From contig NC_092571.1 of the NCBI RefSeq assembly GCF_037975245.1, positions 6,284,001-6,348,000 on the forward strand: a stretch of DNA of 64,000 bases, written 5' to 3'. The notes under the pieces were generated by a model. That model was not told the DNA's origin, ran no database searches, and saw nothing but the letters and a program-made list of their open reading frames with translations. The DNA is from Apostichopus japonicus. Its lineage: Eukaryota; Echinodermata; Holothuroidea; Aspidochirotida; Stichopodidae. A program made the translations under genes and the position numbers. Shown in pieces: positions 1-64,000 of this stretch; the stretch's first letter is position 1; each line of letters opens with the position of its first letter.

Positions 1-893
1 GCATTTTGATTTTAACAGTAAGACAGAGTGTCGTATAGGCGTAGTGTTAGTGATGCAGTGAATAGCTTGATCAAAAGTTTTCCTCAACCGACTCTGCACA
101 TGTGTTCACAGGGTGACCTGCAGTCATGTGAGCGCTTAGGAATTTTTGCCAAAATGAGCAAATTCCTTTACAAAAGTGCTAGGTTTGATCAAGTTTTACC
201 AAGTCTCCAAAGAAAATAATACAATGTGCCATACATCAATGGAAGGGAACAAATGTAAGTATTCAATGTAAAATAAATTTGAACGGATTTGAAAGGATGT
301 CATAAACCACCAGCTACAGTATGCCTTTTAAGGGATATTCCTGTGGAACATCTTTTGGTCAAAACCACATCCTCATAGCTCATACTGTATTGGTAAAGCT
401 ACTGTATGCATTATTCAAATTTGATGATTGTTTGTGAATGCACCTGGCAACAGCAGAGTTTTGATGTGGATAATGCCAATTGAGCTGTAAATGTATTTGT
501 TGTCCTCAATGATATTTAACTTACTTAACCTTGAGCAGAGGAAGTGACATTTTCATCAAACTTCCTTTCTCATACACTCATGAATGCTCTTCAATTCCAC
601 ATCAAAAAGAATGAAGTGATCAATAATATGGTTATTTAACCTAAGATACACTGTGCATGTACAGAGACCTAGTGATTATGTATTCATATCACTTTCTTTC
701 TACCTTGTGAAGTAAAATCATTTAGTTTTCAATTTTTCTTATAAGTCACATGATCAAAGAACATTTATTTGGTATGTGACAAGAAAGCCTAGCAGAAGGG
801 TAAATTGTTTAAAAGAAGAAACATGTTATCTCTCCATGTTTGCTATTAGTAGAGTGCATTTAAAGCTTTGATTTCATAATGCTTACTTTCTAG
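1..893. other. 5' stretch without recognised exon
   Basis: I see no exon that continues the oxidoreductase reading frame here and no recognisable repeat. A 63-codon open frame at 28-219 has no family features. This is probably intron upstream of the first recognised oxidoreductase exon, because that exon opens at a 3' splice site (TTTCTAG before 894) in codon phase 0 and so needs an upstream exon. Confidence 0.5.
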
Positions 894-3800
894 GTGGTGG
901 CTGTTGCTGATCCAAATGAGAAAGCCTTGAGAAGGATGAAGGAAGCCCATAATATTCCTGATGATAATATCCATCGAGATTGGAAAGAGATTGCAACAAA
1001 AGACAAATATGCTGAATTTGTGGTAGTTGCAACACCAGATAGACACCATAAGGTGCAGTATGTGTAATAAGTGATACCTTAACCAGAGGCAAAGCCAGAG
1101 GGGGTGGGGGTAGGGGGGGCTCACAGACATTTTCAGATAAGAAACAGTGGATGGCAAACAAGATAGAAGAAGCTATGATATATATGATAGTGAATAGGAT
1201 ACTTGTCCTGATGGATGGCACAGTGTGATCTGCTTCTCAGAATGCTTTCCTCATGAGCTACACGAGACACAGACCGAGATTTCTCTGGACAAGTTAACTC
1301 ATTAAAAGTTCTGTGCATCATATGAATCATGATAGTCGTCGTTAATAAACACAAAACATCTTCATTTGCGTCAGTATAGAAGTAACATACCTGTGTATAC
1401 CTATCAACATGTACTATTATAATGTCCCTAATATAAACAGGGCCACAGCCACTGGGAGCATGGGGACATGCCTCCTCACCCAAATTTTCTTCCAAATGGC
1501 TTTCATTTTATATCACATGTTGCAATGTCATATACACAAATGTAGTTGAGATTATGGAAATGATAACACCATTTCACATCTAAGCCCCCTTGCTGCAACA
1601 AAATTTTCTCGTAGAGCACTCTCCCATTGAAACTCCTCCTCAGGACAGATGTCACCAACTTTTGTGCTCCCCCACCCGCACCCCCATGAAAAGTCATATC
1701 AATAAAAGTGTTGACTAAACTTACAATCCCTGACTTGTTATATGGAAACAAAAATATGTCTTGCACCCTCACACCACTCAGGCTGGCTATGCACCTAGTA
1801 CAAGGATATATTTAGCAGGTCAGATGATATCAAGTGTACATTTGTTTCTTCACAATCAACTGTTCACAAAATATATCTTCTTTTAAGCTGTGTCCTACTG
1901 TTTTGTATAGTTTAGTAAGTAATTATAAATCAGGTTTTATATGAATGTCTCTGTATCTGGGAGGCTGCAATTAAGCACTTAAATTGTCACTAATATTTTT
2001 GTAGGTTACATTTTGATTTCTCTTGTGATTTTGACTAGGATCCTACTGTCAGCTTTGCAAAGAAGGGTTATCACATCTTACTGGAGAAGCCAATGGCAGT
2101 GAGTATTTCAAGTTAATCATATTGAAAGGACATTTTAGTGCAACTAATAAAACTAATCTTAAGTTGGTGTAAACTGTATAGCCAATAGGCTGCACATGTT
2201 GTATATATCTGCTATGGACTTACAGCTAATGTGTAAATTTAACAATTTGTTGTGACATCTATATAACAAAATAATATTTCTTGTGCTTATTGGGGCCAAA
2301 GACATGATTATCATATGCAACTGCCTGCTTCAACACAACAGAAGCATAAATGGGTAACAGAAGACAGAATGGTTGTTAAATAGGACAGTGTTTCATCAAC
2401 ATTAGCTCAGCATAAATGTATAGCTGCTAGAGAGAAATACTTGTTGAAGTACAGTACTCCAGTCAAACCAGAGTTATTGCTTTTGGCATTCTCACTTTGT
2501 ATCATTTTATATTACACCCACTAGTAGAAAGATTTGTGAGGAGCAGTATGTGATCTTTCCCCATAATAGCAGGATTGTGATTCTTATTTAGTAGATACAT
2601 CAGATAGTCAACTTTGTCACTTTAAATAATTGAAGAAAATTCAATGCTGTGATTTTGTTTCAGATTTCTGAGGAAGATTGTAAAGAAATTGCACATGTCT
2701 GTAAACAGCACAAAGTCATGCTTGGAGTTTGCCACGTTCTACGCTACTTTCCACCAATGCGCAAAATAAAGGAAATTATCATGAGTGGAAGAATCGGTGA
2801 TGTGGTGAATATACAGCACTTGGAACCTGTAAATATTTAAAATTTTATATGTATTTTTTAGATACAAACCTTGGTCAAATCTATGCGAAGTAAATCATGT
2901 TTGATGCCTTGCCAAAGGCAGAAGGAATCTATGCGATGGTGTTGGCGTGTGTGTTTGGGTGTTTATATGACACTTGCTCGTAACCCTCTAACTTCAGAAG
3001 GATAAGTGGGGTACATTTCATATTTGGTATGTAGGTGCCCCTTAGGTAGAACTGGTTTGGGATTGTTGTTGATGTCAGCATGGGTCAAAGTCTGAAAACA
3101 TCATTCACAAGAAGTGGACAGTACAGGAAGTTCAAACTTGGTATGTAGCTTGCAGTTGGTGAGCAGACAATGTAGTATTTTATGTGATTGTCATAGGTCA
3201 TTGGAGGTCAACAGACGGATAAAAGTGTGAAAATCTAATAAACATTATATCTCAAGGAAGGTCGCCTGTGCAGTTCTTATATTTGGTATGTGGATTCCCT
3301 GTGATAAGTTCAGCAAACCCAATTGTTTGTGATGGAGGGCAAAGGTCATTTGGGTTCAGCAGAGGGCAAAATATGAATATTTCAAAAGTGCTTTTACCTC
3401 CAAAACTAGAGCATGAAAGGAACTATATGCATGGTATGATAGCCTTGTTTGTGTATTGTATAGTTTGTACACAATCTGATGTAGGTCAGAGTTCATTTAG
3501 AGTCACCAGGTGTCAAAACATCAATACTATGCAAAGAGAGACTTCTAATTTGCTTCAAGTCAATAGTTGTTTAAGGCTAGCAGAATTCAATCCCTAAAAA
3601 CCTTTCTTCTCAGTTAAAGTGGTCAGTAAAAATGCCTTTGGTTTCAGCATGAAATTTTGTGCAAAAACATGGTGTACAGAAAAGCACATACTTGAACCTT
3701 AATTGATATTGTTGTTATAAAATTAAGAACCTAATAAGTAATTCTTGAAAGTTTACACCATGTCAGAGTAATTTTTCATTGCTCTCACTATCTTGGTATA

Positions 3801-6800
3801 CAACCATGCTCTCATTATACTTGGTACAGGTATGAGATGCTGTTTAAGATACGTTTTGTAAAAAGTTACTGCACAGTATCTTAAATATCTCTGAATTCCC
3901 AGGTGATTCCATACAGTATATAAACTTATAAGGCAAGGAATCACAAAGCCTGCTGGCTTGCTGGTTCTTATATGCAATGGATACTATAGGTGGCTATACC
4001 CATGTTAATCTATAAATATGAATCCTACAACATAAAGCAATTCCTCATAGTTAGGTACACCATTATCAAGTGTCCAACATCGAGTTTAATCAATCTGGAG
4101 GATTCATGTCAATTGGGTGCGCGCGTACCATGTATGGAGGGTCATGTGATGTGTTCCAGGGTGGTACCAAACTGATATTTCTCTGTAGCAGTTCGAGAAT
4201 AGTGTTAGTGACTTCGTGAAAGATTTGCACCAAGACGGATCGGACATGGGAACTAACGGCATAAGAAGGTACTGGTACTTCAGGCCTACAAAATAGTGCT
4301 AATATGCTAACGTTAGACATGCTGGCACAGAACAAGTACAGATACATTGGGCTTGCAGCGGGAAATGTCGATGTCTGAATTGTATTTCAAGAACGATTTT
4401 TTGTCGAAAAGGATTGTTGAACTGGACGGTGTCTTAGATCATGTTAAGTGTGTTTACTAGCTAACTCTGCAGAAGTTAAGAGAAAGTGTTCTCGGTAGAC
4501 CTGACTTAACTGCACACACATGCAGATAGTGCCTACTGCCTAACAGTAACATACAGTAGCCTATGTTTAGTATGGTATCGGGCAAGTTAATTACAGTTAA
4601 TGCAGACATCTCTACAATAACTAGCCTAACGTACATTTTTGTGTTGAAATGATTCTGGTTGAATAGGCCTATAGTTGATTGCTTGAAGTTGAGGTACAGC
4701 TACTGTATTTATAGAGTTTGGTCCTGTGGGGAAATGTTTAGTTCATTGCAACCACGGAATTCTCCATGGAACAGAGCCTAATGCTGCTCGACGGGAAAAT
4801 AGCTATCACGTTAGGCTACAGGCACGGTTATTGCTAGGTAACGGGTGTCGTCTGCTGCTCTAAGCACGCATACACATTTACGTACTAGTTGGGTGAAATC
4901 ATCATGCGTAATGGGGAGAGTAATATATTAGTACCACCCTGGAACACATCACATGACCCTCCATACATGGTACGCGCGTACGCGCGTATTTACTGTGTGA
5001 TAGTTTCTCCAGATTTATTAAACTTGTTGGTGTCCAAAAACACTTTGTCAGTGTACCAACGAATTCATCAGCCTCTTTCTGTTAAACAACAGACATCATA
5101 ATATTCAAGGCACTTCTTCTTTGTATGTGTGGTCAGACTGTCTGTTACCATCCGTTAAGTAAGGCTCAAACCCAACCATCATCTTCAGCTTGTATGACAG
5201 AGTTCTTTTTGATGAACAACTCCCCCAAACAGGCAAGAAAAATCTTCTCTCCACTTAGATATCCAAGTTTAAAGTTTGTGTGTTTGGCAGCTGCCATTTT
5301 GTTAATCTATGATGTCATAGTGCCAGTAGGATCTGGAACAGTTTACTTTCTCTTTGTTTTTCTTGTCATATTTTCAAGGTAGAATTTTGAATACTGTTGA
5401 CACTGAAACCAATGCCATCATTTGGTCTTGTTTTGATATTTTAGAATTTACTTTGCTCCTTGTTCACCTGTCTCCCCACAACTGTAGCACTCTCATTATA
5501 CTGTGCCTAGAATAAACACTGTGCACCCACATTGTCCGGACCTCTCCGGTCAATGCCCTTCTCATTCGACCGCCCAAAGCGCTTAGACATCCGTTTTTGT
5601 GTGTGGACTTTTGCCCATCATTATTTCGGTCGGACCTGTATATTATCATTCTAGGCACGGTAGAACGAGAGGGCTAAAATAAAGGTTGTGGGGAGACAGG
5701 TAAGCTTGTCACTCGTAAATATCAAAACCAGTAAGTTTTTAAATTTCAGCATTTGTAAACCCCATCTCTAATGTGGGGAACCAACATTGTTATAATAAAG
5801 GAAGACCTAACAATCAAGTCTTCAGCCTTGTATGTGAAGGAATGTTAAATCAGTGATATCTCCCAAATGGAATGAAATGTTAGAGCTGTTTGGGCAAGCT
5901 CTTCATGACAGTTATCTCTATGATGTAGACCAATGTTGATGGTTGCGTTTGTGTCTCTTTTAAAATCACACCAAATGCCCATCTTTTGTAACTACCTCTA
6001 CAATCAATTAGGATGGACAAAGTGTTTTGTTTGTGATTTTAAAATCACACCAAATGCCCATCTTTTGTAACTACCTCTACAATCAATTAGGATGGACAAA
6101 GTGTTTTTGTTTGTGATTTTAAAATCACACCAAATGCCCATCTTTTGTAACTACCTCTACAATCAATTAGGATGGACAAAGTGTTTTTGTTTGTGACAGT
6201 GCATGATTTCCTTTTCCATTAGGTAGGCTTTTGGCACTTTGGTCATTCATATGTTAGAGGTAACTGGAGAAATGAAGCAGAATCTACATTTTCTTTGTTG
6301 GCAAAATGCTGTCATGATGTTGACCTTATCATGTGGTGGATGGGGAACAAAAGGTATGAATATCAAACTGGTGAATATAACGTTTGACCAATTACAGCAT
6401 GCTTTTAAGAATTATTTGTGAGTACTTGAATTAGGTAGCATTTACTGCTGTAGATGTTGAAAAGAATAGTTTTGTACCATATGGAAAAGCTTGTTGATGT
6501 TGATCAATAGATCATAGGAAGTTGATGATATTGACCACTCAGAATCACTGTGTAAAGGTGTGTCACATGGACAATTGTAGCTTAATTAGCTACAATAGTT
6601 GGTAGTAGATCTCTGATTTGGACCAGTATAATAATGCTGGAAGGGTTATAAATGGTGTATTATATTAGTCAGAGAATGTAATAAATGCAATTGGACATCG
6701 CTAGTATGTGCATAACTTCCTGCTTGAACAAGGCATATCAGTTTTTTTCTTTCCTTTCTCCACAGATGTGAAAAAATATCATCATTTGGATCCTTAGTTC

Positions 6801-9800
6801 ATTTCACAAAGGAAAATAAGGTAAGAATAATATATTTGTCCAATCTAAAGAAAGCAAAACAAGACTGCAACTCTGTGAGTAGCATATAACTCCATTAAAG
6901 TACATTGGTACATTGAGCTACATATAGCATTGAGCTATACATTGAGCTACATATACAGTAGCATGCTTTAAATACATCTAGGAAGCAATTTGTCAGATTT
7001 CCAGAATCCTATCTCTTTGCAATACTTGCTATGATCAAGTGCTTAAATGGTTTAATATCGTATGACCTCAAGTGGTCAATTTAACACATTTGTGAATATG
7101 TGCGACTTTTTTATGTTGCCATAATTCAGTTCTAACGGCAACTAATTCTTTCTAGCCAGCAGGAGCAGGAAGCAGATGTTTAGAATGTAACGTGGAACAG
7201 ACATGCCCTTATTCAGCAAAGAAACTCTATCTTGGGCAATTCAATTCGGTATGTACAAAAAATTGTATCCACTCAATATTTCACGAACATCCTCCACCTA
7301 CCCCACAATAAATTGTTCACATTACAATATACCATTTACATGTTTCTTTTCATTCTATGACCTATTGTTCATATGCTATGTTATGAACAATCATGTTCAT
7401 TAGACAGTAGTCCCAATTCCATCAAGACTAGAATTAAGCTAATTTTAAGTGTTTGTGAGAGGATGGTATGTTAATTGTTTTATGCAGAATTCCAATGATT
7501 TTGAATTTGCTCTTATAACAGTTGACCCAATTAAGTATATTTTTTCTTGGTATTGCCAAAGTTTGGTCATTTCGTGGGGTCATTAGGTCGTTAAAAAATC
7601 TTTTGAGACATTCACTTTATAACTTGTTGATTTATTTCACAGGGGAACAAAGGTTGGCCAATTTCAGTGATATGCAATGCTGAAGAACCAACTCTAGAAA
7701 GAGTAACAAATGCATTGAAGACAGGACCATATGGAAAATGTGCTTACGAATGTGACAATGATGTTTGTGATAATCAGGTATGTCAAACTACAGCCAATGA
7801 AAGATGTGAATTTTTTCATGTTCTCATCAGGCAGAAACCACCAGTAGTAATAGATTTTCTGTTAGCATGAATCAAGACATTTTTATTGATCTGTTGATAC
7901 TTGTGGCAAATGATCTCTCTCTCACCCAATTTACCTAAACTGATTTTATATTGCTTGTTCTCTGTAAATTGTAAAATTAGGGAACAGCAATACCGAAATG
8001 ATAATTTCATTCATAAGTGTTGAAGCATATTATTTGATGTTCTGTTATCATATCTATATATGGTTGACCATGATAAAATTGTCCATTCAAATTACAGGTG
8101 GTGAACATGTCATTCTCAGGCGGTGCCACAGCAAATCTCACCATGATTGCATACACACAGAGAACTTGTCAAAGAGTAGTCAAGATATTTGGAACCAAGG
8201 TAAATAACATGACTGTGTACTAGCTGTTTATGCTTACCTTTGATTTATTCCTTGCTGGAGGCAAAAGGAATATATGCGATGGTAATGGTGTGTGTGTTTG
8301 GGTGTTTATATGACATTCTAACTTCAGAGGGATAACAGGGATACATGTCATATTTGTTAGTCAGGTTCCCCTTAGGTAGAGTTGGTTAGGGATTGTTGTT
8401 GGTATCGGTCAAAGGTCATTTGAGGTCAGCTTGGGCTTAAGTCTGAAAACATTGTTCACACAATACCTCAAGATTAGGAAGTTGCAGGAAGTTAAAGGTT
8501 GGTGTGTAGTTTGCCATTGGTGAGTAGACAATCTGTAGTGATTTTCTTGAAAGTCAAAAGTCATTGAAGGTCCGCAGATGGAAGAAAGTGTGAAAATCTT
8601 CTTGTTCCTTGCCAAAGGCAAAAGGAATCCATGCGATGGTGATGGCGTGTGTATGTGATGCTGCTGGTGAACAAGATATCTCAAGAAGGGTAACCATGAG
8701 GGATGTCATACTTGGCTTGAGGATGCCCAATATTGAGTACAGGAATCCTATTATTTTTGTGGAGGTCAAAGGTCATGTAGGATTATCAGAGGTCAAACTG
8801 TGAAAATGTGAACACGATATCTCAAGAAGATAAACAGTAAAGAATGTGATACTTGGCATGTATATGCCCCATATTGACTACAAGAACCCTATTGGTTTTG
8901 GTTGGGGTTGGAAGTCATTTGGGGTCACCAGACGTCACGCTGAAAACCTTGTAAACACGATATCTCAATAACAGAACCTGGATGAATCTCACACTTGGTG
9001 TGCTGAGTAGCAGAACCCTATTGCTTGTGGTGGAGGTCAAAGGTCATTTGAGATCACCAGAGGTTAAATAGTGAAAACCTTGTAAACACAATATATCAAG
9101 CAGGAAAACATGTCTGGATCTGGCAATTAATGCCCAAAGTTTAATGCATGAAGCTGATTTATGACCTTGTTAACATGACATCAATCTGTTTGATCTCCTA
9201 TTATTAAATTATTAATGAAGACCCTATAAAAAATGGTGGAGATCAGAGGTCAATCTGTGCAAGCCTTGTAAACATGATATCTCAGTCTAGGTAAAACTTT
9301 GATGACTGATACAGTTATTCATAGTTCACAATACTGTTAATCAATGCTCATGTATATTAAGCATTCTATACCTAAGTGTTAACACAGTAACTTCAGAATG
9401 GAAATGTGTCAAATTGAAACCACATATCTTAAGAATGATTTCCTATTGGCAAGGAATCACTAATCCAATTGGCCCTCTGGTTTTGCAGCTGGGAGTCATA
9501 ACTTGTATCTTGTCACTCATGCCATAGTGTATTCATGTTTCCAGCTGTTGGTATTGCTTAATTCTTTGTCCATGTGAATAGCATGATGGAATGTTTGAGT
9601 CTATGCAAAACTTGAATCTATAATATTTATAAATTTAGGTTTCATTTCCTTTTGCTTTGTCAATGCATCCTGCTTACACTTGAAATGAAAGTGTCAATGT
9701 TTGGAAAAGTTTCCATCATCTTAAATGAAATATCAAACAGTACTTAGCTGATAAGTGCTTAAAAATTCTCTTTGATAAAGACAAGTTAAGTATGTATGTA

Positions 9801-12099
9801 TTGACGTATTATAGATCCTCCTGCAATCAGGAACTCGCAAAGAAGCCTCATTGGCTTATCAAAGCCACAAGCTGACCAAAGTCAGTCTCTTACATTCATA
9901 TTTAACGTCCATGATTATGAATTGTCAATTGTCAACAACTCTGTAACTGGAGTGACTCAAACCGGGGACCTTATGATTGAAAGGCACCAGTGTTAACCAC
10001 TGAGCTAACACTCCATAAAGTATCTTACTACTAAAAACTTGTGTATACTTAAACAGTCATACTCAGAAACAGACAATATCTGTACTCAATGCAATGTTCT
10101 CCATTACAATATTGCTATTTAGTAAGACAACAAGTACTAGAATGTTAGGTTGATCAGTCACAAGTGTATATTTTTATCATAATTGATTTCTATGCAGGGT
10201 GAAATCAGATTTGACAACCAGGCATTACAGGTTTATGACTTCCTCTCTGGAAAACAAGAGACTATAACTTTGCCATCAGCTCCACCAGAAAAATCCAGCC
10301 TACAAGGACATGACGGCGCAGACTATTTTACATTCCATTCTTTTGTTAAAGCCGTCCAGGTGAGTCTCCCACTAGATAATCCCCGGGATTACAGAGACAC
10401 AAACCCAACCATGATCTATAGCGTATATGTCAGAGCAACGTACACAAACCCAACCATCAGCTATAGCATATATGACAGGGCAACGTACACAAACCCAACC
10501 ATCATCTATAGCGTATATGACAGAGCAACGCACACAAACCCAACCATCAGCTATAGCGTACATGACAGGGCAACGTACACAAACCCAACCATCAGCTATA
10601 GCCTATATGACAGAGCAACGTACACAAACCCAACCATCAGCTATAGCCTATATGACAGAGCAACGTACACAAACCCAACCATCAGCTATAGCGTATATGA
10701 CAGAGCAACGTACACAAACCCAACCATCAGCTATAGCGTACATGACAGAGCAACGTACACAAACCCAACCATCAGCTACTGTATAGCGTACATGACAGAG
10801 CAACGTACACAAACCCAACCATGATCTATAGCGTATATGACAGAGCAACGTACACAAACCCAACCATTAGCTATAGCGTATATGACAGAGCAACGTACAA
10901 AAACCCAACCATCATCTATAGCGTATATGACAGAGCAATGCACACAAACCCAACAATCAGCTATAGCGTACATGACAGAGCAACGTACACATACCCAACC
11001 ATCAGCTATAGCTTATATGACAGAGCAACGTACACAAACCCAACCATCATCTATAGCGTATATGACAGAGCATTGTACACAAACCCAACCATCAGCTATA
11101 GCGTATATGACAGAGCAACGTACACAAACCCAACCATGATCTATAGCGTATATGACAGAGCATTGTACACAAACCCAACCATCAGCTATAGCGTATATAT
11201 CAAAGCAACGTACACAAACCCAACCATCAGCTATAGCGTATATGACAGAGCAACGTACACAAACCCAACCATCATCTATAGCGTATATGACAGAGCAACG
11301 TACACAAACCCAACCATCAGCTATAGCGTATATGACAGAGCAACGTTCACAAACCCAACCATCAGCTATAGCGTATATGACAGAGCAACGTACACAAACC
11401 CAACCATCATCTATAGCGTATATGACAGAGCAACGTACACAAACCCAACCATCAGCTATAGCGTACATGACAGAGCAACGTACACAAACCCAACCATCAT
11501 CTATAGCGTATATGACAGAGCAACGTACACAAACCCAACCATCAGCTATAGCGTACATGACAGAGCAACGTACACAAACCCAACCATGATCTATAGCGTA
11601 TATGACAGAGCAACGTACACAAACCCAACCATCAGCTATAGCATACATGACAGAGCAATGTAGAGTATTAATAATGTAGACACTGAAACCAATGCCATGA
11701 TTAATTCACATAAAAGGGGTTCAACATTTCAGAGTCAGTTCTTCCAAAACCCATCTCCATTACAAAAAATAAACATTTTTAATGAATAAAGAAAACCATA
11801 AAAAGTTGAAGCACATTTGGTTGATGATTTGATCAGGTCTTCAGGCTTGTGTGTGGGAAAAAAAGAATCTCTCTAATGGAATATTTTTGTTGGCTGTTTG
11901 AGATGACAATTACCTTTATCACAATCTGGTTGTTGTCATTGTTCTATGGTTCTGTTTACCTCTGCAGACAAATGATCCATCTCTGATATTGAGTGGACCA
12001 GATGACTCGCTGGCCAGTCATTTGCTGGTGTTTGCAGCTGAGAAATCCCGACGTCAAAACAGGATTGTGGATACTCTTACTGAATTACCTAGCTGGTAG
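894..12099 (+). CDS. Gfo/Idh/MocA-family NAD(P)-dependent oxidoreductase, 5'-partial, nine exons
   Basis: Exons by eye: 894-1052, 2039-2098, 2664-2828, 6223-6353, 6766-6820, 7156-7248, 7643-7777, 8098-8199, 10198-10359, 11968-12099 (6223-6353 and 6766-6820 share a split Arg codon; all other joins are phase 0). That makes ten coding segments, about 397 residues and a TAG stop. The first exon gives the second half of a Rossmann fold (VVAVADPNE, later [11 protein letters not shown]). The second ends in LLEKPMA, containing the EKP motif whose lysine is catalytic in this family. The third begins the substrate-binding domain ([12 protein letters not shown]). The segment at 6223 carries [11 protein letters not shown], the position of the conserved catalytic His/Asp. 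A Cys-rich stretch ([19 protein letters not shown]) is typical of a bacterial-like subgroup. The N-terminal GxGxxG exon is missing from the window. The substrate is unknown; sugar, inositol or amino-sugar dehydrogenases are family precedents. The protein is probably soluble. Confidence 0.88.
2880..3560 (+). repeat. dispersed repeat with AGGTCA-type motifs, copy 1
   Basis: This block in an oxidoreductase intron starts with a CCTTGCCAAAGGCAGAAGG phrase and ATGCGATGGTGTTGGCGTGTG. It continues with diverged ~140-bp units carrying variants of AGGTCA..AAAGGTCATTTG. The same phrases recur near 8250 and 8610. The repeat family is not identified. No coding potential is convincing. Confidence 0.6.
4121..4977. 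mobile_element. non-autonomous inverted-repeat element with 47-bp perfect ends
   Basis: Positions 4121-4167 and 4931-4977 are perfect reverse complements over 47 bp (outer end GCGCGTACC, inner end GTGGTAC), enclosing 763 bp without coding potential. Alternating GCGCGC/GTACGCGCG sequence borders both ends. The structure fits a non-autonomous DNA transposon in the oxidoreductase intron. I could not define a target-site duplication or a superfamily. Confidence 0.65.
5130..5956 (+). repeat. dispersed repeat, single-copy version of the segment expanded at 10397
   Basis: Several landmarks occur in the same order here and at 10397-11965: CAAACCCAACCATCATCT..AGC..TATGACAGAG (near 5168), GACACTGAAACCAATGCCAT (near 5398), AAACCCCATCTC (near 5757), and GTCTTCAG.CTTGT followed by CTCCCAAATGGAAT and GACAGTTATCTCTATGA (5816-5930). 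Here the first segment is present once; downstream it is a 45-bp tandem array. Confidence 0.6.
5466..5702. mobile_element. MITE-like element, ~237 bp
   Basis: The ends CCTGTCTCCCCACAAC (from about 5467) and GTTGTGGGGAGACAGG (ending about 5700) are inverted. Imperfect complementarity continues inward, with GTGCCTAGAAT on the left against ATTCTAGGCAC on the right. No open frame. The element sits inside the 5130-5956 repeat region. Confidence 0.6.
5957..6195 (+). repeat. ~79-bp tandem repeat, 3 copies, next to an acceptor
   Basis: Three nearly identical units containing AAAATCACACCAAATGCCCA and AATTAGGATGGACAAAGTG. The array ends about 27 bp before the exon that begins at 6223. Confidence 0.9.
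8230..9300 (+). repeat. dispersed repeat with perfect DR1 motifs, copy 2
   Basis: Tandemly arranged, diverged ~140-bp units with the theme 'AACACGATATCTCAAGAA ... ATACTTGG ... CCCTATTG ... GTGGAGGTCAAAGGTCATTTG'. The 13-mer AGGTCAAAGGTCA occurs perfectly at 8763-8775 and 9034-9046. It lies in the intron between the exons at 8098 and 10198 and is related to the blocks at 2880, 14440, 28160 and 39650. Confidence 0.7.
9948..10014 (-). repeat. tRNA-like (SINE head) sequence
   Basis: Read on the minus strand, it opens with GGAGTGTTAGCTCAGTGG (box A-like core at 9997-10007). It later has GGTTTGAGTC (box B-like, 9954-9963) and closes with TCACTCC, which pairs with the opening GGAGTG. The T-arm is too short for a working tRNA, so a tRNA-derived SINE is more likely. 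The flanking 9830-9947 would be its body. Confidence 0.5.
10397..11661 (+). repeat. 45-bp minisatellite, ~28 copies, in the last oxidoreductase intron
   Basis: The unit is TATGACAGAGCAACGTACAC followed by AAACCCAACCATCAGCTATAGCG, with common variants CATCATCT or CATGATCT and CATGACAG. Because 45 is a multiple of three, long frames stay open: two on the + strand (units reading [15 protein letters not shown] and [15 protein letters not shown]) and one on the - strand. These are repeat by-products, not genes. The array starts 37 bp after the 5' splice site at 10360. The upstream exon frame runs into it without a stop until the TGA at 10822-10824. Confidence 0.95.
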
Positions 12100-12163
12100 G
12101 ACTGATGTTGGTACAACAAACAGAATAATAGTGCTTTGGAGGTCATAACTGTTACATGCTACT

Positions 12164-12204
12164 AATAAATCTCTCTCATCTTTTGATATTTATTCAGGAA
12201 TAAA
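12164..12204 (+). other. candidate poly(A) signals of the oxidoreductase gene
   Basis: Two AATAAA hexamers, at 12164-12169 and 12199-12204, lie 65 and 100 nt after the stop codon. They are plausible 3' ends by position only. Confidence 0.4.
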
Positions 12205-13904
12205 CTGGCATTTCTACTAGTCTGGCTCTTTGCTTATGAGGAATAGTTTAATTAGTTCAGCTTTTGTGACTGATAAAAATCAAAATAGTGTGAAAAATCT
12301 GCATAAATCATGGCATAAATTATATAGTCCAATCATTGACATACAACAATAACACACAGCCAGGCAATCATTTAGGGACATATGTGATAAATTATCAATA
12401 TCTGCCTGTTGTAGCAACTGTTTCCTTTTCTTGATTGATTACTCCCTGCAGGTTTGGTGAGATTCATGAAGATATTTAGCTTGTTAAGGAATGCCCAACT
12501 GATAAGTGTACTGTAACAATGTACCTGGTGCCTGCTGGTGTTCCTGTAATGGGTCCTTGTATACTTTGCATGCTATTAATTTAAGAATTACATAAAAGGC
12601 TAATCCTGAGAAATTCTTCACAATGGCCGAACATTGTCTTCAGGTATCACATTTTCCGGTTATTGGTAACAATGCATTGTCTGGTCCATTATATTTAGTT
12701 GTTTTACTTTCATCCTTTGAAATATGTAATTCTATAAGGATTTAAATAGGAATTAGCATCACAGTCTATTTTTTTATTGTCTTTTCCATTGCCTTTGAAT
12801 CAACCTATTAAATTTACCCAACATGCTGCCGGAACATAAATATTGAAGAACAATCTTTTACACATTGAACAGAAATAACATTTCATGCTATAAAATAAAT
12901 AAATTGAAAACATGCAATTATCTTGAATTAGCTTATTAAATTTTGTCTAATTGTTTAACATGAAAATGAATACTGCATTTGCTTGGTAACAGGGGATATT
13001 GGTGTGGTGATTTAGCCTGCAGTAACTAATAAGTTACGGTACACTGACTGGTTACCTAAGCACACTGCGGTGGTATATCACTCAGTAGGAGGGACTAGAA
13101 CAGTTTGTTTATTTATCGTCTGTTTAAAGAGTAATCGTATGAATCTGGGAGTCGGATATATACCTTAGAAAATAGATGTAGAATAATTTACTTCATGTTT
13201 TTGTGTCTTTATTCATACAACTGAACATGACAATTGGTTTTTGTGTTTTTCAATGGGTTTGGTGAATAGCTGCACCTTTTACTGCCTATTCCCCTTGTTT
13301 TCTTGCCTCAGAACTTGCTTTCAAAATCTGTCTGTATGAAGTGGTGTGATGCATTAGATGGAAATATGATTTCTCGAGATGGGTGATGCTGACAGGTGTG
13401 ACACTTGGCATTTGGCTTCCCTATAATTAGTATGAGTTCCAAGTGTTTTTTGTGGGGTCAAAAGTTATGTCAGGTTAGCAGATGGCAAAGGTGAAAATCT
13501 TAAAATTCTGTATCTCAAGAACCATTACCGACCTGGACAAGATTTGTATATTTTATTGTATTTGTGCCATTTGCTGGCAACCCTTCCAGACCAAGCAAGT
13601 TTAATTCAAACCTGAGATTATTATTAATGTTACAAACATATCTTTTTAGGTTTTTCTTTTCACCATGTGTAGAGTAATTACAATTGAACTAAATATTACT
13701 TATATTGAACATTTAGTCACACCAAAGCCACTTGGAAGCTACTTGTAAATTGGTCCACTCGAATGCTAAAACCATGCCAATGATGTGAATTTAGCAATGG
13801 TCAAAACTGGAAATATATTATGTACAGTGTTACATGAAATATTCAAATGTGAAATGTGGCAAGGAATTACAAAGTCATTTGGCCTTCTTGGTTTCTGAAA
13901 CTGA

Positions 13905-14153
13905 AAATGGGTGTCAAACATGAGAAAGAAAGAGTGATTTCATCTGTCGTATGTATTTTCTGTTCGTAGAACACTCCATAATGTAAAGCACTGCTGTTCC
14001 CTCACAGTCTGCTTTGAATACTTCAACATTGGATGTTAATTAACAAAGTGTCAGGCAACCATGATTAAAGAACTGCTGGACTGTCACGCCTAATCAGGTT
14101 TTGCCAGGCAATGATAGGTTGCTTGAGGATCAATACAATTGCTTGCTGCCATA
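13905..14153 (+). repeat. direct duplication, copy A
   Basis: Highly similar to 14788-15028. Shared landmarks are GTCAAACATGAGAAAGAAAG, TTCTGTTCGTAGAACACTCC and GGACTGTCACGCCT. The copies differ by scattered substitutions and a small gap near TTAATTAA. Confidence 0.85.
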
Positions 14154-14787
14154 AATTAATTAAGCGAAATTTTGAATTTCTGGCCCCCTCCAAGTCACCC
14201 AGGGAAGTACCTGGGCACGAAAACCAAACTACCGAATGACTGATCCGCTCTCAACCCCAGTCCCCTTGCATTAAGACTGACTGTGTGATCATCGTCAGGT
14301 ATGTGTCACTATTCCCCTCGAAAGGGAACAGATACTACACATGATCTCAGCCAAAAGGCCACATCTCTACCTTTGAAAACCTGTTCACATCACTTTTCGC
14401 GGCCAAGACTAATGCATGGTCAGAGTGAAAGACCTGCTCGAAGAAACATTGAAGTTGGTAGAGGTCAAAGGTCATTTGAAGTAAAAGTAAGTCAAAGTCT
14501 GTTGAAAATCTTGTAAACATGATAAGCCTGAAAGCCGAGCTTGATGAACTTCATACGCAGTATGTTTGTGAACTTAAGTGTGTACACGATCCATATTGTT
14601 GATTGTGTAGGGCAAAGGTCATGTGAGACCAACAGTAGTGAAATTCTGAAAATCTTGTCACATGATAAGTCAATATTTATATGACAAATGTTATGAATGT
14701 TATACTTGATATGTTGGTTCACCTCAGTGAGTGCAAACCACATCACTTCTTGGTTTCTGTTGGCTGTCAAAATGGAGGTCAAACACA

Positions 14788-15028
14788 GAAAATGGATGTC
14801 AAACATGAGAAAGAAAGAGTGATTACGTCTGTCATATGTATTTTCTGTTCGTAGAACACTCCAAAATGTAAAGCACTACTGTTCCCTCAAAGTCTGCTTT
14901 GAATACTTTAACATTGGATGTTAATTAAAGGCAACCATGATTAAAGAGCTGCTGGACTGTCACGCCTGATCAGTGTTTGCCAGGCAATGATAGGTTGCTT
15001 GAGGATCAATACAATTGCTTGCTTCCAT
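14788..15028 (+). repeat. direct duplication, copy B
   Basis: Second copy of the block at 13905-14153, about 0.9 kb downstream in the same orientation. Unknown repeat family; no coding potential. Confidence 0.85.
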
Positions 15029-18000
15029 TAATTGAGTGAGAGAAATACTACTCCCACCAAGTGATATCAGTCAATATCAGATTCTATGGCATAACTTGGT
15101 CATACATACAGAGCTATCAGGAAATGTGTCACTTGCTCCTTAAGGATGCTGTTCTTTCTTCCAATCCCCCCTCCCCTCCCCCCACACCCTATTAAAGAAA
15201 TCGATGGAATCCGTTGGTCACAAAGGAATGCTTGTGAGACAGCTTAACGTTCCATACTTACAAACTGCAAGAGTCGTAAAAGATTTATGGACTCTTGCAG
15301 ATGATTCATTTTCATGAAAGTAGTAACTCTGTCAAACTGAGGGACCATGACATACATATGTATGGCTGCTTTGTTGGCAATTCAAAAGTCACAGACATTG
15401 GGATTTCATCAACCTTACAGCATTGTAGTAATTTAAACTGCATCAGAGGGTCATCACCTTGTGTCAACCATATGAGCTGTGAAGTAAAAACAGATATGTA
15501 CATTTAAAACATGAGAACAAAGTAATGAATGGTGTGAGCAAGGACACATGACTACTTTCTGACCATGAAATTACTCAAACAGTAACTGTAAAATATGGAA
15601 TATGGCAAGTCATCACTCTATATTATGATATTAAAATACTATACACTGTAAACTATATCTGAATAGTTGCAATCAAACGAAAAACAAAACTAAAACGAAA
15701 AACTACTTATTGTAACCAGAGTTGGGTAACGACCTTCTCTGAGGTTACTTGCCATGTTTGGAAAATTAAGACTAGAATCCAAGTAGCCAAATTCAAAGAG
15801 AATTTTTTAAACACACATTCTATGAAACACGGTACACCCATAGAAGAAATAGTATCATGTACACACACAGTAACAAGATTTCATATTTTGATGATCAAGC
15901 AGTGTACTACCTCCACTGTGCCATAAACTGGAAAGTCCAAAAAACAATTTTAGGCTTCTTTTTGGTAAATTTAAAGCAAATATAGAACTCTGTTCCAGTT
16001 GCTCAAATAACTTGAATAAACAGCTGATCCCTAACAAAGGGGTCTTATACTCATTATGGGCAAGTTGCATACCCTGGTAACATTTGTGAACATTCTCCTT
16101 ATTGAGATCATGTTTACAAAGTTTCAAGTTTTGCCATCATCTCTATTTTAAATGACCTTTGATCTCTACCAAAAACAAGAAAACTTTTGTGAGTCATTAG
16201 TACAATCAAGGATGATTGTATACACTTTGTCAAATTTACCATTCTTGCTGGATGCAGTTTGAATGATTGACCTGTACTAAACACACAAGGTAATTAGATG
16301 CTAGGGTCTGAATTAACTTTTCTATTTCAAGGGATCTTTTGAGAAATTGAAAGGCTTTTTTGTGGCTTTTGAAGGCTTACTTTTTCCCATGTGCTCTATA
16401 GTTGGAGCAAGTGTAATGTTACCAGTAGTTTTACTAGCTTAGTTGTCTATAAAATCTCAGTTGGGCCATGCCCAGTCAAGGCCGGGGCAACTCCCTAAAG
16501 TTTGGAGTCTAGTACATGTGGCCTGCTGACTCCGAGAAGAGCCGCGACTCGTTCTTCATGCAACACAATGACCGAAAAAGAATTCAGAAGAAGGCCCTTA
16601 GTACTCAGGGATCATAATTGCTTTCACACTAAAATACAAAAGTGAGAGAACTTCCTGACTTAATGCATGATACTTTTCTCCATATTATGTGTTTCACAAC
16701 TAACCAAATATTAACAATGGTCATTTATCAACAATCGTTTGCCTAGCAATTGCTCAATTGCGGAAACAACAGTACAGTGTACCCTGTCATAGGACAAATA
16801 TAAATGCATTTTCCATAGATTGAAATCCCCTGCTCTACAGACCGACAAAATTCTGCAAAATCACATAACTTTCTTACTACTGGAACCTGGATATTCCAAG
16901 TTTTGGCTATACAAATTCAATGAAGTTGTGACCAATTAGTCTTTTATAGCCTATAGGTTAAGAATCAAAGTGCCTTTCACACTTTTTTGTAACCCTTTTA
17001 GTAATAAACTTTTAATCATGAGGTAATTTCCAAGGTGGTTAGGCTTTATTGCGTCCTATTCTCACAATGGTTGGATAGTACTGATTTGTTGATACAGATA
17101 ATTAAAAAAAGGTTTCATATCAGCTGAGCGATGCACCTTAGATCATGATCTACTTGTTGAGGGAATTTCTTACATGACATGGGTAATACTTTGCAATATG
17201 TACCATTTCTTTTGAGCGTTTAAAGATGTTTGCTGTCCTTTGATATGTGATTTTCCCAAAACACTTCAGATACTGACTCTGAGTGTAGGTTGAGTATGGG
17301 TATGATTTTGAATGCGTAAGAGATCGGCTTCATCTCAAGACAGTTGTAATGGAGAGAAACCATGGAATGTTGGTGCATGATCATTCAGTGACATACATAT
17401 AAGCTATTCATGGTGTATGAACTACTGTATATTAATTTGCCAGAATATGCTAATCAATGGCCATGTTTTGTTTCTTTTCCGAATCCCCTTTATGTATCCT
17501 ATAGCCACAACATACAGTAGGATATCTCTTGACACAGTCCATGATAGTTGCACATGGCTCTATACAGAGGCCACTGCACAATATCAGTAGGCGATTTGAT
17601 TGATGCTCTGCAAGTGGACCATAGCCTCTAATGGTGAAACAGGGATCACTTTTACCAGATGTATTTACAGTGCTGCCAGATACTCACTATGGGAAAGCCA
17701 CCTGCAAAGGATGCCATGTATCAACAACTTGTCCCCCCCTCCCCCCCCCAACTCTTGAGATAGCAAGTTTACATGAATTTCAGTTTTGGCCTCACTTTAC
17801 TATAGACCTATTGACATGCAGATATAGATTTATTGCTGCCTACAGTAAGTAACAAGCCAAAGTTCAATACACTGAAATGTTAGGAGACTTCACACACACA
17901 CCCTCACATACATGCTATAATGACGGTAAAGGTACCTTTGCTTTAGATTGCCTTAATATGCAGTATGTATGGCATGGAAATAACCTCACTCCTTTCATAG

Positions 18001-18102
18001 ATGATGTAGCATTAAGGGCCCTGTTGAAGATGTCACATCAACGACTTTATACTTCATTACTTATAGTATTATGATAACAAATAATTAAATTGTGAGGTAA
18101 AA

Positions 18103-21100
18103 CTAACACACAGTAAAGAATACCTGTGGGTCCAGAGATGAATTATTAAAGCACTTACATTGCTTGGGTATTCTCAGAGGCTCATTGTCTTGTACTGTGC
18201 ACTCGTGTAGTTTCCCTCTAAAATAATAACGTACTTTAAGACTTTTGTCTTCACCAATGCATGGATCATAGAATCCTGGCAAGCTGGTCTGAAATGAAAA
18301 TTATATTATTAGAGAAAAATGGAAATGCATAGACATGTTAATCTTATCAAAGGGATAACTCTCGAAACAATTCATGCCTGTTGTTTGCGATAAGGATCAT
18401 TCGTGCCTCCATGAACTTTTTGTTCTTAAATTCTTAGTAAATATGAAAATTATGTATACTTAAATTCAATTGATACTTTCTCACATTAGATATAAACATT
18501 ATTTGTCTATGTACAATCTGTTAAACTTTAAGAATTATGCACAAAAGTTCAGCTTAAATGTTCATTTTGACATTGAAGAGCAAACAAATATAGCACAGTA
18601 TTAAATTCATATACTCAATGAAGTTACAATAAATGATTGCCATATGTGCAGCAACAAACATTCATCCAGATTGCAGAAATATTAACATTAAACTGATGTG
18701 TTGTTCTTAAAATAATTTAATTATAAGTTATTTATGGATAACCGGCACGGAAGTACTGAGTCTCAACTCATATTTCCTGCAAATACATAACATAAAAAAA
18801 TGTATCTATGTTTTATAAAGTAATGGAGAAGTATTCAGAACTAAAGAAATCACTCCCTGGTGATTAGTACAACTTAATTGCATTGACAAAAATGACATAA
18901 ATATTTGAATATTTCTACCAGCAGTTGCTCTACCTTTGATACATCTGTGAGCAGTAGCTTAGAGTCCTTCACTTGACATTGTAGTGGTATGGTTACATCA
19001 ATAACACTAATGTTATCTGGTCCATCTGCAGTGACATCTGAAACTAATTTGCCGTACCAGGCCTTCTCAAGAATCAAGCCTTGCCTGGAAGTTTCAACTT
19101 CTCTGTTCCTTTGAACTACATCTTGCATAAGCCTTATCTGAAAAAGAGCATGAAAGTATACCCTATCAGTGAAGGAAGATTGCATGGGCTACAGAGGGTA
19201 TATAAATAGAGTATGTAAGTAAACCCTATCAGTAAAGGAAGATTGCATGGGCTACAGACAGTATATAAATAAGAGTGTGTAAGTATACCCTATCAGTGAA
19301 GGAAGATTGCATGGGCTACAGACAGTATATAAATAAGAGTGTGTAAGTATACCCTATCAGTGAAGGAAGATTGCATGGGCTACAGAGGGTATATAAATAG
19401 AGTATGTAAGTAAACCCTATCAGTGAAGGAAGATTGCATGGGCTACAGAGGGTATATAAATAGAGTATGTAAGTAAACCCTATCAGTGAAGGAAGATTGC
19501 ATGGGCTACAGAGGGTATATAAATAGAGTATGTAAGTAAACCCTATCAGTTAAGGAAGATTGCATGGGCTACAGAGGGTATATAAATAAGAGTGTGTAAG
19601 TATACCCTATCAGTGAAGGAAGATTGCATGGGCTACAGAGGGTATATAAATAGAGTATGTAAGTAAACCCTATCAGTGAAGGAAGATTGCATGGGCTACA
19701 GACAGTATATAAATAAGAGTGTGTAAGTATACCCTATCAGTGAAGGAAGATTGCATGGGCTACAGAGGGTATATAAATAGAGTATGTAAGTAAACCCTAT
19801 CAGTGAAGGAAGATTGCATGGGCTACAGACAGTATATAAATAAGAGTGTGTAAGTATACCCTATCAGTGAAGGAAGATTGCATGGGCTACAGAGGGTATA
19901 TAAATAGAGTATGTAAGTATACCCTATCAGTTAAGGAAGATTGCATGGGCTACAGAGGGTATATAAATAGAGTATGTAAGTATACCCTATCAGTTAAGGA
20001 AGATTGCATGGGCTACAGAGGGTATATAAATAGAGTATGTAAGTAAACCCTATCAGTTAAGGAAGATTGCATGGGCTACAGACAGTATATAAATAAGAGT
20101 GTGTAAGTATACCCTATCAGTGAAGGAAGATTGCATGGGCTACAGAGGGTATATAAATAGAGTATGTAAGTAAACCCTATCAGTTAAGGAAGATTGCATG
20201 GGCTACAAACAGTATATAAATAAGAGTGTGTAAGTATACCCTATCAGTGAAGGAAGATTGCATGGGCTACAGTCAATATATAAATAGAGTATGTAAGTTT
20301 ACCCTATCAGTGAAGGAAGATTGCATGGGCTACAAACAGTATCAAAACAGAGTATGTAAGTATACCCTATCAGTGAAGGAAGATTGCATGGGCTACAGAC
20401 AGTATATAAATAAAATAGCTACTGAATGCATTGCACGGTTTTCCCTGATCTGTACTTGACTGTAACACTCCTGAGCTACTAAATTTATGCATTGGACGGT
20501 TTTCCCTGATCTGTAATTGAATGTAACACCACTGAGCTACAGAATGTACTGCATGGATGCCACTGATTAATAGCTTCATACAAATGACAAGCTCCACAAA
20601 CTTCTCAACCTCACTATTGGTATATGCGCATGCGATGTGTGAAATCTGACAATGTTATCTCATGATATCACTGTTTATACAAAGCTCAACATGTTCATTT
20701 GCTTACTGTCTATGACCTTTGATCTCATAAAAGAAAAAGAATGATTACCACAAGGGTATTATATTGTAAAGAATGTAACTTTAGGGAATGCACACTGTTA
20801 CAATTTTGGAATTCCATAAACAATTTTATCATGTCCAGTTCTATCTGAACCTGGCAAGTCATGACTTTACTAGTAGATAAGGAATCTGTCAGTCACATGC
20901 AGGCTTGAGTTATCCATGTTACATTAGCACAGACCATTACAAAAGTGTTCAGTCAAGTGTGTCAGTCCCAACTTGGTCAGTGCTGAACTTGGTACCTTGT
21001 ATTACTAAGGTACATTATTATCTTTTGTTTACATGCAATGCTCATTTTAAAAAGTCAGCAACCATGTAAAGTGGTTACTGCAAGATGCCTGAGGTCATAA

Positions 21101-24100
21101 ACCTGTGTGATATGTCTAAACATGGCTTTAGATGCTCTACAGAGATGTGTGCTTAATGCACAGATTGTTGGGTTAGAGAGTTTTACAAGCCAAGGTGTCA
21201 TACACACACATGCAAGCTATCACCATCCAATAGGTTAATTTTGCTATCCTAAGGAATAAAGAATGAACCTTCTATTCCCTGTACTTAGTATTGCTGCATA
21301 CCAAGTATGACATCTATCCAAGTTGCCATATTCAGAAACACAATTTCATGCTGGCTTCCTACAAAATTTGACATCCAATGCGGACACAACCACATATGTA
21401 TGAGGAATCATAACTGGAACAGTAGCAGTTATCATTAAACCAGAGCAAAGAAAAATAAACCATCTCCAATGCGAGCGCAACCACATATGTATGAGGAATC
21501 ATGACTGGAACAGTAGCAGTAATCATTAAACCAGAGCAAAGAAAAATAAACCATCTCCAATGCAGACACAACCACATATGTATGAGGAATCATAACTGGA
21601 ACAGTAGCAGTTATCATTAAACCAGAGCAAAGAAAAATAAACCATCTCCAATGCGAACGCAACCACATATGTATGAGGAATCATGACTGGAACAGTAGCA
21701 GTTATCATTAAACCAGAGCAAAGAAAAATAAACCATCTCCAATGCAGACACAACCACATATGTATGAGGAATCATAACTGGGACAGTAGCAGTTATCATT
21801 AAACCAGAGCAAAGAAGAATAAACCATCTCACCTCTGTTTCTGCTTCTTGTTTTCTTCTTTCTCTCTCAGCCGTATTACTTGCTCGTTGCTTTTCTAATT
21901 CACTAAAAAAATATATATATATATATTTATATATTGATCCATGCAACCAATCATAAATATTTATCTGGGATCAGCTGATGACCCAAGCTTCAAAAAAGTC
22001 TGGAGCAACGAGAAGCATGAATTCAAAAATACATTAGGACCACATAATACATCCGAAGTTCTCAAGTACTTTTGCTTTTTGCAAATTGAAAATGATATCT
22101 TTGAGAGGCTCGAAGTGGCCTGCAGACCGCCTATTTTATAATCCCTTTATAAGCTGTGCTGTAAAAATGCAAGCTTTGTTTCACTGTAATCAACCTTTAT
22201 ATTTATATCACATAATTTATTGTCTATTTGTGATTCGTCTCAGTGATAAGGATTTCAAGGGATAGTTCCAAACTTGATGGCTCCTTCTATTGCTAAGATT
22301 GTGCACAAATTTGTGATGCCATAAATGGGCAACAAATCAAAGCTGTCATTGTATGTCACAGATGCAATAAGGACACCTCCATAATAGTAATCATTCATTG
22401 ATGTGACGAATTTACTTGATCACACCCTTACATATATGCAGTAGCAGGTTTGCCCATATATGGCATACTACGAATTATTGCACGGTGCATTCAAATGATG
22501 CATTTCCTAATAATAAGATAAACTGCAATATTTTCTATCTAAACCAAGGAACAAGGCATGCAGATTGGATCAGTGGGATTTCCTTCACAAACCCTGTATT
22601 ACATAAATGTTAAATCTCAGCCCTTTGATCTATTAAAGTAATTACCTTTCCTTCTGCTTCTTCAAGAATGGTGTCACAATGACAGCTTTGACAAAGAAAT
22701 ATATTGCTATAGGTGCTAGGGTTCCATATAAAATTGCCTGAGGACAAATTTCTTGAGAGAGGTGGACTGGAAATAGGAAAACCTGGTTGGCTCGAACCAG
22801 TCTGTGGATATATGAAGAGAATAAAACACATTACAATGAGAACACAAGATGGCAAACCATGGAGTTGCAGATCTCATCTCCTTCATGACTATACCCTGGC
22901 ATCCTAACTTTGCTAAACAGTATGCCATTTCTTCACACAGTTAGTTTGCACTTAAACAGACTTACAGTGTAGGAGTTTGCGACACTTTTTCGCAAAGCAT
23001 AGGCCACTTTGACCTACATTGACCTTGAACTGTAGCAACCATGTAAGTTCTATTTTAATATTTGTCTGATAATTCTCTACACATATTGTGGTTTAATGAT
23101 ATTTCCTACATGTTGACAAGCAGAAAAAAGGCTGAAACCCAATGTATATTAACCTCTGACATCATCAATCATGCAGGCACAACTTTAAATGATCAGGCAC
23201 CTACACACTAAGTTTGAACATGATCGAACATACGGTTTAGGAGTTTGCGACACACCTCTTCTAAAATTTTAGACCATTTTGACCTACAGTACATTCCACT
23301 TTGACCTTAACCCTTAAGAACCACTATTTTAAAATGCATGTCCCATTATTCTCTACATTTCTTATGGTTTAATGATTTTCAAACATACTGACTAGCAGGT
23401 AATGGTTAGAAAAGTTAACCGGGTATTTGACCTTTGACATCACAATCACGCAGGTATGAGTTTTGGCACCTACCCACCAGCTTTGAACGTTATCATACTT
23501 GGAATTTAGACCAAATTAACGTTTGACTCCGACCCTTAACATTTAAATCTGTCCTATTTTAATAATTGTCCCATCATTCTTGATATATCATGTGGTATAT
23601 TGACCTTTTTTTATAAGTGGACAAGCAGAAAATGTCTAAAAACCAATTTTTAGGTTTCTTGACATTTGACATCATATATCATGCAAGCATGATGTTATAT
23701 GGTCATGCACCTACTCATCAAGTTTGAACTTGATCAGACTAACGATCTAGGAGGAGTTTGTGACACACTTATTGCTCACACACACTTCCTGACATTTCTG
23801 ATGTGGGGTGAAGTACAATATCTCATCTCCCTATACATTACATGTATGATGTAGGGAGATGAGATAAGAATACAAGAAAAACCAAATGAATTGTGTCCCA
23901 AACACTAGTACTTCAAAAGAAATATTTACTGATGATGGAATACAGTCTCCTTTTCCAAATGTTCATATAATATCATAAGATTGGACTACAAAAGCATTCA
24001 CCATAGATGTATCTAAGCCTACAAAACATCTAATTCAAGAGGAATTACTGTCAGGGAGTGGGTGAGGAGGGTTGACAAGGGAGGAGACTCCAGATGGATT

Positions 24101-27100
24101 CCATTTACATGAGTGACCTGAAAAGAACACCTCCATTGATGATCTAATTAGCTGCTCCTTGACATTCAGGCATTCCCTTATTGATGTGCACTGTTATCAT
24201 ACAGTGTGATGTACCTTGAGGCTTAATCAAATAAGTGGAGCTTAAGACTACATGTCTGTTCAAGCGATGGCACAAAGTCTGCTTGCGAGATATAGCCATG
24301 AATTGCAACCAATCTTATGTTTTCACTGCAATATTCTCCAGAAGACCTCTGACATATATCCTGTACTGTGTCATAAATTCCTAAATTGATGGGCAATATT
24401 ATAATACACGGTGATAGAAAAGCAACCTTCCTGAGGCTCTACCTTAATTTTGAAGTTGAGATGGTGTGTTCAGAAATGACACATGTGCTGCAACCAAGTT
24501 TCATTTACACTGGAACATGGTCAAGATGACCTCCAACCTACAGTATTTTTCGCTGCTGTTGATTGTGCCACTTCACAAACTGACTTGTTCAGATCTAGCT
24601 TGCTAAAAATGTGAGCCAACCTTTATGAAAGCTGCAGGTTGGAATCATTCTTCCTTTTGGTTGCTAATAACTTCATATGACCTCTGACAACAAAGGGTTA
24701 GGGGGGTTAGGTACAATTTATTTTACCCCATTAGTAACTGTACTTACATTGGTTGAATTAAATTAAAGCTCACCCTACCAAGATGATCTGTTTAAAACAT
24801 TGCACATTTTTTCCAAAATGATCTAAAAAATTATGCACTTACCTCATACTCTTGAACAACTTATGCACCCAATCCCTTGCTATACTCCATTGGTTATGCA
24901 AATTGAACTAAAAACTATAAGGCTTTGGTTCTCATTATGAAGACACCTGATATAGGCTGTAAGATTAATCTCAAATTCCCTGTTTGATATATCATGTTTA
25001 TTAGGTTTTCAAGGCTTTGACCTCTGATGACCTCAACTGGCTTTTGACCTCTATAAAAACAAAACAGCTCATCTTCTAAATATGGGGCCACCACATCCTA
25101 ATTTGAGGTACACCCAAGATTCCATTCTGGAGATATGTTGAAGAGATTTGAATCTTTGACCTCTGATGACCCCTTTAATCAAGTATAGTTTTATTGAACT
25201 CTAAGTGGAGAAACCACAGACAAATTTTGTAATAACATTTTCCCTTCTCAAGTTGTTGGTTTTAACAATTGACCACAAATGAACTTTGATCTTCACTATA
25301 ACCAATCCATGTTCTCAAATCAATACGAGGCATCCTCATACAAACTTGAGGTTCATCCAAGTTTCCCTTCTTGAGATTGTAAACAATAGAATGTACACAA
25401 AGGCAGTATAAACCCAGTGATACCACTAAATAAGCTGCTTCATATTTTCACCAACCAGAGAGGCTTTGGGACAAGGTTGCACAGATGCTCAGCAGGGAAT
25501 AAGAAACTGAAAAGTAGCATCATCTACAGCTAAACTCAGAGAAGAATAAACTAACCTTATCTTGAGGGTTACACCCATAGGAACTCCTACAGCAATCTTT
25601 GCTCCTAATCTGCTGTGAGTCGATACCTTCTTGTCTCCTCCGTATTCTATGTAGGTACCAAAGACACTAGCTCTGTAGAACAACAGAAAGGGCAAAGAAT
25701 GGTTCACCTGTCCACAAAATCATCTCACATTAATAGGCAAGTATCATACTACAATTGGTATGAATTTTTTCATTTTGTTTGTTTATGAGTCAATACCAGT
25801 TCCTTGGGGTAGTTTTATGAGGACTACTGCATGACCCTCTTATGGGAAAGTAATATTGGACTAAGTGAACTGGCAAACCATCATACTGCAACCTCTTGTG
25901 CTTGCAGGCTTGTACCAATATTGATCTTTGTAGGATTCTGGCTGCATTCTTTACTACTTCAAACTATGCACTGCTCTTATAAACAATACATTCATGAATC
26001 AACTTTAATAGAACCATTTGTCACATGTTTATTCAAACAGGAAGTAAAACAAACAAACAACAAAGTATTTAAGGTAAGTGCTTCGATTAAGTACAATTGT
26101 GGGGATGTCTTAAATCTTTTCCTAATATAACTCAAAGTATTTCTAATTGGTAGCAGTCAAAACTTTCTTGATCTGCTCCGCAAGTTTCTATTAGTTCTGA
26201 TTTGTACTCTGTGACACTTACTTGATTGTTCCAGTCAATTGTGCATCATGTCCCGGAAACTTCTGAGTGTATGAGGCAAGTACAAATGTGTTTGGTAATC
26301 CAAGCTGTATCTGTCCAGTGAAACGGTTACTGCTAGTGTCCCTCATTACAGTGGCATTCATTGAAGATTGCATACCCCACTTCCAGGTCAAATATCCAAC
26401 AGTCTGTTTGTCTAATTGACGGCTAGCCACTGTGCCAAAAAAAATATAATCAAAATAAGGAGAAAGAAAAGAAACAAAGGTTCCAAATGTTTCTGGGTAA
26501 CAGCACTTTATTACTGATGCATAAACCACTTGTATATAACCAACGACAATATTCTTACATAAACAGGCACAGTAATCCATTGTTACTTTGATGAGATGCC
26601 ATTTGACAATAGTCATCACAAACACATTCTACCAATCACATTGTCTTGTTACAAAATGTTAAATTTTGTGGCAAATGTTTATTTCCCTGATATTTCTGGT
26701 ACTTCCATTAATCATCTCCATCCATTGATGATAGCTCATCTCAGGCACCTGATCACCCTTTCAAATACTTGTTGTGAATGAAGTTGCAGCTTTTGAAAAT
26801 CAATGACAAAACTAATATTTCCCAGTACACACATTTAAAATGTAACCAAATTAAAATGGCCAAAAACACTTTACAACGACTCCTTCAGGTCAAGAACTCT
26901 GGTTCCTGCAAGGTTTCAATATGTGAGGCAACATTTCACCCTTTGCCAGCCGTGTGCTAAAAGGTACACTAGTAATGGCATATCCGTGTACAAACAAAGT
27001 TTTCAGAAAAGAGGTCTTACAAATTTTCAGAAAATCTAACCGTACAATTATATTATACCTTTGAAAAGAGTAATTGAGAAACATTAGTATGAACATTAGT

Positions 27101-30100
27101 AGGAAGTATGAAATTGCCCTTCCCCATGAGCAAATGTAGTAAAAGCAATATTTGAAAAAATAGTTGAAACAATAATGAATAACTAGGCTGAGAGTATAAG
27201 AGAAGGCATCTCACCTGTGACCAGTCCTGGAGCAATCAAGCCATTCCCACCCACCTGACATATTCCACTGCAAGTCACAAAGCTAAGCAAGATACAAAGA
27301 GAGAACATTACATGTATTCAACTTCTTTAATTGTACACAAATCTGTACCTCAAAATGCAGCTAATATACATTCAAATGTATCAGATCTATATATTCCCTT
27401 TGTTCTTGACAAATTCATGCCTAAAGCTTACTCATGTTTTTATATTTGAATTCAATTGAATTTTACTAGTTTCTAGTATAAATATGTATACATATCATAA
27501 AAGGGATCGTACACTGTGACAAATTGAGAGACACCATTTTATAAATTAATCAACTTAAATCAATAAAGAAAATGGAAAAGAGCCCAAAAAGTGTTCACCT
27601 CAAAAGTCATACTATTCTAAAAAATTCAGATTGAATACATAGAGCTGCGTGGAATACAAGGAAATTCTTAAAGAGTGTTTCTCTGATTGTGGTAATTCTG
27701 TTTGGGCAGTGAACTTCTAAACACAGTTGTTGTCTGGTGATAGTATTTTATTTGATTGTGGTTATTCTGTCTGGGCAGTGAACTTCTAAACACAGTTGTT
27801 GTCTGGTGATAGTATTTTATTTGATTGTGGTTATTCTGTCTGGGCAGTGAACTTCTAAACACAGTTGTTGTCTAGTGATAGTATTTTATTATGACAAACC
27901 TTCTCCTTGATATATTGTGGAAGACTTTCAGAGCCAGGACAGGACCAGTGCCAGCTGAAATTGAACACTGAAAATCCAAAATAAAAATGGATAGTAAATA
28001 GAAAACAGGCTTTCAATCTTTTGATTTAAAGTGCTTCACAGCAATCTCTTTTCTATGTCAGGCCTAAATGCATTCATCTCCAAAATGCATCTAAGTTATA
28101 TTAGGTACCGACAGGATGATATGGTCTGTGGAAGCACAATGACCATTTAACAAAGCAAGTTCAAATAAGCAAGATAGTGACCTCCACAAAAAAACGATAA
28201 GCTTCTTGTACTCAATGTGATACTCCTACATGCCGAATATGAAATTGGTCCGACCTTTTCTTCTTCAGACATCGAGTTTACAAGCTGGGCGTCACAAACA
28301 CACACACACACCATCATGAATGCCAAGGTTATGATTATCATCAAAAGCTAACAATTTAGTTATGTATTTGGCCTTTTGGGAATTTTGGAATATCATTTTG
28401 CGAAGTGTTCCTATTTGTGTAACATCCTTTGAGTTTTTATGCTGACACAGACTGACAAAGCCAGTCTTCTAGTACCTTCCACACATGGTTCACTTTATAG
28501 TCCCTTCAGTATGAACCATACACAAACACTACCAAGTCTCTGCTCTTGTTATGTTCATCTTATTTCAATACCTTACCACTTGTGTCGTATCACTCCCACT
28601 TCCATATAATCAAACTGGCTGAGCTCCTGTCAATACATTGCCAAACCCCAAGCCAAGTTATGGCAAAATAGAGTGTGTGTAGTTGAAGTTTAGTTTGAAT
28701 ATTGTATTCAATACATATGATAGAAAATGTTACTGTTTAAGCCACTGAAGGTTGTACAATGCATTTGAGAATGTTAATGTCTTAATACTGTTGTTATAGT
28801 GATGTCATACTTCCTAGAGTGATGAAAGTCAACAGAAAACAGTGCATCAACAAAAAGTGTAAAGAATACTGGATACAATTAACATCACACCATACAGGTA
28901 ATGCTAACTTTATGATTAAAAGCGGTGCATATCTTATCTACAAGTGTAGTTCTTTATTAATCTTACAGGATATGGAAGTGGAGAGTTTCAAGCAGAATAG
29001 CAAAAACAAAACTTACCTCACCCCACGTCTTACTAGACAAGACACTTCTACAGGAGGCCGAGACATTTCCTGTGCCATTTCCATTTTGTGTGGAGAGTGT
29101 GCCTGAGAATGTAGCTGTTTCCGAGACTGTCAGTGGTGCATCAATAGACTGATGTATAGACATATTCTTTACCTCAATATGAGGAATGCTATTGACAATA
29201 AAGGAAAGAAATGAAGTATACTACATCAAATATTATGGCTGAAACTTTGGTAAAATTTTTCACAGCAGCCACAAAGGGAAAACTAATAGATAACTTATGA
29301 GCACATAGATAAGTGAACATTTAAGTGAACAGTTTCACACAAAATGTCATAATTTCCGGATGATGTTTGCTTCAATTGAATATGTGGGAGGGGTTGCAGA
29401 GCAAGTTTCAACATTACATTACATAATGACTTTTACACTGTAAAGGCTCCTGTTTTTTTTTAAATGTTTCATAATTAAATGGTCTGATATTGATGAGATG
29501 ACCTAACATGCTTGACAAGAATGAATTATTTAAACTATAGTGTTACATACAAGTCTTCATCTTCATCATAGTGATAGCTGTCAAAGAGTTCTGTAGCATC
29601 GATGCCTACTGTGACCGAACCCTGTTAGATAGATGCAAGTACATTAAATGAACATCAACTTTTGTTATGTCAGATTGAATGCATATGTGACTAATGTGAG
29701 GGGAGATTTGCAGTAAGCACTTGCAAGACATCTGAACCATTAGGCAAGATGCCACACAATCACATGATCTATTGAAACTTTGAGAGGATATTAATTGTTG
29801 AACCTTGGTATGTTAATGAGCAGAGCAAGTGATATTTTATATGTGATAGATGATCTGTTAAATCCTAAAGTCAGAGACAATATTATATACAATAAAACTT
29901 GCATTAGCCAGACATGGCAAGACAAGAGGAAAAATAATTGCATAATGGAGCTTTGTACCTTGAAGTGTAGTTTGGTGTTATAATGGATCGTAAAAGTACT
30001 ACAATTACATTATCAAATGACTTCAAGTTTTCAGAGTTTTGCATTTTACAATTATTTGTGTTTGTGTTATAACATGCTCAAGTTTGAATATAGCAACCAG

Positions 30101-33100
30101 ATTTATATTCCAGGATAAAAGGAAACCAGATATATATTCCAGCATTAAAGGAAACCAGATTTATATTCCAGCATAAAAGGAAACCAGATATATATTCCAG
30201 GATAAAAGGAAACTAGATTTATATTCCAGAATAAAAGGAAACCAGATTTATATTCCAGTATAAAAGGAAACCAGATTTATATTCCAGAATACAAGGAAAC
30301 CAGATTCATATTCCAGCATTAAAGGAAACCAGATATATATTTCAGGATAAAAGGAAACTAGATTTATATTCCAGAATAAAAGGAAACCAGATTTATATTC
30401 CAGTATAAAAGGAAACCAGATTTATATTCCAGAATACAAGGAAACCAGATTCATATTTCAGCATTAAAGGAAACCAGATATATATTCCAGGATAAAAGGA
30501 AACCAGATTTATATTCCAGCATTAAAGGAAACCAGATTTATATTCCAGCATTAAAGGAAACCAGATATATATTCCAGGATAAAAGGAAACCAGATATATA
30601 TTCCAGGATAAAAGGAAACCAGATTTATATTCCAGAATAAAAGGAAACCAGATTTATATTTCAGGATAAGAGGAAACCAGATATATATTCCAGGATAAAA
30701 GGAAACCAGATTTATATTCCAGAATAAAAGGAAACCAGATATATATTCCAGGATTAAAGGAAACCAAATCTATATGCCAGGATAAAAGGAAACCAGATGA
30801 TCCAGATCTTTATTCCAGCATAAAAGGTTCAGATAATCTAGGTTTACATAACAGGGCTCAAAATTAACAGTCGTCAGATACGACCGAAATCACATCGGAC
30901 AACTTAAAACCCTGCTTAGGTTATCCGACGGAAAACTAGCTTACAGTATTTGCCGAAAGTGTTCAACATTTAGAACAAACCTTGGAAAATCCCTATTCTT
31001 TCAAAATATCATTTGATATCAAATAAACCTTCAAGTTTACGAACATAACATTACCTGAAAGAAATTCATGGAAATTGATAAAATTACAGATAATTATGAT
31101 GTTTGTGAAATTCCTTTGATCTTACATGTTGACAGTATTCCAAGATGAATTTTAAGGAACTAGATAAAATTATGGAAGGACAGAGGATGGAAAAAAAGAC
31201 TCTTACTCTAGGATTGGTACTCTGTTGAAGCTTTCTCTCTGCATTCTCTTTTTGCAATCTCTGATATTCTTCAATTATCTCTGCCGGAGTCCTTGTACGA
31301 GGGACCACCTGCCAATCTGCTTCAAGGCCTTTCTTACCGTAGACATCATAAATGGCTCGCTTTTCTGGCTGACTTAAAACTGACATAAAAATGGAAACAA
31401 AGTTCTTAAATCCAAGTGTTTTCTTACATATTTCAGTGAGAAGTTTAATATGGTGGCTACGAAATGAAATGTTTACCGACCTTTATTCCATATACAGACA
31501 GGGTAGTACCAATTATAATCATTGTGTTCCATACATAAAACCATGATGTTGTGATGAAAGTTGTTGAGAAGTGAAATACTTCACATCAACATCAAAGTTA
31601 TCTAAAACAGCTTGCCTGGTTATGTTTGTGACACCAAACTGATTGGTCAGACGTTGCTATGCTTCTGGAAAGTACTTTCAAGCAATTATACATTAATATT
31701 TGTTGGACATGTGTAGAAAGCTTACAGAAACACAACTTACAAGTAATAACTGAAAAACTCACTTATGAGTTTTATGCAAGTCAATTATAATAGAAAATAA
31801 ATCTTAAGTTTCACAATAAGCCTTGTATGCAGTTTTCCATTTATCTTAATGATAATTACTGTATTAAGTATGTATAATATATAAAGAGGCATATCATTTA
31901 CTAAGTACTCATTAACTACTCATTGTACAGTGCTATGTACTACTCTTTTACTACTCATTGTACAGTGCAGTACAGTACAGAACAGTGTACTACTCATTTA
32001 CTGCTCATTGTACTGTGCAGTGCAGAACAGTGTACTACTCATTTACTACTCATTGTACAGTGCAGTGCAGTACAGTGTACTACTCATTTACTACTCATTG
32101 TACAGTGCAGTGCAGTACAGTGTACTACTCATTTACTACTCATTGTACAGTGCAGTGCAGTGTAAGTACTACTCATTTACTGCTCATTATACAGTGCAGA
32201 ACAGTACAGTGTACTACTCATTTACTACTCATCGTATAGTGCAGTGCAGTGCAGGACAGTACAGTATAGTGTACTACCCATTTAATACTGATTGTACAGT
32301 GCAGAACAGTACAGTAAACTACTCAATTTACTACTCATTGTACAGTGCTGTACAGTGCAGTACAGTGTACTACTTATTACTCATTGTACAGTACAGTGAA
32401 AGTACTACTCATTTACTACTCATTGTACAGTGCAGTACAGTGTACTACTCATTTACTACTCATTGTACAGTACAGTGTAATTACTACTCATTTAATACTG
32501 ATTGTACAGTACAGTGTACAGTACTAATCATTTACCTGTGTATGCTTCTTGGACCTTTGTAAAGATTGCTTTAGCAGCAGCTTTGTCCTCCTCTGATTCA
32601 TGCTTATCTGGGTGATAAAACATGCAAAGCCTGCGATAGGATGATTTCAGTTCCTCATCATTTGCCTGTTAAAGATTATTAATAACTAATAATTACCATT
32701 ATTATAATAATATTTAACTGCTGCCTCCATCATAAAGCCAAAGCTACTGTAAGTTGGTTGCATTCATATTTTCTAACTTTCAACAACCAGGAATATGCCA
32801 CTTTGGTAAGGAACAATGATCAAACTTACCTCCAAATATCAGCGCTCAGAAAATCGTCACTTAACATAGAGTGATGCTTGTCATTCCTCCCCCCCCATTG
32901 GGGGGGGCCCTCCCCAACTCTCTTACAAACTTGGGAGAATTTGCTTCAAACAATTATTTGACTGTATTCTTTTAACTTAACATGTTACAAATTATTCAAA
33001 ATTCCATGATGCAAAATGAAAAACTGCTTAGTATAGAATGGCAGCCCTTTGTACAGTCTACTGATGCTAACTTTAAATATATATTTGATGTAGTTCTTCT

Positions 33101-34926
33101 GTTCCTTTAATAAACACATATTTTGTCAGCACATTGTAAACCTGTAGTGCAGTCACCATTCAACCACTGAAAATGTTGTTGATGTTTTGACAAAAAGTCA
33201 ACTTATCAGACAGCTATGGATAGCAGCTAAATTGGTTTAACCTTCTTAACAAACTTGTATACTTTGCAGATTGGCAGTTCATGTGGCCTAATAAGGCTAA
33301 TAAATAAATGAAAAATAACATCAGACATTAGCCTACATCTGCTCTGCAGAAATAGCTGGTAAACACACTGAGGTCAATTTCTGTGATACAGTCTTGGTGA
33401 TTGACAAATGAGACCAAGACAGACACCATGTGTGCAAATTATGTTATAAAATAACCCCAGTGGCAGATGGAAATAGGACAGTGGTACTGTACATGTGTTC
33501 TAAATGCAGGGAACATAAGATTATAGGGTCATTTGAAGTTTAGACAAAGTTTCTGCTTAATGTAAGCTGCTATACTTATCATGGAAAGGTCCACAAAGGA
33601 GGCATGGTGACTCCTAGCCTTATTTGGGTATCAGTTCCTGCATTCCATGTTTGGAACACTGCCCCTATGAACCTACCAGATATTGCTTGTAGTTAGGTAA
33701 TTCACTAGTGTTACATGATGTTGTTCACACAATGATTGCACCTGTGCAGTTCTATACATGGAGTTCAAATACAATATCCATGAGCATGGAAAACGTACCA
33801 CTATCTCACTTCCTTTTTTGTTTATATGTTAAAGTGATCATATTCATACTCTTCAAAACATTTCTTCCTTATTTGATAACTAGTGTTCATCCAGAGCAGG
33901 TTACAGGATATTCTAAAGCTAGTTTTCAAAAAGAACGTTTCTAGAGGTCTTTACTTTCCAAATTGTTCTCAGGCATTCTAAATGAAAGCATAAGATGGCT
34001 GAATGTCCCAGTTGTACTTGCAAGAAGTGTGAATGGGTTTAATAATGCTTTGGACAAGCACTTGAAGCATTGTAATCGGGTCTTAGTGCTGTGTCTTCAG
34101 TTTTTTTATTTTCTTCTATATAGGGTCCTTGATGATGACTTGGGTGTCTCTCCTGATCCTTTTTTCTACTTAACTTAACTAACTGAACTTTCTTTATTAT
34201 CATTTAATGTCAGTCGACATGGAGAGCCACTATCATGGAGTGTCCGAAATTCGATCAACTTACGATTCAGTGCCAACAGGCAAAATGTTTTGATTGTTAT
34301 TACAGTAGGACTAGGCTTTAACTCTGACAACATTAAATTTATGAAAAAATGAATTTAGTATGAAGGAAATTTGACCAATTAGGCCTCATCTACCCATCGG
34401 AAGGCTTGTCTAAGCTACTGTAGCACTATACGTAGTACTGTGGAGCTGACCCTGTAGAGCTAAGCCTAGCCTAAGGCTATATAGGCCTAGGCCTATTTGA
34501 TTGATGCAAGTGTTATTTGTAGTGATGTGCTTGATGTTCATGTGTGGATGTTTTGGACTGATATGCGTTAACATGGTACCTGCTGAAAGATCTACGAGGT
34601 GTGCGAAGTGAGGACCCGAACGAAATTGGGACCACATACTATTACTTAGGCCTGGGCATATCAGCATAGCCTAGGCCTAGTCAGCTAGCTTAGGCCTAAC
34701 GTTACACAACTTGGGAATAGGAGGCCTAAGCCTACAGGTTTGGAATGCGGTAAATGTCACGTCGACTTGACAAATAGAAAGCTACGCGAACCTGATGAAG
34801 CTAAATTCGCAAATAAATTTTTATTTAAACGGAATACAATGATTACTTTACCTCTTTACGAACGTTTAATATCGCATAGAAATCTTCCTCTGTCTTGGCA
34901 TCATCGTCGCTAACGGGGGCAGCCAT
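18103..34926 (-). CDS. DNAJC11: DNAJC11: mitochondrial J-domain protein
   Basis: Exons in transcription order: 34852-34926, 32536-32665, 31207-31379, 29551-29621, 29017-29188, 27900-27967, 27215-27282, 26222-26429, 25556-25672, 22646-22801, 21833-21902, 18934-19137, 18159-18288 (open to a TAG at 18103). The first twelve total exactly 504 codons; reading to the TAG gives 565 aa, against 559 in human. A J domain with YHPDKH lies at about residues 43-48. [20 protein letters not shown] is a charged helix. [11 protein letters not shown] and [13 protein letters not shown] match the central conserved region. A hydrophobic segment ([18 protein letters not shown], near residue 385) and [20 protein letters not shown] precede the C-terminal DUF3395-type domain ([25 protein letters not shown]). 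Known role of the family: an outer-membrane-associated partner of the MICOS/SAM bridge that supports mitochondrial cristae. A strong donor at 18158 leaves the true C-terminus open. Confidence 0.95.
18159..18288 (-). CDS. DNAJC11: last recognised DNAJC11 exon, ambiguous 3' end
   Basis: It encodes [12 protein letters not shown]...LRIPKQ. After the codon for Q comes T|GTAAGT, a strong 5' splice site in phase 1. Human DNAJC11 continues KQ with a Ser, which would fit a spliced T|CN codon. If unspliced, 18 extra residues (ending FFTVC) precede the TAG at 18103-18105. I could not find a matching terminal exon further down the minus strand. Confidence 0.6.
19146..20412 (-). repeat. ~62-bp minisatellite, ~20 copies, in a DNAJC11 intron
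   Basis: The + strand unit is GTAAGTATACCCTATCAGTG, AAGGAAGATTGCATGGGCTACAG, then (A/G)(C/G)(A/G)GTATATAAATA(A)GAGT(A/G)TGT. Each unit has a TATATAAATA stretch. Two subtypes alternate (CAGACAGTATATAAATAAGAG and CAGAGGGTATATAAATAGAG). The array begins about 9 bp from the acceptor of the exon at 18934-19137, and the acceptor's pyrimidine tract aligns with the unit. Confidence 0.95.
21371..21831 (-). repeat. 91-bp minisatellite, 5 copies, abutting a 5' splice site
   Basis: Five near-identical 91-bp units with ACCACATATGTATGAGGAAT and CCAGAGCAAAGAAAAATAAA. The last unit ends AAACCATCTC at 21830, directly at the donor of DNAJC11 exon 21833-21902. The intron's first bases (GTGAGATGGTTTATTCTTC) are therefore part of the unit from position +3. 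Confidence 0.95.
22970..23770. repeat. diverged ~250-bp tandem repeat, ~3 copies
   Basis: Recurring phrases in order: TAGGAGTTTGCGACAC, CCATTTTGACCTACA, GTCCCATTATTCTCTACA, GACAAGCAGAAAA, TGACATCA.AATCATGCAGG, CACCTACNCACNAAGTTTGAAC. The repeat lies in the DNAJC11 intron between the exons at 25556 and 22646. The copies are old. Confidence 0.7.
23819..23866. other. perfect-arm hairpin
   Basis: The arms TATCTCATCTCCCTA and TAGGGAGATGAGATA are perfect 15-bp complements around an 18-bp centre that can extend the stem (CAT/ATG) past a 2-nt bulge. It is intronic in DNAJC11. A MITE remnant or a hairpin RNA are both possible. Confidence 0.55.
24640..25400 (-). repeat. dispersed GACCTTTGACC-type repeat in DNAJC11 intron
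   Basis: Diverged units with 'TTGACCTCTGATGACC', 'CATCCTNAT.CAAATTTGAGGTNCA.CCAAG' and 'CTTGAGAT.TGT'. This is the minus-strand orientation of the family seen at 8230-9300. It sits in the intron downstream of the exon at 25556-25672. Confidence 0.55.
27680..27892 (-). repeat. ~68-bp minisatellite, 3 copies, next to a 5' splice site
   Basis: Three units containing TTCTGTCTGGGCAGTGAACT and AACACAGTTGTTGTCTGGTG, ending GATAGTATTTTATT. The array stops about 8 bp from the donor of DNAJC11 exon 27900-27967; intron bases from +10 on belong to the unit. Confidence 0.95.
28160..28345 (-). repeat. dispersed repeat fragment with TG/CA tract
   Basis: GACCTCCACAAAAAA, TTCTTGTACTCAATGTG, ATATGAAATTGGTCC, GGCGTCACA, a (CA)n run and AAGGTTATGATTATCATC all recur in the same order at 40200-40520. 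It is a copy of the same repeat end, in the minus orientation. Confidence 0.65.
30090..30800 (-). repeat. ~29-bp minisatellite, ~24 copies
   Basis: The unit is AAAGGAAACCAGATTTATATTCCAG plus AATA/GATA/CATT. Two subtypes (GATATATATT and GATTTATATT) alternate. It lies in the DNAJC11 intron between exons 31207-31379 and 29551-29621, about 0.4 kb from each splice site. Confidence 0.95.
31915..32534 (-). repeat. ~43-bp minisatellite, ~13 copies, overlapping a 5' splice site
   Basis: The + strand unit is TACTACTCATTTACTACTCA, TTGTACAGTGCAGTGCAGTACAGTG. The donor of DNAJC11 exon 32536-32665 reads GTAAATGATTAGTAC on the minus strand, and array units read GTAAATGAGTAGTAC, so the splice-site bases are part of the repeat. 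Confidence 0.95.
33990..34060 (+). mobile_element. possible non-LTR retrotransposon ORF2 C-terminal scrap
   Basis: The translation contains [20 protein letters not shown], which resembles the 'LPxxVVxAxSVNxFKxxLDKHW' tail of ORF2 proteins in non-LTR elements. It is short and lies in DNAJC11 intron 1, on the opposite strand to the gene. Confidence 0.35.
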
Positions 34927-34990
34927 TTTGTTTTAATGTGAATTGCCCAGATCCAACTATTACCAATCGGCTATTTTTCAACGCAGTCGA
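34850..34990 (-). promoter_or_regulatory. DNAJC11 start region, locally CpG-rich
   Basis: The ATG (34924-34926) sits in AACAAAATGGCTGCC, with an A at -3 and G at +4, a good Kozak context. CpG is locally frequent in the first exon (TCGTCGCTAACGGGGG on the + strand). No TATA box is evident in the 60 bp upstream. Promoter placement is inferred. Confidence 0.4.
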
Positions 34991-37681
34991 ACAGCCTGCA
35001 GACTACTTAATTACAAAAAGATGTGGTGCAGACCTAGTATACATAGTCAGACCGACCTGTGAACTTTTCATTTTATCGCATGTTTGCCGGTATTTAAGGC
35101 ATTATCACACTCTCCTTTTTTAAGTGTTAATGCGTTAATCCATTTTGCGACTAGAAATAATCCATGAGTAAGCTTTAGTCGAGTCATTAACGTGGAGAAA
35201 ATCGACTATGTTTTTCGGGAAGTTATCGTCTCAAAGGATTCCTGGTGACAGGCAATGTGAATCTAATATTGAAGAGACAAAAAATTCCACACTGCTAGTT
35301 GAAGACTCCATCTAAGTATCTACCCCTTACTCAAGATATGGTTGATTGAATGCAACCTATTTGACTGACACACTAGGAGCCTGGTCTGATATGTCATGAA
35401 TTTTGGGCAAATTCATTACTGAATTGGGCTATTATAATCTTCTTGTTGATTTACGGATTACAGGCTTAATGATTCCTTGCAAACATTACAAGAGAATGTT
35501 TGAAATTTTGACTACTGTTACCAGCAAGATGTTTGCACTCATATTTACCCATGGATTATTAAGTTCATCCTAGTTGTATACTTTACAGGTATTGCATATC
35601 TTACTAGGTTTTCAGATTTGTTGACCTGAAATGACCATTGAACTCTACATAAAACATTAACGTCTTTTAAGTTACTTAGGTAAATCTGTATACAAAGACG
35701 TATGAAGGTAATTATGTTTTCATTTTGGAGTTTTTGCAATTGAAAAGTATTGACATGTTGACCGCAAATGACCAGTAAAGAACTTTAACTCCTTCAAAAA
35801 GAAATAGAGTTAATTAAGATGGATGCACATACCAAGAATGAACTTAATCCAAGAATTGTTTATGGAGTTATCAGATATTCAAACTTTGACCTCTGTTCAC
35901 CTAAAATATCCTCTGACCGACATAAAGGACACTGTTCTTGTATTCACTGTGCGCACACTGGATCTATATACCAAGTTATCACGATTATAAGGTTTTCCGA
36001 CTTTGACCTCTGTTGGCCTCAAGTCACCTTTAACTTCTCCATAAAGAACGATCTTTGCCCTCAGGCAAATCCAATTATATGAAGTTCAGTCAAGTGTAAG
36101 TTTTGAAGTTGTTGCATTTAGCCAAGCTGTAATCTTTTACTTATTAAGTCTACAAGGTTTCAAGGCTTTACCAGGAATAAACTTTAACTACAATGTATTG
36201 TTTGAGTTATAGTGTTTACCAGCAGATGTATCTTAAACACGCCATCAAAAAAGGTTCCTTTTGAGATCAGCATGTTGTTTTTTTTTTGTCTCAATATTTG
36301 TTGCCAGACTGGCAGAATCAACACTTTAATGTGACAAATGAAAAACTCTGTTAAAAAATATCCTCTTTGGTGGAAACAGCTGATAAGTCACTGGCCAAGT
36401 AGGAGCAACCAGCTGGTTATAACCAGATAGATCACTTACATTGCAGGTTATCCAATTATGTATGAGTATGCTAGGCTTGGCCTGACCATAAAGTTACAAC
36501 ACATTGCAACCTACAGCTTTAAGAGATCAGCACGTTAAGGCAAGAGAGAACTAACTACATGTAAGACCACTGTTATAAGAACAGCTTATATAACTAAACT
36601 ACAGCACAACATGTGACAAATTATTTCCTTTTTCTTTGTGCTTTTATTAAAAATGAGTCAATTAACAAACAGATGAATTTATACATAAATCTCATAAAAA
36701 AATTAGTTAAAGCCAACAGAAGAAGCAAGAACAAAAATCATTGCTCGAACTGAGCAATATCTGTCTTAATCCTTTTCTGAAACATTAAGGCCACAAGTAG
36801 ATACAGCACACATCTGTACAGCTTCACCCCTTCTACTGAATCAACAAATGAAATGTTCTGAAACCAGAAGGTATGCTTAGTAGATAATAAGTACAGATGA
36901 ATGCAGTAGTTTAAGACAGGCTTAATGACTTCACCGGTCATCTTACAGATGTAATCAGATGATTGGTTTTATGGCTAGAAGTTTGCAACAGGTAAAACCA
37001 TTTAATTTATCATGGTTACAGTTGCACAAAGCAGGAGTTGCTTCCTTTACATATATGCTCAAAGCTAATCTAGTCTGAGGATAAGTGTCCTCCCCAGAAT
37101 CCAGCAAAGGAGCTTTGGCCAACCAAGACGATTCCAACTGCTTCACAATCACTGCTGCTTCATTTCTCCAGGTCCAAACACTCTGAGACTTGCTAGTAAT
37201 AAAGCTGTATGGATTTAGGTTTCACACCCAGTTACATCTTTCTCTTCAGCTGAGTTCTGTTCCTTACTTTGTGCCTTCTACCAAACACTAACTCTCTGGT
37301 AGCAAAGCCAGATGTTCAGCACCTTCTGTTGCAGAACTTCACTCCCACTAATTTTTTACATCTTTTCTACCATTTGATTACTGAATTTGACTGATGACAT
37401 GATACGTTCACCATATTTTCAACACGACAAAATTCATTTATAGAGGCAAGCATTCAATGTACTGACAATCGCAAAGATCAGTACACATTACACTTTGCCA
37501 GGATTACATGAGTTTATTCTTCAGTACTTTCATATCCACACCACATGCACAAAATTGCAAATATATTTGATTGGAATGGTACTACAGACAAGGTTCTAGG
37601 TACTGATGCTTTGGCCTCTTGCTGCCTATCGAAATAGATCCTTTCTTTCACCCGTTGCGACTGAACCGCTTTCAGTTTGTT
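34927..37681. other. spacer between DNAJC11 5' end and CDK11 3' end
   Basis: No gene is seen. It holds a diverged GACCTCTG-type dispersed repeat (about 35600-36180) and CDK11 3' UTR. Candidate minus-strand AATAAA signals are at 37513-37518 (about 165 nt after the CDK11 stop) and 36643-36648. Confidence 0.55.
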
Positions 37682-40600
37682 TTAGAATTTGAGGTGAAAT
37701 CCTGGTCCTACAGCTGATGTTCCATGTGTTGGAAGTGTAAGTCTAAATCCCTCAGATTCATCATCTCCCTGGAATGAGAAGCAAACAGTCATTATTAACA
37801 GCAAGGAAGTATCAAATTCAACCTTAATCTGATTAATAACCAAGGTTCCTGTAGGCATCAAATCCTCAATAATTCAAAGATACTTTATTCAGATTTTCTG
37901 ATTCATTACACCCACAGGCCACTTTGATATGTCTTAAGTCATTTGAGTAGAACTAATGACAAATCCAAAGATAAAATGTCTCAAAACAATTTGAAGACAG
38001 GTTCCTTACACATTCTATAGTATTTGCTACTCAATAATAAAGTTTGAAGCCTGTGCAGGTTACAAAGTGGCTACTAGACATTTTGTCTGTAACTGACTAT
38101 TAGAATGATGGATATGCTCTTTTATTTGGTCATTACTTACCAGTTTATTAAACTGCATTCCACCCTCTGGAGCCTTAGGGCTCCTTTTAGCTGTCCTTGA
38201 CTGTTCACTCTTTGCTGGCCATGTTGGAAACATGGACTCATCTATTGGTTGAGGAGATTCCTTGAAATACTCCTGTTTTAATGCATCTTCTGCTGATATC
38301 CTCTTGGCTGGATTGTATGTCAAAAACCTGAGATGGACAACTCAAATGATTAATTATAAAATGCATTGTTACAATTAAGTGGCATCAGCCTCAAAAACAG
38401 GATTCAGGATTGGATGATTTTCTTACAACATGACAGTTTTCTACTCATTCATAAGATAATACTACAAAGAACATTGATGTCTTTCAAACATGTTGAACTG
38501 TTAGGAATACACAGCCTTTTGTAATCTTTGTTAGATAAGAATTAAGAGATAACGTAACTATTGCAATATCATGGCTGAATTGTACTTAACTCCTCACTTA
38601 TTTTAACCAATTGTTGTCATTTAGAATACAGAATATTATTGAAATTTATAATTTCTTTGTCCTTAATGGTGTACTGTATTATTATTGCATTTTAGTCTAC
38701 TAGGATTCTAATATCATGATGGAGAACATACCATACCAAGTTTAGAGGACATGGCCTGCTTAAACATATTGAAATGTATTTCTTTCTGTCACTGTCTTGA
38801 TGTATTCCCAGAAATTTTACTACACAACAAATGTTGGTTGACTCCTAGGCTTGTACACATATGCACATGTGAGCTACAAAACTTTACATTTACTCATAGA
38901 TCAACATTCTTTTGGTTAGAACAGTAGACATATGCCTATACAAATACAGTCAAGTTTAATGCACAATAAAATATTGCCTTAATCGGAGGCAAAGCAATCT
39001 TTGGAGCCATACCAGTAATTCTGTGTGTAAGCAGAATAAGACTCACCTATTTAACAAATCAAAGCCCAGGTCAGTCAGATATGTTCCAAATCGGTTTCTT
39101 AAATTGTTGTAAGGGTACTCTGTAAAGCTCATCTTCTTCACAGCAGGGAGTTCATTGTATCCTGGCCAAATTTTCTCACTGGGTGTACCAAGCTCCTACA
39201 ATAAAGACCAAGATGTACAGAAAAGTTTAACAGGCTGGAAGCATACCACAAATTAGTAAAGTAATAGATATGTAATCACTGGGCTAAGAAGAATTTATTA
39301 ATACATTGTTTGAGCCATAGTAAGCCTCCCATCTTTGTTAGTAGAATAATCTACTTAAGATGATATGATTGCACACACTGTACTATCATGCTAACACTTG
39401 GGTTACTTCAAGAGATCAAAACAGAAAAAAGAACAGACAATTTTAACCAGACAGCAAAACTGCAGTATGGTTTCGATGATGCTACATGAATAATCTTATA
39501 TGATTGTGACACACTAGGCTGTAGAGTATATAGCCAGGATGAACAACATACTTCAATCTAAGTAGTACAGCAAAAAGAATTGAGATATGACAAACAATCT
39601 TCACATTGGCAGCTGATGACCGAGATAAAAACTTTTCTTGTATTAAGCATACAGATTGATCTCTACCAAAGACAAAAGGCTTCTTCTACTCAATGTGGTA
39701 CATGTGCGAATTTAACCCTTTGGTCCCCAAGAATTTGCGTCTGGTTTGCCTCTTAAACATCTAACTTGGCGACAGTTAATTTTTGTTAACAGCGTCTGGT
39801 TTGTTACTACATCCAAACATGAAGATTTTATTTAGCACTGAATCTTGACAATTGCAAAAGATGATGGAAAACTTCAACAAAGGAAGTAAAGATAAAATAC
39901 CTTCATCACAATGATATCGTTCAATACATTCAGCATGTACAAACAGTACAACGTTTCATTGCACACCTTTGTATAGAGGCATGTTTGCAGAGATGTAGAT
40001 AACGACACATATAAGTCAATGGAGATTTGGTGGAGACTTCTTGATTCATATCTATGGATGCCCTTAAGCTAATTTCCAATTGCCAACAGCCTCTCCTATT
40101 CTAATGAGGCATAACAAACATTTTATCTGGTAGGCTGGTTGGTGGGAGATTTGGTAGATTATAAAACAACTTTTAAACAATTTGACCCCTGGTGACTCCA
40201 AATGACCTTTGACTTCCACAAAAAACAATAGGCTTCTTGTACATAACATGTCACAACTACATTCTAAATATGAGATTGGTCCAAGCTTCCCTTCTTGAGA
40301 TATCATGTTTACAAGGTTTTCACAATTTGACCCCTGGTGACCCCAAATGACCTTTCACCTCCTCTAAAAACAACAAGGTTCTTCTAATCAATGTGGTATC
40401 CCTACACATTAAATGTGAGGTTGGTCCAAGAATCCCTACTTGAGATATCGTGTTTACAAGCAAGGCGTCACACACACATACTCATCCGTCTGCATGACTA
40501 CAAAGGTTATGATTATCATCGAAACCAATGAGAAAGTGATAGAGCCCTGGAGAGAAAGGGGCAGATAAGGTGAGTAGAGTAAGTAAAGAATGCTCCATAC

Positions 40601-43600
40601 TTTAAAGATCCTGTTGAGTTGATCAATTTCAGATCTGCCAGGGAAGAGAGGTTTCATAGTCAGGAACTCAGCAAATATACATCCCACAGACCACATGTCA
40701 ATCTTGACAGAATATTCCTGTTGAGGAAAAGGTCACAAAACAATAACACCATTTTAATCTTCCAAATGAAACATTATTAAAGACACTTCTTCTGACATTC
40801 TTTGGTTTATCAGATTACTCATGAATGTTTCTCTGCATCAATGATCTACATTACACTGGTAATGGGTATGCTTACTCAAGACTACTCTACATTACACTGG
40901 TAATGGGTATGCTTACTCAAGACTACTCTACATTACACTGGTAATGGGTACGCTTACTCAAGACTACTCTACATCACACTGGTAATGGGTACGCTTACTC
41001 AAGACTACTCTACATCACACTGGTAATGGGTACGCTTACTCAAGACTACTCTACATCACACTGGTAATTGGTACGCTTACTCAAGACTACTCTACATCAC
41101 ACTGGTAATTGGTACGCTTACTCAAGACTACTCTACATCACACTGGTGATGGGTACGCTTACTCAAGACTACTCTACATCACACTGGTGATGGGTACGCT
41201 TACTCAAGACTACTCTACATCACACTGGTGATGGGTACGCTTACTCAAGACTACTCTACATCACACTGGTGATGGGTACGCTTACTCAGGACTACTCTAC
41301 ATCACACTGGTGATGGGTACGCTTACTCAAGACTACTCTACATCACACTGGTGATGGGTACGCTTACTCAAGACACTCTACATCACACTGGTGATGGGTA
41401 CGCTTACTCAAGACTACTCTACATCACACTGGTGATGGGTACGCTTACTCAAGACTACTCTACATCACACTGGTGATGGGTACGCTTACTCAAGACTACT
41501 CTACATCACACTGGTGATGGGTACGCTTACTCAAGACTACTCTACATCACACTGGTGATGGGTACGCTTACTCAAGACTACTCTACATCACACTGGTGAT
41601 GGGTACGCTTACTCAAGACTACTCTACATCACACTGGTGATGGGTACGCTTACTCAAGACTACTCTACATCACACTGGTGATGGGTACGCTTACTCAAGA
41701 CTACTCTACATCACACTGGTGATGGGTACGCTTACTCAAGACTACTCTACATCACACTGGTGATGGGTACGCTTACTCAAGACTATTCTACATTACACTG
41801 GTGATGGGTACGCTTACTCAAGACTACTCTACATTACACTGGTGATGGGTACGCTTACTCAAGACTACTCTACATTACACTGGTGATGGGTATGCTTACT
41901 CAAGACTATTCTTCATTACACTGGTAATGAGTATGCTTACTCAAGACTACTCTACATTACACTGGTGATGGGTATGCTTACTCAAGACTACTCTAAATTT
42001 CTATCAACTCCGACAAACATTTATTCAAGTCCTTCTACATGCTACAGATTATTTATCAAGACTATCTTGTTTGCACAATGAAAATTATTTTTAATTCATT
42101 CTGTACCATAACAGCAGTAGTTACACGTTCACAAACATATCCAAAGCTCAGTGGCATCAGAAGCTAATTTTGATATGGAGGGCACATCATTTGGAGTTAA
42201 CGGACTGATACCTTATTTTGTGAAAATATCTTTCACTGATACTGATTAATCTTGAAGGACAATATCCTACTAGTAACAAATAACCAATAGCTAATGAGAT
42301 ATATTGAAATAAACAGCTCACCTTTATCGCTAATAGTAGTTCAAGAGCTATATACCATAGGGTAACTACCATTGGGGTGTATTGTGCTCACCTTTATCGC
42401 TAATAGTAGTTCAGGAGCTCTATACCATAGGGAAACTACTATTGGGGTGTATTGTGCTCACCTTTATAGCTAATAGTAGTTCAGGAGCTCTATACCATAG
42501 AGTAACTACTATTGGGGTGTATTGGGCTCACCTCTATTGCTAAAAGTAGTTCAGGAGCTCTATACCATAGGGTAACTACTATTGGGGTGTATTGTGCTCA
42601 CCTTTATTGCTAATAGTAGTTCAGGAGCTATATACCATAGGGTAACTACTATTGGGGTGTATTGTGCTCACCTTTATTGCTAATAGTTCAGGAGCTCTAT
42701 ACCATAGAGTAACTACTATTGGGGTGTATTGTGCCCACCTTTATTGCTAATAGTAGTTCAGGAGCTCTATACCATAGGTAACTACTATTGGGTGTATTGT
42801 GCTCACCTTTATTGCTAATAGTAGTTCAGGAGCTCTATACCATAGGGTAACTACTATTGGGGTGTATTGGGCTCACCTCTATTGCTAAAAGTAGTTCAGG
42901 AGCTCTATACCATAGGGTAACTACTATTGGGGTGTATTGAGCTCACCTTTATCGCTAACAGTAGTTCAGGAGCTCTATACCATAGAGTAACTACTATTGG
43001 GGTGTATTGTGCTCACCTTTATTACTAATAGTAGTTCAGGAGCTCTATACCATAGGGTAACTACTATTGGGGTGTATTGTGCTCACCTTTATTGCTAATA
43101 GTAGTTCAGGAGCTCTATACCATAGTGTAACTACTATTGGAGTGTATTGTTTCAATGGTGAACCATACTCCCTGGCCAACCCAAAGTCACCAATCTTCAA
43201 TATTCCTTTGTGGCTGAGGAGGAGGTTGGATGTCTTCAGGTCACGATGTAATATCCAATTTTCATGCAAGTGATTGACTCCTCGCAGCAACTGTTGCACT
43301 AAACACTTGGTTTCACCTTATCAACAAGAATGAAGAAAATGTCAAATAAGTTTCCATGAAATGAAATGTTTTTCTTGTTATCCTTGTGACATAAGAAAGC
43401 TGAGATCTTAAATCTAACTAAATATGTTGTCACTGACCTTCATGCTAAGGCAATGTTTCTTCAAAAATCTTAAAGCAGCTCTCTTTCTTCGATCACCAAT
43501 TTCATCCTGTTTTACCAAACGTGTCAGGTGTTACTCAAAAAATGGACAGCATTTCATCAAACTAAAATTTTTTGCTTTTCACCAAACAAATGTGAGTCAT

Positions 43601-46600
43601 TAATGGTTCCATTTTATATCATAAATTGTTGTGATATGGATGATTTCTTGTATTGATTTAAATCCCATGCAAGAAGCAACTGAGAAATTTTAAACAAGTA
43701 TAAACTGTTCCAATATTTAAATGAAAACTGATCAGTGAACCAAATCAAATTAATGAACAAGTTACTAATATGCAATACTAGTTGGTTGTCTAGTGAGGCC
43801 ACGGTTGCTAGTCATTGATCACAATAAATACAGTGTAACATGTGATAAATACACAGAGAGATATACTAACCTATTGTGAATGGTTGTTTCATGGTTTCCA
43901 TCAGGCTCTTGAGGTCATGTTCAACATAGTCCATCACTATGTAGATCTTATCCATGTTACTGCCGACTACTATTTCCTGCAAATATAACATGTAAAACAC
44001 AACATGTTGTTCCCTGTTGTCATATTGTGAGTGAGTTGATACAATGATGAATAACAGCCAAAAATGAAATCAATCAATCAAAACAACAAACTGAGTTCAC
44101 TTTAAATGGTATGCTTTTCTGTGCTGCCCCATTCATTGCCATGAATTCAGCTTTGTAATTTTATTAATAGCATATATTAGTCCTGCCTTTGCAGCAATTT
44201 TAAAGCCTATTTGCCAATTGTTTGGTAAATATTGTACTCAGGGCAGTGACATTTTACATACAGGTAATGATGCAGACAAGAGCAAAGAAAAATTCTCTGA
44301 ACCAGTCCCGGACCAAAGTACTGTAAATACACCAAAGCAATGTAAGCTTCCAGCAAATAGAGAATGATAGGGATATCACAGTGTTATCAATATACACACA
44401 AATACAACCTGCTAAAACAAGTAATCAAACTGCTAAACAACTATGGGAGAAATAAACCCTTACCCTAGGCAGCCAATTACAAGTTACAGACAGAGAGGAA
44501 TGTCTCATGCTAGCAGTCTGAGAGTAGAAAATACGACCCACCCAATCCTACCCAGACCTAGATCTATTCTATGAAATCATAGCACCACAACGAGCAAACT
44601 ATCTTAAAACCAAATTATAGAACAGCATGACAACACCATCAATCAATCCCTGCTGTAAAAGGTGTGCCACAGCATTTGCCAAATCCTCCTGCAAGAGTCA
44701 TGCTTTATTTAACTCAGCTATGCATTAATACAGTAGCAGCTATCCTCCTGCATGAGTCATGGTTTATTCAACTCAGCTATGCATTAATACAGTAGCAGCT
44801 ATCCTCCTGCAAGAGTCATGGTATTCAACTCAGCTATGCATTAATACAGTAGCAGCTATCCTTCTGCAAGAGTCATGGTTTATTAATCTCAGCTATGCAT
44901 TAATACAGTAGCAGCTATCCTCCTGCAAGAGTCATGGTTTATTAAACTCAGCTATGCATTAATACAGTAGCAGCTATCATCCTACCTTAGTCATGGTTTA
45001 TTTAACTCAGCTATGCATAATACAGTAGCAGCTATCCTCCTGCAAGAGTCATGGTATTCAACTCAGCTATGCATTAATACAGTAGCAGCTATCCTTCTGC
45101 AAGAGTCATGGTTTATTAATCTCAGCTATGCATTAATACAGTAGCAGCTATCCTCCTGCAAGAGTCATGGTTTATTAAACTCAGCTATGCATTAATACAG
45201 TAGCAGCTATCATCCTACCTTTGTCATGGTTTATTTAACTCAGCTATGCATAAATACAGTAGCAGCTATCATCCTACCTTAGTCATGGTTTATTCAACTC
45301 AGCTATGCATTAATACAGTAGCAGCTATCCTCCTGCAAGAGTCATGGTTTATTTAACTCAGCTATGCATTAATACAGTAGCAGCTATCCTCCTGCAAGAG
45401 TCATGGTTTATTCAACTCAGCTATGCATTAATACAGTAGCAGCTATCATCCTACCTTAGTCATGGTTTATTTAACTCAGCTATGCATAAATACAGTAGCA
45501 GCTATCCTCCTGCAAGAGTCATGGTTTATTCAACTCAGCTATGCATTAATACAGTAGCAGCTATCCTCCTGCAAGAGTCATGGTTTATTTTTTTAATTCA
45601 GCTACGCATTAATTCAGTAGCAGCTATCCTCCTGCAAGAGTCATGGTTTATTAATCTCAGCTATGCATTAATACAGTAGCAGCTATCCTCCTTCAAGAGT
45701 CATGGTTTATTAAACTCAGCTATGCATTAATACAGTAGCAGCTATCCTCCTGCAAGAGTCAAGGTTTATTCAACTCAGCTATGCCTTAATACAGTAGCAG
45801 CTATCCTACTGCAAGAGTCATGGTTTATTAAACTCAGCTATGCATTAATACAGTAGCAGCTATCCTCCTGCAAGAGTCATGGTTTATTCAACTCAGCTAT
45901 GCATTAATACAGTAGCAGCTATCCTCCTGCAACAGTCATAGTTTATTAAACTCAGCTATACATGAACACAGTAGCAGCTATCCTCCTGCAAGAGTCATGG
46001 TTTATTAAACTCAGCTATACATCAAAACAGTGGCAGCTATCCTCCTGCAAGAGTCATGGTTTATTCAACTCAGCTATGCATTAATACAGTAGCAGCTATC
46101 CTCCTGCAAGAGTCATGGTTTATTCAACTCAGCTATGCATTAATACAGTAGCAGCTATCATCCTGCAAGAGTCATGGTTTATTTAACTCAGCTATGCATT
46201 AATTCAGTAGCAGCTATCCTCCTGCAAGAGTCATGGTTTATTCAACTCAGCTATGCATTAATACAGTAGCAGCTATCCTCCTGCAAGAGTCATGGTTTAT
46301 TTAACTCAGCTTTGCATTACTTCAGTAGCAGCTATCCTCCTGCAAGAGTCATGGTTTATTCAACTCAGCTATGCATTAATACAGTAGCAGCTATCCTCCT
46401 GCAAGAGTCATGGTTTATTTAACTCAGCTATGCATTAATACAGTAGCAGCTATCCTCCTGCATGAGTCATGGTTTATTTAACTCAGCTATGCATTAATAC
46501 AGTAGCAGCTATCCTCCTGCAAGAGTCATGGTTTATTTAACTCAGCTATGCATTAATACAGTAGCAGCTATCCTCCTGCAAGAGTCATGGTTTATTTAAC

Positions 46601-49600
46601 TCAGCTATGCATTAATACAGTAGCAGCTAACAATACTTACTCTGACTGTGACAATGTTGACATGCTGAGCTTTCAGCAAAGTATTTATTTCTCGCAGTGA
46701 AGTTATCGGGAAACCTTCTTTCTCCTTTTCCATTTTTAACCGTTTCAGGGCAACAATTTCATCTACAGATGAAGAAATATGTTAAATATTATCAACTCAT
46801 GACTTTTCTTAACTCAGTGGAATGAATATGAGTAGCATAGACAACTGCCAAATTCTGGTGTAACATTGTCTGTTCTCATAAATAAAAGGGAAAAAAGATA
46901 CATCCTCTAACAGAGGGCTATCAAACAAATATCATATATGATTCAACATTGTCTAGATCAAATTGACCTCTCACTTTGAGCAACTCATGGCATCACTCAT
47001 CGCAACTCACGGGATCACTCATCGTAACTTGTAGCATCACAAATCACAACTTGTGGCATCACTCATGGTAACTCATGACATCACTCAGAGCAACTCGTGG
47101 CATCACTCATTGCGACTCATGGCATCACTCATCCCAACTCATGACATTACTCATCACAACTCGTGGCATCAATCACAGCAATTCGCGGCATCATTCATCG
47201 CAACTCATGGCATCACTCATTGCAACTTGTGGTATCACTCAGAGCAAATCATGACATCACTCATCGCAACTCATGACATCGCTCATCGCAACTTGTGGCA
47301 TCACTCATCGCAACTCGTGGCATCAATCACAGCAATTCACGGCATCATTCATCGCAACTCACAGAATCACTCATTGCAACTCGTGGCATCACTCATCGCA
47401 GCCCATGACATCACTCATCGCAAATCGTGGCAGTTTCACCTTCCAGTTTTAATGCCAAACATTTAACAATGAATGGTCCTGGTCCTATAAGTCTCTTGAC
47501 CAAGTAGCCTTGTAGTACTACTCACCATTTCTCTTTTCTCTGGCCCTGTACACCACTCCATATGTTCCTTCCTCTATTTTGTTCAGGTGCTCAAACTCTT
47601 CCACATTTCTGCATCCAGCCAGAGCTGGGTAGTATGCTGGCAGTGTTTCCTTCAGCTCTATTGGTGAATGGTCTGGAGATGCTGGAAGAAACTTCTCTTC
47701 TTCTTCTTCCATTTCTTCTTTTTCTTCAACTTCTTCTTTATCATCCTTCTTCGGCGACCCATCAAATTTTGACGCACTTGCATCTGATGGTAAAAGAATC
47801 AGAGACAATATGTACCACGATCTTGATTTTTCCAACATTCATAACTATTACCAACACATTTTCAATATTGTTTAATTTCAAACTTCCTTTCAATTTTTCT
47901 TCAGTGTGCCTGTTTATACTAGACCTACAACACTCACAGCAAAAGTAGCTCACACTTTACAGAAGTAAAATTGTTGTTTTCCTGAGATGTAATTCAACCT
48001 AACAATGTTTTCGAGATTTAAACTTGTTTATTGTCTTCCTATCATCAGGTTCATTACTGGCTGATAACATCTTCTTGCTTCGGAGCATATCTACAAAATA
48101 ATGTACCAACTGCTGAAAAAGTTAGCTAAGTCTTTAAGACATAATAAACAAGAACTTTGGTTATTATATATTCATTACAAGAAAATGAACTATCAAGATC
48201 TAATTATGTGTTGGTTCTTGACATAATCTATTTACTTCATACAGAAAAAGATCTACAAAGAAAAGGCCTAAAGAAACTCTATCACCAATCACAAAAAACT
48301 GTTTTGCCTCAACTCATTGTACAAAAACTTCTAAATGTACAATTATGCAGACTACACATGTGAACAGTGTCCAATAGTCTTATATCGCACAGATCCTGAA
48401 AAAAAGCCAGAAAGTTCTGATAAAAGAACAATATATGGGCCAAAGCCAATATTGGTCATCCTCAAATCCCAAAAGTAAAGTTACTTCTCTGGGAGAAATT
48501 TATTTTGGGCTCATTGCAGTACTAATTGACACTTAAGAATTAAAAAAAAAAAATCCAAAAAATTTCGTTATCAGTGATATAGAGGTGGTTGAAATCTAAA
48601 AAGATGCGCACTAGGTGCGAGGGACGGAATTTAGTCAAATTGACCTAGCTGAAAATTAGGATGGGTGAGGTAAATTTGGTTTTCTGTAATTTGATGTTCG
48701 TCTCTAGTGCAAATTATTAATTGGAAAAGTTTCGAATTTTTTTTGAATAAAAATGAAGAAAAATAGGAAAAAACGGTTCAAAATTCCGTCCCTCGCATTT
48801 TTTGACACAATTTTTCTTTTTTTCGAGAGAGGAAATAGTACAGTATGCATAAAAATCTGCAAAGTATCAACTATCAGTGACTTGAACATCTGTAGTGATG
48901 AAAGAAACTGAACAAAAATATGAATGGTGCATTATGGGTAATCAACATTTTCGCGAGGGACGGAATTCAGTGCGAGGGACGGAATTTTGTTACAGTTTGG
49001 TGCTACAAGTCTGTAGTCCTAATCTGTTGCAAATAGAAATAGTTGGCAGAACATACGCGTAAATTTCAACGACACAACTATAGCAGATTTCGACAGTATG
49101 CTGAACTTGCAAAGTTGAAGAAGGCACTTCCAGGAACAAACAGTGCTATCATCCAAGTGGACTTCAGCGAGAACTATGCTTACACCCAAAAGAATGAAAT
49201 ACAGTCGGCATACTTTGGCCACGAGAATTTCACATTGTACACTGTTTGTGCATGGTATGCTGAAGGTGAGGAAGTGAAGTGCAAAACCTACTGTGTCATC
49301 AGTGATTACATGTCACATGACAAGTTCTTGGGCTTGCACTGCAATAAAGCTATCATTGAAAAGGTCCAACAATTTGTTCCAAATCTGGATGAGGTTCACT
49401 TTTAGTCCGACGGCTGTGCTAGTCAATTTAAATAAAAATATTGCTTTACCTTCCTTGCCACCCAGTACCCATGTGACAATCGTATAACATGGCGTTATTT
49501 CAAATCTCACCCGACCCGGTAGATGGGGTGGGGGGAAAGATAAAATCAAGTGTGTACAGTGATGTCAAAGCAGGTAAAACTGTCATCACTAGTGCCAAGC

Positions 49601-52600
49601 AGTTTGCAGAATATGCTAACATAGAGTGAATGCAACAGATACATTCTATGTAGCTGCATATGGCATTACCATGCCTTCTATGCCAGACAAAGTACCTGAA
49701 GTACCAGGTACACACAAGGTCCATTTTATTGACCGTACATGCAGTAATGGTAAGAGCAAACTGACTTTCTTCCTACAGAGTCAGTTTTGTGAACCAGTTG
49801 AAGAGATGCTTAGGGAGCAGTTGTATGACTTTAATGATGGGGTTGAAAGTCGTGAGCCATGATCAGGAACCAGATCCTAATCTGAATAAAGTGGAAAACA
49901 GTGGTCAGGTTGAGGAGAATGGGGATCAAGGTCAAATTGGTAGTCAGCTGGTTAACAATGATCAGTTACCATGGAAAGTGGGTGATAGTTGAATATGATG
50001 GTCAGTTGTATCCAGGTGAGGTGGAAAACATAATTGTCAGTAATTCACAGGTTAATGACATGGCAAAAACAGGGAAGTATTGGAAGTGGCCAGAGGCAAA
50101 AGACCTACTGTGGTATTCAAGGGATATGGTGAAAGGAAAGATAGCCCCTGTTCTCCCTGTATGCTGAACCAGAGACCATTATTTGTGTAATGAATTGTAA
50201 GCATTCATATCAATTCCTTGCACACTGGTGAGCTGTTTGTTGATTTCCAAATCTACATCATATCCAAGAGTTTGACATGTTAATGTTCCAATTTATATTG
50301 AATTGCATTGATGTATGTTGTGTACAGTAGTTCATTTTTCTTGTTAATGACAACTTAATGAGTTAATGTCATGATGGGGGAAGAAGTTTTTAACTCGTTC
50401 ATATGCTGTTTGGATCCGAATCTAAGCAGAGTTTTGTTTATGAATATGTGAATTGACAATTTGAATTAAAAAGGTGACTTTGTATGAAGTATAAATGTTG
50501 AATTTGTACACTAAATTAGTATTCCAAATTTAAAAATTATATATTGTCCCACATTGTTGTATTCACCTACAATATAAAGGTGGAAAATAGATTTAGTATT
50601 TGTGTTGGGTTTAAGATTCCTCATTTTGGGGGAAGTGGTGGATGGAGGTGCCTTAATTATTATTCACCAAGGCATTTGAGTGGTGAGTGATGGAATGAAT
50701 TTTAATTTTGATTCCAATTTACCTACATTTCACCCATCATCACACGCCAATCACCACCCCCACCCCCATCTGTTCCTTGAATGTGTGTTCATTAATTGGA
50801 TTGTGTAATTTGTGATAATATTCCAACTGCTTGTGGGAGCTTGGCAATGACAAACAGAATTTACAACAGCTTTTTCTCTAATTAATCAACATAGACATCA
50901 ATTCCATCCCTCGCGTTCCGTCCCTCGCGCTGACTTTTTTTGTGAAATTAAAGAGTAACCTAATTTAGCTATGAGATTTTTAAAACACATTTCACATAAT
51001 ATCAGAAGAGTAATTGATCTTGTTATATATGGTATGATTGGATATAGATTCCTCCTAAATTTGATAATAATACGTCAAATGTTTGGAGTGAATGCACACC
51101 CAGTTTTTATCATTCCGTCCCTCGCGCCAATTAATGTTTGTTGCTATGGCAACATGTTAAATTTTGAATATGTTTCAATTGTTTTATTATGTTGTATGTT
51201 ACTCTCTTTATTTAACCTACTACATCGTTTATCAAATTCCGTCCCTCGCACTTACGGAGGTTTTGGCTTTGGCCCATATATAATGAAATAATTATTATGA
51301 AACAGACAAAAAATCTGTTGTATTGGAAATCTGATGGGGCCTTTCTTGATATATATTGCTGCATACAAATTTTCACATATTCCAGGTCCTATTCTAAAAG
51401 AAATCTAGCAGTTTTAACATGTTTACAATGCTGTTACTATGAGGATCCTGCCATTTTTTACTAGAACAGAACAATTTGAAAAGATAATTATTGTTTTACC
51501 ATTAGCAGTAGCCACCTCTGCTGACTCCTCTGACCCCTCTGATTCTTCTGCACTCTCCTCTTCACTTTCCTCTTCTGAACCCTCCTCCTCTGAACTAGAC
51601 TCATCTGATGCAGAAGCTTCCCCCTCTTCTTTCTCTACAGCTTCTTTGTCTTCTTCTCCTTCCTCTTCACCAGAAGATTCAGACTCTTCACTTGAGTCAT
51701 CTGATGGAGATCATAACAAGTATGACGAAATGTGTAAAAGTAAGTTGGCCTGACGTTTCGATCCTAGCAGGATCTTCTTCAAAGGCTTAATGACAAGTAA
51801 CAGTAACAGAAAGGACAAAAACACGCACAGAACATTCTGTGCGTGTTTTTGTCCCAGGCCAACCTACTTTTACACATTCTCCTACACAGGCTCTCTAGTG
51901 AATAAGCAGTTTGCTAACAGTTTTATTTTATTAGAAGTATGACAAAACACATACATTACTATCAGTCATCAGTGATACCACCCTCTATACAGTGCATATC
52001 TCTGTATATTGTATCAACTGGATCCCTTAATCATATGTAATGGTCAATCAGTGATACCACCCTCTCATTCATCTCTCTGTTCATCTAATTGATCCCTTAT
52101 GTAATGGTCAATCAGTGATGTCATTCTCTTATTCATTCACCCTCCTCATAATATCTACTTGATCTATTAGTCATATATGCAGTGGTCACTCCATTTTGCC
52201 ATCCTCTTGGCCATTTCTTCTACCTACCTGATCCATCTGAGTCACCTGATTCCTCTGATGAGCCATCTTCCTCCCCCTCCTGCTGCTCTCCTTCAGGCCC
52301 ATGACTCTCTTTTTCCAACTCAAAATCACTGACAGGTCTCTCTTCTTCATCGATCGTCTCTTTTTCTTTGTCAGGTTTTTTTTCTGGTTCCCTTTCTTTA
52401 GCAGATTCTTTCAAATTTTCTGAGGCAAAACATATTAACATTTCAAACTGCATTTAACAGAGGACTGAAAATCATGGAATTGCTCAAATACAGACATTCC
52501 AATTTTATTTTGGCAAGACCTTAAAAAAAAAATAATTAATAATAAGAAATAATTGGTGATCCCATCCCTGTGGCAACTGATGGCCAAAAGACCAATTGAT

Positions 52601-55600
52601 GTCTTAACCGGTTCCTGTTGTGATTGGTACAGTACAAGGCATTCTTACAATGATTCTCTAATAGCAGACAATGGCAGCTCTACTCGTATTTGAATCAATA
52701 CAAATCAGAACTACAGATTATTAATAGTGACTGCAATATATTTTCTATTGTGGATTACAGTTAACATTTATCAACATATTCTGATAACTAAAGGAAAGCC
52801 CAACCTAATCCTAGAACTTATATCACATAAATGATAATAATACATATATTGTAAAACATTTTCCAAAATGTATCTACCAAAAAAAAATCAGTCAACCTTT
52901 GACTTGCATATCATGCATGCAACATAAAAATGGCCAGCAATAACAATGACAACCTCAGCCAGTTTCAAGGGACTGAAAAGGAACACACAAAACTGTTCCA
53001 GCAATAAACAGATAACAGGACATTACTAGGACAGCAAACTGACATATTAAACATTGTAACTTTGGGTCTACAGGTAAATATTAGATACACGCCATCTTCC
53101 AAATGTGATGTATTATTGGCGACTTGAAGTCCACCATATCCTATCAAAAGAGAGGACAATTTATGACATTCTGCATCTGCAAACCTTTGAGAAAATAATA
53201 TGCCAGCTCAGAATACTGAATGACTTAACTTGTCAATGGCATAGGCCTTTATTCCATCTCAAATTAATACTTAAACTACAATCAGATTTGCATAGGCCTA
53301 AGGTTAAGATATACACACAATCTAATACACCCTCTCGAAAAGTTTGCAAAGCTATTACCAAACTATAAGCTACGTTAGCTACCTGTTTCATTTCTTTCAA
53401 TGATATCATGCTCCTAGTAAGATGTTCCATTACTTTACTAACAATGAGAAAACAAAATTTGTTTAGACATGGGGCTACCATGCTTTACACAAATATCCCC
53501 AGTCTACAGTATAATATAAATACCAGAGTGGAGTAGTCAATGCAATATATTTTTGAGGCAGTGGGCTAGGACAAGATGCTGTAGATAAATATGTCTGTTT
53601 GATTTGATATAGATATCAGTGACATACTGAATATATATAGGATAAACACATGTTCAAGACATGCAGGTTTTATTAAAGGGCCTTACTGTAACTGAGTAAC
53701 AGAAATGTCTGTAGTGTACATGCCTCTTAAGAGTTATTCTATAGCGAGGAGCAGCACTTTAAGTGACATGCACAACCATCACATAGAAACAAAAAGGGGT
53801 CTTCTTGGTTGATTTCTGCTATCAAAATAAGTAACTTTTATTTTCTATTATGTATCGCATATCTTGATGAATTTTCAAAAGATATTGTTAATCAGGTCAA
53901 ATGCTGAATAGAAAACAGTGACCAGAAATGCACTGTGAAATCATTTCCATAAGTAGTATACATATTGAGATAAAAAATGGGGTATTTTCTGTCTCCAATG
54001 AGCAGAAAATGTCTCACCTTCTTTGGCCTTCCTCAGTAAGCTTCTGTCTCTTTGATGGGAGGAGGAGGTTCCTTCTTTATCTGCTCGCAACTTGCTGACA
54101 TTGTTGCTTCGTTTATCTACCAAGGAAACAATTCTTCTTGACACTTCAACCTGTCTAGGACCTGCATGATTAGAAATGACAACTATTTCCATGTTAACAT
54201 TATTGGTTTACTAAACGAATCATTTGCCTCTCACAGTTAGTTACATTATAAATGTCCAGCCCTTGAAAAGCAATGGTAAGTATGTTTCATTCTATTTTAA
54301 TTTGTTTAGCTGGTTACTTGCACAGACATGCTAGTTTAGATTCTACAATGACTAGTTGTTTTGCTCCTTTAAAGGCATTGAAGACTCGCCCCAAACCGTG
54401 TGCGGCCATCTGAAAAAGTTAACTTTCTGTTGCTTGCAAGTGACGTTTTGTTCGTGTCGCTACAAAATGCTGACAGCAATGAAACTTGATACCTTAATTG
54501 TTATCTTTAGCTGGACCTGAGATGTCCATCGCTGTATCGTTTGTATACTGTGATGTGGGTATTGACCGCAGCTGTATGTACTGACTGTACACTAGTGTCT
54601 AATTACCGAAGGTAGCAAGCTGTGTGTGTATTTTCTGGGAGCAATGGTAGTGTTTAACACTTCTGTTACACCTCAGTCGAAACTAGGTCAGATTACCGGC
54701 ATTAGACGTTTCTTTTTGCGAGTCTTCACACCCTTTAAAGAACCAGAATATTAGACAGCAGCTCACCCTCTTCTCTTCTCCTCTCCTCATGATCACGTTG
54801 GATGTCTCTTCCTCTTCCTGGATCTCGATAAGACTCACGGGGCCGGTCTCGACTGTCCGATCGTTCCCTCCAGTGAATTTCTCGCTGCCTTTCATCCCTT
54901 TTCTGTTTCTCAAATATTTCTTCCTGGTGGTCCAACCTGTCAGATCTGACAATCTTTCTGAAGTTTCAAATTAACAGATATTGCAAAGCTTAAGGACGGA
55001 TCGTTGTCATATATCAACGTACGTCTCCTTTCAAAATCCTCACTCCAGTCTATGACCAATAACACTATATTCTACTAGGCAATCCCATAACATCAAAATT
55101 GTTGAACTTGTTATTAAAATTCATGTTTTCTCAAAACATTACACAGAAAAATGCCATCCATACAATCTGAAATGGTGGATTTCCATGTAATATTGCCCAT
55201 GAAAATGTCAACCTAGGACTACTCTTATAACATTATTTAATGATTAGCAAATCATACTCCTTAATGAGAGATTGGTATCAACCAATGCACCAGCTTCATC
55301 AATAGCTTAGACAGGACGTAGATCAGGTTGGAGGTGAACTAGTATGGTATGACTTACATCACACAAAAAGAACAGACTTGTTCTTTTACATCAAAATATC
55401 CACAACGTTCACAACACTGCAAGGTATCACTGACAACTACATTTTCCTTACATTTTCCTCATCCTTCCTGACTTATTCCTCATTCATTGAAATTCACTCT
55501 GAGAATTTAAGGAAGTTCTTTCAGTTCTGTTATGACAATACATAAAACACCAGACTGATTTAGATAATTCCAGCTACTTAAATTGTTAGACAGCTTATTT

Positions 55601-58600
55601 TCAGGAATATGTTGCATAGCCCAGAGATTGCATATTATTTCTCCTATCTATTAGGGACACTATTTAAAGGATTGGTCCAGTTGTCATACATGTTTACGTT
55701 ATATGAAAGAGGACAATAAAAGAAACACAATGGTGAAAAAACTGTTCAAATATCTTTTTCGGTTAAAGAGATATTCAAGTGTAAAGTTTTATCAGATTGT
55801 GTAGAAACTGCTGAAATCTGACTAGCTGTGATGTCATATCCTCACATTCCTGAAAAGTCTTTGTGTGAGATTTCATGACTTTCAACCAAAAGATATGTCA
55901 GGAGATCTCATATTTGTCAAATGAAGTATTTGAGATTAAACATCTGAAGAATTTTTGATTATATTATTTTCAAATGTGTTAAAAAATGTAAATAATTTTT
56001 CAAGAAATATATTCACAAATGTTAAGGAAGTGAGGATGTGACGTCACACCCTCACAGTAAGTCATTCTACACCAGTCGTTTTCAAAGAAATTTTAATATT
56101 TTCAAAGTGTCATATCTCCTTAACAGAGCATGCTATCATGGTAGTTTCTTCACTGTTCTTTTTGTCTTTTTGTGCTCTTTCATAAAAAATAGACATGTCA
56201 AACACCTGAACCAATCCTTTAAATCTCATCTGTGATGAAAACTTACCTATCTTGACCAAGTAATTGGTCTCTCTCAGGTTTGTAGAAGTCCCTGCCAGGG
56301 CCCCGTAAGCCCACAAGTGATGGAATAAATTCTCTTCTGTCTTTCCGTTTTTCCTCTTCAGGTCGCTGGACAGACCTACCAGACTCTTTACTTAATTTGT
56401 CTTTATGACCTCTCAGAGATGATTTCTCCTTCATTCTCTCTCTTCTATAATCTCGGTGTTTACTGTGTTTCTCTCCTGTATGCTTTCGTTCATGTTTGTC
56501 TAAAGATAATTTGAAAAGCTTGGGAATAAACAACTTGATGATGACATAAAGAAAAAAAACAATGGGTGAATATTTACATCATAAAATCTGGCACATTTGA
56601 GACAAACTACTGTAGCTATCTCTTCCTCAAAACCTATATATACATTATGCAGAAATTATTAAACAGTATCAAAAAGAGATGAAAGAAGAAACATTTCAGC
56701 ATCTTCTAAATGTAAGGTGACCAGGCATCCACAAATTGTATATACTGTAACAGGTATAACAGTGTCCTCAGAAACGTCTGTGGACTGCATGCACTGTCCT
56801 CACATCATTACAAGTATCCTTGACTATTCTGGAATCTATACAAAAGTCAAGAATACTTTAATGTCTACCTGTCTGGCCTTCATTAGTAAACAGCTTCAAA
56901 ATACGTCATTTGTTTACATATGCAAGTGTAATGTCGGTCAATGACTCCCTGATCTATCAAAGCAGACCAGGTCAATGAATTATTTTGTATTCTGTATTTC
57001 ACATTGAAAACCTTAAGAAAATAAATGTGACTGCCACTCTTCCAGTTACCTTTATTTTTGCATTGGATATTTATCTTGGACAAATACTTGTTTATAGATG
57101 AGGTGCTCTTAACTTCTGCATTTGACCAATATTCCTGAGAGGCCCTCATATTTCCACCTCTTTAAAGGTACAGTAAAGGTACAGTATACTAACCCCAATA
57201 TCGTACCCCAGGATTTCCTAGAAAGGATATGGTCAAGTTATCTTAGTATCCTATGATTCTTTCACCATCAAATGAGTGACAATTTGAAGCAAGACAATAT
57301 AACATACTGCTTGCCATCTTACCTTTTCTTCTTTTATCAGAGTCTCGGTGAGAATGCTTTCTTTTATCTTCTCTTCTTCTGGATTTGTGGTCCTTGTGAG
57401 CTTGTCGTTGAGGAGGTTGAATATTTAAAGCATCATCTTCAATCCTGAAACAAACAAACATTCAACAGAAACTATACATTTGGCAATGTTCATTGAAGAA
57501 CAGTACTGCTAACAACTGAGTTACCACTATACCTTTCCAAATATAATCTTTAAGGATTACAAAATGAACATTGGAAAGTCATTAAAGCTATACTAGAGCA
57601 CCAATGGTGCAGAGCTCATACCTTTTCGAGCTCAAAAATGTAGGGCCCACACAACTTTATTGCCCACCAAATTTCAGGCCATTTTTCAGATTCCACCAAT
57701 TTTGGGCCCATGAGGCCAAACATTTATACCCCAAGCTTAAAACAGCGATAACCCCCCCTCCGTTAGCCGAATCCTGGCCACACCACTGGCTATAATTCCT
57801 ATTTTACCCCTTTAAATCCTATTTTACCCACTCTCTCAAACAATACCACTGACCTACCCTATTAAACTTTCTCCCCTCTACCCGAGCAGACATAATTTCA
57901 CAAGCACGCCTTCCCAAAATTTTGGCTGGCTGCCTACATACCTCAGGCTCAAAGACTTCAAAGAATCGGCAAGTGCTGATTGGCTATAGGGCTCTCATGC
58001 TTACAGTTCAACAGTTAATAACTACTCCCAATCCTGCTTTAATTCCACTAACAGCCTCTGCAGAGCTTAACCACAAATGTAAACAAACACTGCAGAGACT
58101 GGGAGACAAATTAAAAGAGCTTTGGCAAAAAGGTGAAGGCTCAGATTTTTTTAAACAATGGGGATTAATTGTAATTAATTAACTTTTGACCAAAAATTAA
58201 TAGGCATCACCTTATTCATACACAATCCAACAATCATCAGTTCAACTTTGAATGTGATCCATCAAAATCTTGAGGAGATTGAGGTATTTGAAAATATTAC
58301 AAAGAATGACCCCCTATGACCCCCTAAATGACATTTGACCTCAACTTTCCGAACACCCCTCGTAACCCTCATCCCGAGGAACGTTGTGACCAAGTTTCAT
58401 TATAACTGGCCATACACTGTACGAACGGAAGCAATTTGAAAATATAGGGCCGCGGCCCGGGCCACAAAAGACCCCTAGTTGATCTTTGATCTCAAATTCA
58501 TGAACACCCTGAAGGTAAAACTTCCATAGTACTATCGTGACAAACCCTCAACACTGTACCATGGAATTTGTAGGAGAAGAAGCATTTTGCGTATTTCCAC

Positions 58601-59404
58601 AAAATGGCCCATTACGGCCCACAAGTGACCTTTGACCGCAAATTTCGGACCATCTCTGATGGCCCTATACCCAATGGTCATTGTGTCCAAGTTTCATGAA
58701 ATTCCATTAAACACTGTGCGAGTGGGAGCGGTTTTACCAATTGTTGACGGATAGAGTGATAGACGCCGCACTGTAACAATAGCTCACACCAGCATGCTGG
58801 TATGAGCTAAAAACAACCCTTCACAGTAAACTGTAACACAATATACATATCTCATGGTTGTGAAGTCTCACAAGCACAATATAACAGTATGTACAGTACC
58901 CAGAATAAAGTTATCATTGTGCATACAGCCTATTAATGTCTTTGCTAGTATGATAACATTTAGACTGACATTTCCTTTCAGTAGTTATTGATATTGCCTC
59001 CTAGATACTGTAGTAGAAAGTAACATATATGACTAATGGCCAATAGACAAGAAACATCTCAAAGTCAATTATTATGTTACAATTCAATATACTGTACATA
59101 AGTACAGTAGCTCTGCTATATTAGCATTTATGTAAAATGTACTTAAGCAGAAGGAACATGCAACTCTGTAATAATACCTTTCTTCTCCAGAAGAGGCACG
59201 TTGCTGCCCTTCATCTCCATCCTCCTCATGGTCACTGGAAGCAGATTCCAGTACTATAACTGAATCCATTGGAATTACAGGCTCTGTATCTGTTGTAACA
59301 TCTAACAACCCCTGTTTCTTCTTTCTTTCTTCCCTGATCTCCTCTAAGCTTTTCACTCTCCAAGAATCTTTCTCTGCTTTGTCTACTTTCTGCTTATCCG
59401 ACAT
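37682..59404 (-). CDS. CDK11: CDK11 (PITSLRE / CDC2L) cyclin-dependent kinase, complete coding region
   Basis: Exons in transcription order: 59178-59404, 57323-57444, 56247-56499, 54767-54957, 54018-54161, 52228-52419, 51500-51700, 47526-47783, 46641-46762, 43871-43976, 43087-43316, 40601-40717, 39047-39195, 38141-38327, 37682-37768. Every junction keeps frame and the sum is exactly 862 codons, so 861 aa (human about 780-795). The N-terminus ([20 protein letters not shown]) leads to an Arg/Lys/Glu/His-rich region and then an acidic Glu/Ser tract (exons 52228 and 51500). The kinase domain has the loop [12 protein letters not shown] (~515), VALKRLK, the signature [18 protein letters not shown] (~629), DFGLARE (~649) and [11 protein letters not shown] (~670). 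It ends GPGFHLKF as in vertebrates. The family binds L-type cyclins and acts in transcription and pre-mRNA splicing (SF3B1 phosphorylation), in the nucleus. The start is the ATG at 59402-59404; an in-frame ATG at 59444-59446 is probably intronic, beyond an acceptor at 59418. Confidence 0.97.
39650..40520 (-). repeat. dispersed GACCTTTGACC-type repeat in CDK11 intron
   Basis: Two to three ~140-bp units with TTTGACCCCTGGTGACCCCA, AAATGACCTTTGACTTCCAC, TGAGATTGGTCCAAG and TTGAGATAT.(A/G)TGTTTACAAG. It ends in the same (CA)n plus AAGGTTATGATTATCATC tail seen at 28345. It lies just downstream of the CDK11 exon 40601-40717. Confidence 0.7.
40843..41990 (-). repeat. 41-bp minisatellite, ~28 copies, in CDK11 intron
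   Basis: The unit is ACTCTACATCACACTGGTGA, TGGGTACGCTTACTCAAGACT on the + strand. The central units are almost identical; the flanks carry CATTACACTGGTAATGGGTATG variants, so the array looks homogenised from the middle. It lies in the intron between the exons at 43087 and 40601. Confidence 0.95.
42310..43146 (-). repeat. ~70-bp minisatellite made of a CDK11 exon end plus its 5' splice site, 12 copies
   Basis: On the minus strand each unit reads as codons [18 protein letters not shown], then GTGAGCACAATACA and on to the next CCCC. The first copy in transcription order (43087-43146) is the real end of CDK11 exon 43087-43316. Eleven further copies follow inside the intron, with donors at roughly 69-70 bp steps (near 43016, 42946, 42877, 42807, 42739, 42671, 42602, 42533, 42463, 42393 and 42323). 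Most copies keep the codons and the AAAG|GTGAGC donor. One unit has lost 3 bp and one is closer to AAAG|GTGGGC. In the exon frame, a TAG follows 14 codons after the first donor. Confidence 0.95.
44689..46628 (-). repeat. ~59-bp minisatellite, ~33 copies, next to a 5' splice site
   Basis: The unit is CTCCTGCAAGAGTCATGGTT, TATT(C/T)AACTCAGCTATGCATTA, ATACAGTAGCAGCTATC. It is nearly 2 kb long. It ends about 12 bp from the donor of CDK11 exon 46641-46762: intron bases from +12 on (TAGCTGCTACTGTATTAATG) are the unit. Confidence 0.95.
46970..47432 (-). repeat. 22-bp minisatellite, ~21 copies
   Basis: The unit is GCAACTCATGACATCACTCATC with CGTGG/ATGGC variants. It sits in the CDK11 intron between exons 47526-47783 and 46641-46762, about 93 bp from the donor at 47525. 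A 137-codon open frame over it is a repeat artefact. Confidence 0.95.
48616..48988 (+). repeat. left subterminal repeats of the transposon
   Basis: Copies of TGCGAGGGACGGAATTT at 48616-48632 and 48971-48987, a CGCGAGGGACGGAATT copy at 48952-48967, and one inverted copy at 48781-48797. Repeats like these commonly serve as transposase binding sites; that role is inferred. Confidence 0.8.
49022..50166 (+). pseudogene. transposase-like pseudogene of uncertain superfamily
   Basis: Reading continues through stops and frameshifts. The first piece (to 49405) has an acidic motif VDFSENYAY and [12 protein letters not shown]. After an in-frame TAG comes SDGCASQFK, then a TAA. A shifted frame gives [15 protein letters not shown]. 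Further pieces give [20 protein letters not shown] and [16 protein letters not shown], and the last gives [15 protein letters not shown] with [17 protein letters not shown]. Two conserved Asp contexts (DFSENY, SDGCAxQFK) suggest a DDE/D-type nuclease. The C-terminal WKWPE segment resembles a small chromatin- or nucleic-acid-binding barrel. No N-terminal DNA-binding domain is visible, so the 5' part is probably deleted. Not functional as it stands. Confidence 0.65.
50901..51250 (-). repeat. right subterminal repeats of the transposon
   Basis: Inverted copies of the same motif: ATTCCATCCCTCGCG (50901-50915), TTCCGTCCCTCGCGC (50916-50930), ATTCCGTCCCTCGCG (51112-51126) and AAATTCCGTCCCTCGCA (51234-51250). 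They mirror the left-end group. Confidence 0.8.
51731..51876. mobile_element. 146-bp MITE with nested 20-bp hairpin
   Basis: The 22-bp ends at 51731-51752 and 51855-51876 are inverted with one mismatch (core GTAAAAGTA.GTTGGCCTG). Inside, 51813-51832 and 51835-51854 form perfect 20-bp arms around CA (GGACAAAAACACGCACAGAA and complement). GACGTTTCGATCCTAGCAGG follows the left end. The element lies 30 bp from the acceptor of CDK11 exon 51500-51700. Confidence 0.75.
58280..58808 (-). repeat. dispersed repeat with GACCTTTGACC motifs and a 28-bp palindrome
   Basis: It contains TGACATTTGACCT, TGACCTTTGACCG (58626-58638), GACCAAGTTTCATTATAACT and GTCCAAGTTTCATGAAATTC in repeated order. It ends in GATAGACGCCGCAC and the near-perfect palindrome at 58781-58808 (AGCTCACACCAGCATGCTGG..). 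It lies in the first CDK11 intron. Confidence 0.6.
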
Positions 59405-61000
59405 AATCTTCACAATCCTTGTAAATAATACACTGAAATGAGTCAAGATACAATAGCTGTTTAAGCCAGAGTGACATTAAATCTTCCAGTGCTAACTTAC
59501 AATATTTATACGGTAAGTGTCATCTATAATACTGTACCATAAACAAATTCAGCTGTAATTTCAATGATAAAGAGCTCTCTAAATTCTGCTGACCACAGGT
59601 AATTTTTGACCATCAACAAACACAACAGGTTATTCACACTTATTCTAGGGAAGTGTCAAATAAGACTTTCCCCTTCGTTATAGTAAAAATGATCTCTCCA
59701 ACTACTCTAGGTGTAATATTACAAGCACATTGGTTTCCTTTCAAGACTCCCATGAGTGGATAATTTGTTTCACAACAGTACTTAGTAATGTAATCACAAA
59801 CTTGTGTACCTTCATTGTTGCATTTAAGATACCAATGTTGACTACACAATGTGGAAGGGAGGGATTGTACATAAGTAAATATTATACAAGAGAACAGGGA
59901 TGACATTGAAGATGCCAGGACGATATACGGAGGAAGGGAATGCAAGGGGACAATCACACAATTCACTCTGATCCAAAACTCCCTCTAGACAATGTAATTT
60001 ATTTTATTTATTTTTTGTGGTGAAAATTCTATAGTTGAGTGACACTATAGTATGTGGTGTTTTACTTGGTGTATGGTTGTTCATACTATGCTTATGTAGG
60101 CCTTATTTTTCAGACAACTGAATTTGGCCCATTTTGACAACCTAATTAAAAATACAGTATGTTATATGTGGCAACCTGTAAAATTCCTTCAAAATCTACC
60201 TACTCAAGACATCCACTTGTACTCAGTCAACATAAATGCAAGTATCACAGAACTGTCAACTGGTTATACACGTGCCTAGCCTTGGGGTCTACTCTGAACG
60301 ACATGAATACACAGTTCTTAGTAAAATCTCTAACAACAACCTTCTGGTTACAAAATCAATTATCAGCACTGTACCTGTTGGGTACTGTGTGGACCGGTGG
60401 TTGTGCTCCCACAGCAAGCAAAGTGTTGCATTGGATAGAAAAAGTGTAACTGCAGATTTTTCAAAGGATTATCTGTCAGTCACCTTACTGTAGCTGCATT
60501 GCAGGTAATCCTAAAAAATGTAACAAGAATGTTAATCACTTTGAACCGATTTGCACTTCAAAAAAACGTAAATGGAAAATGAACGGAAAACTTGAAAAAC
60601 CAAGACAAGAATAGTTAGAATACAGTAAGCAATCAATGTGATATTGTGAACACTCTGGTTATGAAGACCAACATACAGTATGCTTCTATTAATCCCAAGT
60701 CAGTGATAGCTCTGGTGATCAGATGGAGTTATTTTGCATTGTTGATAAACTCCTACAGAAGCACAAAGGACCAGTCCTCCCTACAGTAATTTTGATTCCG
60801 ATCAAGCTCTTGCTGATCATTTCTCACACTTCTAAGAGAATATTGAAAGCATAGAAAGTCCTTCACTTCTGACACATGATCACAACCTGAAGTGACTCCA
60901 TCATGTATTCTATTATTCCTTCTACCGAGTACCGACAAATGAGATGGAGGTAGAGAATATTATAATGAAACATGTGATCTATACCAGCATATGATCAAGC
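59405..61000. other. upstream flank of CDK11, no gene seen
   Basis: A probable CDK11 5' UTR exon edge is at 59417 (acceptor ATTTACAAG on the minus strand). The non-coding first exon and promoter were not located. Otherwise there are only short open frames with no recognisable family. Confidence 0.45.
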
Positions 61001-61019
61001 AGAATATCAATGTGTTTGT

Positions 61020-62105
61020 TCCTTATATCACCAATATTGTTTATATGTCCCTGTCAACTGGATCCTTTCTGGAGAGTCAGAAAGTTGCACATGTTCGTCC
61101 ACACAAAATTGGCCTGGATAAAGTTTAAAAAATCATTGTCTCATTACTAACCTCAAATTCTTCAGGAAAACCAACGAACCCGTAGTGTTTTCTCGGATTA
61201 ATGACCATAAAACTACTAATAAATTATCTGATGTCTTTTAGTCGGCATACAAGCCATACCATGGGACAGTCTGCACTTATGCAGAAGGTATATATTATTA
61301 GAAGGTACAGGAATATCTCAGATGATGCGTGTAAGACTTTAATCCATGCCCTTGTGACATCAAACTGGATTACTGCAATGCCCTGCTACAGTATATGGCC
61401 TGCCTCACAAGCTGACCGATCGCCTTCAGCGAGTTCAGAATCGCGCCTCACGGCTTGTAAGTCGCACTCGTAGACATGAGCATATTACACCTGTATTACG
61501 TGACTTACATTGGTTGCCTATTCATTGCAGGTTCAATTATAAGATTCTGTACATATAAGTCACTTAATGGTTTAGCCCCTATCTACCTCTCTGAATTAAT
61601 ACATAAATACAAGCCTACTCGATCTCTACGCTCAGAATCCAAGTCCTTACTTACCAAACCTGTCATTAAAACTTCTACATACAGAAACAGGCGTTTCGAT
61701 TACTCATCTGCGACATTATGGAACAGTTTATCGGAGGAAGCTAAGTGTGCCAAAAATATAGACTAGTCAAAAACCTTTCTATTTAGATCTGCATTACATT
61801 AACCGTGCTTTCTATACTATTTATATTGTCACAGTATTACAACGCATTTTCCATTTTGCATTTACAGCGCTTTTAAAATTTTAATCTTACACATATATAT
61901 TTTAAATTTTAAGAATTTGTATGTATAATTTTTGATTTCCCATTTGCAGTTTTTATACAATTTATTGTCAGATTGTATATAACAAATTTTCTACCCTTTT
62001 TATACCTTACATTAACGATTTATATATTTATATGTTTGTATTTTACTGTAAAGCGCCTTAGAGCAATTTCTGATTGGATAAGGCGCTATAGAAATTTTGT
62101 AAAAT
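61020..62105 (+). mobile_element. CR1/L2-like non-LTR retrotransposon, internally deleted 3' part
   Basis: Frame-shifted pieces of ORF2. An RT fingers segment reads SESCTC.. / KVAHVRP then LITNLKFF.KT.EPVV.SRIN (61040-61275, like 'LKNYRPISNLKFxSKxxEKVV'), ending SAYKPYHGT. Then it jumps directly to the C-terminal part: LIHALVTS, NRASRLVSRTRRHEHITPVL, DLHWLPIHCRFNYKIL, and YKPTRSLRSESKSL, RFDYSSATLWNSLSEEAK. The 3' end has the stem GCGCCTTA/TAAGGCGC (62053-62060 / 62079-62086) and ends near AAATTTTGTAAAATAAATG. The palm (catalytic YADD-type) region is absent between the two parts. Confidence 0.8.
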
Positions 62106-62119
62106 AAATGCAGTCTGCA

Positions 62120-62400
62120 CTGTATGTTTAAATAAAGACATCCTCTCATTATTGGACAAAGCATATGCCACTGCTCTAGTTCTTTTAGACTTGAGCGCCA
62201 CCTTGATACTGTCGACCACAATATTCTTCTTTGTCATCTCAGAGATCACCTCGGTATACAGGAAAAAGCCCTAGATTGGTGCATATCATACCTATCACAA
62301 AGACCACAGTACAGTATGTTTGTATCTGAGAAGCAACCTCTAAACCTGTTATTTTAGATTATTCTGTTCCACAGGGCTCTGTTCTTGGCACGCAGTGGTT
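62120..62400 (+). mobile_element. second RT fragment (palm region) of a CR1/L2-like element
   Basis: The translation gives ATALVLLDLSATLDTVDHNI and then GIQEKALDWCISYLSQRPQ. This matches the 'LLDLSAAFDTVDH...L..RL....GI.G.AL.WF.SYL..R.Q' RT palm region (the first catalytic Asp area), running into a frame-shifted 'VPQGSVLG'-like piece near 62370. It directly follows the 3' end of the element above, so it belongs to a second copy or to a rearrangement. Confidence 0.75.
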
Positions 62401-62869
62401 TAGTTAATATACAGTACTTACAGTCCAAATGAAATCAGGAACCAAGAGTTACAATACCATGCTTATAAATGCAGAGGACACCCAACAATATATATATATT
62501 ACATTCAAACCGACTCTATGCAGACCATCGAATTGACCCTCAAACTTGGGTGTTATTTTTTATTCTTCCACGATAATGAAGCCACACATATCAATGTCAT
62601 TCGGTCATCTAGCTTGTAGTACATTCGGATTATAGGTAATATTTGCAAATATTTGAATCTCAAACTCGATCCACATACAGTATTGCACTCATCATAACAG
62701 ACTAAACGCTCAGGCATATCCATATCGACTACACTAAGGCACAAGAAACCAATAAACACAGAATAATGAAAACTCACAATGAGCAGCTTAGGCTCAACAG
62801 AGGCTTTATACAGAACGATAGGATGCACTCACGCTTCAGACCCAAAATGTACAGACAACACTGAAATAG

Positions 62870-62965
62870 TGTTGCGCCGATATCACCAATATCGGTTTTG
62901 GCCGATATCCGATATTATCATCCCAATATCGGTCCGATACCGATACGATACCGATATTTTTTAAC
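62870..62965. mobile_element. CCGATATCGG-type palindromic repeat, possible DNA-transposon end
   Basis: A dense cluster of GATATCGG/CCGATATC and CGATACCGATA units, together forming an inverted-repeat-rich ~90-bp block. Similar motifs occur near the ends of hAT-type elements in animals; the assignment here is tentative. Confidence 0.45.
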
Positions 62966-64000
62966 AGACAAAATGAAGGCAAAATCGTACTATAGTCATG
63001 CATACATTCACAAATAAATCTTCAAGTAAACAACAAAATATGGTGTTTTGTTTTCCTTTTGTCCTAAGTTGAAAAGAATGACTTTTTTCCTGATTTTGAA
63101 AAAGAGAATGATAATTGAAATCCAACCAGAATCTTTTTCACTGCAGCGCTGCACGCGATAATAAAATGGACGCAGTAAATGTGAGCCTTAACATCGTAAT
63201 GACATACAAGTAGCTACAGTGTTAACGTATGCTTGCAAAATTGCATCCTTATTAGGTTACGAACTGTTGATCACAATGTAAAAATAATAATTTATTGAGT
63301 TTCTACTCAATGTACAACTTATTCACTTGACCGTATAGAGAAAAAAAAAACCTGAAAATCAGTAGAGAAATGACCAATTGTGTACGGAAAGTAAGGTGGT
63401 ACACCTTTCAAATATTACGAAAGATCGAGCAAAACACTTTCGAAAAATTCACGCAAAACTGGCATATCGTACTAAATGCAACTAATGTCATGTAAACAAG
63501 GCTCTAGTGCATCCATTTATGAATATACCGTAAGACCACATCTGTTTTTAAGCGGGTGAAAAAAGAAAGTATTTTCTAGAATTTCCAAAAATACGGAAAA
63601 AATAATATCCTACCATAGTTAATTGTATAGCAAATAGCCTAACCATCTCGGCGGTTACGGATCTCACGTAACTGAAAAGTTCCCTGGCAACTTGCCAAAA
63701 AATGTTAACAAACAGGTGTTACAAAGGGGATGAGCTCACAGTGTGTTTGGGAAGGTACCTGGGAAAATTCGCAGCACATGTACGGCGGTAGTTGGGTATA
63801 GGGTTAAACACCGCAGTTGTAAAAATGTACGCATTGTGCACGCTATTCATTGTTAGGCAGTCTAGAGACAGGGCTTTGCTGAACGTTGTTTGTTTCATAA
63901 TATCGGAAATTTTGTAAGTTGCACTTTTTAAAGATTGAAAGACAGATTAAATCTCTCTTCATTTTATAACATAATATAGCTACTCTAACTTGTCATTTTA
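62966..64000. other. no recognised feature
   Basis: AT-rich sequence without open frames of note, splice-linked exons or visible repeats. Confidence 0.5.

Follow-up and report, generated by a model that had tools for sequence, protein, structure and literature searches.

In Apostichopus japonicus the end of a CDK11 kinase exon, together with the 5' splice site that follows it, is repeated twelve times in tandem within the stretch of 64,000 nucleotides analysed here (the window). The array is most likely a neutral minisatellite of the type called 'mirage' in amphioxus, spliced at the exon-proximal donor and without a selected function. The sequence itself shows the anatomy of the array, an origin shared with the array in a second CDK11 copy, the conservation of the exon copy and the relaxed evolution of the intronic copies; the choice of the first donor and the passivity of the others are inferred.

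The kinase exons of CDK11 span approximately 47.7 to 38.1 kb of the window on the minus strand. The exon adjoining the array, here exon D, had been attributed to CDK11 in a preliminary description of this DNA, and tblastn, a PDB match to CDK11B and a Pfam Pkinase match (84.6 bits) agree with that attribution. When exon D is joined in phase 0 to the next exon, E (junction 43087 to 40717), the top PDB match is CDK11B (7ukz, 214 bits). The elements of this part of the gene are as follows.

43087–43316, minus strand: CDK11 exon D, from the catalytic loop to the end of the activation segment (tblastn exon coordinates)
40601–40717, minus strand: exon E (EYSVKIDMW...), starting at 40717
42316–43150, minus strand: 70-bp × 12 minisatellite, exon end plus start of the donor, running from the exon into the intron (TRF)
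43081–43086, minus strand: authentic donor GTGAGC, first of 12 (unit comparison)
42316–43016, minus strand: eleven downstream donor copies (unit starts and lengths, donor sequences)
43045–43047, minus strand: in-frame TAG reached with any downstream donor, the 14th codon beyond the true junction (frame reading)
42870–42939, minus strand: unit 4, identical to unit 9
42525–42594, minus strand: unit 9, identical to unit 4
40845–41995, minus strand: another minisatellite (41 bp × 28) of this intron, about 128 nt upstream of exon E (TRF)
44683–46629, minus strand: 59-bp × 33 minisatellite in another CDK11 intron (TRF and exon coordinates)

For the 835 bp of the array TRF returned a period of 70, 12.0 copies, 93% match and a score of 1467, in line with the twelvefold repetition of exon end and 5' splice site described before. 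The tandem unit spans the exon–intron border. Unit-by-unit comparison resolves each copy into approximately 64 nt of exon end followed by the six intron nucleotides GTGAGC, and the final ~64 nt of exon D are unit 1. This replaces the division into 56 exon and 14 intron bases given in the preliminary description, where the bases ACAATACAC... were taken as intron; with these bases the next exon-derived unit begins. The downstream donors have their first G at 43016, 42946, 42876, 42806, 42738, 42671, 42601, 42531, 42461, 42391 and 42321. GT is present in 12/12 copies and GTGAGC in 11/12, copy 6 (42738) reading GTGGGC. The identity of units 4 and 9 is a sign of higher-order duplication within the array. 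The last unit runs on into unique intron, GTGAGCTGTTTATTTC, which marks where the intron originally started. Beyond the junction the frame stays open for 13 residues (39 nt) and then meets TAG, in both CDK11 copies; the earlier statement that use of a downstream donor brings in a stop 14 codons past the junction is thus borne out by frame reading.

A DNA search of the genome (671.58 Mb, 35 contigs) returned a single additional place; it lies on the same scaffold (C11) at a distance of 3.29 Mb, in the same orientation and at 95% identity. There the array occupies the same position with 11 units, against 12 in the window. Its presence in both assembled copies argues against a one-off assembly error. 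A 67-bp unit is common to both arrays (W7 = P5) and the array end is shared too; hence, the array predates the split of the two copies and has a single origin. Twenty kb around the second copy match window positions 34741–56708 (larger blocks 88.7–96.6%), and collinear matches continue to about 62866 at 96–98%. With a 3-kb probe, C11:8.00 Mb pairs with 11.75 Mb at 93%, and C11:6.16–8.00 Mb is collinear with 9.42–11.75 Mb in the same orientation, at 93–98% at the points probed, with an interspersed repeat on one side only. A search with window positions 1–12000 was swamped by an interspersed repeat. Because collinear matches occur at points 1.7 Mb apart with a divergence of a few per cent, the two copies are probably two haplotypes laid end to end in one scaffold (an unpurged haplotype); a real duplication is the less probable reading. 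The unit count differs, 12 to 11, between two assembled copies that are probably, not certainly, haplotypes. Seven kinase-domain exon stretches of the two copies encode identical protein (tblastn), and over 1086 nt their coding sequences differ by 11 synonymous and 0 non-synonymous changes.

The two copies also differ in other repeats. The stretch 38987–39032, single-copy in the window, is an array of about 44 copies of 69 bp in the second copy (C11:9607358–9610265; ~4359–7266 of L003). This array starts ~17 nt after another donor and was rejected as a mirage, being intronic. The 59-bp × 33 array of the window (44683–46629) has shrunk to approximately 100 bp in the second copy. Elsewhere in the assembly, COX1 lies on C35, and C29:14745–31219 holds fragments resembling COX1 that can be read if TGA codes for a residue; they are probably further mitochondrial sequence. 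Among four genetic codes tried on the mitochondrial COX1, the echinoderm code (AAA = N, ATA = I) gives the canonical reading.

The copies had been described as keeping both the codons and the donor. This holds for the donor and mostly fails for the codons: the peptide is unchanged in 3 of the 11 intronic copies of the window (4/10 in the second array), and the other window copies carry K>E, R>I, A>V and T>S replacements, a triple substitution, a codon deletion and 1-bp deletions. Units W6 and P10 each have a 1-bp deletion. Over the exon-derived part of the 21 intronic units of both arrays there are 17 distinct substitutions, ten non-synonymous (one a stop) and seven synonymous, and no coding constraint was detected on these units (P 0.13–0.24 for a synonymous excess, the range reflecting the assumed transition bias). 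Across both arrays GT is found in 23/23 donor copies and GTGAGC in 22/23. This low variation could reflect constraint, six bases being too few to tell it from homogenisation.

The exon copies, at the edge of the array, encode the conserved CDK11 peptide in both gene copies and deviate from the unit consensus by synonymous changes only. Their alleles 9T and 21G are absent from the intronic units, while 24A and 57G are shared with them. Positions 43087–43149 hold 4 synonymous differences between the gene copies in 63 nt, versus 7 in 1023 nt elsewhere (Fisher P 0.0025 for a region chosen after inspection), and two of the four differing alleles also occur in intronic units. These observations hint, as a lead only, at occasional exchange between exon end and array, with damaged versions purged by selection.

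Donor arrays elsewhere in the genome were searched for with three donor motifs, each in three copies at 53–84 bp spacing, a pattern matched as well by arrays whose period is a fraction of this spacing. The motif AAGGTGAGC gave 32 matches versus 5 for its reversed control, the complete list amounting to five arrays, two of them CDK11; AAGGTGAGT gave 48 versus 24. Matches of these two motifs overlap within arrays and are not independent. The broad pattern AGGTRAGT gave 891 matches. Its three controls were its reversal (710), an unrelated motif of equal composition (385) and that motif reversed (756), and against them it shows no clear enrichment of donor motifs in arrays. Nine arrays were taken from its first 100 of 891 matches, covering C1, and C2 as far as 13.6 Mb. 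In total 20 distinct arrays were examined; eight G-rich places (AAGGTGAGTGGGAGGGG and similar), all from the AAGGTGAGT search, were left out as simple repeats (C2:15.03 Mb, three on C3, C5:1.47 Mb, C7:3.89 and 5.47 Mb, C16:38.45 Mb). Thirteen of the 20 arrays have an exon end as their first unit; homology identifies nine of these, and the other four are recognised only from an open frame with splice signals.

CDK11, two arrays: exon end by homology
YJU2: exon end by homology (Pfam 47.4 bits, PDB YJU2)
Amino-acid transporter, two neighbouring copies: exon end by homology (35.5 and 36.2 bits)
SPTLC1-type (L014), C2:10.27 Mb: exon of 24 aa without a Pfam match, assigned by PDB matches to plant LCB1 (1.1e-5) and SPTLC1 (3.8e-5)
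MSH3: MutS_V 68.4 bits, best PDB match Msh3
IFT122 (L031), C20:2.14 Mb: 71.4 bits
FERRY3: 42.2 bits
L013, L015, L030 and L035: open frame and splice signals only, L013 being the weakest; no Pfam match, and for L015 none in PDB either

No clear exon end is seen in the remaining seven arrays (L010, L011, L012, L029, L034, L036, L037). By a rough expectation (from GC content and an assumed ~160,000 introns) 45–50% of AGGTRAGT words would be real donors anyway, and 13/20 is no clear excess over this (P 0.11–0.26). A 96-kb sample outside arrays held 10 AGGTRAGT words versus 8 reversed, which would lower the expected share and raise the excess; that sample is too small to decide. Whichever expectation holds, arrays over real donors are not rare, and a set of donor arrays at exon ends in unrelated genes of one genome is new here. 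An acceptor-side pattern gave 179 matches versus 83 reversed. Large TTTGCAGG-bearing arrays were seen with it at C6:14.524–14.528 Mb and C8:14.33–14.35 Mb.

At the 13 exon-end loci the next intact donor equals or exceeds the first in its match to the U1 consensus CAG/GTAAGT, a result partly built in by the selection of arrays through a donor motif; later IFT122 copies match one base less. A stop codon precedes the next donor in 9 or 10 of the 13, depending on L013, whose frame is ambiguous (the likelier frame has a stop 8 nt past the junction, the other open frame one after the second donor). Three loci (L014, L015, L032) have no stop ahead of the second donor, and extended proteins are possible there. 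At L015 (C2:13.556 Mb) the donor array has 33-bp units that are in frame and open for 204 nt, and splicing at a downstream donor would extend the protein by copies of an 11-residue peptide. The fetched stretches after the conserved exons of IFT122 and the SPTLC1-type gene hold 42 and 40 downstream donor-like copies, respectively. Given a next donor that is equal or better and a stop before it in 9 or 10 of 13, the first donor is presumably the one on which most of these genes depend. For CDK11, the identical kinase-domain protein of the two copies, with exclusively synonymous differences, suggests that correct mRNA is made despite the array, and since CDK11 proteins are strictly conserved, use of the exon-proximal donor is the simplest reading.

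The array probably arose when a 70-bp stretch, spanning by chance the exon end and the first six intron bases, was duplicated in tandem. Unequal exchange or slippage would then have enlarged it inside the intron to 12 units in the window and 11 in the second copy. The exon-proximal donor would be chosen perhaps through upstream-anchored exon recognition or because it is transcribed first. The remaining donors would be passive intron sequence, any use of which would yield a truncated, NMD-prone transcript. Arrays of the same type at exon ends in unrelated genes speak for this neutral account. The alternative donors reported for human IFI6 (see below), by which passivity is not guaranteed, the little varied donor bases and the three loci without a stop count against it.

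Among the alternatives raised in the preliminary description, tolerated noise is the best supported, intronic copies being free of detectable coding constraint and similar arrays occurring in unrelated genes; positive evidence for a CDK11-specific switch or a U1 decoy was not found here. In the first of these, CDK11 would tune its own level by using a downstream donor under some conditions, so that a stop before the C-lobe leads to NMD or a dead kinase. Such a regulated switch would be served by the TAG that any extended isoform of either copy meets after 39 nt, by the retention of GTGAGC in nearly all donor copies and by the array's presence in both assembled gene copies. The same layout, mostly with the stop first, recurs however at unrelated genes, the intronic units show no constraint beyond what homogenisation could give, and the copy number differs; we consider the switch improbable. 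It had been the favourite and was dropped once the same arrays were found in unrelated genes, as these leave little reason to seek an explanation peculiar to CDK11. Still less probable is a passive sponge, in which the donors together would sequester U1 or protect the intron from premature polyadenylation. Twelve near-consensus donors lie within 835 nt, and the rows of IFT122 and the SPTLC1-type gene are longer still, but U1 is too abundant for one locus to titrate it plausibly, and the consensus units of the other CDK11 intronic arrays (41 and 59 bp) contain no donor-like AGGTRAG.

It is very unlikely indeed that the array is an artefact of assembly. Tandem repeats are assembly-prone, and this scaffold holds a megabase collinear duplicate, probably an unpurged haplotype. 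Against this, the two assembled copies are diverged and carry 12 and 11 non-identical units, the second having its own array with the diagnostic 67-bp unit, and typical HiFi reads are far longer than 835 bp. The published A. japonicus assembly, which we infer to be this genome, is based on HiFi and Hi-C (671.6 Mb, 34 scaffolds; PMC10344927).

The position of minisatellites relative to splice sites was recorded for the nine arrays of the window with a period of 15–200 and at least 4 copies. In six of them an edge lies no more than 40 nt from a splice site, which is a donor in five cases and an acceptor in one.

10397–11662: edge 10397, donor +38; the exon at 10 kb recognised by open frame and splice signals (a DDT match is below cut-off)
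21374–21830: edge 21830, donor +3; the exon at 21.8 kb recognised by open frame and splice signals
31936–32535: edge 32535, at a donor
CDK11 70-bp array: edge 43150, spanning the donor
CDK11 59-bp array, 44683–46629: edge 46629, donor +12, beginning 12 nt into its intron, where the donor starts at 46640
19141–20412: edge 19141, at an acceptor

The genes beside the arrays other than the 70-bp one are an unnamed gene, DnaJ/DNAJC11-like exons and CDK11. Taken alone, the window is unusual under assumed per-array chances (donor edges, P 1e-4 to 2.5e-3), and arrays cover 13.6% of it versus 0.65% of a 96-kb sample of twelve places. Of the seven arrays in 50 kb of flanking sequence none is close to a splice site recognisable when translations were inspected by eye (one array is cut by the fetched end), and for all 16 arrays together, again under assumed chances, P is 0.002–0.04 for donor edges and 0.01–0.19 for either site. 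A broader reading, that minisatellites in this genome are born preferentially at or near 5' splice sites, with donor arrays ignored by the spliceosome beyond the first copy, is entertained tentatively and seems rather doubtful. It is favoured by the five of nine window arrays whose edge is at most 38 nt from a donor and by the 69-bp array ~17 nt after a donor in the second CDK11 copy; the 0/7 of the flanks and the 13/20 not clearly above 45–50% stand against it. Such arrays might be seeded during transcription, by R-loops or U1-linked pausing at the donor.

In amphioxus, mirages are described as minisatellites spanning exon–intron borders in Adh3, troponin C, the globins BflGb6 and BflGb9, and PGBD5, and data including RT-PCR are reported to suggest that regular splicing is undisturbed (PMC3087553, PMC3902484). 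The CDK11 array resembles them as a minisatellite-like tandem duplication across the border with the authentic copy at its edge and splice signals (AG/GT) in many copies; in amphioxus, unit number differs between haplotypes and turnover occurs within the cluster, the edges excluded (PMC3087553, PMC3902484). It differs in belonging to another phylum, the echinoderms, and in that splicing was examined in amphioxus and is here judged from the DNA. In the human 6-16/G1P3/IFI6 minisatellite (Turri, Cuin & Porter 1995, Nucleic Acids Res 23:1854), downstream units are reported, by a paper citing that work, to be used as donors and to give three mRNAs. The reading of an exon-proximal donor in CDK11 would agree with the amphioxus reports and differ from this one. 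Both CDK11 and IFI6 present donor copies in tandem, the IFI6 unit reportedly measuring about 12 bp; unlike in IFI6, downstream donor use in CDK11 would, as far as sequence tells, truncate the protein. Tandem repeats at exon–intron borders in human segmental duplications are described as altering gene structure and possibly creating novel introns; they share the border position and minisatellite-sized units with the CDK11 repeats, which in contrast sit in an existing intron and leave the exon intact (PMC2812944). No echinoderm case of border-spanning minisatellites was recognised among the open-access papers listed, judged by titles and the beginnings of abstracts.

The phenomenon, described in the open-access papers found as mirages in lancelets and with a shorter unit in human IFI6, is thereby extended to an echinoderm. 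The spliceosome's choice among identical 5' splice sites is usually studied with built minigenes. CDK11, MSH3, IFT122, the SPTLC1-type gene, YJU2, FERRY3 and the transporter are natural cases in which the presumed real donor is followed by anything from several to dozens of similar ones, and most have a stop codon between that donor and the next. The arrays are also material for testing intron gain from repeated AG/GT units. The CDK11 array itself is real, of a known kind and most likely without function, and its value is that several genes of a single genome naturally carry such rows of donors, CDK11 among them.
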